NCBI RefSeq assembly: GCF_039566955.1
Contig: NZ_CP154796.1
Span: forward strand, 3,906,001 to 3,970,000
Origin: Micromonospora sp. DSM 45708
GTDB taxonomy: Bacteria > Actinomycetota > Actinomycetes > Mycobacteriales > Micromonosporaceae
Length of the DNA stretch: 64,000 nt
Direction of reading: 5' to 3'
Below, in pieces: positions 1 through 64,000 of this stretch. The translations under genes were made by a program, and so were the position numbers. The notes beneath the pieces are model-generated. The model had not been told where the DNA came from, did no database searches, and saw nothing but the letters and a program-made list of their open reading frames with translations. Each line of letters begins with the position of its first letter. Position 1 is the stretch's first letter.

Positions 1-116
1 GGTGATGGCGGCGGTCAGGACGAGGCTGGCCGCCACGGCCGGCCCTACGAGGACACCCGACATTCAAGCGATCGAGGCCGTGCCCCATCTTTCGCTGGTC
101 ACGGCTCGATCGTGAA

Positions 117-157
117 GTGCGCCGAAGGGACTCGAACCCTAACCTTCCGATCCGTAG
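117..157 (-). pseudogene. tRNA-Arg(ACG) 3' fragment
   Basis: Read on the minus strand, this stretch matches the anticodon loop (anticodon ACG), variable region, T-arm and acceptor 3' strand of an actinobacterial tRNA-Arg, apart from a few small differences. The 5' half of the tRNA is missing and is replaced by a transposase remnant, so it cannot be a functional tRNA. Such 3' tRNA segments are typical attachment-site scars left by integrative elements that target tRNA genes. The match is to the tRNA-Arg sequence as I remember it. Confidence 0.6.
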
Positions 158-227
158 GCCGCGCGGCCGTACATCTGTCGCTTGATCGTCTTGATGGGGT
201 TGACGTGGCCTTCGACAGGGCCGGAGC
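139..227 (-). pseudogene. ISL3-family transposase C-terminal remnant
   Basis: About 29 codons on the minus strand read SGPVEGHVNPIKTIKRQMYG, followed by RAAYGSEG and a stop. This is the highly conserved segment just after the last DDE glutamate of ISL3-family transposases (SGPVEGHVNRIK...KRQMYGR). The normal C-terminal tail is replaced by codons read from the tRNA-Arg fragment that ends the frame. Upstream (towards 347) no further homology in frame can be seen. It is a non-functional relic. Confidence 0.65.
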
Positions 228-347
228 CCCTCCGATGCCGGATACCCGACGAATCAGTCTGACGAAGGTCGACGCCTCTTCACCTTTTGCGCCACCTCTG
301 ACACCCTGCATTCGCGGCATAACCAGTGGAGAGGCGGGTCGAGGGCG

Positions 348-1175
348 ATGACAAAGCGTTGGCTGGTCACGGGATGTTCGAGCGGACTCGGTCAGGCTCT
401 CGCGGCCCGGCTCGCCGCCGAGGGCGACCAGGTGGTGGCGACCGCCCGGCAGCCGAAGACCCTGGACGGGTTGGTCGCCCGCCATCCGAACAACGTGGTG
501 GCCGCCGCCCTGGACGTACGGGATCCGGAGCAGTGCGCAGCAGCGGTCGAGCGTGCGGTGGACGCCTTCGGCGGCGTCGACGTTCTGGTCAACAACGCGG
601 CCTACGGCCAGTTCGGCACCTTCGAGGAGATCTCCGACGCGGAGCTCGCCGCGCAGTTCGCCACAAACGTCTTCGGGCCGTGGCAGCTCACCCGCGCCGT
701 GCTGCCGCTGTGGCGGGCACAGCGCCGCGGGCACGCCGTCTTCGTCAGCTCGGTCTCCAACGTGGTTCCCATCCCGGGGCTCGCCGCGTACAACGCGAGC
801 AAGTGTGCGCTGGAGGGAGCGGCCGAATCGCTGGCCGCCGAGGCCGGGCACCTCGGGGTCAAGGTGACCATCCTGCAGCCGGGCGGCTTCGCCACCGGTT
901 ACAGCGCCAACCTGCGGAGAACGGAGAACCGTATCGCGGACTACACGCCGGTCAGCGAGGGCATGTTCCACGCGCTGCACGAGATGAACACCTATGCGGA
1001 GATCAACTCCCCCGAGCTCTTCGCCGACGTGGTCTGGCGGCTCGGTCAGATGGACTCGCCGCCGCTTCGACTGCCGGTGGGATCCGACTCGGAGGCAGTC
1101 CTGAAGCGCGCCTACGACGCCCGGCGCAGGGAGTACGACCAGGTGATCAAGGCGGGCCATCACACCGTCCCGTGA
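348..1175 (+). CDS. SDR family oxidoreductase
   Basis: A 275-residue classical short-chain dehydrogenase/reductase, cytoplasmic and NAD(P)-dependent; its substrate is unknown. The Rossmann glycine motif TGCSSGLG lies at residues 8-15, the NNAAYG structural motif near residue 85, a catalytic serine in the VSSVSN segment near 135, and the YNASK catalytic Tyr-Lys pair near 150. The ATG at 348 is preceded by a purine-rich stretch. Its length and its intact catalytic tetrad mark it as functional. The upstream DNA is transposon/tRNA debris, so it may have its own promoter. The family member is probably of the ketoreductase-like type with an extended C-terminus. Confidence 0.85.
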   Translation: MTKRWLVTGCSSGLGQALAARLAAEGDQVVATARQPKTLDGLVARHPNNVVAAALDVRDPEQCAAAVERAVDAFGGVDVLVNNAAYGQFGTFEEISDAELAAQFATNVFGPWQLTRAVLPLWRAQRRGHAVFVSSVSNVVPIPGLAAYNASKCALEGAAESLAAEAGHLGVKVTILQPGGFATGYSANLRRTENRIADYTPVSEGMFHALHEMNTYAEINSPELFADVVWRLGQMDSPPLRLPVGSDSEAVLKRAYDARRREYDQVIKAGHHTVP

Positions 1176-1430
1176 GCAGGCGCGCGAGGTGGCCTTCGCC
1201 GGCCGCCCCCGCCCAGAGGATCCGCCCGGCTGAGACGTCGGGGACCGGGTCTGTGGACCGATGGAGCCGGGCTCCTACATCCGCTACCAGGCGCAGTCCA
1301 AGCTGGACCAGACACGGTCACCGGACTGGCCGGCCACGTCTTCGTCACAACAGGCCGGGCTGCGCCCAGGTTGACGGAGGCCACCACGGTTCCGGCCAAC
1401 CGGGGAACCTCAGGCTTACCTCTCCCCCGG

Positions 1431-3065
1431 TCACCGGCGCAGGTGGCCGATGCCGTGCTGGTCGAGCCAGCTGATCGTCCGCCGCACGAACGTCGGCGCC
1501 GCCGAGCCGGCGCTGACGTCGGTGGCGACCAGCGGTACCTGGGCGGCGACCGGGAGCAGGGTGGACTGCCAGCAGGCCGGCGTGGCGCAGGCCGAGCGGT
1601 CGTCGACGCGCCAGGCGGCGGCCACGTTGCGGCCGTCCGGGTCGGCCGGGCGGTATTCCAGCCAGCGGCGCAGGTCGTTGCCGCCGTCGATCCCGGCGGC
1701 GAGGACCAGGTTGAACGAGCCCCGCACGCGAAGCAGGCGGATCTGCTCCTGCACGCCGAAATTCGGCAGGCTGGTGCCCGCGCAGGCGACGCCGCCGTCG
1801 CGCCAGCAGGTCCAGGCCACCGCGGGACCGGTGCCACCGGCCGCCGGGAAGTCGTAGGGCGAGATGTCGAAGATCACCGCGTTGTCGGCGCCGAACACCT
1901 CCGCCGCCGCGCTCCAGAAGGAGCGCGTGGCGAGAAAGTCGCTCTGGCGCAGCGACACGATGGGTGTGATGCCGGCCCGGACGAGCCGGTCGACGTACCG
2001 GGCCGCCTCGTCGACGTAGCCGACGCGGTTCTGTCTGTCGGTGGGGCTGCCGGTGTAGACGAAGCAGGCGTCGCTCAGCACGACCCGCACCGCGTCGACG
2101 CCGCGGGCCCGCAGCGCGCCTACTGACGCGTCGTCGACCGGGCCGTCCCAGCGGATCGGTCCCCACGCGCACTCGCCGGGCGCGGCCGACCGGATGATTC
2201 CGCGTGGCCGGTACGGCCTCGGGTCGGTGGTGACCGTGCGGATGCGGTTGCCGATCGCCTTCAGCGCGGGGGCGGCACCGGGTGCCGGCGGCGGGAGCAC
2301 CCGGATGCCGCGGACCTCGGCGGTGGCCTGGGCGCCGTCGCTGTCGTAGGCGGTGGCGGTGACGCGGGTGCCGCTGTTCGGCGGCGCGCCGCGCCAGTCG
2401 AACGCGTACGGCGCGGTGGTGTCCACGGCGAGCAACGTGCCGCGCTCCCGGAACTCGACCCGCTCGATCCGCCGGCCGGCCGCCGCCGTGGCCTCCGCAC
2501 GGATCGGGATGACGCCCGGCGCGGCGAAGAAGTCGTTGGGCAGGGGCGAGGTGAGCGACACCGACGGGCCGCCCGGCTTGGGGCTGGGCTGCGGGCTGGC
2601 CGAAGCCGTCGGCGGCGACGAGCCGGTCGGGCTGCCGACGTCCACGTTGCACGGCTGGCCGCTCAAGACCCAGTCGGTCGGCTCGGGCTCCGCGTCCCGG
2701 TAGTTGCCGCCGAAGCGCACCGTCACCGAGGCGCCGGTCGGCAGCGTGGACCCCGCCGGTGGGCGGAGCATGGTCATCGGGTACAACTCACCGCTGCCGA
2801 GCGTGTATCCGTCCGGCAGCCGGTCGAGGCCCATGGTGATCGTTTGGCCGCTGACCTGACGGAACCGCAGCCACCAGTCGGTGACGGGAGAGCCCAGGTT
2901 GGTGACGGTGAGCTCAGCCCAGAAGCCGTTGGACCACTCTCGGGTGATGGTGTAGTCCACCGTGCACGCCGTCGCGGCGTACGCCGGCGGCAGCACCATC
3001 GTCATGGCCCCGCCGACGACGACCGCGGCGGCGGTGGCCAGCGCGAAGATCCTGCGTCGCATCAT
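1431..3065 (-). CDS. Secreted CBM2 plus degenerate GH5-like protein
   Basis: A 544-residue exported protein. A signal peptide (residues 1-31, ending AYA) is followed by a CBM2-type cellulose-binding module (about 34-139, Cys34 and Cys139 at its ends, several exposed Trp), a Pro/Ser/Thr linker, an Ig-like domain (about 167-256) and a GH5 cellulase-like domain (about 268-544). The GH5 core is recognisable: VIFD strand, WTCWRDG, RWLEYRPADP, CWQST and VAAQVPLVA. The usual acid/base motif FNEP is replaced by ISPY (401-404), the usual HVY histidine by Arg486, and the nucleophile motif AGE by ATDVS near 514-518. The domain also ends about 10-15 residues early. The protein probably binds polysaccharide but is not catalytic. 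The adjacent gene on this strand is a decayed AMP-ligase. Confidence 0.7.
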   Translation of the reverse strand: MMRRRIFALATAAAVVVGGAMTMVLPPAYAATACTVDYTITREWSNGFWAELTVTNLGSPVTDWWLRFRQVSGQTITMGLDRLPDGYTLGSGELYPMTMLRPPAGSTLPTGASVTVRFGGNYRDAEPEPTDWVLSGQPCNVDVGSPTGSSPPTASASPQPSPKPGGPSVSLTSPLPNDFFAAPGVIPIRAEATAAAGRRIERVEFRERGTLLAVDTTAPYAFDWRGAPPNSGTRVTATAYDSDGAQATAEVRGIRVLPPPAPGAAPALKAIGNRIRTVTTDPRPYRPRGIIRSAAPGECAWGPIRWDGPVDDASVGALRARGVDAVRVVLSDACFVYTGSPTDRQNRVGYVDEAARYVDRLVRAGITPIVSLRQSDFLATRSFWSAAAEVFGADNAVIFDISPYDFPAAGGTGPAVAWTCWRDGGVACAGTSLPNFGVQEQIRLLRVRGSFNLVLAAGIDGGNDLRRWLEYRPADPDGRNVAAAWRVDDRSACATPACWQSTLLPVAAQVPLVATDVSAGSAAPTFVRRTISWLDQHGIGHLRR

Positions 3066-3074
3066 GCCCCGTAT

Positions 3075-3376
3075 TCATCGACCAGCATCGCTTGATACAG
3101 CCTCGGCGGTCGGGACTCTGTCTGTCAATACCGTGGGCGGGTCCGCCACCACCACCGCGCAGACCTCCTCGCCGTGGCGCGGGTCGGGCACCCCGATCAC
3201 TGCCACCTGGCCGACCGCCGGGTGCCCGGCAAGGACCTCCTCCACCTCGCGTGGGTAGACGTCGAAGCCACCCCGGACGATCATGTGATCCGGGTGTCGC
3301 CGTCGACCACGGCGACGGTGTCGGCGTGCCGGCGGGCGGACTCGGCCAGCACCATGGCCAGCGACAGCGCGGTCAT
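3075..3376 (-). pseudogene. Acyl-CoA synthetase (AMP-ligase) deletion remnant
   Basis: The reading frame starts with ATG at 3376, overlapping the MaoC stop codon (ATGA), and encodes about 30 residues typical of the N-terminus of an acyl-CoA synthetase ([19 protein letters not shown]). It then jumps, out of frame, to the conserved C-terminal segment [19 protein letters not shown] (near 3290). Roughly 400 residues containing the whole adenylation core are missing, and the extreme C-terminus is also lost. This must once have supplied acyl-CoA to the neighbouring dehydrogenases. The overlap with MaoC shows it was the last gene of that operon. Confidence 0.8.
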
Positions 3377-3837
3377 CGGGCCACGCCCCGCACCAGGCGG
3401 CTGACCGTCTCGGCGACGCAGACCGGCTTTCCGTCGGCGTCGCTCTCCACAGTGACCGCGGTGACCACCTGCACGCCGCCGTCCACCGGTGACACCTCGG
3501 CCAGGGTCGCGGTGGCGCGGACCGCGCTGCCGACCCGGAGCGGGGCCGGGAAGCGCACCCGGTTGAGGCCGTAGTTGACCCCCATGGCCACGCCCTCGAC
3601 CCGGTACAGGCCACCGGCCAGCGCCGGCAGCAGGGACAACGTGAGGTAGCCGTGCGCGATGGTGCCGCCGAACGGGCCGGTCGCGGCCCGTCGCGGGTCG
3701 ATGTGGATCCACTGGCGGTCGTCGGTGGCGTCGGCGAACCGGTCGACCCGTTGCTGGTCGATCCGGAACCAGGGGCCGGGGCCCAGAATCTCGCCGGTCG
3801 CCTCGGCCAACTCCTCGATGGACGCGAAGACCCTCAT
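3373..3837 (-). CDS. MaoC-like enoyl-CoA hydratase
   Basis: A 154-residue single hot-dog-fold MaoC/R-hydratase-type protein. It likely hydrates 2-enoyl-CoA to (R)-3-hydroxyacyl-CoA in the cytoplasm. The signature hydratase segment [16 protein letters not shown] carries the expected catalytic Asp/His region ([10 protein letters not shown] earlier, AHGYL later). The ATG at 3837 overlaps the stop codon of the acyl-CoA dehydrogenase upstream by four bases, so the two are probably translationally coupled. Its own stop overlaps the start of the deleted AMP-ligase. Length is normal for the family. Confidence 0.85.
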
Positions 3838-5006
3838 GCCAGGTGCCCTCCCAGCTTCGTGTAGCCGCGCAGCAGGTCGCGGGAGATGATCAGTCGCTGC
3901 ATCTCGTCGGTGCCCTCGAAGATCCGGTACAGCCGGACCTGCCGGTACCAGCGCTCGATCGGCAGCTCGCGGGTGTAGCCCATGCCGCCGTGGATCTGCA
4001 GGACGCGGTCGACCACCCGATTGACCATGCCCGCGCCGTAGAGCTTCGCCATCGAGGAGGCGTGCCGCGGGTCCTTGCCCTGGTCGACGGTCCAGGCGGC
4101 GCGCAGGATGAGCCAGCGGGCCGCCTCCAGCTCGGTCTCCGAGTCGGCGATCATCCACTGGATGGCCTGGTTGGTGCCGATCTTCGCGCCAAAGGTCTCC
4201 CGGGTGTTGGCGTAGTCGATGGCCATCGACAACGCCCGCTCGGCGATGCCGACGGCGTGCGACGGGATGGTGTAGCGGCCCTTGCCGATCCACTCCATGC
4301 CGAGGCTGAAGCCCTGCCCGGGCTCGCCGAGGATGTTGCGCCCGGGCACCCGGACGTCGTCGAAGACCAGCGAGGCGGGGCCACCCTCGCCCATCGTCTG
4401 GATGAACTCCGAGCGCCAGCCCATCGACCGGTCCACCAGGAACGCGGTGGCGCCGCCGTGGCGGGTGCCCTTCTCCCGGTCGGTCACCGCGATCACGATG
4501 GCGAAGTCGGCATCGTGACCGCCGGTGATGAAGGTCTTCTCGCCGTTGAGGATCCAGTCGTCGCCGTCGCGACGGGCGCTGAGCTTGATGTTGGCCGCGT
4601 CGGAGCCGGCGCCGGGCTCGGTGATCGCGAAGCAGCTGCGCCGCTCCCCCTCGATGGTCGGGACCAGGTACTCGCGCTTCTGCTCGTCGTTGGCGTGGAA
4701 CAGGATGTTGTCGGCCTCACCGCCGAACCGGAACGGCACGAACGAGCGGCCGAGTTCGGTCCAGATCAGGGACTGGGTGACGGCCGGCAGGTCCATGCCG
4801 CCGTACTCCTCCGGGGTGGCCAGCCCCCAGAACCCGAACTTGCGCGCCTTGAGCTGCAGCTCGCGCAGCTCGCTGTGCTCCAGGCCGGGCCGGTGCGCCC
4901 GCTCCCGCCGCAGCAGTTCCTGCTCCAGCGGCATGACCTCCCTGGCGATGAAGTCGCGGGCGGTGTCGCGGATCGCCCGCTCGGTGTCGGAAAGCGCGAA
5001 GTCCAT
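3834..5006 (-). CDS. Acyl-CoA dehydrogenase
   Basis: A full-length (390 aa) FAD-dependent acyl-CoA dehydrogenase, which introduces the first double bond in acyl-CoA degradation. The FAD/substrate motif CFAITEPGAGSDAANI lies near residue 130, LNGEKTFITGG near 155, and the C-terminal FEGTDEMQRLIISRDLL motif near 363. The ATG at 5006 has a GGAGGGG-type ribosome site just upstream. Translation is coupled to MaoC downstream by an ATGA overlap. The adjoining SDR and second acyl-CoA dehydrogenase upstream are in the same orientation, so all belong to one catabolic transcription unit. Confidence 0.9.
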   Translation of the reverse strand: MDFALSDTERAIRDTARDFIAREVMPLEQELLRRERAHRPGLEHSELRELQLKARKFGFWGLATPEEYGGMDLPAVTQSLIWTELGRSFVPFRFGGEADNILFHANDEQKREYLVPTIEGERRSCFAITEPGAGSDAANIKLSARRDGDDWILNGEKTFITGGHDADFAIVIAVTDREKGTRHGGATAFLVDRSMGWRSEFIQTMGEGGPASLVFDDVRVPGRNILGEPGQGFSLGMEWIGKGRYTIPSHAVGIAERALSMAIDYANTRETFGAKIGTNQAIQWMIADSETELEAARWLILRAAWTVDQGKDPRHASSMAKLYGAGMVNRVVDRVLQIHGGMGYTRELPIERWYRQVRLYRIFEGTDEMQRLIISRDLLRGYTKLGGHLA

Positions 5007-5039
5007 GTTCCCCTCCGGGTGTTGGTCCGCCGGCGCGCC

Positions 5040-5798
5040 TCAGCGCGCGCCGCCATTGACGTACAGGGTCTGGCCGCTGACGTACGACGCGTCGTCGCTG
5101 GACAGGAAGGCGATCACAGAAGCGATCTCGGTCGGCTGGGCGACCCGGCGCAGCGGGGTGTGCTCGGCGACCATCCGCTGATGCTCCTCCGGGCTGCTGC
5201 CGACCCGCTGCGCGGTGGCAGCGGTCATCGCGGTGGCCACGTAGCCCGGGGCGACGGCGTTGACCGTGACGTTGTACGGGCCGAGCTCGATGGCGAGGGT
5301 GGCCGTCAGTCCCTGCACCCCCGCCTTGGCCGCCGCATAGTTGACCTGGCCCCGGTTGCCGAGGGCGGAGCGGCTGCTGAGGTTGACGATCCGGCCGTAG
5401 CGAGCCGCGACCATGTGCTGTTGGACGGCCTGGCAACAGAGGAACATGCTGGTCAGGTTGGTGGTGAGCACCGCCTCCCAGTGCGCCAGAGGCATCTTGA
5501 ACAGCAGGTCGTCGCGGGTGATGCCGGCGTTGTTCACCAGCACGTGCAGCCCGCCGTACGCCTGCACCACCCGGTCGGTCATCGCGGCGACCGCCGCGGG
5601 GTCGGTCACGTCGCAGCCGATGCCGACGGCCCGGCCGCCGGCCGCGGTGATCTCGTCGGCGACCGCCCGGCTGCGCTCCTCGTCGAGGTCGACCACGGCG
5701 ACGGCGGCGCCCTCGGCGGCCAGCCGGTGCGCGGTCGCCGCGCCGATGCCCTGCCCGGCGCCGGTGACGACGGCCACCCGGTCGGCGAATCTGGTCAC
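5040..5798 (-). CDS. SDR, 3-oxoacyl/3-hydroxyacyl reductase-like
   Basis: A 252-residue classical SDR of the FabG/3-hydroxyacyl-CoA dehydrogenase type. It has the TGAGQGIG cofactor motif (near residue 11), NNAG, a catalytic Ser in NLSSRS and the YAAAK catalytic pair, all intact. The start is taken as GTG at 5798, because a GGGGAG ribosome site lies immediately upstream and the SDR homology begins there; upstream frames are not SDR-like. It sits between two acyl-CoA dehydrogenase genes, which fits a role in oxidising the hydroxyacyl-CoA made by the MaoC hydratase. Confidence 0.85.
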   Translation of the reverse strand: MTRFADRVAVVTGAGQGIGAATAHRLAAEGAAVAVVDLDEERSRAVADEITAAGGRAVGIGCDVTDPAAVAAMTDRVVQAYGGLHVLVNNAGITRDDLLFKMPLAHWEAVLTTNLTSMFLCCQAVQQHMVAARYGRIVNLSSRSALGNRGQVNYAAAKAGVQGLTATLAIELGPYNVTVNAVAPGYVATAMTAATAQRVGSSPEEHQRMVAEHTPLRRVAQPTEIASVIAFLSSDDASYVSGQTLYVNGGAR

Positions 5799-5812
5799 GG
5801 TTCTCCCCTTTG

Positions 5813-6961
5813 CTAGAAGGCGTTGACGCCGGTGAGCGCGCGCCCGATGAGCAGCTGCTGGATCTGGCTGGTGCCCTCGTAGAGGGTGGCGACGCGGGCG
5901 TCGCGCAGGTACTTGCCGACCGGGTACTCGTCGATGTAGCCGTACCCGCCGAAGACCTGGACGGCGTTGTTGGCCGCCCGGACCGCGGCCTCGCTGGCGA
6001 AGAGCTTGGCCATCGAGGCCTCGGTGGCGAACGGCTCGCCCCGGTCGACGAGGTCGGCCACCCGCCACACCAGCAGCCGGGCGGCGGCGGTGTCCACGGC
6101 GATGGCGGCGAGCAACTGCTGCACCAGCTGGTGCCCGGCGATCGGCTTGCCGAACTGGGTGCGCTGCCCGGCGTAGCCGACCGCCGCGTCGAGGCAGCCC
6201 TGCGCGATGCCGACGCAGCCGGCGGCCACCGACATCCGGCCCTTGGCCAGGGTGGCCAGGGCCAGCCGGAACCCGCCGTCGGCCGGGCCGAGGCGCGCCG
6301 AGTCGGGCACCCGGACGGCGTCGAAGCGCAGCTCACCGGTTGCCTGCCCGCGCAGCCCGAGCTTGCCGTGGATCTCGTTCCGGGTGAGCCCGGCGACGTC
6401 GGTGGGCACCAGGAACGCGGTGATGCCCCGGTGTCCGGGCCCGCCGGTGCGGGCGAAGAGCAGGACCACATCGGCCCACGTGCCGTTGGTGATGAACGTC
6501 TTCGCGCCGGTGATCAGCCAGTCGTCGCCGTCGCGGGTCGCCCGGGTGGTCAGCGCGGCGGCGTCCGAGCCGCTGTCCGGTTCGGTCAGGGCGAAGCAGC
6601 CGAGCGCGGTGCCGGCGCAGAGCCGGGGCAGCCACTCGGCCCGCTGCGCGGCGGACCCGTGCGCGGCGATGGCCTTGGCGACCAGCCCGAGCGACACCGA
6701 GACGATGCCCCGGACGGCGGAGTCGCCCCGGCCGAGCTCCTCCAGCACCAGGCAGTAGGAGAGGTGGTCGCCGCCGGACCCGCCGTTCTCCTCGGGGATG
6801 GTCAGCCCGAGGAAGCCCAGCCGGCCGAGCTTTCCCACGATCTCCGGGTCGACCGACTCGCGCCGGTCCCAGGCCGCCGCGTACGGGGCCACCTCCCGGT
6901 CGACGAACTCGGCGGCCAGTCGCCGGACGGCCGCCTGCTCCGGGGAGAGCTGAAGGTCCAT
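5813..6961 (-). CDS. Acyl-CoA dehydrogenase (second)
   Basis: A full-length (382 aa) acyl-CoA dehydrogenase and first gene of the leftward catabolic operon. Motifs are LGCFALTEPDSGSDAAAL (near residue 125), TGAKTFITNG, and the C-terminal YEGTSQIQQLLIGRALTG with the usual catalytic-Glu region upstream. The ATG at 6961 lies only 8 bp from the 19-bp TetR-type operator at 6969-6987, so transcription is probably repressed by the divergent TetR gene. About 14 bp separate it from the following SDR. Confidence 0.9.
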   Translation of the reverse strand: MDLQLSPEQAAVRRLAAEFVDREVAPYAAAWDRRESVDPEIVGKLGRLGFLGLTIPEENGGSGGDHLSYCLVLEELGRGDSAVRGIVSVSLGLVAKAIAAHGSAAQRAEWLPRLCAGTALGCFALTEPDSGSDAAALTTRATRDGDDWLITGAKTFITNGTWADVVLLFARTGGPGHRGITAFLVPTDVAGLTRNEIHGKLGLRGQATGELRFDAVRVPDSARLGPADGGFRLALATLAKGRMSVAAGCVGIAQGCLDAAVGYAGQRTQFGKPIAGHQLVQQLLAAIAVDTAAARLLVWRVADLVDRGEPFATEASMAKLFASEAAVRAANNAVQVFGGYGYIDEYPVGKYLRDARVATLYEGTSQIQQLLIGRALTGVNAF

Positions 6962-6968
6962 GAGGCAT

Positions 6969-6987
6969 AAACTAGCGCTGCAAGTTT
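6969..6987. promoter_or_regulatory. TetR-type operator, copy 1
   Basis: The sequence AAACTAGCGCTGCAAGTTT is an imperfect palindrome. It is the exact reverse complement of the 19-bp site at 7724-7742. It sits between the divergent acyl-CoA dehydrogenase and tetR starts, where one bound repressor could control both. Confidence 0.75.
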
Positions 6988-7052
6988 AATTCCGTCCAGA
7001 CCCCGTTGTGGCAGAGTTGCGGCGAACCCACGAGCGAACGAGGGAGGCACGG

Positions 7053-7718
7053 ATGCCCCGGCCGAGGCAGGCGCTGCTCAGCCGGCAGCGGATCGTCGAG
7101 GCCGCCGCGGCGCTGATCGACGCGGACGGCCTGGAGGGGTTCTCCACCCGCCGGCTCGCGGCCGAACTCGGGGTGCGCGGGCCCTCGCTGTACAACCACT
7201 TCGCCACCAAGGACGAGATCCTCGACGCGGTGGCCGACAGCGTCACGGCGCAGGTCGACGTCTCCTTCTTCGGGAAGATCGACTGGCGCGAGGCGCTGCG
7301 CCGCTGGGGGCACTCCTACCGGGCGGCGCTGGCCGCGCACCCAAACATCGTGCCGTATCTGGCCCGCGGTCCGGGGCGGCGGCCGGCGGCGCTGGCCATG
7401 GCCGACGCCGTCTACGGCGGACTGGTCGCGGCCGGCTGGCCGCCCTCGCGCGCCACCCACATCGGCGCGCTGATGCGCTACTTCGTGGCCGGGTCCGCGC
7501 TCGGGTCGTTCGCCCGCGGTTTCGTCGAGGACCCCGGGGTGTACGCCGAGCAGTACCCGCACCTGACCCAGGCCCACCGGCTCGCCGAGCATCAGCAGCA
7601 GGTGGACGAGGGCGCCTTCGCGCTCGGCCTCGACGCGCTCATCCACGGGCTCTCCCGCACCTACAAGGAGCACATCGGGCCGCTACCACCCCTCCCACCG
7701 GCCGACCTGGGGCGCTAG
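7053..7718 (+). CDS. TetR family regulator of the acyl-CoA/aldehyde genes
   Basis: A 221-residue TetR-type repressor. The N-terminal helix-turn-helix (about 10-55: LSRQRIVEAAAALIDADG ... FSTRRLAAELGVRGPSLYNHF) is intact; the C-terminal ligand domain is of the TetR_C type. I choose ATG 7053 because a strong AGGGAGG ribosome site lies just upstream and the DNA-binding domain begins a few residues later. The gene is flanked on both sides by identical 19-bp operators, one before the leftward ACAD operon and one before the rightward ALDH-ADH operon. It therefore probably represses both units and itself until an acyl-CoA or aldehyde ligand binds. Confidence 0.88.
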   Translation: MPRPRQALLSRQRIVEAAAALIDADGLEGFSTRRLAAELGVRGPSLYNHFATKDEILDAVADSVTAQVDVSFFGKIDWREALRRWGHSYRAALAAHPNIVPYLARGPGRRPAALAMADAVYGGLVAAGWPPSRATHIGALMRYFVAGSALGSFARGFVEDPGVYAEQYPHLTQAHRLAEHQQQVDEGAFALGLDALIHGLSRTYKEHIGPLPPLPPADLGR

Positions 7719-7723
7719 AGTCA

Positions 7724-7742
7724 AAACTTGCAGCGCTAGTTT
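7724..7742. promoter_or_regulatory. TetR-type operator, copy 2
   Basis: AAACTTGCAGCGCTAGTTT is the exact reverse complement of the site at 6969-6987. It begins 5 bp after the tetR stop codon and ends 21 bp before the aldehyde dehydrogenase start, which places it over the expected promoter of the ALDH-ADH pair. Confidence 0.75.
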
Positions 7743-7763
7743 TTGACCACGGTGAGGGGCGCG

Positions 7764-9182
7764 ATGGATCTCGCACGAACCGCCATCTATCTCGACGGAG
7801 CCTGGGTCGCCCCCTCCTCCGGGCACACCATCCCGGTGCACAACCCGGCGACCGAGGAGCTCCTGGCCCGGGTACCGGCCGGCACGGCCGCCGACGTCGA
7901 CCGGGCCGTCACGGCCGCCCGGGCCGCCTTCCCCGGCTGGGCCGCCACCACCCCGGCGCAGCGGTCCGCCGCCCTGGACCGCCTGCACGCGGCGCTGGCC
8001 AGCCGGGCCGCGATCGCCGCCGAGACGGTCGCGCTGGAGCTGGGCACCCCGCTCAGGGTCGCCACCCGGGTACAGGTCGGCCTGCCGCTGACCGTACTGC
8101 GCAGCTACGTCGACCTGGCCGCCCGGCCGCCCGCCGAGGAGACCGTCGGCAACTCGCTCGTGGTCCGCGAACCCGTCGGCGTGGTCGGGGCGATCACCCC
8201 GTGGAACTACCCGCTGCACCAGGTGATGGCGAAGGTGGCGCCCGCGCTGGCCGCCGGGTGCACGGTGGTGCTCAAGCCCAGCGAGCTGACCCCGCTGACC
8301 GCGTACCTGCTCTTCGACGCGATCCACGAGGCCGGCTTCCCGCCGGGGGTGGTCAACCTGGTGCCCGGCACCGGCGTCGAGGTGGGCGAGGCCATCGCCG
8401 CCCACCCGGACGTCGACATGGTTTCCTTCACCGGCTCGACCGCCACCGGCCGGCGGATCTCGCACCTGGCCGCCGACCGGATCGCCCGGGTGGCGCTGGA
8501 GCTCGGCGGCAAGTCCGCCAACGTGATCCTCGACGACGCCGACCTGGCCACCGCGGTGAAGGTCGGCGTGGGCAACGCCTTCCTCAACTCCGGCCAGACC
8601 TGCACCGCCTGGACCCGGATGCTGGTGCACCGGGACCGCTACGACGAGGCGTTGGACCTGGTCGCCAAGGCCGCCGACGGCTACCGGACCGGCGACCCGT
8701 TCGCGCCGGACACCCGGCTCGGCCCGCTGGTCTCCGCGGCCCAGCGGGACCGGGTGACCGGCCACGTGACCCGGGCGCTCACCGACGGCGGCCGGCTGAT
8801 CGCCGGCGGCCCGGACGCGGTGCTGCCCGAGCGGGGCTGGTTCGTCGCCCCGACCGTGCTCGCCGACGTCGACCCGGGCAGCGCGCTGGCCCAGGAGGAG
8901 GTCTTCGGACCGGTGCTCGCCGTCATCCCGGTCGACGACGAGGAGGCGGCGGTGGCCGTCGCCAACAACTCCCGGTACGGCCTGGCCGGCGCCGTCTGGT
9001 CCGCCGACGAGGAGCGGGCGGTGCGGGTCGCCCGGCGGATCCGCACCGGAGCCGTCGACATCAACGGCGCGCCGTTCAACCCGCTCGCCCCGTTCGGCGG
9101 CTACAAGCAGTCCGGCCTCGGCCGGGAACTGGGTCGTTACGGGCTCGACGAGTTCCTCCAGACCAAGGCGATCCAGCGGTGA
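7764..9182 (+). CDS. NAD(P)-dependent aldehyde dehydrogenase
   Basis: A 472-residue aldehyde dehydrogenase that oxidises an aldehyde to a carboxylate. The catalytic Glu motif LELGGKSANVIL and the catalytic Cys motif NSGQTC are both present, as is the cofactor motif FTGSTATG. ATG 7764 is chosen because GTGAGGGG lies 5-12 bp upstream and the conserved N-terminus (IYLDGAWV) follows directly. A GTGA overlap with the next gene couples it to the alcohol dehydrogenase. The operator at 7724-7742 lies just ahead of it. Confidence 0.92.
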   Translation: MDLARTAIYLDGAWVAPSSGHTIPVHNPATEELLARVPAGTAADVDRAVTAARAAFPGWAATTPAQRSAALDRLHAALASRAAIAAETVALELGTPLRVATRVQVGLPLTVLRSYVDLAARPPAEETVGNSLVVREPVGVVGAITPWNYPLHQVMAKVAPALAAGCTVVLKPSELTPLTAYLLFDAIHEAGFPPGVVNLVPGTGVEVGEAIAAHPDVDMVSFTGSTATGRRISHLAADRIARVALELGGKSANVILDDADLATAVKVGVGNAFLNSGQTCTAWTRMLVHRDRYDEALDLVAKAADGYRTGDPFAPDTRLGPLVSAAQRDRVTGHVTRALTDGGRLIAGGPDAVLPERGWFVAPTVLADVDPGSALAQEEVFGPVLAVIPVDDEEAAVAVANNSRYGLAGAVWSADEERAVRVARRIRTGAVDINGAPFNPLAPFGGYKQSGLGRELGRYGLDEFLQTKAIQR

Positions 9183-10252
9183 GGGCGCTGCTCGCCCGAG
9201 GCGTGAACCAGCCGGTGACGGTGGAGGAGGTGGAGCTGCCGGCACCCGGGCCGGGCGAGGTACGGGTGCGGGTACGGGCCGCCGGGGTCTGCCACTCGGA
9301 CCTGTCCATGGTCAACGGCACGGTCGCGCCGCCGTACCCGCTGGTGCTCGGGCACGAGGCGGCGGGCGAGGTGGTCGAGGTCGGCCCCGGCGTCGACCGG
9401 GTCCGGCCCGGCGCGCACGTGGTGCTGAACTGGGCGCCGCCCTGCCGGAGGTGCTGGTACTGCGATCGCGGCGAGTCGTGGTTCTGCGAGCGGACGGGCT
9501 CCCCCGCGACCGCCCGGGGCCGGACCTCGGCCGGTGCGCCGCTGCACGTCGCCCTCGGCCTCGGCGCGCTGGCCGAGGAGGTGGTGGTGCCGCAGGAGGC
9601 GGTGATCGGCGTTCCGGCGCAGCTACCGTTCGCCACCGCGGCCCTGCTGGGCTGCGCCGTGCTCACCGGGGTCGGCGCGGTACGCCGGACCGCCCGGGTG
9701 GCGCCCGGCGAGTCGGTGGCGGTGATCGGTCTCGGCGGGGTGGGCCTGTCGGTGGTCTCCGCCGCCCGGGCCGCCGGCGCCGACCCGGTCCTCGCCGTCG
9801 ACGTGTCGCCCGCCAAGGCCGAACTGGCCGCCGCCGCCGGGGCCACCGACTTCCTCGTCGCCGACGACGCGCTGAGCCGGGCGATCCGGGAGCGCACCCA
9901 CGGGCGTGGCGTCGACCACGCCCTGGAGTGCGTCGGCCGCGGCGTGACCATCCGCGCCGCCTGGCGGGCCGCCCGGCGCGGCGGCCAGGTCACCGTCGTG
10001 GGGATGGGCGCGCGGGACGACGTGGTCAGCCTGAGCGCGCTGGACATCTTCCACTCCGGGCGGACACTGCGTTCCTCGGTGTACGGCTCGTCCGACCCGG
10101 ACCGCGACGTGCCCGAGCTGGCCCGCGCCGTGCTCGCCGGCACCCTGGACCCGGCCGCCCTGATCACCGACCGGACCGGCCTGGACGGCGCCGCGGCGGC
10201 GTTCGACCGGATGGCCCGCGGCGAGGGCGCCCGTACCGTCGTGCTGCCCTGA
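9179..10252 (+). CDS. Zinc-dependent alcohol dehydrogenase (class III-like MDR)
   Basis: A 357-residue medium-chain, zinc-containing alcohol dehydrogenase. It has the catalytic zinc ligands in VCHSD and GHEAAG, a structural zinc cluster of four cysteines (PPCRRCWYC...WFCE) near residue 90, and the Rossmann motif GLGGVGLS near 183. The GTG start at 9179 overlaps the aldehyde dehydrogenase stop. An alcohol-to-aldehyde-to-acid pair of this kind would feed an acid into the acyl-CoA pathway to the left, under the same TetR control. Confidence 0.9.
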   Translation: MRALLARGVNQPVTVEEVELPAPGPGEVRVRVRAAGVCHSDLSMVNGTVAPPYPLVLGHEAAGEVVEVGPGVDRVRPGAHVVLNWAPPCRRCWYCDRGESWFCERTGSPATARGRTSAGAPLHVALGLGALAEEVVVPQEAVIGVPAQLPFATAALLGCAVLTGVGAVRRTARVAPGESVAVIGLGGVGLSVVSAARAAGADPVLAVDVSPAKAELAAAAGATDFLVADDALSRAIRERTHGRGVDHALECVGRGVTIRAAWRAARRGGQVTVVGMGARDDVVSLSALDIFHSGRTLRSSVYGSSDPDRDVPELARAVLAGTLDPAALITDRTGLDGAAAAFDRMARGEGARTVVLP

Positions 10253-10279
10253 CCGTCGCCGCCCGCCGCCGTGCCGGGT

Positions 10280-13027
10280 TCAGTGCAGCGCGCGGGCGAG
10301 CTCGGTGCGGGACCGGATGCCGAGCCGGTGGAAGATGTTGCGCAGGTGGTGGTCGACGGTCCGGGTGGAGAGGAACAGCCGGGTGGCGATCTCGCGGTTG
10401 GTGGCTCCCTCGGCGACCAGCTGCGCGATCCGTAGCTGCTGCCCGGTGAGCAGCCGGGCGGCCGGCAGCTCCGGTGTGCCGACCGACTCGCCGGCCGCCC
10501 GCAGCTCGGTGGTGGCCTGCTCGGCCCAGACGGTCAGCCCGAGCAGGCCGAAGGTTTCCCGGGCGGCGTGCAGGTGCTCGCGGGCGTCCCGGGGGCGGCG
10601 GCTGCGGCGCAGTTCCCGGCCGAGGAGCAGCTCGGTGCGGGCCCGTTCGAACGCCCCCGCATCCGCCGGGTGCAGCCGCAGCGCGGTGCGGAAGCCGCGT
10701 TCGGCGTCGGCGCTGCCGCGCGCGGCCAGCAGCGCGTGGCAGCGCGCGGAGAGCGCCCGCCGGGACGGGCTCGCGGTGCTGCTGGCCCACCTGTCGAAGA
10801 CGGCGAGCGCGGCGGTGGCGGCCGGTCGCCGGTCCGCGCCGGCGACGGCCTCGACCAGGTAGGGGGTGGCCATCACCTGGATCAGCACCTGCCCTCGGCC
10901 GGTGCCGGGGCGGGCCAGCGCGGCCAGTCGGGTGGCGGCCGCCTCGTGCCGCCCGTTGACCAGGTCGAGCACCGCGAGCGCCCACTGGGCGAGCGCGCGC
11001 GGGCGGCTGTGCGGGGCGGGCGCCTCGCCGATCTCGCGGATCCGGCACAGGCTGGTTTCCCGGTCGGCCCGGACCGCCGCCAGCATCGCCAGCATGCCCA
11101 GGTGCACCCCGGCGGAGTTGACCTGGCCGGTGTCCCGGGCGACCCGCAACCCCTCCCGGGAGGTATCCGCCGCCGCCTCGTGCCGGCCCAGCCAGTACTC
11201 CGCGATCGCGCGCAGCTCCAGCGCCCGGGGCAGCGCGGACACCTCGCCGCGGGCACGCGCCAGCTCGACGGCCCGCTCGGCGAGCCGGTGGGCGGCGCTG
11301 TCGACCGCGACCAGCAGGCCCGCGACCGCCGCGCCGGTCAGCGCGGCGGGGGTGAGCGCCGGCCCGGTCAGCCGGTTGCCGAGCACGACCGCCCGGCGCA
11401 GGGCCGGGCCGCCCCGCTCGTGGTCACCGCGCAGCGTCGCCGCCACCCCGGCGGCCAGCGCGGTCAGCAACTCCGCGTCGGGCGGGTCCTCGGGCCGGCG
11501 CAGGACCGCCACTCGGCGCGCCACCTCGGCGTAGCGGAACTGGTCGCCGGTGTGGCAGACCGCCTCACCGGCCCGGACAAGCGCGCCGAGGGCGGCGACG
11601 CGGTCGACCCCGGACACCGCCCGGGCGGCGGCGAGCAGGGTGGTCGAGGCCGTCGACGGCGAGCCGCAGCGCAGTTCCAGCTCGCCGCGGAGCAGCCCGG
11701 CCCGGCCGGCCGCGACAGGGTCGACCGGTCCGGCCGCGGCGGCCTCGGCGAGCAGCCGCCCGGCACGCCGCGGCTGCCCCGCCGCCCAGGCGCGACCGGC
11801 AGCGGCGACCAGCCGGGCGCTGGCCTGCCGCGGCTCGCCGCTGAGTTCGGCGGCCCGGTGCAGGGCGGCCACCCCGTCGTCCCCGCCGGTCCCACCGGCC
11901 ACGGCCTCCAGTTCCGCCGCCAGCACCGGGTCCGGGCCCTCCGCCGCGGCGGCGCGGTGCAGCGTCCGGCGGAGGTGCTGTCCGGGGCCGTCGAGCACGC
12001 CGGCGAGCAGCAGGTGGGCGGCGCGCCGCTCGGCCAGCGTCGCGTCCGCCGCGACGACGGCCCGGGCCAGCGGTTGCGCCAGGGCCACCCGCTCCGGGCC
12101 GACCCGGACCAGCCCGGCTGCCTCGGCCGGGGCGAGCGCCTCGATCGCCGTGCCGTCGGCGCGGGCGGCCCGGACCAGGGTGGCCGGATCGCCGTCGGAG
12201 TCGAGCGCGGCGAGCAGCAGCACCCGCCGGGTGTCGGCGGGCAGCCCGGCCAGTCGGCCCCGGTACCCGCGACCCAGCGCGCCGTCGAGGGGCGGCCCGT
12301 CGGGCAGCGGCTCCTCACCGCGGCACTGGCCCGGGGTGAGCACCTCGGCCAGGTCGGCCAGGGCCTGCGGGTTGCCGCCGGCGACCGCGGTCAGTTCCCG
12401 GGCCACCCGGGGGGCCAGCCCGGGCAGCCGGTCGGTGAGCAGCGCGGCGCCGGCCCGGTCGTCGAGGGGTCGCAGCCGGTGCCGGGGCACGCCGGCGGCG
12501 ACCGCGTCGGTGCCGGCGGTGAGCAGCATGGCAACCGGCAGGTGACGCAGCCGGCGGGCCACGAAGCCGAGCACCTCCGCGGTCGGCGGGTCGCCGCGAT
12601 CGACGTCGTCGACCGTGCAGAGCAGCGGGCGCTCCCGGGCGGCGGCGACGAGCAGTCCCCGCACGGCCATCGACAGGGCGAGCCGGTGGTCGGCCGGGCA
12701 GCCCGCGCCGGCCAGCGTCCGCCGCAGCACCCCGCGCTGCGGCTCGGGCAGGGCGTCGGCCCGGTCGAGCAGCGGGTCGAGCAGGCGTTGCAGGCCCGCG
12801 TACGGCAGCGCGGCCTCGTCCGCCAGGCCAGCGCCGGCCAGCCGGTGACAGCGGGTGGCGTACCGGTGGGCGTAGCCGACGAGGACGCTGCGGCCAGCGC
12901 CGGGTTCGCCCCACACCAGCAGCGCTCCCCCGGCGTCCGGCAGGCCGTCGACCAGCCGCCGGACGGCCGCGCACTCGGTGTCCCGACCCGGCAGCCCAGT
13001 TATTTGCACCGACAATGCAGCAACCAT
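10280..13027 (-). CDS. Large ATP-binding LuxR (LAL) regulator with altered P-loop
   Basis: A 915-residue LAL/STAND-type transcription regulator. An N-terminal AAA/NTPase domain has the P-loop GEPGAGRS at residues 40-47 and a Walker B-like LLCTVDDVD near 137. A long helical TPR-like middle follows, then a LuxR helix-turn-helix at the C-terminus (LTGQQLRIAQLVAEGATNRE, then TRTVDHHLRNIF). The invariant P-loop lysine is arginine here, which usually weakens ATP hydrolysis. ATG 13027 has an AGGTGA site 12-17 bp upstream and lies beside a possible TetR operator. The gene is convergent with the alcohol dehydrogenase. Confidence 0.85.
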   Translation of the reverse strand: MVAALSVQITGLPGRDTECAAVRRLVDGLPDAGGALLVWGEPGAGRSVLVGYAHRYATRCHRLAGAGLADEAALPYAGLQRLLDPLLDRADALPEPQRGVLRRTLAGAGCPADHRLALSMAVRGLLVAAARERPLLCTVDDVDRGDPPTAEVLGFVARRLRHLPVAMLLTAGTDAVAAGVPRHRLRPLDDRAGAALLTDRLPGLAPRVARELTAVAGGNPQALADLAEVLTPGQCRGEEPLPDGPPLDGALGRGYRGRLAGLPADTRRVLLLAALDSDGDPATLVRAARADGTAIEALAPAEAAGLVRVGPERVALAQPLARAVVAADATLAERRAAHLLLAGVLDGPGQHLRRTLHRAAAAEGPDPVLAAELEAVAGGTGGDDGVAALHRAAELSGEPRQASARLVAAAGRAWAAGQPRRAGRLLAEAAAAGPVDPVAAGRAGLLRGELELRCGSPSTASTTLLAAARAVSGVDRVAALGALVRAGEAVCHTGDQFRYAEVARRVAVLRRPEDPPDAELLTALAAGVAATLRGDHERGGPALRRAVVLGNRLTGPALTPAALTGAAVAGLLVAVDSAAHRLAERAVELARARGEVSALPRALELRAIAEYWLGRHEAAADTSREGLRVARDTGQVNSAGVHLGMLAMLAAVRADRETSLCRIREIGEAPAPHSRPRALAQWALAVLDLVNGRHEAAATRLAALARPGTGRGQVLIQVMATPYLVEAVAGADRRPAATAALAVFDRWASSTASPSRRALSARCHALLAARGSADAERGFRTALRLHPADAGAFERARTELLLGRELRRSRRPRDAREHLHAARETFGLLGLTVWAEQATTELRAAGESVGTPELPAARLLTGQQLRIAQLVAEGATNREIATRLFLSTRTVDHHLRNIFHRLGIRSRTELARALH
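13003..13020. promoter_or_regulatory. Putative TetR operator, site B
   Basis: TTTGCACCGACAATGCAG is an inverted TGCA-centred site; on the minus strand it reads GCATTGTCGGTGCAAA. It matches the pattern GCAYYNNCRRTGCAAA shared with 14380-14396 and 14479-14494. It lies within the first codons of the LAL gene and just upstream of the TetR gene at 13076-13684. Confidence 0.5.
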
Positions 13028-13075
13028 GCATCGAGTGTCACCTATCGGAAACCGGATGGAAAGAGTTCGGGCCGG

Positions 13076-13684
13076 TCAGCGGGGAGCGCCGGCCAGCAGA
13101 GCGCCCACCGTCCGGGCCATCACCGCCCGCGCCTGGTCCACGCCCAGCCCCAGCCCGTCGCGCAGCATCGACCAGGCCGGCCACATGCTCGCCGCGACCA
13201 CCGCGTGCAGCACCTGCTCCCGACCGGACCCGGCCTGTGCCAGCTCGGCCGCGAAGAGCTGCTCGACCTCCTCGCGGACCCGCGAGATGTGCACCAGCCG
13301 ATTGCGGTGCAGCTGGTCGGAGACCGGCTCCCGCATCTGCGCCGCCCGCGCGGAGGGCGCGATGAGCTGAAGCAGCCGCGCCCGCTGCCGGCAGTACGCG
13401 TCGACCCGCTTGGCCAACGGCAGCGTCGGCGAGATCGGCCGGTACGCGGCGTCCTGCTGGCGGAGCACCTCCGCCCCGCTGGCCTCGAAGAGCGTCTCCA
13501 TGTCCTTGAAGTTCGTCCAGAGCGTACGCAGCGAGATGCCGGCCCGCTCCGCGATGCGCTCGCCGGTCGGCCGCAGGTCCCCCTCGGAGATGAGCGCGAG
13601 GTGGGCCTCGACGATCGCCGCCCGGGTCCGCGCGGCCCGGGCCGTCCGCCCGTCCACCCGGCCGGGCGCCTGCACCCCACCCAT
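13076..13684 (-). CDS. TetR family transcriptional regulator
   Basis: A 202-residue TetR-type protein with an N-terminal helix-turn-helix (about residues 15-60: TRAAIVEAHLALISEGDLR, then IAERAGISLRTLWTNFKD). ATG 13684 is preferred over the GTG nine codons upstream because GAGGAGGG sits at the right distance before it. The gene lies between the LAL regulator and the decayed SDR/ACAD and thiolase genes. Three similar operator-like sites (13003, 14380, 14479) surround it, so it probably controlled the now broken beta-oxidation genes. Confidence 0.82.
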   Translation of the reverse strand: MGGVQAPGRVDGRTARAARTRAAIVEAHLALISEGDLRPTGERIAERAGISLRTLWTNFKDMETLFEASGAEVLRQQDAAYRPISPTLPLAKRVDAYCRQRARLLQLIAPSARAAQMREPVSDQLHRNRLVHISRVREEVEQLFAAELAQAGSGREQVLHAVVAASMWPAWSMLRDGLGLGVDQARAVMARTVGALLAGAPR

Positions 13685-13730
13685 CCGCGCTGCCCTCCTC
13701 GACGCTGTCACGCCTCACTGCCCGCCGAGT

Positions 13731-14388
13731 CTAGACGTGCGCCGTCGGCGCGTCGGAGCGGTGTCGGCGCAGCTCGCGACGGGCCAGCGACTGCCGGTGC
13801 ACCTCGTCCGGGCCGTCGGCCGGGCGCAGCGCGCGGGCCCGCACCCAGAGCCGGTCCAGCGGGGTTTCCTGGCTGAGGCCGGCCGCCCCGTGCGCCTGGA
13901 TGGCCCGGTCCAGCACCCACTCGACGGTCCCCGGCACCGCGATCTTGATGGCCTGGATCCCGGTGTGCGCCGCCTGGTTGCCGGCGGTGTCCATCAGCCA
14001 GGCCGTCTTGAGCACCAGCAGCCGGGCCTGCTCGAGCCGGACCCGGGCCTCGGCGATCCAGTCCCGGACCACCCCCTGCGCGGCGAGCGGCCCGCCGAAC
14101 GCGCGCCGGCCGGAGACCCGCCGGCACATCAGCTCGACCGCCCGCTCGGCCATGCCGAGCAGCCGCATGCAGTGGTGCACCCGGCCGGGACCGAGCCCGG
14201 GCCTGCGAGATGGCGAAACCGTCGCCCTCCGCCCCGATCAGGTTGCCCACCGGCACCCGCACGTCGACAAAGTCGATCTCGGCGTGGCCGCCGTGGTCGC
14301 TGTCGTCGTACCCGAAGGTGTGCAGCCCGCGGCTGGCGCCGGTGACGAGGGCGACCCGGCCGTCGAGCCGGCCTGAATCTGCATTCAC
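13731..14388 (-). pseudogene. SDR-acyl-CoA dehydrogenase deletion chimera with frameshift
   Basis: The frame opens with GTG at 14388 and encodes the beginning of an SDR ([20 protein letters not shown]). Without a break it becomes the middle of a medium/long-chain acyl-CoA dehydrogenase ([20 protein letters not shown]). Hundreds of codons from two genes have been deleted. A further extra G in the run near 14195-14201 shifts the frame; beyond it, the expected [19 protein letters not shown] and the C-terminal [18 protein letters not shown] follow in the new frame to a stop at 13731. It is clearly non-functional as an enzyme. Confidence 0.82.
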
Positions 14389-14396
14389 GATGCAAA
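14380..14396. promoter_or_regulatory. Putative TetR operator, site A
   Basis: TGCATTCACGATGCAAA shares the GCAYYNNCRRTGCAAA pattern with two other nearby sites and overlaps the GTG start of the SDR/ACAD remnant. Confidence 0.5.
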
Positions 14397-14478
14397 CAGT
14401 ATGAGGCCCTCCAGTGAACGTCAACGACGGATCTCGCCCGACATCTCACATTCCGTTGACACGGGCTCGGTCATAACC

Positions 14479-14494
14479 GCACCGTCAATGCAAA
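14479..14494. promoter_or_regulatory. Putative TetR operator, site C
   Basis: GCACCGTCAATGCAAA is the third member of the TGCA-inverted set. It lies just before the thiolase fragment and faces the divergent SDR/ACAD remnant. Confidence 0.45.
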
Positions 14495-14498
14495 TATA

Positions 14499-14690
14499 AT
14501 GTGTGGCACCACCGTGAACCGGTACTGCTCGTCGTCTCTGGAGACCATCCGGATGGCGCTGCACGCCATCCGGGCCGGCGAGGATCACGCCTTCGTCTCC
14601 GCCGGGGTGGAGTGCGTCTCCCGGTACGACCGGGGCCGCAGCGACGGGCACCCGGGCAGCGCCAACCCGCGGTTCGCCGACGCGGTGACC
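14499..14690 (+). pseudogene. Acetyl-CoA acetyltransferase (thiolase) internal fragment
   Basis: About 60 codons read TTVNRYCSSSLETIRMALHA, then IRAGEDHAFVSAGVECVSRY, and on to GSANPRFADA. This is the segment around the nucleophilic cysteine of degradative thiolases (NRYCASGLQ...AGGVESMS). The N-terminal 80-90 residues and the whole second half, with the catalytic His and second Cys, are missing. After about 14690 the sequence is no longer thiolase-like. It is a remnant of the beta-oxidation set that also left the SDR/ACAD chimera. Confidence 0.75.
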
Positions 14691-14812
14691 CGGCCCGCCG
14701 ACCGGCCCGCCGGTGGGGGTGCCCCGCTGGCACGACTCCCGCGGCCCGGCCGGCGCGGCTACGGTGCCGGGCGGACGGGTCGTGGGTGACCCCGCCCGCC
14801 CGGCGCGGTGGC

Positions 14813-16111
14813 TCAGGACGCGGTCGGGATCCCGTTGGCCGGCGGGGTCACCGGCTGGGCGGTGTACTCACGCACCGGCCCGTCGTGCTCGTCCGTCTCG
14901 TACGTCGGCCCGAAGTAGGCCTGCACGCCCCCGCTGACCCGGGTCAGCCGCTCCCCGCCATAGCCGGAGTGGTCGCTGTCGGAGTAGCGCAGCGGCGCGA
15001 GCCCGGGGCCCTGGAAGCCGCCCTTGGCGACCGCCTTGAGCAGGGACTCCCGGGTGAGGTCCTGACCAGCGGCCTGGAGCGCCTGCACGAAGAGGTAGCC
15101 GACCGCCATCCCGTAGACGGTGTTGCCGTCGAACGGCGCGTCCCCGTTGTGCTCCTTGTTCACCTTGGTGAAGAGCTGGATCCACGGGTCGGCCGCGTCG
15201 TTCTGCATCGGCAGGTAGTTGGTGCCGACCATGCCCTCCAGCAGGCCGGCCGCCGCGCCGAGCTGTTTGGCCAGCGTGGGGTGGTCGGCCCCCACGTTGG
15301 AGACCAGCCACTGCGGCTTGAAGCCGAGCCGGGCGGCGGTGCCGATCGACAGCGCGGTGAAGCCGGGCACGGTGGCCAGGACGACCACCTGGCAGTTGGC
15401 GGCCTTGAACGCGCCGATCTGCGGCGCCACGTTCGTGTTGCTGGTGACGTACGTCTGCTTGACCGCCACCGCGCCCGCGCCGAGCACCTGTTCCACCCCG
15501 GCCAGGCTGTCCCGGCCGAAGTCGTCGTCCTGGCCGAGGAAGCAGACCTTCCGGCCGGGCAGCGCGGTCTTCACGTGGTTGGCCAGGATCTTGCCCTCCA
15601 CGGTGTAGTCGGGGTTGAAGCCGAACGAGCCCGGATACTTGTCCGGTTGGTCCCAGCTGCGGCTGCCGGAGGCGATGAAGAGGTCCGGGACGCGGTTGCT
15701 CTTGAGAAAGTCGAGCACGCCGGTGTGGGTCGGCGTGCCGAGCCCATTGAGCACGGCGAAGACCTTGTCCTGCAACACCAGTTGGCGGACCACCTGCTGG
15801 GTGTTCGCCGGGTTGTAGCCGTCGTCCATGATCTTGTAGGTGATCTTCCGGCCGTGCACCCCGCCGTTGGCGTTGACGTAGTCGAAGTACGCCTTGGTGG
15901 CCGGGGCGATCTTCGAGTAACCGGCCGAGGCCGGCCCGGTCAGCGGCATGTGGGTGCCGACCACGATCTCGGTGTCGGTGACGCCGGGCACCGTCCCGCG
16001 CCCGGCGCCGCCCGGGCCCTCGTCGCCACCGCAACCCGCGGCGGCGACGAGCAGGGCGATGGTGCTGACGACCGCGAGACCACGTCGTGTCGTACGGTGC
16101 ATGTGGAACAC
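14813..16111 (-). CDS. Branched-chain amino-acid-type ABC substrate-binding lipoprotein
   Basis: A 432-residue periplasmic-binding-fold protein of the LivJ/LivK (Peripla_BP_6) type. The signal peptide ends in a lipobox LLVAAAGC, so it is anchored to the outer face of the membrane. Typical motifs are VGTHMPLTGPAS at the start of the mature domain and YKIMDDGYNP. Two starts are possible: GTG 16111 and ATG 16102; the first has AAAGG close upstream. It is the last gene of the livG-F-H-M operon. Binding proteins of this class in catabolic regions often take aromatic or acyl compounds rather than amino acids, so the ligand is open. Confidence 0.85.
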   Translation of the reverse strand: MFHMHRTTRRGLAVVSTIALLVAAAGCGGDEGPGGAGRGTVPGVTDTEIVVGTHMPLTGPASAGYSKIAPATKAYFDYVNANGGVHGRKITYKIMDDGYNPANTQQVVRQLVLQDKVFAVLNGLGTPTHTGVLDFLKSNRVPDLFIASGSRSWDQPDKYPGSFGFNPDYTVEGKILANHVKTALPGRKVCFLGQDDDFGRDSLAGVEQVLGAGAVAVKQTYVTSNTNVAPQIGAFKAANCQVVVLATVPGFTALSIGTAARLGFKPQWLVSNVGADHPTLAKQLGAAAGLLEGMVGTNYLPMQNDAADPWIQLFTKVNKEHNGDAPFDGNTVYGMAVGYLFVQALQAAGQDLTRESLLKAVAKGGFQGPGLAPLRYSDSDHSGYGGERLTRVSGGVQAYFGPTYETDEHDGPVREYTAQPVTPPANGIPTAS

Positions 16112-16184
16112 CGACCTTTCTTCGGTCCGGTTCTCCTGAATCGGGTGGTGGGTTGGGTGCCGGCGGGCGCGCCGCCGGGGCTTG

Positions 16185-17285
16185 CTAGGACCGCCGCCCC
16201 GGCCACCGGGCCAGCAGCTCCCGGCCGAGCCGGGACAGCAGTCCCTGCACGCCGCCGGGCGCGGCGATCATGACGACGACCAGGGTGATCCCGAAGATCG
16301 CCAACGGCAGGTTGCCCTCCAGCCGCTGCGCCACCGCGGGTGAGACGGTGAACAGGTCGGTCACGGAGTGCGTCAGGTCGGGAAGGGCGACCAGCAGGAC
16401 GGCTCCCCAGAGCGCCCCGACGAGGCGGCCGAGACCGCCGATCACCACGGCCATGAGCAGGAAGAGCGACAGGGTCAGCGAGAACCCCCCGGGCGAGACG
16501 CTCTGCGCAAGCACCGCGAGCAGCGCGCCGCCGAGCCCGGCGCCGGCCGCGCTGACCACGAAGGCGAGCACCCGGGTACGGGCCACGTGGATGCCGGCGA
16601 GGCGGGCCGCCACCTCGTCGTCCCGGACCGCCCGGAAGGTACGGCCGTACCGGCTGCGGACCAGGTTGGCCAGCAGCACCAGGGCGACCAGGGTGGCCGC
16701 CGTGGCGATCCAGAGCTGCCACCGCTCGTAGGGGAAGTAGGCGCCGAGCGCCAGCGGCGGCGGCTCGACCGGCACCGAGAGCCCCTGGTCGCCGTTGAAG
16801 ACGTCGTCGAAGGTGACCGTGAGGGCGGGCACCACGACCGCGACGGCCAGCGTCACGCCGGCGAGGTACGGACCGCGCAGGCGGGCGGCGGCCGTCCCGA
16901 CCACGGCACCGACGCCCACCGTGACCAGGACCGCCGCGACCAGCGACAGCGGGAGCAGCCAGCCGTCGGTCATCCCGTGGTCGGCGAACGCGCCCTGGCA
17001 GAGCGCCACCGTGTAGGCGCCGATCGCCATCAGTGCGCCGTGCCCGAGGGAGAGCTGACCGTTGAGTCCGGTCAGGACGGTCAGTCCGGCGGTCGCGCAG
17101 AGGTAGGCGGCCACCGTGGCGAGCTGGAAGTTGCGGAACGGTGCCAGGCCGTAGCTCGCCGCCAGCACCAGCAGTGCCGCGATGGCCGCCACCGCCAGGT
17201 GCCGCAGCAGAGTGGACCCGCGGCGGTCGTCGGCGCGCGTGCCGGTGGCCGCCCGCGGCGGCGCCGCCGCCCGGGTGGCGCTCAC
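16185..17285 (-). CDS. livM: ABC transporter permease LivM
   Basis: A 366-residue polytopic inner-membrane permease of the LivM family with about ten hydrophobic segments and the family motif TGLNGQLSLGHGALMAIGAY near residues 70-90. A cytoplasmic EAA-type loop (YGRTFRAVRDDEVAARLAGI) near 215-235 contacts the ATPases. GTG 17285 overlaps the LivH stop. It acts with LivH, LivF, LivG and the downstream binding lipoprotein. Confidence 0.9.
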   Translation of the reverse strand: MSATRAAAPPRAATGTRADDRRGSTLLRHLAVAAIAALLVLAASYGLAPFRNFQLATVAAYLCATAGLTVLTGLNGQLSLGHGALMAIGAYTVALCQGAFADHGMTDGWLLPLSLVAAVLVTVGVGAVVGTAAARLRGPYLAGVTLAVAVVVPALTVTFDDVFNGDQGLSVPVEPPPLALGAYFPYERWQLWIATAATLVALVLLANLVRSRYGRTFRAVRDDEVAARLAGIHVARTRVLAFVVSAAGAGLGGALLAVLAQSVSPGGFSLTLSLFLLMAVVIGGLGRLVGALWGAVLLVALPDLTHSVTDLFTVSPAVAQRLEGNLPLAIFGITLVVVMIAAPGGVQGLLSRLGRELLARWPGRRS

Positions 17286-18160
17286 ACCCGCCTCGCGGCG
17301 ACCGAGGCGAACAGCCCGCCGGGCCGGACCAGCAGCACGGCCAGCAGCAGGAGCAGTACCGCGAGCGGGGTGAGGTCGCTGCCGGCGTATCCGCTGACGT
17401 AGGAGAGCAGCAGGCCCACCAGCAGCCCGCCGACCACCGCCCCCGGCGGGCTGTCCAGTCCGCCGACCACCGCCGCGGTGAACGCCGAGACGAAGACCAG
17501 GTCCATGGCGTTCGGGTGCAGGCCGAGTTCGGTGGGGATCACCAGCATGGCGGCCAGGGCCCCCACCCCCGAGGCGAGGGCCCAACCGAGGGCGAGCATG
17601 CCGCCCACGTTGACCCCCAGCAGGCGGGAGACCTCCGGGGCGAAGGCCGCCGCGCGCATCCGCAGGCCGACCGGGGTACGCGCGAAGATCCAGGCGAGCG
17701 CGGCCATGGTCACCCCCACCGTGGCGAAGACGAACAGGTCGTACGGTGAGCCGACGGCGAACCCGCCGACGGTGAGCGCGGCGCGGCTGAACGGCGTCCC
17801 GGCGGGGCGGAACTCGTTGCCGTAGAGCATGCCGAGGACGGCCTGGATCAACAGGACCAGCCCGAGCGCGACGATCACCGGGTTGAGCGGTGAGGCGTGG
17901 TCGACGAAGCGCATCACCGCCCGGTCCACGACCGCGCCGAGCAGCAGACCGGCGGCGAGCGCGGCCAGGAAGCCCAGCCAGTAGGAGCCGGTCGACACGG
18001 ACACGCTGTAGGCGACGTACGCCGCCGCGACGGCCATCGCGCCCTGGGCGAAGTTGACGATCCGCGCGGCCCGCCAGATGAGCACCAGTGCCAGCGCGAA
18101 CGCCGCGTAGACGGCGCCCCGGGAGAAGCCGTCGAAGGTGAGGAAGACGAAGCGCTCCAC
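17282..18160 (-). CDS. livH: ABC transporter permease LivH
   Basis: A 292-residue LivH-type permease with about eight transmembrane segments. The family motifs IVNFAQGAMAVAAAYVAY near residue 35 and GGLDSPPGAVVGGLLVG near residue 235 are present. The ATG at 18160 has a GGAGGA site upstream. The stop codon overlaps the LivM start, indicating translational coupling. Confidence 0.9.
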   Translation of the reverse strand: MERFVFLTFDGFSRGAVYAAFALALVLIWRAARIVNFAQGAMAVAAAYVAYSVSVSTGSYWLGFLAALAAGLLLGAVVDRAVMRFVDHASPLNPVIVALGLVLLIQAVLGMLYGNEFRPAGTPFSRAALTVGGFAVGSPYDLFVFATVGVTMAALAWIFARTPVGLRMRAAAFAPEVSRLLGVNVGGMLALGWALASGVGALAAMLVIPTELGLHPNAMDLVFVSAFTAAVVGGLDSPPGAVVGGLLVGLLLSYVSGYAGSDLTPLAVLLLLLAVLLVRPGGLFASVAARRV

Positions 18161-18187
18161 AGTCCTCCTTCGGAGGAGACGAGGGGT

Positions 18188-18957
<770 letters not shown>

Positions 18958-18961
<4 letters not shown>

Positions 18962-19743
18962 GCGGCGGCCTCGTCCACGGCCGCGCCCAGGTAGGCGTCG
19001 GCGACCGCCGGGTCGTCGCGCACCTCGTCCGGCGTGCCGGCGGCGATCACCCGCCCGAAGTCGAGCACCACGATGTCGTCGCAGACGGACATCACCAGAT
19101 CCATGTGATGCTCGACGAGCAGCACCGCGCAGGGGTCCGGGTCACGACCGGGCAGCTCGCGGATCAGCTCCGCGAGCTCGGCGATGTCCTCGGCGCCGAG
19201 GCCGCCGGCGGGCTCATCGAGCAGGAGCAGCCGGGGCCGGGCCACCAGGGCGCGGGCCAGGGCGGCCCGCTGCCGTACGGCGAAGGGCAGCGTGCCCGGC
19301 GCGGCGGCGGCGTGCGCGGCGATGCCCAGCCGGTCGAGCACGTCGAGGGCGTCCCGGCGCAGCCGGTGCTCGTCGCGGTCGCTGGCGGGCAGGCCGAGCA
19401 GCGCCGGCAGGAAGCCGGCACGGGTGGTGTGGGTGGCGCCGGCCATCACGTTCTCCAGCACGGTGAGCCCGGCGAAGAGCCCGGTGCCCTGCAGCGTCCG
19501 GGCGATACCCAGCCGGGTCAGCCGGTGCGGCCGGGGCCGCAGTGGGCGGCCGTCGAGGATGAGGGTGCCCGCGTCCGGGGCGACGAAGCCGCAGATGACG
19601 TTGAACAGGGTGGTCTTTCCCGCGCCGTTGGGGCCGATCACGCCGACCACCCGGCCGGCGGGCACCCGCAGCGAGACGTCGTCGAGGGCGGTGAGACCAC
19701 CGAAGCGCACCCCGATGTGGTGCAGCGCGAGCCCTTGCTCCAT
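18958..19743 (-). CDS. livG: ABC transporter ATP-binding protein LivG
   Basis: A 261-residue LivG-type ABC ATPase and the first gene of the transporter operon. Walker A GPNGAGKTT is followed by NVICGFVAPDAGTL, a degenerate signature motif at FAVRQRAALARALVARPRL, and Walker B LLLLDEPAGGL followed by VLLVEHHMDLVM. The canonical LSGG signature is LPFAVRQ here, a departure from the usual LSYGQQR. A perfect 15-bp palindrome lies about 35 bp upstream. Confidence 0.88.
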
Positions 19744-19777
19744 TGGCCCATCCCTCGGTCCGGCGGGGCGCGATATT

Positions 19778-19792
19778 TACACTCGGAGTGTA
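19778..19792. promoter_or_regulatory. Palindromic operator upstream of livG
   Basis: TACACTCGGAGTGTA is a perfect palindrome with 7-bp arms and a 1-bp centre. It sits 35 bp before the livG start, over its expected promoter. It resembles TetR-family operators; the cognate regulator is not obvious in this window. Confidence 0.55.
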
Positions 19793-19923
19793 CGTTTCTC
19801 GCCTCCGGCGTCAATACCTCCGCCCGGTGCACGAGCGGGGCCTGAAGGTGTGCGTGCGCACGGCGCACCGGGGACCGGGCGGCAGCCGGCCCGCCGTCGC
19901 GCGGGGCGCCGGCGGGCCGGCCG

Positions 19924-19941
19924 GGGCGGCCAGGGCCGCCC
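19924..19941 (-). terminator. Hairpin after the cutinase gene
   Basis: GGGCGGC-CAGG-GCCGCCC forms a 7-bp GC stem 8 bp beyond the cutinase stop codon. No T-run follows, as is common in actinomycetes. Confidence 0.4.
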
Positions 19942-19948
19942 GACGGGG

Positions 19949-20860
19949 TCAGGCGCTCGGGCAGGTGTTGCGGTACTCCTCGATCGCCAGACCGGTCGGT
20001 CCCGGGCAGAGGAACTGCTCGTACCGGGTGTCGTTGTCGACGAACCGCTTCAGCCAGGCCACCATCTGCCGGGCGGTGGGCGTGTTCACCGTCTGCGGGA
20101 AGAAGTGGCTGGCCCCGTTCAACTCCAGGTACGCCTTCTCGGCCGAGGCCGGGATGCTGTTGTAGAAGGGCTCGGAGTGCGTCGCGACCGGGGCGACGGT
20201 GTCCGCCTCGCCACCGACGATCAGGGTCGGCACCTGGAGCCCGGACCAGGTCTTGTCCAGGTTCCACGGCGCCAGCGGCACGGCGGCCTGCAGCGACGGG
20301 CGCGACGCGGCGGCCTCCAGCGTCCCGCCGCCGCCCATCGAGTGGCCGGCGACCGCGAGCCGGGTGGCGTCGATCCGGCCACGCACCGAGCTGCGCTGGG
20401 TCAGGTAGTCCAGCGCCGCCAGCAGCTGCCGGCCCCGGCTGTCCGGCTGGTCCAGACGGGTGATCGTCTCGATGCCGATCACTACGAAGCCGTGGGAGGC
20501 GATCCGGGGCCCGAGCCAGTCGATGCTGGACCAGGCGGCGGTGTAGCCGGGCGAGATGGCGATGGCACCGAACGTGCCCGCGCTCGTGCTGGTCGGGTAG
20601 TAGATGACTCCCCCGCCGAAGCCGGTGACGCTGAGCGAGGAGACGTTGTCCGTGGCGACGGCGAACGGGCCGCGACTGGCTTCCAGGATCGCCACGGTGG
20701 GGTCGGGGCCGCGCTCGTACGGGTTTTCCGCGGCCTGCGCGACGCCGGACGACGCGCCGAGCACGCCGCCGGCGGCCAGGACGGCGGCCAGCGCCATCCC
20801 GACGGCACGAGCAGCGAGGGAACGGGGACGGGTGGTGGTTGGTGATGACACGCCGGGCAC
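19949..20860 (-). CDS. Secreted cutinase / PET-hydrolase-like polyesterase
   Basis: A 303-residue exported alpha/beta hydrolase. The signal peptide ends near residue 43 (GVAQA), and the mature chain starts [11 protein letters not shown], as in Thermobifida-type cutinases. The catalytic triad is Ser174 in GHSMGGG, Asp220 in EADTVAPV and His252 in GASHFFP; Tyr106 in SPGYTA and Met175 would form the oxyanion hole, and Trp199 lines the aromatic subsite. Cys285 and Cys300 form the conserved C-terminal disulfide. Length and motifs match bacterial cutinases/PET hydrolases throughout. The GTG start at 20860 has a TAGGGA site upstream. The natural substrate is probably cutin or other polyesters; activity on PET cannot be read from sequence. 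Confidence 0.92.
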
Positions 20861-20875
20861 TCCCTACGGGTGGGG

Positions 20876-20893
20876 TTACATCGACAGATGTCA
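20876..20893. promoter_or_regulatory. Palindrome upstream of the cutinase gene
   Basis: An inverted repeat ACATC-GACA-GATGT lies 18-31 bp before the cutinase start; on the minus strand the extended site reads TGACATCTGTCGATGTAA. Its position is that of an operator. Confidence 0.45.
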
Positions 20894-21483
20894 TCCTTTG
20901 CCCTGCCCGCCCTCGTCCGCATCGGCAAAATCGCCGGTACCGGCGTACCGCGCCCACCGTGCGCGACCCCTGCTGCCGGCGATGCCGGCGGCCGGCTGGT
21001 CACCGTGCTGGACGAGCCGACCCGGAAGCCGCCACCCAGGCGCGGGCTCCGGCTCCTGCTGCCACTGGCGCTGTTGGTGCCGCTGGCACTGGTCACCGTG
21101 GAAGGAATCAACCGGGCGCCGCACCCCGAGATGCCACGGCCACCGGCGGCGCTGCGCGCGGCGAAGGAGTCGACGCTGGCACTGCCCGCCGGCGGGGTGG
21201 GCAACAACGTCTACCTGCTGTCGGACCACCGACGGGTTCCCAATCCGACGTCGATTGTCAGACGCGTCACCGAAGATCACCTTTCGACGCCTCCGTCAGA
21301 GCGAGACCTAGGCGGTGTCTTCGTTTCAAGGGCTCCGTACACCGGACGAGGTTGGCCTCCACGATCTTCAGGCTGTTGAACAGACGCGGATGCGTCGGAG
21401 GCCGTGCGGTGCGTACAGTTCCGGGTCGGACTTGGGGTGGGCCGGGTAGATCCGGCGCAGGGAACGGAACGAGACAGCGACGC
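20894..21483 (+). other. Intergenic stretch with a possible membrane-protein fragment
   Basis: Between the cutinase gene and the next gene, one frame from about 20990 to 21260 looks protein-like. It shows a hydrophobic helix (LRLLLPLALLVPLALVTVEG) followed by PEMPRPPAALRAAKES and TLALPAGGVGNNVYLLSDH. This resembles the C-terminal part of a polytopic membrane glycosyltransferase-type protein, but it lacks the rest and has no clear start. The remaining DNA to 21483 has no gene I can support. Confidence 0.3.
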
Positions 21484-22941
21484 ATGACGGCGGACAACAT
21501 TACCGAAACCGGTCAACACGGCATTGACCGTGGACAGCTGGAGACCTGTCTCAGCGTCTTCGAGGCGTTGGAGGACCTGCCTCCCGATCACCCCGACGTG
21601 GTGCGCGTGCAACGGGCCACCGCGAAGCTCTACAAGGTGATCAAGCAGCGGCGACGCGAGGAACGGCGGGATGCCGTCGCGGCGGCCGACCGCGCGGTTA
21701 CGGCGGCCACCGCTACGGGCGCCCCGGGCCGGATCGACGACGAGACCCAGGGCATCCCGCTCGCCTCCCCCACCGTCGGTGCCACCGCCGGCTTCCTGCA
21801 CAATCCGCGTGGCTGCTACGTCTGCAAGCAGCGCTACCACGAGGTGGACGCCTTCTACCACCAGCTCTGCCCGCCCTGCGCCGCGCTCAACCGGGAGCGC
21901 CGAAACGCCCGCACCGACCTGACTGGCCGACGCGCGCTGCTCACCGGCGGCCGAGCCAAGATCGGCATGTACATCGCGCTGCGGCTACTGCGCGACGGCG
22001 CGCACACCACGGTAACCACGCGGTTCCCGCACGACGCGGTCCGACGATTCGCCGCGATGCCGGACAGCGGGGACTGGCTGCACCGCCTGCGAATCGTCGG
22101 GATCGACCTGCGCGACCCCGCCCAAGTGATCGCCCTCGCTGACTCGGTCAGCGCCCAGGGACCACTCGACATCCTGATCAACAATGCGGCGCAGACCGTC
22201 CGCCGCACGCCCGGGGCATACGCGCAGCTCGTCGCCGCGGAGGCGGCGGCCCTGCCGGACGGCCCCTTGCCGGAGCTGATCACGTTCGCCAAGCCTGCCG
22301 GCCGGGGCGACCCTTCGGGCATGATCGCCTCGCCGCAGTCGGCCACGGTCACCCCGCAGGCGCTCACCGCGTTGGCGCTGACCAGCGGCTCCGCCTCGCC
22401 GGAACGGATCGCGGCAGCCACCGCCATCGACGCCGGCGGTCTGGTGCCGGACCTCGACCCGGTCAACAGCTGGGTGCAGCGGGTGCACGAGGTGGACCCG
22501 GTCGAGCTGCTCGAAGTCCAGCTCTGCAACGTGACCGCACCGTTCGTGCTGGTCAGCCGACTACGACCGGCGATGGCCGCAGCAACCGCCCGCCGGAAGT
22601 ACGTGGTGAACGTGTCGGCAATGGAAGGCCAGTTCGCCCGCGGCTACAAGGGGCCGGGGCACCCGCACACCAACATGGCCAAGGCCGCGCTGAACATGCT
22701 CACCCGAACCAGCGCCCAAGAGATGCTGGCCGACGGCATCCTCATGACCAGCGTCGACACCGGCTGGATCACCGACGAGCGGCCCCACCCGACGAAGATG
22801 CGGCTGGCGGACGCCGGCTTCCACGCCCCGCTGGACCTGGTCGACGGCGCGGCCAGGGTCTACGACCCGATCGTCCGCGGCGAACAGGGCGAAGACCTCT
22901 ACGGCTGCTTCCTGAAGGACTACGCGCCCTGCGCCTGGTGA
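21484..22941 (+). CDS. Zinc-ribbon SDR-fold protein lacking the catalytic Tyr
   Basis: A 485-residue cytoplasmic protein. An N-terminal helical region (1-75) precedes a four-cysteine zinc-ribbon-like knuckle (C111-x2-C114-x14-C129-x2-C132). An SDR-type Rossmann domain starts about residue 145: LLTGGRAKIGMYIALRLLRDG, then DILINNAAQ. The catalytic serine is present (NVSAMEGQF), but the expected Tyr-x3-Lys reads TNMAK. A long insert (about 250-330) separates the NNAA strand from the serine. The ATG at 21484 opens the homology. It stands alone; no obvious operon partner. Confidence 0.78.
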   Translation: MTADNITETGQHGIDRGQLETCLSVFEALEDLPPDHPDVVRVQRATAKLYKVIKQRRREERRDAVAAADRAVTAATATGAPGRIDDETQGIPLASPTVGATAGFLHNPRGCYVCKQRYHEVDAFYHQLCPPCAALNRERRNARTDLTGRRALLTGGRAKIGMYIALRLLRDGAHTTVTTRFPHDAVRRFAAMPDSGDWLHRLRIVGIDLRDPAQVIALADSVSAQGPLDILINNAAQTVRRTPGAYAQLVAAEAAALPDGPLPELITFAKPAGRGDPSGMIASPQSATVTPQALTALALTSGSASPERIAAATAIDAGGLVPDLDPVNSWVQRVHEVDPVELLEVQLCNVTAPFVLVSRLRPAMAAATARRKYVVNVSAMEGQFARGYKGPGHPHTNMAKAALNMLTRTSAQEMLADGILMTSVDTGWITDERPHPTKMRLADAGFHAPLDLVDGAARVYDPIVRGEQGEDLYGCFLKDYAPCAW

Positions 22942-23193
22942 TCAGCGCGCCCACGACCACCCAGGCCTGCCGGCGCCGGGAAGGCAACCACGGCATGGGC
23001 TCGGATCGGCTCAACGGCGAGACCGGCCGGCTGGCGGCCAGTTGAAGCGTTCGACACGGACGGCCGCGCAAGCTTGTATACACGTCCCTGCTGCCGATCA
23101 GACTAGCTGCCAAGAGGTAGGCCCAGGACCGTCTGCAACAACGGCCATCGATCCGTCGGCGGCGTAATCTCCCTGCTTTTCCTTAGCTCGTCC
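22942..23193. other. Intergenic, nothing recognised
   Basis: I see no gene, repeat or strong hairpin here. Confidence 0.4.
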
Positions 23194-24000
23194 ATGATGG
23201 CCGTTCTGTCGATCGCGCAATTCGATACGGATACCCTGTTTCATGCGCCGTCTCCGCATCCTCACCTTGTCCCGACGGAGGATCCCGCGCGGGAAGACCT
23301 TCGCCGGTCACAAGCCGTCGGACTGGCGGCGCGGCAAGGGCCCGTCGTCGACGCGGGCGACCCGATGACCGACGTGGCGGCGCGTGCCCTCTGCCAGCGG
23401 TACGAGACCGGCTGGTCGGAGTTCGACAACGGCCTGGGCGCCGGCCGGCACCTGGCGGCGGTCAGTTGCGACCGGCCGTGTCGGACGACCGTGCGTTCGT
23501 CGCCCGGTTGCGGGCCACCGGCGGCCCGTCCCACGACCTGCTGGCTGCTCGACGCCCATCGGGTGCTGACCACCGACCAGCTCGCGCGGGCCACTGGCAC
23601 GCCGGTCCGCACGGTCCGCCACCGCCTGGACCGGCGGCGCACCGCCGGGCTGGTCGACGCGGTCCGGCCCGGAAGGGAGGCGGGGTCCACGCCGCGGCAC
23701 TGGTGGCTGCGCGTCGCCGGGGCCCGCCTGGTCGCCGCCCGGCTGGCCACCGCCCGATCCGGCTGGACCCCGCGTGACCAGGAGGACGGTGTCGACGAGG
23801 CCAGGACGACGGTTGCCGCAACATCGCACGGCCCCGGACCGGTGCCGTGTCCGTCCTGCTGGCGTCCTGCGGCCGGCATCAGCCGGCACGGCACCGTTCC
23901 GGGTCTACCGGTCGTCATCGTTGAGGTCGGCGGCGGACTACGCCCGCCGGTCAAGCCGGTGCGGGCAGACGGGCTGTGGGCGGCCTACCTACAACTGTGA
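23194..24000 (+). pseudogene. Replication-relaxation-like protein remnant
   Basis: The central part of this open frame (about 23545-23760) reads LLDAHRVLTTDQLARATGTP, followed by VRTVRHRLDRRRTAGLVDAV and RHWWLRVAGARLVA. This is the winged-helix pattern of actinobacterial replication-relaxation proteins found on mobile elements. Just upstream the matching codons (SDDRAFVARLRA) lie in a different frame. The N-terminal 100 and C-terminal 60 residues are low-complexity and not family-like. I read it as a frameshifted remnant, although an intact orphan gene is possible. Confidence 0.45.
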
Positions 24001-24009
24001 ATGCGGGCG

Positions 24010-24597
24010 CTACGCGGGTATCGGCGCTAGCCGCCAATGCTGCTTAGCGCCGCCCCAGCAGTCCCAGATCATCGCGCGGGCGGGGTTGCCGAGCCCGTCA
24101 CCGGTGATATCAAGGCACCTCTGGGTGAGCTGATTTCGGATCTCGTAGTAGCCGTTGCCAGCGTCAGCCAACCGCCAATGCTGCTTGGCGCCGCCCCAGC
24201 ATCCCCACTGCATGGCGGGAGCGCCTTGGTCGAGACCTGACCCGGCGACGTCAAGGCACCGCTGGCTGTTGAGCGGATGGAGCTCGTAGTAGCCGTTGCC
24301 GACGTTAAAGAGCCTCCACTTCTGGTGTGCCCCGCCCCAGCAGTTCGCCACGATCACCGGCACACCGTCGCCATTTCCGGCACCTTCGACGTCCAGGCAG
24401 CGCTGCGTGAGCTGAGACCGAATCTCGTAGTACTGGTCAGCGAGAATCGTTACCGGCCCCTCGCCCGCCCGGACAGCCCTCGGAGGGGCTGAGACGGCGG
24501 CGGTGGCTGAGGTGACCGACAGTAACGTCGCCAGAGCGACACCAGTGAGCAAGGTGCGGATGGACCGCCGTGCGTTTCGCCTCAGACGCGTGGACAT
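24010..24597 (-). CDS. Secreted ricin-type beta-trefoil lectin
   Basis: A 195-residue exported protein consisting of a signal peptide (about 1-37) and one ricin B-type beta-trefoil. Three repeats of about 47 residues each start YYEIRSQLTQRCLDV, YYELHPLNSQRCLDV or YYEIRNQLTQRCLDI and end in a QxW-type strand (HQKWRL, KQHWRL, KQHWRL). Galactose-binding Asp residues (CLD) and paired cysteines are conserved in all three. GGGAGGAAGC precedes the ATG at 24597. There is no catalytic domain, so it is a stand-alone sugar-binding protein. Confidence 0.88.
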   Translation of the reverse strand: MSTRLRRNARRSIRTLLTGVALATLLSVTSATAAVSAPPRAVRAGEGPVTILADQYYEIRSQLTQRCLDVEGAGNGDGVPVIVANCWGGAHQKWRLFNVGNGYYELHPLNSQRCLDVAGSGLDQGAPAMQWGCWGGAKQHWRLADAGNGYYEIRNQLTQRCLDITGDGLGNPARAMIWDCWGGAKQHWRLAPIPA

Positions 24598-24790
24598 GCT
24601 TCCTCCCGGGGATAGGCCGCCGCAGCCGCCGCACCGGTGGGCGATTGCGGGTGGACACCCTTACCGAGAGAAACCGAACCTAAAAAATACGTTCGCGAAG
24701 GGGGATGCGTGTTCAGATAGTGAAGGTTGCGGCCACCCTGCGGTGGGACGGACCACCGACCCATCGTGGACACGCCTGCCCTGCGGACAG

Positions 24791-24831
24791 CCCACTCGCG
24801 TGACCGCCAAGACCCCGGCCTCGCGAGTGGG
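24791..24831. promoter_or_regulatory. Long inverted repeat in 5' region of small zinc-finger gene
   Basis: CCCACTCGCG pairs perfectly with CGCGAGTGGG across a 21-base loop. It ends 40 bp before the GTG at 24872 and could be an RNA hairpin or a protein-binding site. The rest of 24598-24871 shows nothing else. Confidence 0.35.
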
Positions 24832-24871
24832 ACACACCTTCTGCACACCTGTCCGCTGCATCCTCAGTGAC

Positions 24872-25153
24872 GTGACCCCGGCCGACCTACCGTTGCTCGG
24901 TGACGGGGTCACCGAGCACGAGATCGAGACACCATGTGGGTGGTGCGGCGCCACGATCGCGCAGCCGCTCACCGCCCGTAAGCGTCGCTACTGCAAGCGG
25001 GCCTGCCGGCAACACGCCTACGAACTGCGCGCCGCCCAGCGCCGCCGCCAGGCCGACATCGAGACCGGCCGGATCTGGTCGGTACCAGCCCAACAGGTCG
25101 TCGAGCGAGTTGATCGCCAGGTACGACACGGGAAGCCGAAGCAGGAGAGGTAG
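24872..25153 (+). CDS. Small four-cysteine zinc-finger protein
   Basis: A 93-residue basic protein with CGWCGATIAQPLTARKRRYC followed by KRACRQHAYELRAAQRRRQ, that is a C-x2-C ... C-x3-C zinc knuckle then an Arg-rich helix. Small proteins of this pattern are common in Streptomyces and Micromonospora, often next to mobile DNA; their function is unknown. The start is uncertain: GTG 24872 is the first plausible codon after the inverted repeat. Nucleic-acid binding is inferred only from the basic helix. Confidence 0.55.
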   Translation: MTPADLPLLGDGVTEHEIETPCGWCGATIAQPLTARKRRYCKRACRQHAYELRAAQRRRQADIETGRIWSVPAQQVVERVDRQVRHGKPKQER

Positions 25154-25269
25154 TCATACACTACCGTCGTCACCGCCGGCTATGACCGCGCGACTCGCGG
25201 CAAAGGAGTGCACGGGCCTCTGCTGTTCGACGGCGGGCTGTGTGCCGTCCAACATGCGATCATCGCCGC

Positions 25270-25539
25270 ATGTACGAGCGGGCGGACGAGTTGCGACGAT
25301 TGCTCAACGAGTGGGATTTCATCGGTGTCTTCGATCCGGAGACCAACGTCGACGAGTACGACTGCATGCTCTCGCCGCTGTTGACGAGGCTGGCCGGTGG
25401 AGCGGACAGCAACGAGATTCGGGAGTACCTCGACGAGGAAATCCGCGGTCACTTCGGCATGTCGCCCGAGGGCGCCGGCACCGGGCCCATGGCCGAGCGT
25501 CTGGTTGCCTGGCGAAAGGTGGGAGACGGCGAGCACTGA
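25270..25539 (+). CDS. Small acidic protein, DUF1871-like
   Basis: An 89-residue acidic protein (MYERADELRRLLNEWDFIGV, then FDPETNVDEYDCMLSPLLTR). The WDFIGVF...VDEYD arrangement resembles DUF1871-type proteins, some of which are thought to be immunity-like partners. ATG 25270 begins the similarity. It is convergent with the decayed HEAT-like gene on the minus strand. No function can be assigned. Confidence 0.55.
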   Translation: MYERADELRRLLNEWDFIGVFDPETNVDEYDCMLSPLLTRLAGGADSNEIREYLDEEIRGHFGMSPEGAGTGPMAERLVAWRKVGDGEH

Positions 25540-25599
25540 CCGATCTGGCGGGCCGCCGCGTCGGAGCGGGTGCTGCGTGACCTCGTCCGGGCTGGCTTC

Positions 25600-26292
25600 G
25601 CGTCTGCCCGGGCTGCCTCGGTCAGTTGCCGAACAATCTCGGCGAACCCGACGTCGACCACGAAGTAGCCGTTGAGGTAGTCGCCGTCGCAGGCGTGGCG
25701 CAGCAGCCATCGACGCGAGGCGTACGCCCCGTGCTGGCAGAGCGCCTCGATGACGTAGACCCGCCCCCAACCGGCAACACGCTGGGCCAGCCACAACAAC
25801 GCTTGTCCGCCTCCTCGGCGACGTCGCAGCGCCTCGGCGGCCAACGGCCCGAACCTATGCGACAGCAGACCGATGGTCTGGGTCAGCGGGATGTCTTCCT
25901 CCGCCCAATCCGTGGCGAGCAGCGCCAGCCAACAGTGGCTGAGCATCGACCGGGGCTGTGCCGCACCTGCTGCCGGCGTGCGCGCAGCGCCGCTGCAGCG
26001 ATGTGCTCGTTGTGATGGATCGGGACGTCAGCCTCGCAGAAAGCGTCGGCGAGTTCGCTCGGTTGCGCCTCGGCCTGCCGAAGTGCATGTCGAGAATGGC
26101 GGCAACTTCGACGCCGCGGAGGCGCTGATCTTTCCGGGTCTGCGGGCGCTGCCGCCGGTAGCGGTGGCGTCTGTCGTCCGGACAGGGCTCGCCATCACGC
26201 GGCAGGGGCGAGTCCGGATCCTGCTGATGCAGGCGCAGGGCGTGTTCGAACAGGGTGGTCTGGGGTCCGAGCGATCCAGGCTCGGTCGTCAC
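25600..26292 (-). pseudogene. HEAT-repeat-like protein, two frameshifts
   Basis: Starting at GTG 26292 (VTTEPGSLGPQTTLFEHALR) the protein runs in one frame to about 26075 (GVEVAAILDMHF). It continues in a second frame (SELADAFCEADVPIHHNEHI) to about 25970 and in a third frame (LLATDWAEEDIPLTQTIGLL, then LLRHACDGDYLNGYFVVDVG) to about 25620. Joined, the pieces give one coherent helical-repeat protein of a family I recall as hypothetical in Streptomyces. Two frameshifts make it a pseudogene unless they are sequencing errors. Confidence 0.6.
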
Positions 26293-26536
26293 GCTCACCG
26301 GCAGACGGAGGACTCGATTCTCTCGATCATGGCCGGGATGACGCCAGCCCGGGCCGACCACGGCAAGTGATAAGGCGCTACGCCGAATCCGTGAAGGTGG
26401 CTACCGAGCCATGCGCGGCACTCACCCGGCTCTATCCCACTATTCCCGCTTCATCTTTCCCGGCATCACCGCCACTACGTATGGCGGCGCCACCGCACTC
26501 GGGATCACCCCTTGGTGATCTAGCTGCTACCCAAGG

Positions 26537-26581
26537 TGTCGGTCTTGCGACAGCGCCGACCCCTTTTTGTCAGATCGACAA
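26537..26581. promoter_or_regulatory. Two palindromes upstream of the Nudix operon
   Basis: Two inverted repeats lie 18 to 62 bp before the Nudix start: TGTCG-GTCTTG-CGACA (26537-26552) and TTGTC-AGATC-GACAA (26567-26581). Both are built from a GTC/GAC core. They could be operators for the winged-helix domain of the first gene product (autoregulation). Confidence 0.45.
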
Positions 26582-26598
26582 GAAGCTATGGTCGAGCA

Positions 26599-27330
26599 GT
26601 GCCCGATGACACCTGGGAACCACCCCTGATCCTGCTCGCTGTCGACCTCGTGATCCTCACCTTGCGCGGTGGTTGTCTGAACCTGCTTCTCGTGCGGCGC
26701 GGTATTGAGCCGTTCATCGGGCGGGCAGCGCTGCCTGGTGGCTTCCTCGCCGATGAGCGCGAGGACATTCTCACCGCCGCTCGCCGGGAGCTGCGGGAGG
26801 AGGCGGGGCTCAACGACATCCCGCACCTGGAGCAGCTCGGTACATATGGCGACCCCGACCGTGACCCTCGTGGGCGCGTGGTCTCCGTCGCTCACCTCGC
26901 CGTCGTGCCGCGCCTTCCCGAGCCCGTCTCTGGAACCGACGCCGCAGCCGCTGAGTGGACGCCAGTCGACGACGTACTGGCCGCGCGAGTGCCACTCGCC
27001 TTCGACCACCTGCGCATCGTCATCGACGGGGTGGAGCGTGCCCGCTCCAAACTGGAGCACACGAGCTTGGCGACCGCCTTCTGCCCGGAGGTCTTCACCC
27101 TCACAGAGCTGCAGCAGGTCTACGAGGCCGTCTGGGGCACCCCGCTCGATCCCCGCAACTTTTACCGCAAAGTCCAGAGTACGAAGGGCTTCGTGGTCCC
27201 CGCCGGTCCGCCCCGCGCCACGGGCACCGGCCGTCCGGCCCGCGTCTACCGCGCTGGTCCGCGCCGGAACCTCTACCCGCCCATGATCCGCACGGTTCCG
27301 ACCGTCGCAGCCGGAGGAGACAAGAGATGA
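26599..27330 (+). CDS. Nudix hydrolase with C-terminal winged helix (NrtR-like)
   Basis: A 243-residue cytoplasmic protein. An N-terminal Nudix domain carries the Nudix box GGFLADEREDILTAARRELR followed by EEAGL (about residues 50-75), with the metal-binding glutamates intact. The C-terminus (about 165-225) has the winged-helix pattern FTLTELQQVYEAVWGTPLDP and NFYRKV, as in NrtR-type ADP-ribose-sensing regulators. GTG 26599 is taken as the start because the Nudix homology begins shortly after (LAVDLVILTL). Its stop overlaps the nucleosidase start (ATGA). It could sense or hydrolyse ADP-ribose or a related nucleotide and control the operon. Confidence 0.85.
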   Translation: MPDDTWEPPLILLAVDLVILTLRGGCLNLLLVRRGIEPFIGRAALPGGFLADEREDILTAARRELREEAGLNDIPHLEQLGTYGDPDRDPRGRVVSVAHLAVVPRLPEPVSGTDAAAAEWTPVDDVLAARVPLAFDHLRIVIDGVERARSKLEHTSLATAFCPEVFTLTELQQVYEAVWGTPLDPRNFYRKVQSTKGFVVPAGPPRATGTGRPARVYRAGPRRNLYPPMIRTVPTVAAGGDKR

Positions 27331-28478
27331 CCAAACCCGTGGTCGTGCTCACCGCACTGGACCTCGAGTACAACGCGGTCCGCGAACGTCTCACGAAAGT
27401 CGAACCACACGTACATCCGATGGGCACGCGCTTCGAGCGTGGCACCGTGACCGGAGGCTCCTGTGAGATCATTCTCGGCCTTGTCGGCAAGGGCAACCAC
27501 CCCTCCGCTGTCATCGCCGAGCGCGCCATGACCGAGTTCGACCCGGAAGCGGTCATCTTCGCCGGCGTGGCCGGGGCGCTCTGGCCCTCCGTCGGCCTCG
27601 GCGACGTCGTCGTGGCCACCCACGTGTACGCCTATCACGGCGGCACTAGCGAGAGCGATGCTTTCCGCACCCGGCCTCGCGTGTGGGAGATCCCCCATGC
27701 CTGTGATCAGCTCGCCCGGCATCTTGAGCGGGAGCGAGGCTGGGCGAGGGGCCTCGCCGGAAGAGTGCCCAAGGTGCGGTTTGGCCCAATCGCCGCCGGA
27801 GAGGTCGTCCTCGACTCGGCGTCCTCGCCCGAGGCGGCGCGCATCCGTGATCACTACAACGACGCGTTGGCGGTGGAGATGGAGTCGGCCGGGGTCGCCC
27901 AGGCCGCCCACCTGAACCGCTCCCTGCCGGCCGTCGTCGTCCGCGGCATCAGCGACCGTGCCGACGGGACCAAGGTCCACACCGACGGCGAGAACTGGCA
28001 GCCGCGTGCCGCCGCCAACGCCGCGGCCTTCGCCCTCGCGCTCGCCCAGGAACTCGGGGCCGAGTCTGGCTCCTCTCCTCGCCGTCCTCGAAAGGAAGCA
28101 GGTGGTGCATCGATGTCCGGCTCCGTCAGAAACGTCGCCAAGGGCAACGCTCACGTTGGATTCCAGGCACACACCGTTCACCACGCGACCGTCTACGGCG
28201 CGCCGGGCGGTGCGGGCGGGGAGACATTCCACGATCAGCTCGCGGAATTGCGCGCCTCGCTCCGTAAGTGCCATGAGGCGGGTGACGTGGACGCGGTCAC
28301 CTATCGCGCGGCGGAGCAGGAGATGGACGCAGCCGCCGCCGACGTACCTCCGGCCGACGACGAGGCACGGAGCCGCGCGACCACGGCCCTGCGGAAGCTG
28401 CGCGGCCTGCTGCTGGACTGGACGGACCTCGCCACGCGGGTCGCGGGGCTCATGGCGGCTCTGCGGGATCTGTCATGA
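27327..28478 (+). CDS. MTA/SAH-nucleosidase-like enzyme with C-terminal adaptor motif
   Basis: A 383-residue protein. Residues 1-245 are a PNP_UDP_1/MTAN-type nucleoside phosphorylase/nucleosidase. It has the active-site Glu of ALDLEYNAV (E14), GKGNHPSAV, FAGVAG, the MTAN motif VEMESAGVAQ (E186) and RGISDRADG (D210). After a linker comes a short motif NVAKGNAHVGFQAHTVHHAT (269-288) and a helical tail (300-383). The same motif recurs at the N-terminus of the next gene product. Such short shared motifs resemble the amyloid-like or adaptor motifs that link sensors to effectors in bacterial conflict systems. It overlaps both neighbours by four bases (ATGA). The enzyme may make or consume a nucleoside signal. 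Confidence 0.85.
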   Translation: MTKPVVVLTALDLEYNAVRERLTKVEPHVHPMGTRFERGTVTGGSCEIILGLVGKGNHPSAVIAERAMTEFDPEAVIFAGVAGALWPSVGLGDVVVATHVYAYHGGTSESDAFRTRPRVWEIPHACDQLARHLERERGWARGLAGRVPKVRFGPIAAGEVVLDSASSPEAARIRDHYNDALAVEMESAGVAQAAHLNRSLPAVVVRGISDRADGTKVHTDGENWQPRAAANAAAFALALAQELGAESGSSPRRPRKEAGGASMSGSVRNVAKGNAHVGFQAHTVHHATVYGAPGGAGGETFHDQLAELRASLRKCHEAGDVDAVTYRAAEQEMDAAAADVPPADDEARSRATTALRKLRGLLLDWTDLATRVAGLMAALRDLS

Positions 28479-30484
28479 GCGCCGGACCGCAGGAGAGGAC
28501 GTTCACCAACGTCGCTGACGGCGATGCCCGGGTGGGTTTCCAGGCCCAGGAGGTCCACATCGAGGGCGGATACCACGTCAGCGACGACGACCCGCCGGAG
28601 CGGCAGTTCGAGGTCGGCCTCCGCTACCTGGAGATCAGCGCCCCACCCGAGGCGAGAGAGCTGATCAGGAAAGCCATTGCCCGGGGCTACCAGAACTCCC
28701 GCGCCTACTTCTATCTGGCGCTTGCACTGTTGAGCGGCCGTACCCTGCAGAGCCTGACGGACCAGGAACTCGCGCAGCTGGCACACGTCCGCCGCTGGGC
28801 GGCGCAGCGCTGCGAAGATCCCTGGGCCCGGGGCATCAACGCCGTCGGTTCGCTGCTGGACTCGCTGCCGCAGACCACCGCGGAGACTCCCGACCCGGCC
28901 GCGATCGATGTGGTGGTCAAGGAATTCGAATCGCTCAACCCGCCCCTGCAGGAAAGCATCCTCAACCACCTCGAGGTTTTCTTGGCCGGCCCGCACCAGG
29001 ACTGGACCTGGCAGAAGACGTTCGCGACCGCCCGGCGGGACAGGACAGCCAACGGCCGGGCGGAGCGGGTCTGGAAGTTCTTCCAGCCCAAGCCGATCCC
29101 TCCCAGGCCGGTTCCGCCACATCCGATCCGTAAAGACGCGGGGAACTATCTACGCGCCCTCGGCGGCTCGGCACTGCTCCTCGTCACGGGCCTTGCGGTG
29201 GTCCAGTACGCCTGGGCCCACTCATGGCTCCGCTCAGCCGGCTATCTGATGGTGGCTCTTGGAGCCGTCGTCGTCGTGGTCCGGGCCGGCTTCACGATTA
29301 GGCTGGCTCGGCATCGACGCCGGGCGGCCGGCCAGCGTCTCACCCTCACACCCCGACGTGCTCCCGCACAGTCCGACCGGTTCGCCTCCGCGATGGACTC
29401 CTTATTCGACCGCTACTTCGGACGTTACCTGCCGCCTGACATGGCCCGGGAGACGTGGCTGGCGGAGACGGCGGGCATCCGGCAGACCCTCCGTAACGAG
29501 CTGGTCGAGCTGTACCGGGAGCAACCGGTCGACGCCAAGCGTGTCGCCTGGCTAGTGAGATTCCTCGCCAGCGACGTCAAGCGGCAGTGGCTCAGCGGTG
29601 AGCTGACCGCGGATCCCAAGGACTCCCGAGTGCCATCCTCGACGTGGACCGCCTTCGGCACCGCGGTGTTCGCCCTAGTGGTTACCGGCCCGCTGCTGCT
29701 CTGGCAGGCCCTCGCCGAGGCGCCGTTGACGACGGTGATCGCGACGGCCGGAATCGTGGCCGGGGCCCGGCTCGCCATCCAGGGCTGGTTCGCGATTCTC
29801 CTCGAGGGCCACCGCTACCGGGACGACCTAGACCGGGTCCGGCGCGACTACGAGGACCGGCGCGCGGCGTACGACAGGTGGGTTCGCAAGTTGGAATCGA
29901 AGCCGACCGACGCGGAGATGGCGCACTGGCTCGACTGCGACCGCAAGATCCTGGTCGAGGACACGCTGCGGCACTACCGCGTGGCCGCGCAGGACGTGAT
30001 AGCGCACGCCTTCATCGAGGCGCCCGTACCCGGGTGCAAGCGGGCCCGGGTCAGCAAGGGACCCTGGCGCTACTCGCGATACAAACTTCTCCTCTTCCTG
30101 CTCACCAAGGACGGCGTCCGCCAGGTCACGGTCACCCTCGACTTCGAGACCATGGAACTCGGCGATCAGCAACGCCTCACCTACCAGTACAACTCGGTCG
30201 TGGCGGCGCACGTCGTCGATGCCCGCAACGGCGAGAAGAAACTCTCCCTCACCCTGACGAATAATCCCCGGGACGAGCTGACGATCACCGGTGAGTGGCC
30301 AGGCATGCCAGAACTCGGCGACGACGACCGCATCGCCTCCCAGGTCTCGCTCGACGCCTCGGGCCTCGAACGCACCCTGCACGTGCTAGAGGGCATCGCA
30401 GCCGAAGGCAAGGAATGGATCACCCACGAGAACCGCCGAGAACGCGCCGGCCTCCGGCGGCTCGTCGCAGCGATGGAGAGCTGA
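28475..30484 (+). CDS. Four-TM membrane protein with N-terminal adaptor motif
   Basis: A 669-residue protein of unknown function. Residues 12-35 (NVADGDARVGFQAQEVHIEG...) match the nucleosidase motif at 13 of 24 positions. A TPR-like helical region follows (45-200), then a Pro-rich stretch, two membrane segments (about 227-247, 255-276), a cytoplasmic helical region (300-385) and two more membrane segments (about 391-411, 418-443). The C-terminal 220 residues are a soluble, mixed domain without a motif I know. ATG 28475 overlaps the nucleosidase stop. A membrane-acting effector recruited through the shared motif is the simplest reading. Confidence 0.7.
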   Translation: MSAGPQERTFTNVADGDARVGFQAQEVHIEGGYHVSDDDPPERQFEVGLRYLEISAPPEARELIRKAIARGYQNSRAYFYLALALLSGRTLQSLTDQELAQLAHVRRWAAQRCEDPWARGINAVGSLLDSLPQTTAETPDPAAIDVVVKEFESLNPPLQESILNHLEVFLAGPHQDWTWQKTFATARRDRTANGRAERVWKFFQPKPIPPRPVPPHPIRKDAGNYLRALGGSALLLVTGLAVVQYAWAHSWLRSAGYLMVALGAVVVVVRAGFTIRLARHRRRAAGQRLTLTPRRAPAQSDRFASAMDSLFDRYFGRYLPPDMARETWLAETAGIRQTLRNELVELYREQPVDAKRVAWLVRFLASDVKRQWLSGELTADPKDSRVPSSTWTAFGTAVFALVVTGPLLLWQALAEAPLTTVIATAGIVAGARLAIQGWFAILLEGHRYRDDLDRVRRDYEDRRAAYDRWVRKLESKPTDAEMAHWLDCDRKILVEDTLRHYRVAAQDVIAHAFIEAPVPGCKRARVSKGPWRYSRYKLLLFLLTKDGVRQVTVTLDFETMELGDQQRLTYQYNSVVAAHVVDARNGEKKLSLTLTNNPRDELTITGEWPGMPELGDDDRIASQVSLDASGLERTLHVLEGIAAEGKEWITHENRRERAGLRRLVAAMES

Positions 30485-31272
30485 CGAATGCGATGCTGCT
30501 CGGCGCGGGGGTCGGGGTCGGACAGCACCGCGGTTTGGGCTGCAGCGGGGTGGTGCTCGGTGACACGGACGTCGTGATCCAGCCTCGCTCAGGGTCAGCC
30601 GGCTGATACCTGCGGACCTGCTACGGACGTTAGTGTCGACAGAACCCGTCACCCGGGGGAACGGCGCGCCCCTACTCGGTCGCGAGGCCGCCATGGGCTG
30701 CCCGGGCGGCGAGCCACGGCGGCGTGCCCGACGCGGTGGTGGGACTAGGTCGTCGATGAGACGGTCCAGCGGCGGTGGAAGGCGGATCGGGCTATGCGGC
30801 GGAATCACGGGCAGGGGCAGCGACCCGGCCCAGGAGACGCCGGGCGCCAGGCCCGTGCGCGGCACGAAGGCCGCTTCCCGGGCGCCGCGCGGCAACGTGG
30901 CGAGGAAGAGGGCGAGGCCATAGACCGCGGGCAGGACCAGATCCCCCGACGATCAGCGGCGCCCGCTCGACGACGCAGCACCGATGAAGGCGGTCAGCGA
31001 TGCTCCGATCACCCCGCCCGTCAGGAGCGCCGAGCGAGGTCGGCCGGCGTGTCGTGGGCGGGGCGGCCCGCCTACCATGATCGTCATGTGGCCGATTGTG
31101 CACGTCACGGGTGGCGGCCGACAGACCTGAGTGGCTGGTCGCCTCGCCGACTGGCGTGCGCCGGCAGCCGGGTCTGCGCCGGGTCGGCCCGCGCCCGGCG
31201 GAGCGACGGCGGGTTTGTCGCCCGGCTGGGCTAGCCTCCGGTGTCTTCTCCCGTCGAGCGTTGGATGTCCAC
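30485..31272. other. Spacer with decayed membrane-protein frame
   Basis: No intact gene. On the minus strand between about 31075 and 30690, pieces of one hydrophobic protein (LVLPAVYGLALFLATLPRGA, then PPLDRLIDDLVPPPRR) can be followed only by changing frames and crossing a stop. A short AT-poor leader precedes 31273. Confidence 0.3.
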
Positions 31273-32148
31273 ATGGGATGGTCAGAGGTTCCGGGTGGCT
31301 ACCAGGTCACCTACCGCGATCGCGACGTCGTCGCCCGTAACGCGAAGGGGCGCGAACTCCGCTCCCTGCCGGCGTCGTTGCGGGACGATCCGACAGTGGT
31401 CGGGCTGCGGCAGCTCACCGAGTGGCTGGCCCGGCACGAAACCCAGTGCCGCACGGACGTCGAGCGCTGGATGGTGCGCTCGCTGCCGGTGCCGGTCGCG
31501 GTCCTGACCGAGGTGTGGCCGGACGAGGCGTGGCGCGCCGCGCTCACCGACCTCGTCGTCGCGGTGCTCGACGACGACGGCCACTGGGACCCGGACGAGG
31601 TGGGTCTGCTGCGCGAGGTGGGCGACGGCCAGATCGGGCTGGTCAACCTCGACGGCGACACGGTCCGCCGGGCCGCCCGGCGGGTCGTCGTCCCGCACCC
31701 GGTCACCCTCGCCGACCTCGACGACCTGCGCGAGTTCGCCGCCGACCTCCAGGTCCGCCAGTCCGTCGACCAACTCTTCCGGCAGACCTGGGTCCGCGGA
31801 GCGGACGTCGACCCGAAGGCGACCCGGTTCGGTGACTACTCCGGCGGCAAGTACGACCAACTGCGTCACCTGACGGCCCGCGCGACGAAGCTCGGCTACC
31901 CGGTGCGCGGCGGCAACGCGGTGTGCCGGATCTTCGAGGACGGCCGCACCGTCGAGGCCCGGTCGTGGGTCGGCGCCGACGACCCGTACTACGAGACCGA
32001 GACCGGCGACCTCGTCTTCACCGACCGGCACGGCACCGCCCTGCCGCTGGGCGCGGTCGGCCCGGTGGCCTGGTCGGAAGGCACCCGGATGGCCGCCGCG
32101 CTGCACGCCGGCCGGGTCGTGGCGGAGCAGCAGGAGGAGGAGAAGTGA
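31273..32148 (+). CDS. DUF4132-family protein
   Basis: A 291-residue protein with the DUF4132 pattern: GYQVTYRDRDVVARNAKGRE, LRSLPASLRDDP, then LRQLTEWLARHETQCR and WPDEAWRAALTDLVVAVLDD. In E. coli this domain is the C-terminal part of MolR/YehI, which lies next to the yehL-M-P-Q genes; here it is a separate first gene of a matching operon. The ATG at 31273 opens the family homology. Its stop overlaps the GTG of the next gene. Molecular function unknown. Confidence 0.7.
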   Translation: MGWSEVPGGYQVTYRDRDVVARNAKGRELRSLPASLRDDPTVVGLRQLTEWLARHETQCRTDVERWMVRSLPVPVAVLTEVWPDEAWRAALTDLVVAVLDDDGHWDPDEVGLLREVGDGQIGLVNLDGDTVRRAARRVVVPHPVTLADLDDLREFAADLQVRQSVDQLFRQTWVRGADVDPKATRFGDYSGGKYDQLRHLTARATKLGYPVRGGNAVCRIFEDGRTVEARSWVGADDPYYETETGDLVFTDRHGTALPLGAVGPVAWSEGTRMAAALHAGRVVAEQQEEEK

Positions 32149-35100
32149 GCATCGACGCGATGGACCTGGTGGAAGCGGGGGCCGTGCTGCCGGCCGGCAC
32201 GGTGGTGCCCAAGGAGGACGTCGTCGACACCCTGACCGCCCGCCGGTACGCCCACCCGGTGCTCGCCGGGCGGGCTGTGGTCCGGCTGGTCAGCGGCGCG
32301 CTGGGCGAGGCCGAGGACCTCGCCATGGAGTTCCTGGGCTTCGCCCGCCCGCACCGGGTGACCCCGGTCGGTGTGGTCCGCCAACAGGCGCTGGGCTTCC
32401 CGGCGTGGGCGCTGGTCCACGACCCGGCCAACGGGCACCACGCGCTTGCCCTGGTCAAGGAGATCGAGCGACTGGCCCGGACGGCCAAGTCCCGGATCGG
32501 CCCGGCGAAGGACGGCTTCAACGCCCTCGGCGAGCGGCTGGCCCGGTCGGTGCCGCACTTCCTGCCGACGTTCTACGAGGAGGCCGGCCGGGCGTTCCTG
32601 GCCGCCGACAGCGTGACGTACGCGGCGACCATGTTCGGCAAGGCACGCGAGGCGGAACGGGCCTACGGGCTGACCATCGACGAGGACCGCCAGCACGCCG
32701 TGTTCCTGGAGTTCGCCCTGGCCGGAGCGTTGACCGCGAAGGCGCTCTCCGGACACGCCCGAGACCTGGCGACGCGGTGTGCCCCGGCGGACGCGTACGA
32801 GATGTTCCTGCGGCTGTGCGTGGAGCGCACCCTGGGTGGCCTCCCGCCGTACGCGGCGATGCACACCGACCTGCGCCGGCTGGCCCGTAAGGCGGGCCTC
32901 GACCCGATCGCCGCCGACGAACAGGTGCTCGGCCAACTGCTGGCCGCCCCGGCGCTCAACCGGGCGCCCGAGGCGTTCTGGACGGCCTACCGGAAGCCGT
33001 TGGCCCGGCTCGCCGCCGCCGATCCAGCCCTGCGCGGCCGGCTGCTCGGCCTCACCCCGCAGCACTGCGGCGACGACGTCTGGCTGGGCGTGCTGGAGGA
33101 GGCCGGCGCCACGGCCGCGCTGACCGAGCCGGCGGGTGGCGTCCCCGCCGGGGCCGACGCGCCGGACGGACCCGCCGGCTGGCTGCGCCGCATCGACGGG
33201 CACCGCGAGCGGCGTTCCTGGCGGGCACGCAAGCGGCACCCCGGGCTGCTGGCGCTGGTCGAGCGGATGGCCGGGCGGCTGAAGTCCGACGGTGTGCCGG
33301 TCGCGCTCTGCCGCGACCACGACGCGGTCGACCTCGACCTGCTCGACCTCTGCCTGGCGCTGGGCGTGCCGGTCGCGGACCCGGCCGACACCGCCCGGTA
33401 CTGGGTGGACCAGTGGCTGTCGGACGAGACGCCCGGCCGGCGTGACCTGGTGGCCACCGCCGCCGACCCGCGCTTCCTGCCGGCGTTGATGAAGGGCGTG
33501 GAGGGCCGGCTGCGGACCGGCTCGCGCGACCAGCGCGAAACGACGGCGCGGGTGCGCCAGATCATCGCGGCGCCCGGGCTCCGCACGGCCCTGCGGCGGT
33601 GGCTGGACACCCTCGCCGACGCGGTGGGCCGGCAGGGGCTGCCGGCGATCGACCACCAACTCGACCGGGTCGGCACCGTTGCCTGCCCGGCCGGGTTCGC
33701 GGTCAACCCCGACGCGGTACGCCGGCTCGTCGCGCACGACCTCGGCCCGATTCTCGGCCGTACCCTGCGGACCGGTCTGCTCGACGAGTACGGCTGGCCG
33801 GCCCTGGACGCCGCCGCCGATCGCCTCGGCGAGCCGGGCGAGGACCTACGGCTCATCGGGCAGTGGCCCTACCTGCTGCTGGTCCGCGGCGACCTGGTGC
33901 TGGTGGTCGGGCCGGACGGGGTGGAGCACGAGCACCTGATGCGGATCCCGGCCGGGGAGCGCCGCTACCTGTGGCGGCAGGTGCTGCGCTACGTCGACGG
34001 CCAACTGCTGGTCTGCTGGGACCGGGGCCCGGACCGGGCCGCCTACTGGAGCGGCGCGCCGGACGACGTCTTCGTCATCGACGACGACGCCTTCAACCCG
34101 TACGCCGACCTGTCGTTGCCGCTGCCCGGCGGCGGGCGCACCTTCGGTCGGCGTCCGCTGCGGGTGGGTGACCGGGGGGAGCGGACCGGCGGTCGGGTGA
34201 TCAGCGACGGCAGCACCTACTGGGTGCGCGCCCGCGAGCAGAACCGGGGGTGGCACGAGTACGACCCGGCGACCGGCGAGCCCGGGCGGTCCTCCCTGCC
34301 GGCGTTCTTCGAGGACGGCGCCGTCGACGGCCAACCGCTGGACGCCGACCTGTGCTGGCTGCGCCCCACCGAGTCGGCCGACAGCCCGCTGGGCCGGGCC
34401 GACGGGCTCGCCGGGTGGCGGGTCCGGCGCGGCCCCGACGGCGGCTGGGCCGGCGAAGCAGTGAACGGCCGGTCCTTCGCGCTGCCGGCCGGTGTCGGCC
34501 CGGACGGGAGCCTGGCCGCAGCGGTGCGATTCCCGGGCGCGACCGCCACCCACGGTCTGCTGCGCAGCAGCCGGGGCAACCGTGGCTCGCTGCTGGTCTG
34601 CGCCGACGACGGCTTCCAACTCGGGTGGTACCCGCTGGGCGGTGAACGCTCTGCCTCCGCCGCCGGCACCGGCCTGGTGCCGCCGCCGGAGTTCTGGCAC
34701 TTCCTGCGCCTCCGCGACGAGGCCGGCTCGGCGGCGCTGCGAGCCGTCACCGACGCGCAGGCCGGGGCGCTGCTGGCCGAGGCGGCCGGGCTGGACACCA
34801 CGCAGGTGCGCGCCCTGGTCGGCCGGCACCTCCCGCAGCTCACCGCCCCCGCTCTCGTCGCCGGGGTCGCCGGCCTCGTCGAGCAGGCGGCCGGGCAGGC
34901 GGCGCGGCTGCGCGCGTTGGCCGACGTGCTGGCGGGCCGGCCGGGCAGCGCCTCGCCGGCCGGGGATCGGAGTCCGGCCGGTGCCGAGGAGACGGCCGCC
35001 GACCGGCTCCTCGTCGAGGGGCTGTCCGGGCTCATCCAATACTGCTACAGCAAGGGGGACAGCGCCCAGCGGCTCATCGCGCGGGCGGGCGCCGCGCTCA

Positions 35101-36902
35101 CCGGCACCGGGCCGGTCCCGACCGCCCCGATCGAACTGGACGGCGACCTCGACTGGTTCGACGCGCTGGGGCTGCTGCCCGCCGCGATGTACCGGGCGGC
35201 GGGACCGGTGACCAGGCCCGAGGTACGCGAGGCGCTGCTGACACTGCTGGAGACCTGCGCCCGGTCCGGGCTCGTCGCTCCGGGCAGCCGGGTACGGCGG
35301 GCCACCCTGGTCGCCGACGGCACTCGACCGCTCGACCACGTCAGGGGGCAGGTGTTCACCGCCGGCGGCCGGCGGCTGCTGGTGCTCGGGGTGGACACCG
35401 ACGACCGTGAGGTCGACGTGCTCGACTGGGCGTCCACCGGACGGTTCGACGCGGTGCCGGGTTTCCGGATCACCGGGGAGCAGATCATGCGGACCGGTGC
35501 GGTGACGCCGGAGCGGATCGACTCCTTCGTCCGGCTGGTCCGCGGGAACGGCCCGGCGCCCTGGCGCGCGGATCGGGCGCGGGCGCTGTCCGAGGAGGCG
35601 GGCATGAGCCACGCCGAGGCTGTGCTGCTGCTGGCGGGCCTGCCCCGGGTCGCGTGGGAGAAGGCCGAGGGCGCGCCGGTGCGTACCACGTTGGGGTTGC
35701 CCGACCCGGCGGCCGCGGCGGTGGCGGCGCGGTTCTGGGGCGACGACCGGCGCGAGGGCGTGGCCGAGGTGCTGGGGCGGCTGGTGCCCGACGACCCGGC
35801 GGCGCTCTGGGCCGACGGGCCGCGGCACGACCTGATCGTCGAGGAGTGGATCCGGCGGCACGGCCGACGTCGGCCGGTCTCCGACGAATTGATCGTCCGG
35901 GTGGACCGGGCCGACGTGGCCAGTCCGTTGTCGGCCTCCGAGGTGATCCACGGGGTGGCGAATCCGACCACCTGCCGCTGGCTGGCCGGCACCGCCCCCG
36001 GGATCGACGACCACGAGGTGCTGGTCGCGTTGACCAAGACGCTGCCGTGGCTGGCGTACGACCTGTCCGCCGACGATCCGATCCGGTCGGCGCTGCCGGT
36101 CGCCGCCCGGCTGGCCCGGCAGCGGCTGACCGATCCCGACTTCACCATCCCGGTCGGTCGCCTCGACGAGCCCAAAATCCCGGCGCTCGCCGCCGCGCTC
36201 GGCACTCCGGCGACCACCGGCCCCGCCGGGACCGGCATCGGCCCGGTGGTCATCCCGCCGGACACCGGTTGGCACCAGGTGCGGCTGCGCCCGGCCGGGC
36301 TGCGGGGGGTGGACGATCCGGTGTTCGCGGTGCTGCGGGCCCGCCTCGACGGGGCCGACGAGTCGGTGCTCGCGGCGCTGCGGGCGCTGCTCGGTGACCA
36401 GCTCACCGAGGCGGTGTCCGACACCGTCGCGCCGACGGCCGAAGGCTTCGCGCAGGACCCGACCCGGTCCGCGCCGGAGCTGGTCGCGACGGTCGGCGCC
36501 ACGCTCGGGCTGAGCGCCGACGCCGCCGCGCTCTACCTGCAACTGCTCGCCCTGCCCGATCCCACCGACCGCAACGTCGCCCGGTGGACCGGGTGGAAGC
36601 CGGCGCGGCTCAAGGCGGCGCGGGCCGAGCTGGCCGCGACCCCACACGTCGTGGTCGCGAAGCGGTCCCGGGCCGGGCGGTCCCTGTTCCTGCCCGGTGG
36701 CTGGTTGGCGCTGAAGGCGCCGCTGCTGCCGCTGGAGCGGTGGAAGCTGCCGCTGCTGATCGGGGGCGAGGGCGGCGTGACCGCCCTGGGCATCGTCATC
36801 CCGATCGCTCCCGCGCCCCGGCTGTTCGCGCTCGCCTGGGACCGGCTGCACGCCGGTGACGCACCCCGATTCGATGATCTCGTCACGGAAAGGCGCCGAT
36901 GA
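32145..36902 (+). CDS. Very large (1585 aa) uncharacterised protein of the MoxR-VWA operon
   Basis: A soluble 1585-residue protein without signal or membrane segments. It is Ala/Leu/Arg/Asp-rich and largely helical, with a possible beta-rich middle (residues 560-840, FGRRPLRVGDRGERTGGRVI) and a C-terminal helical part. No motif known to me is visible. GTG 32145 overlaps the DUF4132 stop (GTGA), and its stop overlaps the MoxR start (ATGA), so expression is locked to both neighbours. Large antisense frames over it are GC-codon shadows. It probably acts as a scaffold or substrate of the ATPase, which is inference from position only. Confidence 0.75.
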   Translation: MSIDAMDLVEAGAVLPAGTVVPKEDVVDTLTARRYAHPVLAGRAVVRLVSGALGEAEDLAMEFLGFARPHRVTPVGVVRQQALGFPAWALVHDPANGHHALALVKEIERLARTAKSRIGPAKDGFNALGERLARSVPHFLPTFYEEAGRAFLAADSVTYAATMFGKAREAERAYGLTIDEDRQHAVFLEFALAGALTAKALSGHARDLATRCAPADAYEMFLRLCVERTLGGLPPYAAMHTDLRRLARKAGLDPIAADEQVLGQLLAAPALNRAPEAFWTAYRKPLARLAAADPALRGRLLGLTPQHCGDDVWLGVLEEAGATAALTEPAGGVPAGADAPDGPAGWLRRIDGHRERRSWRARKRHPGLLALVERMAGRLKSDGVPVALCRDHDAVDLDLLDLCLALGVPVADPADTARYWVDQWLSDETPGRRDLVATAADPRFLPALMKGVEGRLRTGSRDQRETTARVRQIIAAPGLRTALRRWLDTLADAVGRQGLPAIDHQLDRVGTVACPAGFAVNPDAVRRLVAHDLGPILGRTLRTGLLDEYGWPALDAAADRLGEPGEDLRLIGQWPYLLLVRGDLVLVVGPDGVEHEHLMRIPAGERRYLWRQVLRYVDGQLLVCWDRGPDRAAYWSGAPDDVFVIDDDAFNPYADLSLPLPGGGRTFGRRPLRVGDRGERTGGRVISDGSTYWVRAREQNRGWHEYDPATGEPGRSSLPAFFEDGAVDGQPLDADLCWLRPTESADSPLGRADGLAGWRVRRGPDGGWAGEAVNGRSFALPAGVGPDGSLAAAVRFPGATATHGLLRSSRGNRGSLLVCADDGFQLGWYPLGGERSASAAGTGLVPPPEFWHFLRLRDEAGSAALRAVTDAQAGALLAEAAGLDTTQVRALVGRHLPQLTAPALVAGVAGLVEQAAGQAARLRALADVLAGRPGSASPAGDRSPAGAEETAADRLLVEGLSGLIQYCYSKGDSAQRLIARAGAALTGTGPVPTAPIELDGDLDWFDALGLLPAAMYRAAGPVTRPEVREALLTLLETCARSGLVAPGSRVRRATLVADGTRPLDHVRGQVFTAGGRRLLVLGVDTDDREVDVLDWASTGRFDAVPGFRITGEQIMRTGAVTPERIDSFVRLVRGNGPAPWRADRARALSEEAGMSHAEAVLLLAGLPRVAWEKAEGAPVRTTLGLPDPAAAAVAARFWGDDRREGVAEVLGRLVPDDPAALWADGPRHDLIVEEWIRRHGRRRPVSDELIVRVDRADVASPLSASEVIHGVANPTTCRWLAGTAPGIDDHEVLVALTKTLPWLAYDLSADDPIRSALPVAARLARQRLTDPDFTIPVGRLDEPKIPALAAALGTPATTGPAGTGIGPVVIPPDTGWHQVRLRPAGLRGVDDPVFAVLRARLDGADESVLAALRALLGDQLTEAVSDTVAPTAEGFAQDPTRSAPELVATVGATLGLSADAAALYLQLLALPDPTDRNVARWTGWKPARLKAARAELAATPHVVVAKRSRAGRSLFLPGGWLALKAPLLPLERWKLPLLIGGEGGVTALGIVIPIAPAPRLFALAWDRLHAGDAPRFDDLVTERRR

Positions 36903-38059
36903 CCACGACCACCCCGGCGGCTCGGCAGGTCCACCCCGCCGAGCACGCCCACGCCACCGAGCTGGAGTTCCTCGCCGCGTACGACGACGGGCCCCGGCCC
37001 CCGGGCTGGCGGCTCACCCCCCGTGCGGTCGTCACGTTCATCGCCGGCAGCGCCGAGGCCGAGCTTGAGCTGCCGAAGGAGGCCCGCCGCGACACCCTGC
37101 CCCGCAAGCTGGCCGTCGCCGCCAAGTTCGTCGGCGAGCGGGCCCTGGTCGAGCGCTGTGTCGTCACCCTGGCCGGAGAGCGGGGACTGCTGCTCGTCGG
37201 CGAGCCGGGCACCGCGAAGTCGATGCTGTCGGAGCTGTTGTCCGCGGCGGTCTGCGGCACCAGCGAGCTGGTCGTGCAGGGCACCGCGGGCACCACCGAG
37301 GACCAGCTCCGGTACGGCTGGAACTACGCGCTGCTGCTCGCGCACGGGCCCAGCGCCGCCGCGCTGGTGCCGTCGCCGATCATGACCGCGATGCGTACCG
37401 GCGCGGTGGCCCGGGTGGAGGAGATCACCCGCTGCCTGCCGGAGGTCCAGGACGCGCTGGTGTCCATCCTGTCCGACCGGAGGATCGCGGTGCCGGAGCT
37501 GTCCGGCACCGTCGAGGCCACCGTTCCCGCCGCGCCCGGCTTCACGCTGATCGCGACCGCCAACCTCCGGGACCGGGGGGTGTCGGAGATGTCCGCCGCG
37601 CTCAAGCGCCGGTTCAACTTCGAGACCGTCGGCCCGATCCCCGACCTCGCGCAGGAGACCACGCTGGTGCGGCGGCAGGCCCGGGCGGCGCTGGACCGGG
37701 TACGCACCCCGTTCGCGGTCGACGACGCCGTGCTGGAGGCGCTGGTCACCGCGTTCCGGGACCTGCGGGCCGGACGGTCGGTCGAGGGTTGGGAGGTGGA
37801 GCGGCCCTCGACGGTGATGAGCACCGCCGAGGCGGTGGCGGTCGCGACGTCGCTGGCCCTGGCGGCGGCATACTTCCCCGGCGACCGGGACGTGTTGTCG
37901 CTGTTGCCGGGGCACCTGCTGGGCGTGGTCCGCAAGGACGACCCCGCCGACGGGGCCAAGCTGCTCGGCTACTGGGACGGCGCGGTCCGGCGTCGGGCCG
38001 AGGACGGTGCGCGACTGTGGCGGCGACTCTGGGAACTGCGTGATGTCCTCGCCGACTGA
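36899..38059 (+). CDS. MoxR-type AAA+ ATPase (YehL-like)
   Basis: A 386-residue AAA+ ATPase of the MoxR class. Walker A GEPGTAKS (101-108), Walker B VARVEEITR (170-178, with VEE instead of the usual DEI), sensor-1 LIATANLRDRG (near 205-215) and the arginine finger region ALKRRFNF (near 225). It belongs with the E. coli YehL-like ATPases that pair with VWA and SWIM proteins. It likely remodels or loads metal onto its VWA partner, the role proposed for other MoxR-VWA pairs. It overlaps the next gene by 17 bases. Confidence 0.88.
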   Translation: MTTTTPAARQVHPAEHAHATELEFLAAYDDGPRPPGWRLTPRAVVTFIAGSAEAELELPKEARRDTLPRKLAVAAKFVGERALVERCVVTLAGERGLLLVGEPGTAKSMLSELLSAAVCGTSELVVQGTAGTTEDQLRYGWNYALLLAHGPSAAALVPSPIMTAMRTGAVARVEEITRCLPEVQDALVSILSDRRIAVPELSGTVEATVPAAPGFTLIATANLRDRGVSEMSAALKRRFNFETVGPIPDLAQETTLVRRQARAALDRVRTPFAVDDAVLEALVTAFRDLRAGRSVEGWEVERPSTVMSTAEAVAVATSLALAAAYFPGDRDVLSLLPGHLLGVVRKDDPADGAKLLGYWDGAVRRRAEDGARLWRRLWELRDVLAD

Positions 38060-41000
38060 GCCGCCGGACCCGGCCGAGCCGCGGGACCCGGCCGCCGCCG
38101 GGCAGCTCGATCCGGTGGTCGCGGTCACCGAGCTGGCCGGATGCCGCCGGCCGTACCTGATCGGGGTGCGGCACCACTCGCCCGCGCTGGCGGTGGTGCT
38201 TCCGCGACTGCTGGCCGAGTTCCGGCCCGAGGTGCTGCTCCTCGAACTCCCACCGGAGCTGGGCGAGTGGCTGCCGTGGCTCGCCGATCCGACCACGATC
38301 GCACCGGTGGCGCTGGCCGGCGTGGTCGGCGACGGTGGGGAGCCGGCGTTCTACCCGTTCGCCGACTTCTCCCCGGAGTTCGTCGCGGTGCGCTGGGCCG
38401 CCCGCAACGGGGTCCCGGTCGTACCGTGCGACCTGCCCCTGACGGACGCGGCGTGGCGGGAGCGCCACCCCGGGCCGGGTGGCGCCCCGGCGACGGGCCG
38501 GTCGTTCGCCGACGCGCTGCGAGCGGCGGGCACCGGGCGTCCCGACGAGGACCTGTGGGACCGGTCCGTCGAGGCACGAGCGCCCGGCGCGAGCCCGGAG
38601 GCGGTACGCCGCGCGGCGCTGGCGGTCGGCTGGGCGCTGCGCGCCGATGCCGAGCGAGGGGCCGGGGTGTCCCCTCTCGACCTGCGGCGGGAGGCGCGGA
38701 TGCGGCAGTGCCTGGCCGAGGCGGGGCAACAACGGGTCGCCGCCCTGGTCGGCGCCTTCCACGCCCCGGCGCTGCTGACCGGGGCGGGCGCACCCCCGGC
38801 GGGCCCGGCCAGCCCGCCGTCGGTGGTGACCTCGCTGGTGCCGTACACGTTCGGGCTGCTGGACGCCCGGTCGGGCTATCCGGCCGGGATCCGCGATCCG
38901 CAGTGGCAGCAGTCGGTCCTCGCGGCCGGCGGTGACCCCACCGCCGTCGAGTCGGCGACGGTGGCCGCCGTGGTGGCCGTCTGTGCGGCGATCCGCCGGG
39001 CCGGTCATCCGGCCGGTCCGGCCGAGGCCCGGGAGACGGCCCGGCTCGCGCTCGACCTGGCCCGACTGCGCGGCCTGCCCGCGCCGGGCCGCGGTGAGCT
39101 GGTCGAGGCGATGCAGAGCGTGCTGGCCCACGGCGAGGTGCTGGGCCGCGGCCGGGTGGTGGCCGGGGCGATGGAGCAGGTTCTCGTCGGCGACCGGCGG
39201 GGCGCGTTGCCCCCCGGTGCTCCCCGCTCCGGGCTGGCCCTGGTGGTGCGGGATCTGTTGGCCGGGCTGCGGCTGCCGGGTGCCGGCGACCCGGCCAGAG
39301 AGCTGCGGCTGGACCCGCTCCGGTCCGACTTGGACCGACGGCGCGAGATCACCCTGCACCGGCTCGCGGTCTGTGGCGTCGCCTACGCCGAACCGGTCGT
39401 CGGTGCGGGGGTCGGCGGTGTCGACGCGATCACCTCGCGCTGGCGGGTGGGCTGGTCGCCCCGGACCGAGGCGACGATCGAGGTGGCCGGCCTGCGCGGA
39501 GTGACCCTCGCCCAGGCCGCCGAGGGCGCCCTGGTGGAGCGGCGGCGGCGGGAACGGGCCGAGGAGGGCCCGACCGTGGCCGCGGTGATCGGCGGTCTGG
39601 AGGCCGCCGCGCGGTGCGACCTGACCGGGCTGACCGTGCGTCGGCTCACCGAGTTGGCGGTCACGGTGCCGGCGGAGGGCACCCTCAGCGAACTGATCGC
39701 CGCGTTGGCGCTGCTCGACCGGCTGCGCCTCGGCCAGCTTCCGGGTGGGTCCGGGCTGCCGGCGGGCGAGCTGGGCACGGTCGCCGAGGCGCTGGAGAGC
39801 GCGGCGGTCCGGCAGGTCGACGGGCTGGCCGGTGCGGAGGACGTGGCCGACGCGGAGGCGCTGGCCGCGCTCGCCCAGCGGGCCGACGCCGCCGGGGTGG
39901 TGCTGCGGCTGGCCGACTGCCTGGCCCGGCTCACCGCCCAGGGCACGCCGCTGATGGCCGCCGCCGCCGGGGCGGTGCGGGTCCTGCTGGGGCTGGGCGA
40001 GCCGGCCGCCTTCGGGCGGCGCATCGCGTCCTGGGTGGACACCGCGACCACGCCTACCGCGCGGCGGCAACTCCAGGGCCACCTGACCGGGCTGCTGGTC
40101 GTCGCCGAGCCGCTGCTGCGGGGCAGCGGCGAGGTGCTGGACGGCCTCCTCGACCGGGTCGAGGCGCTGCCCGACGAGGAGTTCCTCACCCGGCTGCCGG
40201 CGTTGCGCGCCGGCTTCCACGTGGTCAGCCCGGCCGGCCGGGATCGCCTGCTGGACGTGGTCCGGGCGCGGCTGGGCGGGGCCGATCCGGCCACCGACAT
40301 CGCCGTGCTCGACGATCCGGACGCCCTGCTGGTCCGGCTGCTCGCCGACCGGGCGGGCCGGTCGGCACTGGTCCGTCAGGGCTTCCTCACCCCCGAGCCG
40401 GCGGAGCCGCCGACGGACCGGCCGGTCGACGCTCCTGGCGCCACGCCGCCGCCCGCCCGCCGGGCTCCGACCGACGCGCTCGCGACGGTCGACCGGTGGC
40501 GGCTCGTGCTCGGTCGGGAAACCAGCCGGACCGGGTCGGGCGCACGGCGGTACGCCACCGCCCTCGACGAGCTGTACGGGGCCGGCCGGGGCGAGGGGGC
40601 CGGCGTGGAGGCGGCCGGTCGCGTCGGCCGGGAGGCGTCGTTCCCCGGCGTACGGGAGTGGGCGGAGGAGCTGGCGGTCCTGTTCGGGCCCGGTATCCGC
40701 GAGGAGGTGTTGGCCCGAGCGGTCGAGGCAGGCCGGCTGGACGCGGCGGTCGAGCTCGATCCGGCGGCGGTGCGTCCCTCCGTCGAGTTGCTCCGCGACG
40801 TGCTCACCCTCGCCGGTGGGCTGCCGGAGTCCACCGTGGCTCGGCTGCGACCGCTGGTGACCCGCCTCGTCGAGGAGCTGACCAGGGAGCTGGCCTCCCG
40901 GTTGCGGCCGGCGCTGACCGGGCTGACCACCCCCCGCCCCAGCTACCGACCGGGCGGGCCGCTGGACCTCCCTCGGACGCTGCGGGCCAACCTGGCCACC

Positions 41001-41576
41001 AGCCGCCGCGACGAGCAGGGCCGGGTCGTGCTGGTGCCCGAGCGGCCGGTGTTCCGGACCCGGGCCCGCCGGGGGGTGGACTGGCGGCTGGTGCTCGTCG
41101 TCGACGTCTCCGGCTCGATGGAGGAGTCGGTGATCTGGTCGGCGCTCACCGCCGCCGTGCTCGCCGGTGTACCGGCGCTCACCACCCACTTCGTGGCCTT
41201 CTCCACCGAGGTGGTGGACCTGTCCGAGCGGGTCGACGATCCGCTGGCCCTGCTGCTGGAGGTCAGCGTCGGCGGGGGTACGCACATCGCGGCCGGGTTG
41301 CGTCACGCCCGGTCACTGGTCACCGTCCCGCGACGGACCATGGTGGTCGTCGTCAGCGACTTCGAGGAGGGATTTCCGATGGGTGGGCTGCTGGCCGAAA
41401 CCCGGGCGCTGGTGGAGGCGGGCTGTACCGTGCTGGGCTGCGCCAGCCTGGACGACACCGGGCGACCCCGGTACTCGGTCTCGGCGGCCGGTCAGCTGGT
41501 GGCGGCGGGGATGCCGATCGCCGCGTTGAGCCCGTTGGAGCTGGCCCGGTGGGTCGGGGAGCAGGTGCGTGGATGA
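38043..41576 (+). CDS. DUF5682-VWA fusion (YehM/YehP-like)
   Basis: A 1177-residue cytoplasmic protein. The N-terminal part (about 40-300) is DUF5682-like: LIGVRHHSPALAVVLPRLLA, then FRPEVLLLELPPEL and VVPCDLPLTDAAW. A long helical middle follows. Residues about 1010-1177 are a von Willebrand A domain with a complete metal-adhesion site: DVSGSM (from 1021), GGGTH and VVSDFEEGF. In E. coli these are two proteins, YehM and YehP; here they are fused. ATG 38043 lies inside the end of the MoxR gene, and the stop overlaps the SWIM gene start. Confidence 0.82.
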   Translation: MSSPTEPPDPAEPRDPAAAGQLDPVVAVTELAGCRRPYLIGVRHHSPALAVVLPRLLAEFRPEVLLLELPPELGEWLPWLADPTTIAPVALAGVVGDGGEPAFYPFADFSPEFVAVRWAARNGVPVVPCDLPLTDAAWRERHPGPGGAPATGRSFADALRAAGTGRPDEDLWDRSVEARAPGASPEAVRRAALAVGWALRADAERGAGVSPLDLRREARMRQCLAEAGQQRVAALVGAFHAPALLTGAGAPPAGPASPPSVVTSLVPYTFGLLDARSGYPAGIRDPQWQQSVLAAGGDPTAVESATVAAVVAVCAAIRRAGHPAGPAEARETARLALDLARLRGLPAPGRGELVEAMQSVLAHGEVLGRGRVVAGAMEQVLVGDRRGALPPGAPRSGLALVVRDLLAGLRLPGAGDPARELRLDPLRSDLDRRREITLHRLAVCGVAYAEPVVGAGVGGVDAITSRWRVGWSPRTEATIEVAGLRGVTLAQAAEGALVERRRRERAEEGPTVAAVIGGLEAAARCDLTGLTVRRLTELAVTVPAEGTLSELIAALALLDRLRLGQLPGGSGLPAGELGTVAEALESAAVRQVDGLAGAEDVADAEALAALAQRADAAGVVLRLADCLARLTAQGTPLMAAAAGAVRVLLGLGEPAAFGRRIASWVDTATTPTARRQLQGHLTGLLVVAEPLLRGSGEVLDGLLDRVEALPDEEFLTRLPALRAGFHVVSPAGRDRLLDVVRARLGGADPATDIAVLDDPDALLVRLLADRAGRSALVRQGFLTPEPAEPPTDRPVDAPGATPPPARRAPTDALATVDRWRLVLGRETSRTGSGARRYATALDELYGAGRGEGAGVEAAGRVGREASFPGVREWAEELAVLFGPGIREEVLARAVEAGRLDAAVELDPAAVRPSVELLRDVLTLAGGLPESTVARLRPLVTRLVEELTRELASRLRPALTGLTTPRPSYRPGGPLDLPRTLRANLATSRRDEQGRVVLVPERPVFRTRARRGVDWRLVLVVDVSGSMEESVIWSALTAAVLAGVPALTTHFVAFSTEVVDLSERVDDPLALLLEVSVGGGTHIAAGLRHARSLVTVPRRTMVVVVSDFEEGFPMGGLLAETRALVEAGCTVLGCASLDDTGRPRYSVSAAGQLVAAGMPIAALSPLELARWVGEQVRG

Positions 41577-43468
41577 CCGGCCTGCCAGCGGTGACCGCGC
41601 CGGTGCTTGCCGAGGCGCTCGACGCGCTGCCCGCCCGGCTCCGCAGGAAGGTGGACGACGCGGCGGCCCGGGCCAGCGACTGGCCGGTCGCCGGCACGGC
41701 CGGCGCGGTGACGGTCCGGGTCGACGACGCGACCACGGTGACGCTGGTCGCGGTCGACGGGGTGGTGCGCGCCGCCGCCGACGCCCGATGCAGCTGCCTG
41801 CTCGCACCCAACTGCCTGCACCGCGCGGCGGTGCTCGCCCTGGCCCCGGTGGACGACCCGGCCCCGACGGACCCGGTGCCGGAGGCCGCCGGTCCGACCG
41901 CCGGCACGGGATCCGGTCCGACCGCCGTCGCGGCGTCCGGGACGGCCAGCGGGTCGGCGGCGGCGGCGGGGGGCGGGTCGGCGGGGGGCGGCGAGTTGAC
42001 CGCGCGTCAGCGCGCCGCCGCCGACGGGTTGTGGCAGGTGGCGGTGGCCGTGCTCGGGGCCGGGACCGTCGGCTGCGGGGTCGTGCTGCGGACCGCCCTG
42101 CTCCGGGCCGTGCACGAGGCCAGGGCCAACGGTTTGCACCGTGCCGCCGCGTCCGGCACCCGGGTCGCGGCGGGACTACAGGCCGCCCGGGCGGCCGAGT
42201 CGCAGTTCCGGCTGGCCGACCTGACCGACGATCTGCGCGAGCTGCTGGCCGTGTCCCGTCGACTGCGCGGAACCGGCCCGCCGGCCGGGGAACTCAGGCC
42301 GCTGCTGGGCGCCGCCCGGCAGGCCTACGATCCGCAGGCCGGCCTGCGGCTGTACGGGCTCTGCGCGGTGCCCGTGGTGGCCGACTCCGGGTACGCCGGG
42401 GTGGTCACCTACCTGGTGGACCGGGACGGTCGGCTGTGGACGGTCGCCGACCTCGCGCCGGGCGGTGCCGGGCGGGCCGCCGGCGCGGGTGACTCGACCG
42501 TGGCGGTGGGCGAGTCGGGGCTCACCCACCGGCAGCTGACCCGGGCCGGGTTGGTGGTCTCCGGCGGCACCGCGTCGGTGTCGGGGCAGCTGGGCACCGG
42601 ACGTGCGGTGCGCGCGGCGCGGGCCAGCGGCGCCGGCTGGGCCGACGAACCCCTGGTCGGGCTGTGGGCACAGCCCCTGGCCGATCAGGTACGGCGGGCC
42701 CTCGCCGCGTCAGCCCAACCGGTGCCGGAGCGTCCCGTCGGAGCCGACCTGCTCTTCCTGACCGTGCGGGTGCAGGGTGCCCAGGAGAACGCCGTGCTGG
42801 CCGCCACCGGCGACGGCGCGGTCCTGACGTTGACCGTCGCCGACGAGCACCCCGGCCTGCCCCACCGCGACAACCTGCGGTTGCTGGGGCAGTCGGTGGG
42901 GGCGGAGCTGCGCCTGGTGGGCCGGCTCGATCCGACCCGGCGGGCAACTGTCCAGGCGCTCGCCGTGGGCCCGGTGTCCGCCGGTGGGCCCGGGCTCGCC
43001 CTGCCGGAGAGCTGGGCGGGCCACGCCGATCTCGGGTACGACCGGCTGCACCACAGTCAGCTCAGGACGGACCGCGTGCCGGCGTCGACGCCGGTCGCCG
43101 GTGGGCGCCCGAACCTCGGCGAGCCCGTGCCGCCTGCGCAGTTCGGTGCCGCGTCGCCGCGCCCGGCCCTCGGCGATCCGGCGTTGGGTCTGCTGCGCCG
43201 GCAGGTGGAGCGGGTCGTCTCGGGTGGCCGGGCGGTCCAGGCGCTGGCCGACTCCACCGAGCGGGAGCTGCGGCGGGCCCGCCTGGATGTCGGCGGGTAC
43301 CTGGTCGGGGCGATGAGCGGCGCGGCGCGGAACCGGGCCCGGGACGCCTTCGGCCGGGTCACCGACGACGACGGGCAGGCGTTCGCGGAGTCCTGGCTGG
43401 CGTTGGCGGTCTACGAGGAGGCGGCGTCCCGGGCACTGGTCGAGGCGTCCTGGCTGCCCCGACGGTGA
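41573..43468 (+). CDS. SWIM zinc-finger protein (YehQ-like)
   Basis: A 631-residue protein with a SWIM finger near its N-terminus: ARCSCLLAPNCLHR, giving ligands C73, C75, C81 and H83 in the CxC-x5-CxH pattern. SWIM fingers bind nucleic acid or protein. The rest is Ala/Gly-rich with helical segments and a Gly/Ser/Ala linker (105-140). E. coli YehQ, in the same gene neighbourhood, is also a SWIM protein. It is the last gene of the five-gene operon, started by an ATGA overlap, and is convergent with the DUF6624 gene. Confidence 0.8.
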   Translation: MTGLPAVTAPVLAEALDALPARLRRKVDDAAARASDWPVAGTAGAVTVRVDDATTVTLVAVDGVVRAAADARCSCLLAPNCLHRAAVLALAPVDDPAPTDPVPEAAGPTAGTGSGPTAVAASGTASGSAAAAGGGSAGGGELTARQRAAADGLWQVAVAVLGAGTVGCGVVLRTALLRAVHEARANGLHRAAASGTRVAAGLQAARAAESQFRLADLTDDLRELLAVSRRLRGTGPPAGELRPLLGAARQAYDPQAGLRLYGLCAVPVVADSGYAGVVTYLVDRDGRLWTVADLAPGGAGRAAGAGDSTVAVGESGLTHRQLTRAGLVVSGGTASVSGQLGTGRAVRAARASGAGWADEPLVGLWAQPLADQVRRALAASAQPVPERPVGADLLFLTVRVQGAQENAVLAATGDGAVLTLTVADEHPGLPHRDNLRLLGQSVGAELRLVGRLDPTRRATVQALAVGPVSAGGPGLALPESWAGHADLGYDRLHHSQLRTDRVPASTPVAGGRPNLGEPVPPAQFGAASPRPALGDPALGLLRRQVERVVSGGRAVQALADSTERELRRARLDVGGYLVGAMSGAARNRARDAFGRVTDDDGQAFAESWLALAVYEEAASRALVEASWLPRR

Positions 43469-43502
43469 GCCGGTCCGACCCTCAGCACGGCTCGGGCGCT
43501 GG

Positions 43503-44036
43503 TCAGTGCCGTCCCTGCTCCGCGGGGTCCTGCTGGCGCAGGTGGCTGGCGTACTCGGCGAACGGGCCGAGCCCGACGCTGCGGCGGCGCTCGTCGAGGC
43601 GTTGCAGGTCTTCGATCGGCTGGGGCTGGAGCGGGCCGGCGGGGCCGTACCAGAACTGGGTGCCGTACCGCTGTGGTCTGCCCTCGGCCCGGCGGACGCG
43701 ATCGGTCAGGTAGGCCAGGTGGGACGGTTCGGCCTCCCCGTCGTCCACGGTCTGTGCGAGCAGACGCAGGCAGCGGCGTTGGAAGTCGGGGTCGTGGTCG
43801 GCGTGTTGCGCGAGCAGCCAGGCGGCGGTGGCCGCCTCCTTGCCGACGCGGCTGCGTCGAGGCCAACCCTGCCGGTCGACGATCTGCGACAGCCACGCGG
43901 TGTTGTCGAGGTCGACCTCGCGTACCAGAGCCCAGGGGGCGTCACCGGCCGTCCGACGTGCCGCCTCGGCCCGGGCCCGCTGGTCCCGTTCCATCCGCTC
44001 GATCAACTCGGTGGCGAGTTTCCCATGGGCGGTCAC
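43503..44036 (-). CDS. DUF6624-like protein
   Basis: A 177-residue soluble protein containing VDLDNTAWLSQIVDRQGWPR, then VGKEAATAAWLLAQHADHD and RCLRLL, LAYLTDRVRRAEGRPQRYGT and FWYGP. This is the pattern of DUF6624 proteins (conserved WP.r..vG..a..aa.LlvQHad and YGTQ). GTG 44036 begins the conserved helical N-terminus; there are longer in-frame extensions but they look non-coding. Function unknown; often an orphan gene. Confidence 0.72.
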   Translation of the reverse strand: MTAHGKLATELIERMERDQRARAEAARRTAGDAPWALVREVDLDNTAWLSQIVDRQGWPRRSRVGKEAATAAWLLAQHADHDPDFQRRCLRLLAQTVDDGEAEPSHLAYLTDRVRRAEGRPQRYGTQFWYGPAGPLQPQPIEDLQRLDERRRSVGLGPFAEYASHLRQQDPAEQGRH

Positions 44037-44564
44037 GCCTCGCCCGGTGGAGCTGGTGCCGCCGCCCGGATCACCCTGCTGGCCGACCAGATCCGGTGGT
44101 TGGTCCTGCTGTGGTCCGTCCGTCTCGTGTCCCACTCGTCCTCCCACGGCTGTGCCCGATCGGCCCAGCCTATTGGGCGGTGGCCCCACGCCGAGCGCCG
44201 GCGCGGGACCGCCGGGTCACACCGCCGGGACGTCGTGCACCCGGGCGCTGACCACGACGGTCTTCGTCCGGGTGCCGCGGCGTTGCGGACCGTCAGCAGG
44301 TAGCACCGACAGCTGGATGCACGACCTCGCCATGTGGACCGGAGTCTGGGCGCCCCACCCGACCGCGGTCATCGGTTGGTTACGGAGCCAAAGCCCGGTC
44401 TCTCGTCACGCAGGTGCTGGTTGTGGTACGTCCAGCTTCCCGATCCGACGACGGGCCGTGTGAGCCCGTAACCCAGTAGTGGCCACCGACCCGTCTACCG
44501 CGTCGGACATCAGAGCCGAACGTTCTGCTCCCAGTCTGCTCGCCCGGGCAGTCTTCGGCCCGAA
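44037..44564. other. Spacer, no gene supported
   Basis: Both strands have only short, non-family-like frames. The sequence leads into the integrase remnant on the minus strand and probably marks the lost integrase C-terminus. Confidence 0.4.
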
Positions 44565-44907
44565 CCGCACCCGCCGATCCTTCGTCGACCAGCAGCCACT
44601 TGAAGAACTGCTGCAGTCCCTTGTGCTTGTTCACCGCGGTCGACGCGGACCTACTCTCAATCATCCACGCCTGGAACGCCTCCACATGCGCCCGGGACAC
44701 GACACACGGATCGTCAGCATCCTCGGCATCCGGGTCCGGCGAGCGCTCCCCCAGCTAGCGGCCGAGTTGGGCGGCGGCGAGCAGATAGTTGTAACGAGTG
44801 GTCTGCGGGTAGTTCCCGGCCCGCAGCGACCGGTCCCAGTCGCGGAGGAACCGGGCCCAGGTCCGGGACAGTCCCGAGGTGAGCTTCTGAAGATCCAGTA
44901 GTGGCAT
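44565..44907 (-). pseudogene. Tyrosine recombinase (integrase) N-terminal remnant
   Basis: From ATG 44907 the frame encodes the core-binding (SAM-like) domain of a tyrosine recombinase: LSRTWARFLRDWDRSLRAGN, then YPQTTRYNYLLAAAQLGR. A stop codon (TAG, 44755-44757) replaces the expected Tyr codon at position 51. The same frame continues RAHVEAFQAWMIESRSASTA, then VNKHKGLQQFFKWLLVDEG, and ends without the catalytic R-HxxR-Y domain. It was broken by a nonsense mutation and a deletion. It lies near two tRNA-like direct repeats, consistent with a decayed integrative element. Confidence 0.78.
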
Positions 44908-45016
44908 GACAACCTGCCCGAGTCAAGGAGTCCAGCAGCGGCGTGCTAGACCAGGCATTCATGCGGAGCAATAAAAGAGGGCTTCCGCAAGTCGCTGACC
45001 TGTGGAAACCCTCTCG

Positions 45017-45053
45017 CTGTCGGGACGGCAGGATTCGAACCGACGACCCCTTG
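45017..45053. repeat. 37-bp direct repeat, copy 1 (tRNA-Pro 3'-end, att-like)
   Basis: This 37-bp stretch differs from 45952-45988 at one base. On the minus strand it reads as the T-arm and acceptor 3' strand of a tRNA, and the following bases to about 45061 extend the match into the GGG anticodon of tRNA-Pro. The 5' half of the tRNA is absent. Direct repeats of tRNA 3' ends are the usual attL/attR of integrative elements. Confidence 0.7.
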
Positions 45054-45212
45054 ACCCCCAGGACGATCCGCCACACGTCCACGCACGTCACGCACGCTAG
45101 GCGTCCGCGGAAGGAGTGCGGCCGACGCTTCGTCGTCCGCACTCGTGCATGACGTGTGGTCCCCGCCTGGTCCCCGGGAGCGACCCTGCTTGACCTGAGG
45201 TACAACAACCCG

Positions 45213-45816
45213 GTGACACCTAACCAAGAACTGAATGCACCGGCCTTGACCGAGCTGTGGGAGCAGCGTTGGCCCGAGTGCCCGCCGTTCGCCCACTGGC
45301 TTCGCGGCCGATACCCGGATCGGTGGGTGAGGTTCCACAGCCTGCCAGGATCGAAGCGGTACGCAGACAACGAGACCGAGTACGCAATCTTGCTCGACCG
45401 GCACTACACGGTGCTGTCTGGAGCTCGGTCCAGGTGCCGCCCTCCTTGTTGTAACCAGCGAGTGGACAGAGGGCTCGGCAACCACTCCGCAGATGTGGCC
45501 GAGGCGTTCAGAAGTCGCGCCGTCGGCATGGCACTGGCAGACCCTGCTGGAAGACCCCGAGGAAGGGCCTGAGTACCGCACCTATACACAGCTCTACGCC
45601 GAGACGATCCCCTGGCGACCGGGCGCGATTGACGTCCTGTTGAGGGCTGTAGCCGACGGCGAGTTGGCAAACGTGATCCTCGCGCCGGCTGATCTTGGGT
45701 GGCTGTATCACCCCTACGACGGTGGAGCCGATGTCATTCGGCCGACGCGAGAGCAACGGGACGCGCTGAGGGCACAGTACCCGGATTGGCTTTCCCAGCA
45801 GTCGTCCGGGCTTTAG
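45213..45816 (+). pseudogene. DUF3885-like protein with one frameshift
   Basis: GTG 45213 starts a frame encoding LTELWEQRWPECPPFAHWLR, then YPDRWVRFHSLPGSKRYADN and ETEYAILLDRHY. A single shift at about 45415-45425 moves the protein to another frame: ELGPGAALLVVTSEWTEGSA, then EDPEEGPEYRTYTQLYAETI and LGWLYHPYDGGADVI, with a stop at 45816. Joined, it is one protein of about 200 residues resembling DUF3885-type families. It lies between the two att-like repeats, so it may be cargo of the element. Confidence 0.62.
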
Positions 45817-45951
45817 ATGGCGCCAAGCCATCGTCCTTGACCGGTGGTCAAAGGAGCGCTACCGGACGGCGCACTTCACCGGCGTGGTCCCCAGGAAGCC
45901 AGAAGGGCCGGCCCGATGTTTCGGACCAGCCCCCTGACCTGCTATTTCATA

Positions 45952-45988
45952 CTGTCGGGACGGCCGGATTCGAACCGACGACCCCTTG
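45952..45988. repeat. 37-bp direct repeat, copy 2 (tRNA 3'-end, att-like)
   Basis: One mismatch from the copy at 45017-45053, in the same orientation and 935 bp away. Beyond the repeat the sequences differ, so here the match to tRNA stops at the repeat boundary. Small open frames over it are translations of the tRNA sequence, not genes. Confidence 0.68.
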
Positions 45989-46076
45989 TAACGGAAAGTA
46001 GCCGGAGCGGGCTTGTCATCACTTGCCTGATGTGTTTCGCTGAGCTGCAACGACGTCACTAGCCGTTCGCCGCTCC

Positions 46077-46334
46077 TTGTCACTCTTCGTCAACATCTGG
46101 CTTGGGTTTTCGGGGGGTAAACGGGGGGCCAAGGTTGAACGTGCGCCACGTCTGACCGCCTACCAGCCGGGCCCTGCACGTCTCATAATCGCGTACCGAG
46201 ACCCCAGCACAGGCGAGCAGCTCTCGACGGGACCGACCTTTGCCATGCATGGAGCTCCTTGGATCGGCATCGACGGGAGTCTTGTGGACCGCTGGCGAGA
46301 CCGGCGATACTGGGCCCAGCCCGTCGACTACTGA
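46077..46334 (+). CDS. Small hypothetical protein
   Basis: An 85-residue frame (APRLTAYQPGPARLIIAYRD, then IGIDGSLVDRWRDRRYWAQP). No family is recognised. Codon use is weaker than in neighbouring genes, and there is no clear ribosome site at the ATG. It may be real or a remnant of the element. Confidence 0.28.
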   Translation: MSLFVNIWLGFSGGKRGAKVERAPRLTAYQPGPARLIIAYRDPSTGEQLSTGPTFAMHGAPWIGIDGSLVDRWRDRRYWAQPVDY

Positions 46335-46550
46335 AAATTGACTCTTCTTGAGGTGAGTGACAGTCGACCCGTGTTGATGGCCTGGGTGCCTGAGCGGGCG
46401 ATCTGGGAGCCAGTGAGCTCCGACATGATCACGATGTGATCTCTTCTTCTTGCGATGGCGGGCGGCTCATCCGGCACTTCGCGTAACCGCGTACCGCAGC
46501 AGCCCACGCGGCCTTTGTCGTGTGGGCGGCACCGCATGAGGAGAAGATCC

Positions 46551-47618
46551 GTGAACGACCTGTCGGTCGTCGGCCTGGACCTGCACTCAGGCAGCAGCGT
46601 CCACGTCGACGACGAGCCCAAGTACGTGTGGAAGGCCAAGGGATACGGCGGCGATGAGACCTTGGTCTGCTGGCACTGCTACCACGGCATGGACGCCCCA
46701 GCCGGCACACGCGTGCCGCTGCTGACCCGGGGCGGAAAGAAATACGGCAAGGTCCGGACGCACTTCGCCCACCCGAGCGGGCACGCGCCACCCGGCGGCC
46801 ACAGCCCCGAGACGCTATGGCACGCCAACGCCAAACAAACCATCCTACGCTGGGCGAAGAACCAGCCCGGCGTAACCGAAGCACGCACGGAGTACTGGAC
46901 CGCAGACGGGCGACGCCGCAGCGACGTCGAAATCCTGCTAGCCGACGGAACGCGCCTGGTCGTGGAAATCCAGCAACAACCACTCACCGACGAGGACTGG
47001 ACCCGCCGGCATCATGACTACGTCGCGGCGGGCCTGGTCGACGTGTGGCTGTGGCACGCACGCCTCGGCGTACCGGGCATCGCACGCGACGAACCCCAGT
47101 GCCACTGGCTCCTCTCCCCCGAACTCGACACAATCGGCATCCCCCTGGCCCGACCCCACAGCTTCGACGGCGACTGGTGGAACCGACCAGACCACCGCCT
47201 CCGCGCACCTCACCACCCACCATGCCCAGGCGATCCGACCGAGACACGCTGGGCCGAGTTGACAGACTTCACCATCGGGCCCACAGGCTTCGCACTACCC
47301 ACCACGGTGCTCGTCGCGCTTAGGAACCACGCGTCCGAGGCCGCATGTCTAGCGGAGACGAGGCGCCGGCTACTCATCACAGCATCAGGTAACACAGGGC
47401 CGGGGCGCATCCCGCACAAGACGGCTGAGCCGATCCACAGCGTCGCGGCACGCAGACTTCCTGAACCAACCGAACCGGACTGGCACGAGGTCCACCGCAT
47501 CGACGCACTTCCACCCGACGCCGATCCCGCGCTACGCCGCTACCGCTGCCAGATCTGCAACTGGGTAACCCCGGAGGCACTCACCGACGGGCTTCACAAG
47601 CTCATCGAATACCCATGA
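46551..47618 (+). CDS. CoiA-like competence/nuclease-family protein
   Basis: A 355-residue protein. The N-terminal part has CWHCYHGMDAP and THFAHPSGHAPPGGHSPETL, then HANAKQTILRWAKN. These resemble the zinc and lid region of CoiA-like proteins. A PD-(D/E)XK-type core follows: EYWTADGRRRSDVEILLADG, then RLVVEIQQQPLTDEDW, with the D...ExQ arrangement (D-V-E-I and V-E-I-Q-Q-Q). A C-terminal RCQICNW knuckle is present. GTG 46551 is preferred because GAGGAGAAG lies six bases upstream. Such proteins often travel with mobile elements; DNA cleavage is likely but unproven. Confidence 0.72.
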   Translation: MNDLSVVGLDLHSGSSVHVDDEPKYVWKAKGYGGDETLVCWHCYHGMDAPAGTRVPLLTRGGKKYGKVRTHFAHPSGHAPPGGHSPETLWHANAKQTILRWAKNQPGVTEARTEYWTADGRRRSDVEILLADGTRLVVEIQQQPLTDEDWTRRHHDYVAAGLVDVWLWHARLGVPGIARDEPQCHWLLSPELDTIGIPLARPHSFDGDWWNRPDHRLRAPHHPPCPGDPTETRWAELTDFTIGPTGFALPTTVLVALRNHASEAACLAETRRRLLITASGNTGPGRIPHKTAEPIHSVAARRLPEPTEPDWHEVHRIDALPPDADPALRRYRCQICNWVTPEALTDGLHKLIEYP

Positions 47619-47687
47619 AACCCGCGAAAATTGCAATTGCTCCACACTGGCGCTGCTCCAGTCGGCGTACGCTGCCTGAGCCTAGTC

Positions 47688-48330
47688 ATGACCAGCGCCT
47701 CGACGACCACCATCGGCACCGGTCAGAGGCGCCGGCCGTTTGCCCAGGCCCGCCGCACCGACCAGAATGTTTGGGTGCGTTGGTCGCTCGCCGGGATCGG
47801 GATACTCGGATTCGTTCTACTCGTCTTCTTCCTGACCCGGCAGGGCCGCAGCCAGGCAGACGAGTGGATGAGCATCCTCGGCGGCCTGGCCGGGGTCGCC
47901 AGCACGTCGTTGCTGCTCGGACAGCTCGTCCTGCAGGTGCGCGGCCGGCCGCGTCAGAAGGTCCGGCGCGAGGCCTTACGGCGGACTGCACTCCACCTAT
48001 CAGAGGGGGACCTCCCCCGGGTCCGCGACGTGCACCCCGCGCAGCTTGGAGTGAAGGCGGCTATCGGTTCCACGGGCCCCACCGCCCGGAATGTCCTCCC
48101 ATACCTTCGACGGGAGGCAGATAAGGAACTGGACTGGCTGGTGGCCAGCGGTGGCGTGATATTGGTGCATGGACGTGCCGCGGCAGGGAAGACCCGCACC
48201 GCCTACGAGGCGATCAACCGCCTGCGGCGAGACGATGGACTTCTGGCGCCCCAGTCGGGCAGGGCTCTTCGGGAGTTGGTTGACTCTGGGGAGGAACTAC
48301 GGGACGTCGTCGTCTGGCTCGACGACCGGT
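47688..48330 (+). pseudogene. Truncated membrane STAND-like NTPase
   Basis: From ATG 47688 the product has two membrane segments (about residues 28-48, 58-80), a helical linker and a P-loop (VILVHGRAAAGKTRTAYEAI near 155-175). A Walker B (RDVVVWLDD near 207-215) follows directly. Homology then stops: the reading frame runs into the transcription terminator of the opposite gene. Family members normally continue for several hundred residues, so the gene lost its C-terminus by deletion at about 48327. Confidence 0.68.
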
Positions 48331-48331
48331 G

Positions 48332-48369
48332 GTGGCCGGTCACCCCAACGATTCGGGGTGACCGGCCAC
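48332..48369 (-). terminator. Strong intrinsic hairpin
   Basis: Perfect 15-bp arms (GTGGCCGGTCACCCC and GGGGTGACCGGCCAC) with an 8-base loop. It lies 16 bp beyond the stop of the secreted beta-rich protein gene and is also the point where the truncated NTPase gene ends. Confidence 0.8.
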
Positions 48370-48384
48370 TGCCGTGTCGATCGG

Positions 48385-49362
48385 TCAGAGCCGGGCGGCG
48401 CCCGCCTCGGTGGCCTCCTGCACCGCCGAGGTACGCCGGGTCTCGGCCCGCTGGTCGCCGGCGTCCTCCCGGTCCGGGACGGCCACCCGGGCCGACCGGT
48501 TGGTGGTCGCCGCCGCCTGGTCACCGGTGACGCCGCCGCGGATCCGGTTGTTCGTGGCGACCTGGGCGACCGGGTCGTTGGACGTCACCGCCAACTGGCC
48601 GTTGATGATGTTGTCGTCGACGGTGACACCACCGGTGGTGCTGGTGATGCTCACGTCCGCACCCCAGTAGCCGCCGGACGCGCAGCTGTCGAGAGCCCCG
48701 TTCGGGCCGAGCTGCACGCCGCCCAGGTTGCCGGCGAAGGTCGCCCGGCCCTGGACCGCGCTGCCGCACACCACGCTGCCGGTGGCGCTGTTGAGCACCG
48801 ACAGCGTGCCGTCGACGAACGAGTCGTGCAGGTCGGTGTAGTAGGTGCCGGTGCTGCTGAGATTGCGCTGCACCTGCGTGCCGCGATCCAACCGGACCTC
48901 ACCGGCACTGACGTTGACGTGCCCGGTGACCGTCGCCCCCTCGGCGAACAGGAAGCTGTCGATGGTCGTGGAGCCCTTCGGGCGCACGGTCAGCGTGCCG
49001 GTGCGGGCGTCCTTCAGGAAGATCCCGTACCCGCCGGCGGCCAGCACCACCTGGCCGTCGATCGTCGTCTCGGTGGCGTCGAGGTAGCCGTCGGCGGCGA
49101 CGCGTACCTCGCCGCTGACCCGGCCGCCGGTCACCACCAGGTTGCCGCCGGCCGCGACGGTGACGTTGCCGGTGATCGTGGTGCCGGTCAGCGCGCAGGA
49201 CTCCCCCGCCGGCACAAGCAGGTCGTTGGGCACTGTCACCGCGCCGCCGGTGCCGATGCAGTGGGTGACCAGGTCGGCGTGTGCGGTGGGCGCCACGGCC
49301 AGCACCGAGGCCGCGATGACGGCGCTCACGGTGGCCAGCTTGGCGACGGTACGTCCGGGCAT
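48385..49362 (-). CDS. Secreted beta-rich repeat protein
   Basis: A 325-residue exported protein. Signal peptide MPGRTVAKLATVSAVIAASV...PTAHA (about 1-29). The mature part repeats short strands such as ITGNVTVAAGGNLVVTGGRV, SGEVRVAADGYLDATETTID and GQVVLAAGG, typical of a right-handed beta-helix or similar solenoid. Starting at ATG 49362 is supported by GGGAGAA upstream; the longer frame has no signal start. It is the last gene of a four-gene exported-protein operon, 32 bp after the cupredoxin gene. Confidence 0.75.
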   Translation of the reverse strand: MPGRTVAKLATVSAVIAASVLAVAPTAHADLVTHCIGTGGAVTVPNDLLVPAGESCALTGTTITGNVTVAAGGNLVVTGGRVSGEVRVAADGYLDATETTIDGQVVLAAGGYGIFLKDARTGTLTVRPKGSTTIDSFLFAEGATVTGHVNVSAGEVRLDRGTQVQRNLSSTGTYYTDLHDSFVDGTLSVLNSATGSVVCGSAVQGRATFAGNLGGVQLGPNGALDSCASGGYWGADVSITSTTGGVTVDDNIINGQLAVTSNDPVAQVATNNRIRGGVTGDQAAATTNRSARVAVPDREDAGDQRAETRRTSAVQEATEAGAARL

Positions 49363-49394
49363 CGTTGTTCTCCCTGTCGGTGAGGTTCGAGGAC

Positions 49395-50921
49395 TCATGC
49401 GCCGATGTCCGATCGGGCCGCGGCCCGGACGATGGCGCCCTGCTGCCGCCGGTCGAGCGTGCCGCTGGTGACCAGCACGGCGGTGACCGCTTCGACGTGC
49501 CGGACGAAGGCGGCGTGGTCGGGGTAGTCGGCGTGTTCGTCGATCAGGTCGTTGATGGTGCAGCCGTCGCCGGTGTCGACGTTCGCCACGCCGGTGTCGT
49601 CGCCGTCGATGATCACCGTGGCGCGGGTGTCCGACACGGGGCAGCCGTCGGTGCCGTCGGCCACAACGGTGAACGTGGCCGACTGCGCGGTGGCGGCGTT
49701 GCCCGCCGTGTCGGTCGCCCGGTACCGCAGCGTGTGCGCGCCGGGCGCGCGGACGACGACCGGAGCCGTGTACGCGGTCCAGGCGCCGGTGTCGAGGGCG
49801 TACTCGACGCTGGCCACACCCGAGTCGGCGTCGGTGGCCGTGACGGTCACCGTCGCCCCGCCGACGTACGCGCCGTCGTCGTTGTGGTCACCGGTCACCG
49901 TGGCGGTGACAGTGGGTGGGGTGGTGTCCTCGGCCGGCGGCTCGACGACGGTGAAGTGGGCCATCTGCTCGGCCGAGGTGTTACCGGCGGCGTCGGTCGC
50001 CCGGTAGTGCAGCATGTGCATCCCTGGCGCCGTGACGACCACCGGGCTCGTGTACGCGGTGAAGGCGGCGCCGTCGAGGGCGTACTCGATGCTGGCGACG
50101 CCGGAGCCGGCGTCGGTGGCGGTCAGTGTGGCGGTGGCCGTACCGATGTAGTTGCCGTCGCCGTCGCGGTCGCCGGCCAGCGCGGCCGTGACCACCGGTG
50201 GCGTGGTGTCCTCCTCCCCCGGCTCCACGACCCGGAACGCCACCGAACCGACGGTGCTGGTGTTGCCGGCCTGGTCGGTGGCCCGGAACTGCACCGAGTG
50301 GTCACCGATCGCGGTCACCCGCACGGGCTGGGTGTACGGCTCGAAGCCGGTGTCGTCGACCTGGTATTCCACGGTGTCCACCCCCGAGCCGGCGTCGGTG
50401 GCCGTCACGGTCACCGTTGCCGCGCCCAGGTAGTTGCCGTCGCCGTCGCGGTCGCCCGTCACGGCGGCGGTCACCGTCGGCGGCGTGGTGTCGCCGCCGC
50501 CGTCGGTGACCACCAGCTCGCCGACCATCTGGCCGTGGCCCGGGATCGAGCAGAAGTAGCGGTACCGGCCCGGGGTCAGCGTCACGGTCGCCTGGTGCCG
50601 ACCGTCGTTGGCGTCGAACGGGCTGGCCAGGATGTTCAGCGTGACATCGTGGTTGTAGCCCTCGGTGCTGGTGTCGAAGGTCAGCGTGTGCGGCATGCCG
50701 GTGGTGTTGCCGGTGGCCGCGCTGTTCTCCCAGATGATCGTGGTCGCCCCGGCCACGGCCGTGGTGGGTGCGGACTTGTAGCGGGTGATGTTGTCGTCGG
50801 CGGTCCAGGTCAGCACCTGTTCCTCGGCGCGGGGGGCGGCGGAGGCGGACGGCGCTGTCAACGGGATCACCGTGAGCAGCAGCGCCGCCAGCGCGGCGGT
50901 CAGTCGTCGGGTCATCGTCAC
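49395..50921 (-). CDS. Secreted cupredoxin with Ig-like repeats
   Basis: A 508-residue exported protein. Signal peptide 1-28; cupredoxin (plastocyanin-like) domain 34-138 with type-1 copper ligands His in GMPHTL and Cys, His and Met in YFCSIPGHGQMVG. Three Ig-like/OmpL47-type repeats follow (about 146-418), each beginning DTTPP.V.A and ending HS/LxxRATDxAGN. A C-terminal cysteine-containing module (425-508) closes it; this module also occurs in the neighbouring giant protein. Its start lies 2 bp after that gene's stop. It likely shuttles electrons outside the cell. Confidence 0.85.
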   Translation of the reverse strand: MTMTRRLTAALAALLLTVIPLTAPSASAAPRAEEQVLTWTADDNITRYKSAPTTAVAGATTIIWENSAATGNTTGMPHTLTFDTSTEGYNHDVTLNILASPFDANDGRHQATVTLTPGRYRYFCSIPGHGQMVGELVVTDGGGDTTPPTVTAAVTGDRDGDGNYLGAATVTVTATDAGSGVDTVEYQVDDTGFEPYTQPVRVTAIGDHSVQFRATDQAGNTSTVGSVAFRVVEPGEEDTTPPVVTAALAGDRDGDGNYIGTATATLTATDAGSGVASIEYALDGAAFTAYTSPVVVTAPGMHMLHYRATDAAGNTSAEQMAHFTVVEPPAEDTTPPTVTATVTGDHNDDGAYVGGATVTVTATDADSGVASVEYALDTGAWTAYTAPVVVRAPGAHTLRYRATDTAGNAATAQSATFTVVADGTDGCPVSDTRATVIIDGDDTGVANVDTGDGCTINDLIDEHADYPDHAAFVRHVEAVTAVLVTSGTLDRRQQGAIVRAAARSDIGA

Positions 50922-50923
50922 TC

Positions 50924-53900
50924 CTAGAGTTCCCGTACGCGGACGTTGCGGAACTCGGCCAGGTCGTTGTCACCGTGGTTCTGCAGACCGATGAAGCCGC
51001 GCAGGAACTGCCGCAGATCGGTCGGCGGGTCGCCGGCGCGCGAGGACTGCTTGCCGGGCGTGTTGTCGAACTCGTTGATCACCACGCCGTTGCGGATCAT
51101 CGTGTAGTGCTGCCCGACGGCACGGATCTCGTAGTCGTTCCACTCGTTCTTCGGCGTCACGCCGGCCTGGGCGAGCGGCACCGGGTCGAAGTTGTAGACC
51201 GAGCCGGTCTTCTGCGGTTCACCGGTGTCACCGTCGTAGATCTGGATCTCGTGTCCGCAGTAGATCGCCATCCAGGCGGTCGAGGTCCGCGCCGAACCGA
51301 TGGTGCCGCAACTGCCCGGCGGTCGCTGTTCCAGGGGGGTTCGCAGGTCCGGGAACCGGATGAAGACCCCGGTGTTGGCCCGGCCGGTGCCCGGTGCGAT
51401 GTCCTTGAACTGCAACTTCAGCGAGAAGTCGCCCAGTTCCCTGGTGTGCCAGAGCATCCCCAGACCACCGCTGGGCCGCAGCGACCCGTCCGGCTGGATC
51501 GAGAACGATCCCGTCGGCGCCTGCTGCCAGCCGAGCAGTGACTCGGCGGTGCCGTCGTAGAGCGGCTCGTACCCGGTGTGCCCGTCCCGGCCGATCGGGG
51601 ACGCGGCGGCCAGTCGGGTGAGGGTGCCGGCTTCCCGGCTGCTGAGCAGGTCGTCGTCCTGCAGGCCACGGGCCACGGTGGTGACGTGCCGGACGAAACC
51701 GTCGTGGTCGGCCCAGGTGCTCTCGTCGTCGATCAGGTCGTTGGCGGTGCAGCCCTGCCCGACCACGCGACTGGGCACCCCGGTGTCGGTGTCGCCGAGC
51801 CACACCGTCGTCCGGTCGTCGGGCACCGCGCAGCCCACCGTCACCGCGGTCTGCACCGTCGCGGTATCACCGTCGGCGTACGTGACGGTCAGTTTCGCGG
51901 TGTAGACGCCGACCTTCGCGTACACGTGTCGGGGGTTCGCCTCGGTCGACGTGGCACCGTCGCCGAACTCCCAGCGGTAGCTGACCCCGCCGGAGCGGGC
52001 GCCGGTGAAGGCGATGGTCAGCGGCTTGTTCTGTACGGCGACCGAGGTGGCCGCCGGCGCCGGGGTGGGCGCGCCGCCGGTGTAGGTGATCCGGATCAGC
52101 TTCTGGTTGGGGTGCAGGCTGAAGAACCCGCCGCCGTAGTCCAGCAGGTAGAGCGCCCCGTCCGGGCCGAACTTGGCGTCCATCCAGCTCTGCAGGCGGG
52201 TGTCGCCGTTGCCGCCTGGGATGATGGCCCGCAGCGACTCGGCGTACACCGGTGGGGCGGCCTGCGGCACTCCGGCCGGGTCGACGGTGACCGCGATCCG
52301 GTTGGACGCGTTCGACTGGTCGCCGATGAGCCACTTGCCGTCCCAGTGCTCCGGCCACGCCACGCCGCTGGTGGTGTCGACAAGCTCCCGGTGGTACGTC
52401 GGGCCGGACATGATCGCCTGCCCGCCGCCGCGCAGGTACGGCTGCGTGTAGGTGGCGTCCGCCGCCACGTAGGTCGGCAGGCCGCTGCCGTCGGTGCGCT
52501 TCGGGAACACCGGCCCGCCGCCGTCCGGCGAGTACCAGATCATGTTGTCCCTGGCCGCCGGGATGTCCACCAGCCCGGTGTTGCGCGGCGACTCGTTCTT
52601 CAGGTTGTCGCAGTCGTACCAGCCGGTCAGCACTGTCGCGTCGGTGGTGCTGCGGTCCCGGTACGGCTGCCGGTTGCCCATGCAGTACGGCCAGCCCTGG
52701 TTGCCCGCCGAGGTGATGATCGTGGCGGTCTCGTACTTGGCCGGGCCCAGCGTGGGGCTGGGCGACGAGGCGTCCGGGCCGACCCAGCCGGCGGTCAGCC
52801 ACTGGTGCATCGGGTCGATCTGGAGGCGGGCGATGTTGCGCACGCCCATCACGTAGATCTCCGGTCGGGTCTTCTCGGTGCCCGGCGGGAACAGGTTGCC
52901 CTCCGGGATGGTGTACGTGCCGTCCGGCTCCGGGTGGATCCGGATGATCTTGCCGGCGAGGTCGTTGGTGTTCCCCGACGTACGGCGGGCGTCCTGAAAC
53001 GAGATGCCCTGGTACTCCTGGGTCCAGTTGTTGCCGGAGTAGCCCTGCGACCCCTCGGAGGAGTTGTTGTCGCCGGAGCCGACGTAGAGGTTGCCCTTGG
53101 CGTCGAACGCCATGCCGCCGCCGGCGTGGCAGCAACTGTGGATCTGCACCGGGAACTGCAGCAGGTCCTTGCGGGTGGCCTGGTCGATGGTCTGCGCCTG
53201 GCGGTCGTAGGTGAACCGGGAGACGGTGCGCTGCCCGACCCGCTTCACCCGGTCGATCGACTCGTGCGGCATCCAGTAGACGTAGAGCCAGTCGTTCTCG
53301 GCGAACGCCGGGTCGGGCACGATGCCGAGCAGGCCCTCCTCGTTCTTCACCAGCTCGGAGCCGCTGCCCCGGTTGCCCATCACCTGCAGGGTGGTGAGCA
53401 GTTTGGCCTGCTTGGTGCGCGGATCCCAGGAGTGGATGGTGCCGCAGCCCAAGCCGACCTTCGGGTCGTTCCAGTCCGCGACCGGGCCGCTGGGGCAGGC
53501 CGCCTTGCCGACGTAGAAGACGGTGCCGTCCGGGGCGATGGTGAGCCCGTGCGGCTCGCCGATCTGGTCCAGTTGCCCGGTCTGGTTGGCGGCGGTGAGA
53601 CGCTCCACCTTGTAGTTGGCGGCGATCGTCGCCTGGCAGTCGCCGCGGACGCGACCGGTGGTCCAGTTGAGGGCCCCGGCGAGGTGCGCGCGGAACGCCT
53701 CCTCACCGTAGCTGCCCTCGGTGTGGCCCATGCCGGTGTAGAACGACCGGCCACCGTCGTAGTCCCGGCACCAGGACACCGGATGGAACGCGCCGTTGGC
53801 GCCCGCCCCCGCGTTGTAGTGCCGCTCCTCGACCTGGGCGAGGGTGTGCACGCTGCCGATCGGGTTGGGATCCCAGTTCTCCCAGCGGTCGGAGCGGGTG

Positions 53901-54862
53901 AGGGTCAGCGGCAGCGACGCCGTGGCCGGGTGCGTGCGGTCCAGGATGTCCACCACCGCGCGGTTCACCGGGGGCGGCTCGGGTGCGGTGGTGCTGCCGG
54001 TGAACAGGCGCAGGTCGGCGAGCTGGGTCAGCGGCTCGCCGCTGTTCGCGGTGACGTTCAACCGGTAGCGCGTGAACTCCTGCGGCGTGGCGATGTCGAA
54101 CCGCCGGGTCTGGAACCGGTCCGGGAACGTCTGCCCGGTGCGGCGGTCCAGGTCGGTCCAGCTCTGCCCGTCCGTGGAGCCCTGGAGCGTCCAGTCCTTC
54201 GGGTCCCGGCCGGCGGAGTCGTTGGCCGACGTGAGCGCGTAGCCGGTGATCCGCTTGGCCGCGCTCAGCTCGTACGCCACCCAGGCGGTCGGGGTGCGGA
54301 CCAGCCACTTCGTGTTGGCGTCCCCGTCGGTCAGCTTCTCCTTGGTCTCGTTGGGCGGGTTCTCGCCGCTGGCGGTCACCCGGGCCACCGGCTCGGCCAC
54401 CGGGATGGCGCCGGCCGGCCGGGTGCCGATCAGGCCGGTGAACCAGGTGGAGTCGACCTGCGCGCGGGCGGCGTCGGCGATGCCGACGAAGCCGCCGCCG
54501 GCCTTCACGTAGCTCTGCAGCGCCGACTCCTGGTCGCGGTTGAGCGCGGCGCCCGTCGCGGAGAGGAAGACCACGCTGCGGTACGCGGACAGCCCGGCCG
54601 TGGTGAACGTGCCCGGGTCGGTGGTGGCCGTGACATCGATGTCATGACCGGCAGCGAGTTGTTTGATGGTGTCCACGGCGCGCGAGACCGGGTCCTGTTG
54701 CTCGGCCACCGGGCCGTGGAACACGAGGACCGCGGTCCTCTGCGGTTGCGCCGCCTGCGGGGCTGCTGCCGATCGTGGCGCGGCCGCAGCCGCCGTGGTC
54801 GCCGGAATCAGTGCCGCGAAGGCCGCTACCGCGGCAAGGGTTCGTCGTAGTTTTCTGGTCAT
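50924..54862 (-). CDS. Giant secreted ThuA / sugar-dehydrogenase-like / PKD / DUF1080 protein
   Basis: A 1312-residue exported protein. Order: signal peptide (1-26); first half of a ThuA-like domain (43-150); F5/8-type C (discoidin) domain (about 165-295); second half of the ThuA domain (to about 415, ending GHTEGSYGEEAFRAHLAGAL); a glucose/sorbosone dehydrogenase-like beta-propeller (about 425-920); PKD domain (GGVSYRWEFGDGATSTEANP, about 925-1008); the cysteine module shared with the cupredoxin; and a C-terminal 3-keto-disaccharide hydrolase (DUF1080) domain (about 1100-1312). ATG 54862 is the first start in front of the signal peptide. It appears able to bind, oxidise and cleave a glycoside. 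Confidence 0.85.
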   Translation of the reverse strand: MTRKLRRTLAAVAAFAALIPATTAAAAAPRSAAAPQAAQPQRTAVLVFHGPVAEQQDPVSRAVDTIKQLAAGHDIDVTATTDPGTFTTAGLSAYRSVVFLSATGAALNRDQESALQSYVKAGGGFVGIADAARAQVDSTWFTGLIGTRPAGAIPVAEPVARVTASGENPPNETKEKLTDGDANTKWLVRTPTAWVAYELSAAKRITGYALTSANDSAGRDPKDWTLQGSTDGQSWTDLDRRTGQTFPDRFQTRRFDIATPQEFTRYRLNVTANSGEPLTQLADLRLFTGSTTAPEPPPVNRAVVDILDRTHPATASLPLTLTRSDRWENWDPNPIGSVHTLAQVEERHYNAGAGANGAFHPVSWCRDYDGGRSFYTGMGHTEGSYGEEAFRAHLAGALNWTTGRVRGDCQATIAANYKVERLTAANQTGQLDQIGEPHGLTIAPDGTVFYVGKAACPSGPVADWNDPKVGLGCGTIHSWDPRTKQAKLLTTLQVMGNRGSGSELVKNEEGLLGIVPDPAFAENDWLYVYWMPHESIDRVKRVGQRTVSRFTYDRQAQTIDQATRKDLLQFPVQIHSCCHAGGGMAFDAKGNLYVGSGDNNSSEGSQGYSGNNWTQEYQGISFQDARRTSGNTNDLAGKIIRIHPEPDGTYTIPEGNLFPPGTEKTRPEIYVMGVRNIARLQIDPMHQWLTAGWVGPDASSPSPTLGPAKYETATIITSAGNQGWPYCMGNRQPYRDRSTTDATVLTGWYDCDNLKNESPRNTGLVDIPAARDNMIWYSPDGGGPVFPKRTDGSGLPTYVAADATYTQPYLRGGGQAIMSGPTYHRELVDTTSGVAWPEHWDGKWLIGDQSNASNRIAVTVDPAGVPQAAPPVYAESLRAIIPGGNGDTRLQSWMDAKFGPDGALYLLDYGGGFFSLHPNQKLIRITYTGGAPTPAPAATSVAVQNKPLTIAFTGARSGGVSYRWEFGDGATSTEANPRHVYAKVGVYTAKLTVTYADGDTATVQTAVTVGCAVPDDRTTVWLGDTDTGVPSRVVGQGCTANDLIDDESTWADHDGFVRHVTTVARGLQDDDLLSSREAGTLTRLAAASPIGRDGHTGYEPLYDGTAESLLGWQQAPTGSFSIQPDGSLRPSGGLGMLWHTRELGDFSLKLQFKDIAPGTGRANTGVFIRFPDLRTPLEQRPPGSCGTIGSARTSTAWMAIYCGHEIQIYDGDTGEPQKTGSVYNFDPVPLAQAGVTPKNEWNDYEIRAVGQHYTMIRNGVVINEFDNTPGKQSSRAGDPPTDLRQFLRGFIGLQNHGDNDLAEFRNVRVREL

Positions 54863-54885
54863 GCCCGTCCCCACTTTCGGTTGGG

Positions 54886-55890
54886 TCAGCTTCCGTGCGT
54901 GTGGGTGTGGCCCTGGAACCGGTGGATCGCCTCCTCGGCGCCCGGCGGCATGCTGCCGTCGGCGTTGCGCACCAGGAAGATGCCGGCCATCCCGCCGTCG
55001 GAGTGGCTCTGCACGTGGCAGTGGTACATCCACGCGCCGGGTCCGACACCCTCCCCGGCCAGCACCTGGAAACCGAACGAGCTGCCCGGGTTGAGGTCCT
55101 TGTTGTCGATCACCAGGCTCGGGTCGCTCGGCCCCTCCAACATTCCGGTGCGGTTGTCCGCCCACCGGTGCGCGTGCAGGTGGAAGGTGTGGAACAGGTT
55201 GCCGTGGCCGATGGCCACCCACTCCACGCGCTCGCCCAGGTTCGCCTCGAACATCGGCGTCTCCGGGGCCATCCTGTTGTTGATCATCATCTCGTTGAAC
55301 ACGACGGTGAACTGCTTCGACGGCAGGATGTCGCCGCGCCGCCGGACGATCAGCGCCCCGTAGAGGCCCTTCGCGATACCGCCGGTGCCGTGGTCGGTGC
55401 CCATGGCGTGATCGTGGTAGTGCCAGTAGCCGGCGCTGCCGGGCATGTACCGCCGGCCGGCGGCGGCCACCATCTCGTGGGAGCGCCAGACGTACGTCCG
55501 CGTCTCGCCGGGGTTGTTGAACGAGGCGTTGAACGGACTGCCGTCGGATTCGGTGCTGTAGTCGACCCCGTGCGGGTGGATGGACAGCCGCTGCGTCGTG
55601 GTGTTGACCAGGGTAATCTCCAATGTGTCACCCTCGTACATCTCCAGGGTCGGCCCGGGGACGGTGGCCTGACCGGGTGCCAGGCCGTACCCGTACAGGC
55701 CGCCGGGCACCTGCTCGGCGTAGATGGTGACCTTCTTGGTGACGCCGGTGGCGGCTCGGGCGGGGCTGCCTCCGAACGCGGCGCCGATCGCCGGGGCGGA
55801 CGCGCCCAACGCCCCGGCGGCGAGCGCGCCGGTAGCGATCAGAGATCGGCGGGACAGGTGGCGGTCAGCGCCAATGGCGTGATCGTCCAT
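54886..55890 (-). CDS. Two-domain small laccase (multicopper oxidase)
   Basis: A 334-residue Tat-exported multicopper oxidase. The Tat signal contains SRRSLIATGALAAGALG. Copper-binding motifs: HPHGVDY and YWHYHDHAMGTDHG (domain 1), FHTFHLHAHRW and MYHCHVQSHSDGGMAG (domain 2). This is the small two-domain laccase (SLAC) layout, which acts as a trimer. I choose ATG 55890 because GGAG precedes it and the Tat signal starts there; upstream extensions are not signal-like. It is the first gene of the exported-protein operon. Confidence 0.9.
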   Translation of the reverse strand: MDDHAIGADRHLSRRSLIATGALAAGALGASAPAIGAAFGGSPARAATGVTKKVTIYAEQVPGGLYGYGLAPGQATVPGPTLEMYEGDTLEITLVNTTTQRLSIHPHGVDYSTESDGSPFNASFNNPGETRTYVWRSHEMVAAAGRRYMPGSAGYWHYHDHAMGTDHGTGGIAKGLYGALIVRRRGDILPSKQFTVVFNEMMINNRMAPETPMFEANLGERVEWVAIGHGNLFHTFHLHAHRWADNRTGMLEGPSDPSLVIDNKDLNPGSSFGFQVLAGEGVGPGAWMYHCHVQSHSDGGMAGIFLVRNADGSMPPGAEEAIHRFQGHTHTHGS

Positions 55891-56012
55891 GGGTCTCCGT
55901 TCCCGACCGGGCGAAGACGCGACGAAGGCAGGGTGCATCGACCCGAGCACGGGGGCGGTGGCACGACTGAGGGTGAGGCTCGTCGCGAACTTGCTCGGAA
56001 GACTCAAAGCTT

Positions 56013-56046
56013 TCGATGGATGACAGCAACTTATGTAATCCATCGA
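56013..56046. promoter_or_regulatory. Inverted repeat upstream of the laccase operon
   Basis: TCGATGGAT (56013-56021) and ATCCATCGA (56038-56046) form perfect 9-bp arms with a 16-base spacer, about 120-160 bp before the laccase start. The position fits a regulator site in the promoter region. Confidence 0.4.
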
Positions 56047-56142
56047 CGAAAGTACAGCCCTGATTGCAAAAAGATTACCTTGACGTCACGACGGCCATCG
56101 ATTGACATGAAGCTGACACACAAGCAGGAGCGCAGACGACGA

Positions 56143-56174
56143 CGCCGGGTTGCCCTCGATGGGGCAACCCGGCG
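56143..56174 (-). terminator. Intrinsic hairpin after the ABC-ATPase remnant
   Basis: Perfect 13-bp arms CGCCGGGTTGCCC / GGGCAACCCGGCG with a 6-base loop, about 20 bp past the stop codon at 56197. Confidence 0.65.
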
Positions 56175-56196
56175 GACCGGCGTACGGCAGCTGCGC

Positions 56197-56857
56197 TCAG
56201 AGCTTGTGGCGGTCGTCCGCCGGCAGGGCGGGGGCCTCCGGTGGCTCGGGCGACTGGACGGGAAGACCGAGCTGCGCGACGCGGGTCGGGTCGAGCACCC
56301 GGGCGAGGAAGGCGCGGGTCCGCTCGTGCTTCGGCGCGCCCAGCACCTCCTGCGGCGGGCCCTGCTCGACGACCACGCCACCGTCCATGAACACGACCCG
56401 ATCGGCGACCTCGCGGGCGAACGCCATCTCGTGGGTGACCACCATCATCGTCATGCCGTCCTCGGCCAGCTTGCGCATGACGGTGAGCACGTCGCCGACC
56501 AGCTCCGGGTCGAGCGCGGAGGTCGGCTCATCGAACAGCATCAGCTTCGGCTCCATCGACAGCGACCGCGCGATGGCCGCCCGCTGCTGCTGCCCGCCGG
56601 AGAGCTGCGCCGGGAAGGCGTCGGCCTTGTCGCTCAGCCCGACGCGCTCCAGGTTGGCCCGTGCGATCCGCGCGGCCTCGGCGCGACCGCGTCGCAGCAC
56701 CTTGCGCTGCGTGACGGTGAGGTTGTTCAGGACGGTCAGGTACGGGAACAGGCTGAACGACTGGAAGACCATGCCGATGCCGCGGCGGACCGCGTCGATC
56801 TCGACGTCCGGGTCGGTCATCTCGACCCCGTTGACCCAGATCCGCCGGTTCTGCGCA
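56197..56857 (-). pseudogene. N-terminally truncated amino-acid ABC ATPase (GlnQ-like)
   Basis: The frame reads ...[20 protein letters not shown], then [20 protein letters not shown], the signature [20 protein letters not shown], Walker [21 protein letters not shown] and [20 protein letters not shown]. The first 35-40 residues including the Walker A loop (GPSGSGKST) are absent: at about 56857 the homology stops and unrelated coding sequence from the opposite strand begins. Without Walker A it cannot be an ATPase. Its permease and binding-protein partners are not in the window. Confidence 0.78.
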
Positions 56858-57046
56858 TTCCTCGACTTCCCCTACCATCCCCGGCTGCACGCGCACAGCG
56901 CTCCACGCGAGTCGCACGGCCCGGCAGGCGACCGACGCCTGCCGATCGACAGGCGCGTCCGAGCTCTTTGCGACGAGCTGACCGAGCGGCTCGATCGCGC
57001 CGTGGCCGACACCCGATCCGAGACGGAGGCGGCCGATCGTGGCTGA
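56858..57046 (+). pseudogene. C-terminal fragment of an unidentified protein
   Basis: About 62 codons ([20 protein letters not shown], then RRVRALCDELTERLDRAVAD, ending ADRG) with good codon bias, and a stop that overlaps the next GTG by 8 bases. The N-terminus is lost at the junction with the ABC-ATPase remnant. The family is not recognised. Confidence 0.4.
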
Positions 57047-57282
57047 ACCCACAACCCGTACCGCGAAGGCGAGCACCTCGGCTGAGCCCGTTCGCACGGT
57101 CGGCGGCATATGGGTGCACCAGATCTTGGTCCGGCGCACGGCCATCGGCCAAACAGTGGCGCCGCCGGCTCGGTGCTTCAGCACGTCCAGCAGGAGAGCG
57201 AACCTTAGTTCGTGCTGCGTTCCCTGCCGACGCAGCGACCTCACCAACGCGGTCGTGCGCCAGGTCGTCGTCGATGGCTTAA

Positions 57283-58716
57283 TACTCCAGCCGGGGATGT
57301 TGACCTCGGCTGAGCTGCGGTTTGGTGCGGTGGGGGTACGAGGACAGCCACCGTCGATCATGGACGGTTGTGTGGACTGACCATGACGCAGCGGTGGCTG
57401 CCGGATACAGGGTAGACGCCCAGCGGTGGCGGGTGTTGTTCGACGAGCTGATGTTGACGGTCGGGCGGCGTTTCCGCAGGCCCGAGCCGCGCCGCCGGGT
57501 TCGTGACTTCGTCCGAGGGCTGTTGGCGCCGCTACCGCGGAAGAACTGCTGGAGCATCGCTGAGCACGCCGGGGACGCCAGCCCGGACGGGATGCAGGAC
57601 CTGCTGACCCGGGTGACGTGGGACGACGCTGAGGTTCGTGCCGATGTCCGCGAGTTCGTCGGTGAGCATCTCGGTGATGTCGAGGCCGTGCTGGTCATCG
57701 ACGAGACGGGTGATCTGAAGAAGGGCCGGCACACCGTCGGGGTACAGCGGCAGTACTCGGGCACGGCCGGGAAGATCGAGAACTGTCAGCTCGCCGTGCA
57801 CCTGGTCTATGCCACCGAGGCTGGGCACGCGATGCTCGACACGGCCCTCTACCTGCCGAAGTCGTGGTGCGACGACCCTGATCGCCGCGCCGAGGCCGGT
57901 GTCCCTGAGCAGGTGCGCTTCGCGACCAAACCGCAGTTGGCGTCCCGCATGATCGCCGCCGCGGTCACCGCTGGGCTGCCGTGCCGGTGGGCGACCGGCG
58001 ACGAGGCCTACGGCAGCGATCCGCGGCTGGCCGCCCGGCTGCGTCAGCTACGACTGGGCTACGTCCTGGCCGTGGCCTGCTCACATCAGGTGATCACCGG
58101 CCTGGGCATCTACCGCGTCGACGGCCTCGCCGCCGAGCTTCCCGACACCGCCTGGCAACGGCTCTCCGCCGGTCGAGGCGCGAAGGGCCACCGCTACTAC
58201 GACTGGTCCTTCGTCGCCCTGCCCCACGCCACCGACGCCCACGGCGGGCACCACTGGCTGCTGATCCGCCGCAGCCGCCGCACCGGTGAACTGGCCTTCT
58301 ACCGCTGCTGGTCACCCGAGGTCGTCTCCCTCGGCACTCTCGTCGCGGTCGCCGGCCGGCGCTGGAAGATCGAGGAGTCGTTCCAGGCCGCGAAGACTGG
58401 CCTCGGCCTCGACCAGCACCAACACCGCCGCTGGACCTCCTGGCACCGCTGGAGCACCCTGGCGATCCTCGCCCACGCGTTCCTCGCCGCCGCGACCACC
58501 GAGCACCGCCACCGCTACCAGCCGGTCGGGCTCATCCCCCTGACTGTCAACGAGCTACGCCACCTGTTCCACGTCCTGATCATCGAACCCACCCGCCGAC
58601 TCTGCGACCCGCTGCTCTGGTCAATCCGCCGACGCCGCCACCAAGCCCGCGCCATGAACAGCCACTACGCCCGACAAGCCCTCATCGAGCCGTGATCACG
58701 ATCCCCGGCTGGAGTA
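57283..58716 (+). mobile_element. IS701-family insertion sequence, copy 1
   Basis: A 1434-bp element with terminal inverted repeats starting TACTCCAGCCGGGGAT at both ends and a single transposase gene. It is flanked by TTAA on each side (57279-57282 and 58717-58720), a 4-bp target duplication fitting the YTAR preference of IS701. Copy 2 at 62090-63523 has the same length, matching ends and an identical encoded protein, in the opposite orientation. Confidence 0.93.
57322..58695 (+). CDS. IS701-family transposase
   Basis: A 457-residue DDE transposase: the first acidic region VLVIDETGDLKKG, the second ATGDEAYGSDPR, and the third AGRRWKIEESFQAAKTGLGL, as in IS701-family (DDE superfamily 1). LPRKNCWSIAEHAGDASPDG and QYSGTAGKIENCQLAVHLVY are typical. 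The start is a GTG at 57322; a later start near LTVGRRF is possible. Encoded within the element with no frameshift, so probably active. Confidence 0.93.
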   Translation: MVRWGYEDSHRRSWTVVWTDHDAAVAAGYRVDAQRWRVLFDELMLTVGRRFRRPEPRRRVRDFVRGLLAPLPRKNCWSIAEHAGDASPDGMQDLLTRVTWDDAEVRADVREFVGEHLGDVEAVLVIDETGDLKKGRHTVGVQRQYSGTAGKIENCQLAVHLVYATEAGHAMLDTALYLPKSWCDDPDRRAEAGVPEQVRFATKPQLASRMIAAAVTAGLPCRWATGDEAYGSDPRLAARLRQLRLGYVLAVACSHQVITGLGIYRVDGLAAELPDTAWQRLSAGRGAKGHRYYDWSFVALPHATDAHGGHHWLLIRRSRRTGELAFYRCWSPEVVSLGTLVAVAGRRWKIEESFQAAKTGLGLDQHQHRRWTSWHRWSTLAILAHAFLAAATTEHRHRYQPVGLIPLTVNELRHLFHVLIIEPTRRLCDPLLWSIRRRRHQARAMNSHYARQALIEP

Positions 58717-58972
58717 TTAACCCTCCTTGGACCGCAACTCGATTCACCGCTCGGCGATCCCGCCCAGTATCTGGCCGCCGGCGTCGGCCAACGCCTGCGT
58801 GAGATCGGTAGAGACGACAAGTGGTTGCCTCACTCGTCGTCGGCCGGTCAGAGTGACCTGTGAAGCCGGGCGGCGCCGTACGAAAGACCGAGACACCGCT
58901 GTCGCTGGCCGGGTCGTGAGCGTCGCTGGGATGCTCACCGGCTTTAAGGCTTCACCCGATGGAGGTGACGTG

Positions 58973-59266
58973 ATGGATTTCGTGGAGCTGGTGATCGACG
59001 GTCCCATCACTGTCGATCGCGACGACCTCGAAGATGAGCTCAACAACGCGCTCCTCGGACTCGGCGAGGTGACCGGCGCCGGAACGAGTGAGCAGGGCTC
59101 TCACCTTGACGTCGACATCCTTGCGGCAGCGGACAGGCAAGCCGTCCTGAACGCCATCTTCGGGGTGCTCGCCACCCTAGACGTTGGTGAGTCCGTGCGG
59201 GTCCGGCTTGGCGATGGGCAGACCTGGGTCCGCCCGAGCGAGTGGGAGCTTGCCGAGTCCCGCTGA
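58973..59266 (+). CDS. Small acidic hypothetical protein
   Basis: A 97-residue acidic protein (MDFVELVIDGPITVDRDDLE, then DELNNALLGLGEVTGAGTSE and HLDVDILAAADRQAVLNAIF). A GGAGGTGACG ribosome site precedes the ATG at 58973, which strongly supports the start. Looks like a compact alpha/beta domain. No family recognised; its small size and neighbourhood of immunity-like genes hint at a toxin-antitoxin or immunity role, which is speculation. Confidence 0.6.
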   Translation: MDFVELVIDGPITVDRDDLEDELNNALLGLGEVTGAGTSEQGSHLDVDILAAADRQAVLNAIFGVLATLDVGESVRVRLGDGQTWVRPSEWELAESR

Positions 59267-59326
59267 CGCCTGATATTCCCGTCCTAGCTGATGGTTGACG
59301 GAGGGGCCTAGGAAGATTCGGAGGGT

Positions 59327-59668
59327 TCAGCCGAGACGTGCTTGGGGTGGGGTCAGATCGTTGTGATGCTCGACTGAGCGGTGTCCTGGCCCGGTGTATT
59401 CGGTGAGGGTGAACCGGCGGTGGTCGTCGGTGGGGCGGACGGTGACGGCGGTGATGCGTTCGTCTTCGAAGCGCAGCGTGAAGACGGGATCTTGGTCGCA
59501 AAGGAACGCGAGGCCGTCGCGGTCCTCGTCGGTGTCGCTGACGAGGTGGCCATGGGCGCCCCAGCCGGCGTCGCTGGCGGTGATCACGACGGCCACTTCG
59601 ACGCTGCCGAGAAGGGTCGAGGTGTTGGCCCACCAGTCCAGCCAGCAGCGGCCCTCGAAGCGGTCCAT
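59327..59668 (-). CDS. Small hypothetical protein
   Basis: A 113-residue protein (RFEGRCWLDWWANTSTLLGS, then VEVAVVITASDAGWGAHGHL, DQDPVFTLRFEDERITAVTV and EYTGPGH). A GGGGGTG site precedes ATG 59668; longer frames upstream are less convincing. Not recognised; the WxDW and beta-rich pattern resembles small immunity-like proteins. Confidence 0.5.
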   Translation of the reverse strand: MDRFEGRCWLDWWANTSTLLGSVEVAVVITASDAGWGAHGHLVSDTDEDRDGLAFLCDQDPVFTLRFEDERITAVTVRPTDDHRRFTLTEYTGPGHRSVEHHNDLTPPQARLG

Positions 59669-59874
59669 GCCGTCACCCCCATTCTTACTGGACGTTTGTT
59701 TCGCGTTCGCATCAGTCACCTTTTCCAACCTGGCAGTCACGCTCTTCCAGCAGCGGCAGGTGTCCACCGGTGTCCGTGGTGGTCCGCCGCCGCGCGTGCC
59801 GATCGTCACCCACTTAGTCACCCGACCCAGGCCAGGGCATCGCTCACTTACACCGACTCCGCTACGGTCGCACT

Positions 59875-60069
59875 GTGGATCCTCGATCTAAACGAGCGGA
59901 TACCGGACGGTTACTCGGCACGCTGTTGCTGGTCGCTGGCTTCCTGACCTCGCTGCTCACCATGTCATCGGGCTACGACGGCGTGAAGCCGTATCTCGTT
60001 GCGTTTTTCCTCATCCTGACTGGCATGGGACTGCGCATTGAGGCCGCCATCACTGACCGGAAGTTGTAG
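59875..60069 (+). CDS. Small two-TM membrane protein
   Basis: A 64-residue protein with two hydrophobic segments (about 12-30 GRLLGTLLLVAGFLTSLLTM and 38-54 KPYLVAFFLILTGMGLRIEA). Start GTG 59875. No family can be named from such a short sequence. Confidence 0.42.
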   Translation: MDPRSKRADTGRLLGTLLLVAGFLTSLLTMSSGYDGVKPYLVAFFLILTGMGLRIEAAITDRKL

Positions 60070-60186
60070 CCCTCGACCTGGCCGGCCATCCGGCGCGCGC
60101 CACGTCATGCGGACCTTGACGCACGGACGGAGGGTCTGCTGCGCCGATAGGTGACATCTGAGACGGCTTGCCCTGCGGGCGGGCTA

Positions 60187-61063
60187 AGGGACGTCTCGTA
60201 ACTCGGTGGCCGGTCCATGGTGGATCATGGCGGGGTGCAGGTGATCTCGGCGGCCTGCCCGGAGTGGATCTTTCCGTTCACCGGGCTGCAGCCCGCCCAG
60301 TTCCGCAGGTTGGTCCGGCTGGTCGCCGAGCGTGGCGGTGACGCAATCGCTGACGGTCGTCCTGGCCGTCAGTGGTCTCTCGACCTCGCCGACCGGGTCT
60401 TGTTGGTCGCCGCGTACTGGCGCACCAACCTCACGATGCGCCAGATCGGCCCACTGTTCGGGGTGTCGCACTCCGCCGCCCACCGGGTCATCGACACCGT
60501 CGGCCCCCTGCTCGCTCTGGCACCGGTACGCCGGCGTCGGGTCGACCAGATCACCATCGTCGACGGCACCCTCATCCCGACCCGGGATCACCGCCTGGCC
60601 GCCCCGAGCAAGAACTACCGCTACTCGACGAACCTGCAGGTCGCCATCGACGCCCACACCCGCCTCGTCGTCGCCCTCGGCGACCCGCAACCCGGCAACC
60701 GCAACGACACCATCGTCTACCGCACCAGCGGCATCCAGCAAAAACTCGACGGGCGGCCGGTCATGGCCGACGGCGCCTACCGCGGCAACCCCGAGGTGAT
60801 CATCCCGTACCGCAAACCCGCCAACGGCAGCGATCTACCCGACTGGAAGAAGGACCTGAACAAGCAACACCGCACCGTCCGAGCGCAGGTAGAACACGCC
60901 CTCGCCCGCATGAAGACCTTCAAGATCCTGCGCGACTACCGCCGCGCCGCCCACACATTGACCGGCACCGCTTCCGGCATCGCCCACCTCCACAACATCA
61001 TCCTCACCGGGTGACACCAGCACCGGCGCCCGGCAACGCCTTCACCGAGTTACGAGACGTCCT
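60187..61063 (+). mobile_element. IS5-family insertion sequence inserted in IS3 debris
   Basis: An element of about 877 bp with 20-bp perfect inverted repeats, GGACGTCTCGTAACTCGGTG at 60189-60208 and its complement at 61043-61062. It is flanked by CTA on both sides (60184-60186 and 61064-61066), a plausible 3-bp duplication; the outer ends may be off by one or two bases. It contains one transposase gene. The right flank is the ribosome site and start of an IS3-type orfA, so it probably inserted into an older IS3 element. Confidence 0.8.
60217..61014 (+). CDS. IS5-family transposase
   Basis: A 265-residue transposase of the DDE_Tnp_4/IS5 type: N-terminal helix-turn-helix WRTNLTMRQIGPLFGVSHSA, acidic residue 1 in QITIVDGTLIPTRDH, the conserved motif SKNYRYSTNLQVAIDAHTR, acidic residue 2 in VMADGAYRG, and the glutamate in RAQVEHALARMKTFKILRDY. 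The frame is intact, so the element may be active. Confidence 0.9.
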   Translation: MVDHGGVQVISAACPEWIFPFTGLQPAQFRRLVRLVAERGGDAIADGRPGRQWSLDLADRVLLVAAYWRTNLTMRQIGPLFGVSHSAAHRVIDTVGPLLALAPVRRRRVDQITIVDGTLIPTRDHRLAAPSKNYRYSTNLQVAIDAHTRLVVALGDPQPGNRNDTIVYRTSGIQQKLDGRPVMADGAYRGNPEVIIPYRKPANGSDLPDWKKDLNKQHRTVRAQVEHALARMKTFKILRDYRRAAHTLTGTASGIAHLHNIILTG

Positions 61064-61079
61064 CTAGGAGGATGTCGCT

Positions 61080-61335
61080 GTGCCCAAGCCTTACCGCGAG
61101 AGTTCCGTGATGACGTCATGCGGGTGGCTCGCGACCGTGATCCGGGCGTGACGGTCGAGCAGCGCCAGGGATTTCGAAGTTCACCCGATGACGCTGTTCA
61201 AGTGGCTGCGCCAGGCCGACATCGACGCCGGCACCGAGCCTGGCGTCAGCGGCAGCGACTCGGCCGAGCTGCGCGAGGCCCGCAGGTGGATCAAGTTGCT
61301 GAAGGAGAACGAGGTCCTGCGACGGGCCAGTTGTG
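61080..61335 (+). pseudogene. IS3-family OrfA remnant
   Basis: From GTG 61080 (with AGGAGG upstream): PKPYR, then in a second frame RVARDRDPGVTVEQ, then in a third VHPMTLFKWLRQADIDAGTE, PGVSGSDSAELREARRWIKL and LKENEVLRRA. This is the IS3-family OrfA protein with at least two frameshifts and without its C-terminus. It probably carried the leader now interrupted by the IS5 element. Confidence 0.7.
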
Positions 61336-61454
61336 CAGCGTCTCGTGGTTGACGCTGGCTCCCGACCCATGTCACGGATCGTGCGACCGGAGCCGAGCAC
61401 CAACGCCGCATCCTGGCGCCGGAACTCATCGGAGTACTTGCTCTGTCGAGCCAC
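61330..61454 (-). pseudogene. Second IS3-family OrfA remnant, opposite strand
   Basis: On the minus strand AAGGAGGAGG precedes a GTG at 61454 and the frame ARQSKYSDEFRRQDAALVLG, then SGRTIRDMGRE. A shift follows, then SVNHETLHNW. It is the beginning of a different IS3-type OrfA, abutting the first remnant tail to tail near 61335. Confidence 0.62.
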
Positions 61455-62089
61455 AGCGGTTTCCTCCTCCTTGGCAGGATGCGAAGTCAGAAGGTGTCCG
61501 GTCTGAGGGGTCACCTCATTCCGCGCGCGCCCTGCGGCAGATTCATGTAGGGCGAGCAGGCTCAGATGTGGGCTGGGCAACCCGGGAGTTCGATTCCGCT
61601 CATTATCATCTTCGTGCCGCGAGCACAGCTGGGGCGTGGCAGTCGACTGGGAGAGGATCATGGCGGCGGAGGTTTGGAGCGTTCTGCCGGAAGGGCAGCG
61701 GCTCCCGTGGTTGTTCACGCCCTTCGAGCGTGTCGGCCCGTTGGAATTCGGCATGACGCACGACCAGGTTCAGGTTGCGGTGCAGGGTTTCCTCAGAGTC
61801 GCCGCCTGGCAGGGCACATCGGGCGGTGACGGGTGGGCGGATTTCTGGCTTGAGCAGCCACCCGGTGCGGGGTTCTCCGGGCCGGCGGTGACCGCCTACT
61901 ACGACGCGTCGATGGCACTCGCAGGTATCGCGCTCAATGCGCTGCGTGGCCCCCAGTTGACCCTTGGGGGAATGCGGCTGGTGGGACAGACGCCGTCGCG
62001 CCTTGAGGACGAATTCAGTGACTACCTCGCGGCCCACAGCATGGAGTTGCGGTACTCGCAGCACGCCGATCCGTGCTCACCGCACCTAG

Positions 62090-63523
62090 TACTCCAGCCG
62101 GGGATCGTGATCACGGCTCGATGAGGGCTTGTCGGGCGTAGTGGCTGTTCATGGCGCGGGCTTGGTGGCGGCGTCGGCGGATTGACCAGAGCAGCGGGTC
62201 GCAGAGTCGGCGGGTGGGTTCGATGATCAGGACGTGGAACAGGTGGCGTAGCTCGTTGACAGTCAGGGGGATGAGCCCGACCGGCTGGTAGCGGTGGCGG
62301 TGCTCGGTGGTCGCGGCGGCGAGGAACGCGTGGGCGAGGATCGCCAGGGTGCTCCAGCGGTGCCAGGAGGTCCAGCGGCGGTGTTGGTGCTGGTCGAGGC
62401 CGAGGCCAGTCTTCGCGGCCTGGAACGACTCCTCGATCTTCCAGCGCCGGCCGGCGACCGCGACGAGAGTGCCGAGGGAGACGACCTCGGGTGACCAGCA
62501 GCGGTAGAAGGCCAGTTCACCGGTGCGGCGGCTGCGGCGGATCAGCAGCCAGTGGTGCCCGCCGTGGGCGTCGGTGGCGTGGGGCAGGGCGACGAAGGAC
62601 CAGTCGTAGTAGCGGTGGCCCTTCGCGCCTCGACCGGCGGAGAGCCGTTGCCAGGCGGTGTCGGGAAGCTCGGCGGCGAGGCCGTCGACGCGGTAGATGC
62701 CCAGGCCGGTGATCACCTGATGTGAGCAGGCCACGGCCAGGACGTAGCCCAGTCGTAGCTGACGCAGCCGGGCGGCCAGCCGCGGATCGCTGCCGTAGGC
62801 CTCGTCGCCGGTCGCCCACCGGCACGGCAGCCCAGCGGTGACCGCGGCGGCGATCATGCGGGACGCCAACTGCGGTTTGGTCGCGAAGCGCACCTGCTCA
62901 GGGACACCGGCCTCGGCGCGGCGATCAGGGTCGTCGCACCACGACTTCGGCAGGTAGAGGGCCGTGTCGAGCATCGCGTGCCCAGCCTCGGTGGCATAGA
63001 CCAGGTGCACGGCGAGCTGACAGTTCTCGATCTTCCCGGCCGTGCCCGAGTACTGCCGCTGTACCCCGACGGTGTGCCGGCCCTTCTTCAGATCACCCGT
63101 CTCGTCGATGACCAGCACGGCCTCGACATCACCGAGATGCTCACCGACGAACTCGCGGACATCGGCACGAACCTCAGCGTCGTCCCACGTCACCCGGGTC
63201 AGCAGGTCCTGCATCCCGTCCGGGCTGGCGTCCCCGGCGTGCTCAGCGATGCTCCAGCAGTTCTTCCGCGGTAGCGGCGCCAACAGCCCTCGGACGAAGT
63301 CACGAACCCGGCGGCGCGGCTCGGGCCTGCGGAAACGCCGCCCGACCGTCAACATCAGCTCGTCGAACAACACCCGCCACCGCTGGGCGTCTACCCTGTA
63401 TCCGGCAGCCACCGCTGCGTCATGGTCAGTCCACACAACCGTCCATGATCGACGGTGGCTGTCCTCGTACCCCCACCGCACCAAACCGCAGCTCAGCCGA
63501 GGTCAACATCCCCGGCTGGAGTA
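62090..63523 (-). mobile_element. IS701-family insertion sequence, copy 2 (inverted)
   Basis: The same 1434-bp element in the opposite orientation, with matching terminal repeats and an identical encoded protein. It is flanked by CTAG on both sides (62086-62089 and 63524-63527), again a 4-bp YTAR target duplication. The different duplications show that the two copies inserted independently. Confidence 0.93.
62111..63484 (-). CDS. IS701-family transposase, copy 2
   Basis: A 457-residue protein identical to the product of 57322-58695. The DDE motifs VIDETGD, TGDEAYG and RRWKIEESFQAAK are all intact. The two genes look like very recent duplicates. Confidence 0.92.
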   Translation of the reverse strand: MVRWGYEDSHRRSWTVVWTDHDAAVAAGYRVDAQRWRVLFDELMLTVGRRFRRPEPRRRVRDFVRGLLAPLPRKNCWSIAEHAGDASPDGMQDLLTRVTWDDAEVRADVREFVGEHLGDVEAVLVIDETGDLKKGRHTVGVQRQYSGTAGKIENCQLAVHLVYATEAGHAMLDTALYLPKSWCDDPDRRAEAGVPEQVRFATKPQLASRMIAAAVTAGLPCRWATGDEAYGSDPRLAARLRQLRLGYVLAVACSHQVITGLGIYRVDGLAAELPDTAWQRLSAGRGAKGHRYYDWSFVALPHATDAHGGHHWLLIRRSRRTGELAFYRCWSPEVVSLGTLVAVAGRRWKIEESFQAAKTGLGLDQHQHRRWTSWHRWSTLAILAHAFLAAATTEHRHRYQPVGLIPLTVNELRHLFHVLIIEPTRRLCDPLLWSIRRRRHQARAMNSHYARQALIEP

Positions 63524-63667
63524 CTAGGGGTGGTGCTACGCGCGCAGCGAGCCGGCGACGTGGTGCTGAGCCGCCCAGTGATGGTGACAAAGGCATGGGC
63601 CGCTCGCTGCTGGGATACCAGCGAAGGGCCCATCCCGCCAGGGGAGTGGAAGACCTTCGAGTGGTGA

Positions 63668-64000
63668 CCCCGCCCAGCCGCCCGCTGGTAGGCGTCCTCG
63701 TCAGCCAACGTGGGCCGTCTGTCGTCAACGCACCGAACCGCCAAGTCCGGGTACCCGCTTCTCGAACCGAGCGCAGATGCGTTACGGCACGCCGTACGAC
63801 GAGATCGGCGGCATGGACATCCTCGCGTTGAGCCCGGGTGAACTGTGCTTGGATGCCGGCCTGCCCAACGCGGCGCCGGGGTCGGGGCGTCACTGGCCCT
63901 CGAAGGGTGGCAAAACCGTTCGAGTCGGGCCAGGCACCGGCAAGCCCGCTCAACGATGATCAGGCTCCCGAGAGCGATCCAGGAGGGGCCCACGTCGGCT
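63668..64000. other. Window end, no gene supported
   Basis: Short open frames exist on both strands, but none has a recognisable motif or ribosome site. The sequence may belong to a gene that continues past the window. Confidence 0.35.

Follow-up and report, generated by a model that had tools for sequence, protein, structure and literature searches.

A recurrent three-gene operon of actinobacteria looks like a signalling device built on a nucleosidase and a membrane protein that share a short motif

The window, a stretch of 64,000 nt from Micromonospora sp. DSM 45708, contains three plus-strand open reading frames that are joined by ATGA overlaps at 27327-27330 and 28475-28478, as the initial annotation had stated. 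They encode a Nudix protein with an NrtR-type winged helix (gene 1, 26599..27330), a nucleosidase of the MTAN type (gene 2) and a 669-aa membrane protein (gene 3, complete, 28475..30484); the features described below lie on the plus strand, except the operator, to which no strand is assigned. The order regulator, nucleosidase, gene 3 is kept in 78 of 80 loci, so the three genes do co-occur elsewhere, the point on which the initial annotation had made its reading depend. The 80 loci were retained from 142 confirmed ones, all drawn by gene 3, which puts any gene 2 that lacks a gene 3 out of reach of this sample. As for the two exceptions, the contig of L005 breaks off within gene 2, and L072 has only a remnant of gene 3. 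The 78 loci include one in which genes 1 and 2 lie in one open frame (L010; its spacing of -1119 is an artefact of that) and two in which gene 1 matches in two frames (L043, L051). The three genes are one conserved unit.

A palindrome, CTTTTTGTC-N5-GACAAGAAG, lies upstream of gene 1 (26563..26585) and is the predicted operator. Its core, TGTC-N5-GACA (26568-26580), was found in 76 of 78 upstream regions (the window and 77 loci), 69 of the 76 sites being at -31 or -32 from the gene 1 start, compared with 1 of 1560 control draws, a number that includes unscored draws less than 600 nt from the gene 1 start. The two misses (L044, L077) have degenerate sites at the equivalent place. A -10-like TATGGT follows (26587..26592), and TANNNT was present at -12 or -13 in 75 of the 78 regions. 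Judging from these sequences, the gene 1 transcript is probably leaderless and the predicted operator probably overlaps the promoter. Two palindromes had been pointed out initially: the one at 26563-26585 is conserved, whereas the one at 26502-26520 is absent from the 25 commonest dyads listed. The start of gene 1 had been placed at 26537; GTG 26599 is most likely instead, since it is separated by 13 nt from the end of the conserved operator and by 6 nt from TATGGT, both 5' of it.

Both domains previously assigned to gene 1 were found by Pfam (NUDIX, 3.7e-17; NrtR_WHD, 5.5e-17), and its PDB relatives are 3gz5/3gz6 (1.1e-29) and AraR 5bs6 (2.8e-28). Residues R63, E67 and E68 of the Nudix box are present in all 79 rows, and E64 in 97%. 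Against NF050029 (NtrR) gene 1 scored 122 bits, with an equivalog cut-off of 400. Like the NrtR and AraR regulators, it combines the two domains with a conserved palindrome at its own promoter, to which binding is predicted; unlike them, it is followed by genes 2 and 3, in an operon that has no NAD or arabinose genes. The 7.0 Mb genome has a single copy of the extended form of the operator, with genes 2 and 3 downstream, and control of NAD metabolism by gene 1 is therefore not supported. The operator TGTC-N5-GACA differs from that of the mycobacterial Nudix-winged-helix regulator, which is given as GTTTTCGA-N7-TCGAAAAC in a passage of PMC6800001. As far as can be judged from sequence, gene 1 appears to repress the operon to which it belongs.

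Residues 1-250 of gene 2 (27327..28076) form an MTAN-type nucleosidase domain (PNP_UDP_1, 8.7e-35). PF01048 was the only family in a Pfam scan at E up to 1, in which no SLOG domain was found. Residues E14, E186 and D210, reported earlier as intact and which we take to be the catalytic E/E/D residues of MTAN, do not vary among the 79 aligned operons. The nucleosidase domain had thus been recognized, but the C-terminal four-helix bundle had been left unmentioned (residues 301-383, 28227..28478; pLDDT block means of 71-97; helices 301-317, 323-338, 345-361 and 366-381 in the predicted model). The linker between them has pLDDT below 50 over 255-269 and 274-297. No solved structure covered the bundle among the matches listed, and region 251-383 used as a query gave only 9 close orthologues; comparison of the bundle with a 133-aa protein of L097 gave 95.3%, and with the 122-aa partner of a distant pair (see below) only 43.6%. 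The nearest solved relatives of gene 2 bear the names of MTANs and of nucleosidases of the futalosine type rather than of ATP nucleosidases. The host genome holds three other PF01048 proteins, so that gene 2 is not its sole member of that family. A housekeeping MTAN as the whole story was rejected, because genes 1 and 3 accompany gene 2 in the loci drawn by gene 3 (78/80), because the MTAN equivalog cut-offs are missed (100.3 bits vs 169 for NF004079; 58.2 vs 73.8 for TIGR01704) and because of the conserved extra tail.

Gene 3 had been described as a protein of 669 aa with four transmembrane segments and no known domain. Its size and segments stand: hydropathy peaks at 225-243, 257-275, 396-414 and 425-443 correspond to two hairpins, residues 222-287 (29138..29335; predicted helices 222-249 and 251-287) and residues 388-444 (29636..29806; predicted helices 388-415 and 417-473). 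No Pfam family exceeded the cut-off, but the AlphaFold2 model (mean pLDDT 79.0) has TPR-like helical repeats at residues 41-203 (28595..29083) and a PH-like domain at residues 508-644 (29996..30406). In a 27-row alignment the transmembrane stretches (208-302 and 373-446) have zero invariant columns; many such columns occur in the N-terminal motif and in the C-terminal part. Among 7991 scored candidates, 90 were relatives of gene 3 at E 1e-3. No NLR domain (NACHT or NB-ARC) was found in genes 1-3 by Pfam at E up to 1.

The short motif said to be common to genes 2 and 3 is real. It occupies aa 269-291 of gene 2 (NVAKGNAHVGFQAHTVHHATVYG, 28131..28199), in the disordered linker, and aa 12-34 of gene 3 (NVADGDARVGFQAQEVHIEGGYH, 28508..28576), in a mostly disordered region (pLDDT below 50 at residues 6-24, a short strand at 26-32). 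In 85 rows of gene 3, N12, A14, A18 and V20 are present in at least 90%, and Q23 in all. When a motif profile was run over the ORFs of L001-L085, three matches fell outside the rows of genes 2 and 3: two in L082, whose operon lies on the minus strand, and a single one in L053, which is the gene 3 start in another frame.

The two motifs co-vary, also within clades. Overall the result was 0 of 5000 permutations, and for the four clades taken singly 14, 310, 1 and 48 of 5000, one clade (310) not being significant alone. With four mis-extracted rows left out (L044, L081, L075, L065), it was again 0 of 5000 overall, and 19, 324, 9 and 126 by clade. L027 lies outside the four clades and L053 is without a motif pair (78 of 79 usable). 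On the 73 remaining rows the excess motif identity, with a random-window control, was 0.030; it is confined to equivalent motif positions (shift 0 compared with shifts up to 6). The motifs of genes 2 and 3 retain differences in consensus, and the residue preceding Q is unlike between the two in 18 of 78 operons. A tree-based independent-pairs test yielded 3 pairs (7 the other way round), too few to reach significance. Through this common motif, genes 2 and 3 appear to be physically coupled.

Membership of the window motif in BASS3 was considered and is unsupported by score, the match being nominal only. Against a single BASS3 peptide, as distinct from a BASS family profile, the real score was reached by 101 of 2000 shuffles for the window motif family, and by 18 and 74 of 1000 for the motifs of gene 2 and gene 3, respectively; against a sigma-motif peptide it was reached by 56 of 2000 for the family. 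Since the sigma peptide scores as well as BASS3, the likeness is not BASS3-specific and does not show an amyloid. For all 156 motifs and five peptides, the shuffles (of 300) reaching the real score were 6 for BASS3, 16 for AEB69175, 78 for PUASM, 7 for sigma and 96 for RDW70414, the last being a non-aggregating peptide. For the six motif strings of an outlying subtype (L143, L144, L147), the same five peptides gave 275, 13, 443, 691 and 130 of 1000 shuffles, respectively. The main-subtype profile, scored on these six strings, was equalled by 3, 0 and 0 of 500 shuffles on the gene 2 side; on the gene 3 side the results were no score, 9 and 0 of 500, the gene 3 motif of L143 being a plain miss.

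The operon recurs in scattered soil actinobacteria and its distribution is patchy. As read from match rows, 19 of the 121 genomes covered in the genus have a gene 3 of this kind, which is full-length in 12 and broken in 7. From the gene 2 side, co-occurrence was looked at by a class scan with the gene 2 tail only, which was found in 10 of 197 genomes. Genes 1 and 3 had no PADLOC match at E up to 1 and gene 2 matched only a generic PN-superfamily effector and PDC-M60C, two unrelated models; the components thus fit no single known defence system. The 140 neighbour genes (picked from 291 listed, mostly one upstream and one downstream per locus, L015, L061, L062 and L074 being left out) contained 55 PADLOC families at E 1e-5, compared with 179 for 128 control genes (of 129, on 15 arbitrary stretches, the L111 stretch giving none), a comparison that is weak either way because the control is small and one stretch carries a Dnd/Ssp island. 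A Pfam tally of the 140 neighbours was mixed, the commonest family accounting for 4. The proposal that the operon is a conflict or signalling system is supported in part: the genes co-occur in order, but the only PADLOC matches are those of gene 2, and enrichment of known defence genes was not seen against this small control.

NLR amyloid signalosomes with BASS motifs resemble the operon in their adjacent overlapping genes, their common short motif, N-terminal in one partner and behind the effector domain in the other, and their occurrence in filamentous actinobacteria. The operon differs from them in that it has no NLR, the N-terminal motif being carried by a TPR-like/four-TM/PH-like membrane protein, in that a nucleosidase takes the place of the Bell domain, in that an NrtR-type regulator is included, and in that its motif has no significant sequence match to BASS3. 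Fungal PNP_UDP effectors with PUASM, like gene 2, have PF01048 followed by a motif, with the partner copy N-terminal in the protein of a neighbouring gene. That partner is a NACHT NLR, whereas here it is the gene 3 membrane protein; the single PUASM peptide compared did not match the operon motif and, unlike these effectors, gene 2 of the window has its helix bundle after the motif. Detocs and Cap17-type PNP ATP nucleosidases are also PNP-superfamily proteins in multi-gene systems, and a section of PMC10952713 describes the Cap17/Detocs enzyme as a PNP domain with a TIR/PNP-associating SLOG domain; the operon has neither a SLOG domain nor two-component parts, and gene 2 is nearest to MTANs among solved structures. 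PNPase domains are present in other conflict systems, according to parts of PMC8195603 and PMC7159879. In the literature listings covered (at most 20 titles each, and thin for subscription papers), no account was found of a Nudix/PNP/TPR-TM operon with a shared motif.

The operon has the appearance of a hitherto undescribed device for cell suicide or signalling, one that dispenses with the customary NLR receptor. Our leading reading, held tentatively, is that of a self-contained signalling or abortive-response module, in which a motif-coupled nucleosidase has a membrane partner that replaces the NLR. Gene 1 would repress its own operon by binding TGTC-N5-GACA over the promoter, and would release it on binding an ADP-ribose-like nucleotide. 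Gene 3 would be a membrane-anchored receptor or seed, filling the place of the NLR in known amyloid signalosomes; on sensing a cue through its TPR-like part, its PH-like part or both, it would expose or cluster its disordered N-terminal motif. The gene 2 motif would then assemble with that of gene 3, by homotypic templating of the RHIM/BASS kind, and assembly would concentrate and switch on the nucleosidase domains. Their substrate would be an adenine nucleotide or nucleoside, cleaved at its N-glycosidic bond, and growth stop or cell death would follow. What the sequences show is the operon, the conservation of its operator, the intact active-site residues and the co-varying motifs; the rest of this reading, including the immune role, the substrate and the amyloid templating, we infer. 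The initial annotation had proposed three separate steps (nucleotide sensing or hydrolysis by gene 1, processing of a nucleoside signal by gene 2, action of gene 3 at the membrane), which misses the main point, since genes 2 and 3 look motif-coupled and gene 1 looks like a repressor.

A passage of a review (PMC7889193) raises the question of whether signalling amyloids exist in NLR-independent pathways of fungi and bacteria. With two proteins carrying one motif each, an enzyme of known fold and a regulator with a defined candidate operator, the operon offers a compact and concrete case, found repeatedly, on which to test this. It is possible, and we suggest it with reserve, that it is the first NLR-independent bacterial amyloid-type signalosome, in which a membrane protein would seed a nucleosidase via a private, lineage-drifting lock-and-key motif pair, and an NrtR-type ADP-ribose sensor would arm a leaderless operon. 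If true, such assemblies can be seeded by membrane proteins in place of NLRs, and a single switch links the sensing of nucleotides (NrtR) with the cleavage of nucleotides or nucleosides (PNP family).

The proximity of gene 1 to the NrtR and AraR regulators, that of gene 2 to MTAN with fully conserved active-site residues, and neighbours that are not rich in defence genes would also suit a metabolic stress operon, in which gene 1 senses ADP-ribose, gene 2 clears or salvages MTA, SAH or a NAD breakdown product, gene 3 is an anchor and the motif a scaffold, with no killing. We consider this unlikely: presence in 19 of 121 genus genomes, broken in 7, and in 10 of 197 class genomes is little for salvage, the host has three further PF01048 proteins, and salvage needs no coupled, diversifying motif pair. 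It is doubtful that gene 3 is a pore or membrane-disturbing effector gated by a nucleotide signal that gene 2 makes or destroys, the motif merely tethering the two. Its four hydrophobic segments fit, and SLATT-type 2TM partners of PNPase/TIR domains are proposed pore-formers in part of PMC7159879; however, Pfam finds no SLATT domain in gene 3, no ligand-binding domain was recognised, and the transmembrane stretches lack invariant columns (27 rows), unlike the motif and the C-terminal part. Gene conversion between the two motif copies in place of interaction, which is possible since they lie 308 nt apart in one operon and which the tree-aware pair test lacks power to address, is very improbable as the source of the co-variation, given the excess identity at equivalent positions only and the persisting consensus differences, which conversion would tend to erase.

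Distant relatives of gene 3 have, at the equivalent N-terminal place, a motif that resembles an archaeal BASS3-like peptide that aggregates. The BASS3-like motif is clear in the L101-L103 pair (442-452 aa and 121-122 aa). Like the operon, this pair comprises a gene 3 homologue with the N-terminal motif and, by profile alignment, TPR-like and PH-like regions, together with an adjoining small protein that carries the same motif; unlike the operon, it has neither a Nudix nor a nucleosidase gene beside it. Because these distant membrane-protein relatives have a BASS3-like motif, the putative receptor family appears broader than the operon. Across the family, the 122-aa protein was found in 1 of 150 genomes, with a weak match (E 4.1e-4). 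The outlying-subtype gene 3 was present in 11 of 35 genomes of the family of G241 at E 1e-10, and in three of these (G241, G461 and G137) only was it nearly full length with at least 40% identity.

Gene 1 (26599-27330, +), gene 2 (27327-28478, +) and gene 3 (28475-30484, +) are joined to their neighbours by ATGA overlaps, as the initial annotation had described, and Pfam confirmed the domains that it had assigned: a Nudix domain followed by an NrtR winged helix in gene 1, and a nucleosidase domain (PNP_UDP_1, PF01048) in gene 2, whose active-site residues are intact. Gene 3, the closest named relatives of which are from Micromonospora, matched no Pfam family above the cut-off and is a predicted membrane protein. 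The host genome (7.0 Mb, a single contig) contains one copy of gene 3 and four PF01048 proteins, including gene 2.

Genome contigs were scanned with a gene 3 alignment and 142 relatives were confirmed; the counts rest on the best 80 of these 142. Genes 1, 2 and 3 form one unit that recurs elsewhere, a point that the initial annotation had left to be checked: they lay in this order on the same strand in 78 of these 80 loci found via gene 3, and of the other two, one reached a contig end within gene 2 (L005) and one had a truncated gene 3 (L072). The overlap between genes 2 and 3 was 4 nt in 67 of the 78 operons, and the two genes touched or overlapped in 74. One otherwise intact operon had a gene judged by eye to be transposase-like between genes 2 and 3 (L060:5428-6669, -, 414 aa).

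The distribution of the operon is patchy. Judged by record titles, hosts included Micromonospora, Nonomuraea, Streptosporangium, Actinomadura, Microbispora, Lentzea, Saccharopolyspora, Amycolatopsis and other actinomycete genera. Gene 3 matches were obtained in 22 of 121 genomes of the host genus; by reading of the rows, 12 were full-length, 7 were split or truncated, some of which may be contig ends, and 3 were distant relatives. A second, broken copy was present in one of the 12 full-length genomes, and split copies were seen at L104 and L105, in two genomes of the genus (G085, G106). The C-terminal tail of gene 2 was present in 10 of 197 genomes of the class, and a profile of distant gene 3 relatives matched 15 of 246 class genomes, the same 10 and five more. 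Such a scattered, often broken distribution would suit a costly conflict module. The neighbours of the operon loci, however, showed no defence island in a small comparison, a location that the initial annotation had suggested checking. Directly downstream in the window is a separate gene row, a MoxR-vWA type system (31273-43465, +), which encodes in turn a DUF4132 protein, a 1585-aa protein with no Pfam match, a MoxR-type AAA ATPase (AAA_5), a DUF5682-VWA_CoxE protein and a 631-aa protein with no match. Upstream of the operon are a ricin-type beta-trefoil lectin gene (24013-24597, -) and a Replic_Relax-like frame (23194-23997, +).

The short motif said to be common to genes 2 and 3 was found as 23 residues at aa 269-291 of gene 2 and aa 12-34 of gene 3, with a consensus of roughly N.A.G.A.VG.QA..V.G.V centred on a near-invariant Q. 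The two motifs co-vary. First, cognate motifs in the 78 operons were identical at 10.65 of 23 residues vs 8.75 with shuffled partners (0/5000 permutations), and the excess was restricted to equivalent positions (0.083 at shift 0, <=0.023 at other shifts up to 6). Second, shuffling within four clades of a gene 2 tree gave 10.66 vs 9.93 (77 rows, 0/5000); single clades gave 14, 310, 1 and 48 of 5000, one being not significant alone. With four mis-extracted rows dropped, the values were 11.15 vs 10.47 (73 rows, 0/5000); on the same rows the motif excess was 0.030, whereas 23-column windows paired at random between the two protein bodies gave 0.016 at most in 2000 draws. The residues preceding Q in genes 2 and 3 were V/V in 44 operons, I/I in 13, F/F in 2, M/M in 1 and unequal in 18; on the tree, this V changed 7 times in gene 2 and 14 times in gene 3. 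Lineage-specific changes that matched between the two motifs were seen in L067 (M/M), L054 (TTGIQA and one additional residue), L071 (SPV), and the window and L002 (F/F). A tree-aware independent-pairs test had only 3 pairs (7 in the reverse direction), too few for a significant outcome. When 150 of 220 candidates from the host genome were scored with a profile of the gene 2 motif plus tail, the only two matches with E up to 1 were gene 2 itself (2e-39) and the N-terminus of gene 3 (0.002).

The three distant gene 3 matches of the genus are 442-452 aa proteins, each beside a 121-122 aa protein, and both members of each pair begin with a BASS3-like motif (L101:5339-7032, L102:5482-7172, L103:5070-6763); the genes nearby are presumably cytochrome c biogenesis-like. 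Profile comparison assigned the larger proteins to the family of gene 3 (99.5%, E 4.8e-23), with coverage of the TPR-like and PH-like parts. Compared with AEB69175, an archaeal BASS3-like peptide for which amyloid-like FTIR and Congo Red signals are reported (PMC8086366), the first 32 residues of distant gene 3 relatives scored a mean of 44.1 vs 16.5 shuffled (11 rows, 0/1000), and those of the small neighbours 31.0 vs 16.2 (3 rows, 0/1000); three other peptides gave 207, 393 and 699/1000 for the former and 69, 833 and 573/1000 for the latter. The outlying operons L143, L144 and L147 consist of a Nudix regulator, a nucleosidase that has a terminal motif but lacks a helix bundle such as the predicted four-helix one of the window's gene 2, and gene 3; in each, genes 2 and 3 have a motif variant particular to that operon. 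Together with the BASS3-like branch, they indicate that the same place in the gene 3 family holds a BASS3-like or a window-type motif depending on the branch, both types being common to a gene 3 family protein and the adjoining gene. Scores gave no support to counting the window motif as BASS3: its likeness to BASS3 was only nominal (101/2000 shuffles; separately, 18/1000 for gene 2 and 74/1000 for gene 3), as was that to AEB69175 (184/1000 and 17/1000; eight tests in all), and a sigma-motif peptide did as well as BASS3 (56/2000). We therefore describe it as RHIM/BASS-like on account of its arrangement and kinship rather than as a member of BASS3.

TGTC-N5-GACA preceded gene 1 in 76 of 78 upstream regions (those of the window and of 77 loci), 69 times at -31 or -32; of 1560 200-nt stretches drawn from these loci, 1 contained it. 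A TANNNT element occupied -12 or -13 in 75 of the 78, so transcription probably begins at the start codon. The window has its predicted operator palindrome at 26563-26585 and its TANNNT-type element, TATGGT, at 26587-26592, and this operon carries the genome's only copy of the extended site TTNTGTCN5GACANNAA. In the three outlying operons, the dyad lies between gene 1 and genes 2-3 (L144 2517, L147 8600, L143 2320 and 2374). Between genes 1 and 2 of L143 there is also another Nudix frame, a partial one (2466-2864), with both dyads ahead of it (L143:2320-2864). NrtR is described as an auto-repressor that leaves DNA upon ADP-ribose binding (PMC6800001); by analogy, we infer that gene 1 represses its own operon and that an ADP-ribose-like ligand would relieve this repression. 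The same source describes a mycobacterial NrtR with a changed Nudix motif that has lost hydrolase activity. In gene 1, all of 79 rows have R63, E67 and E68, and 97% have E64, so hydrolysis of the ligand by gene 1 is also possible.

In the favoured scheme, a ligand would relieve repression, gene 3 would act as a seed at the membrane, motif templating would switch on gene 2, and gene 2 would cut an adenine nucleotide or nucleoside, resulting in growth arrest or death. What the analysis shows of this scheme is the operon, the conservation of the operator, the intact active-site residues, the motif co-variation and the predicted membrane protein. Each component has relatives. The operon is real, made of ordinary parts with an unusual wiring, and directly testable. 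The PNP_UDP effectors of fungi described in PMC9815663 are its nearest architectural precedent; they have NLR partners, and a motif follows their PF01048 domain on the C-terminal side. ATP-degrading PNP effectors are reported in Detocs and other systems (PMC11249213, PMC10952713). None of the papers that our literature search surfaced had this combination, with a membrane protein standing where the NLR would be, and NLR-independent signalling amyloids are posed as an open question in a review (PMC7889193). A further locus (L097:2-2648) encodes three proteins in a row: one of 470 aa, truncated where the locus begins, that carries IIGNQAIG close to its C-terminus; one of 133 aa that combines VGNQAVG with a helical tail (DUF5955, 32.3 bits); and one that is trypsin-like. 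They may be another motif-coupled set without an NLR.
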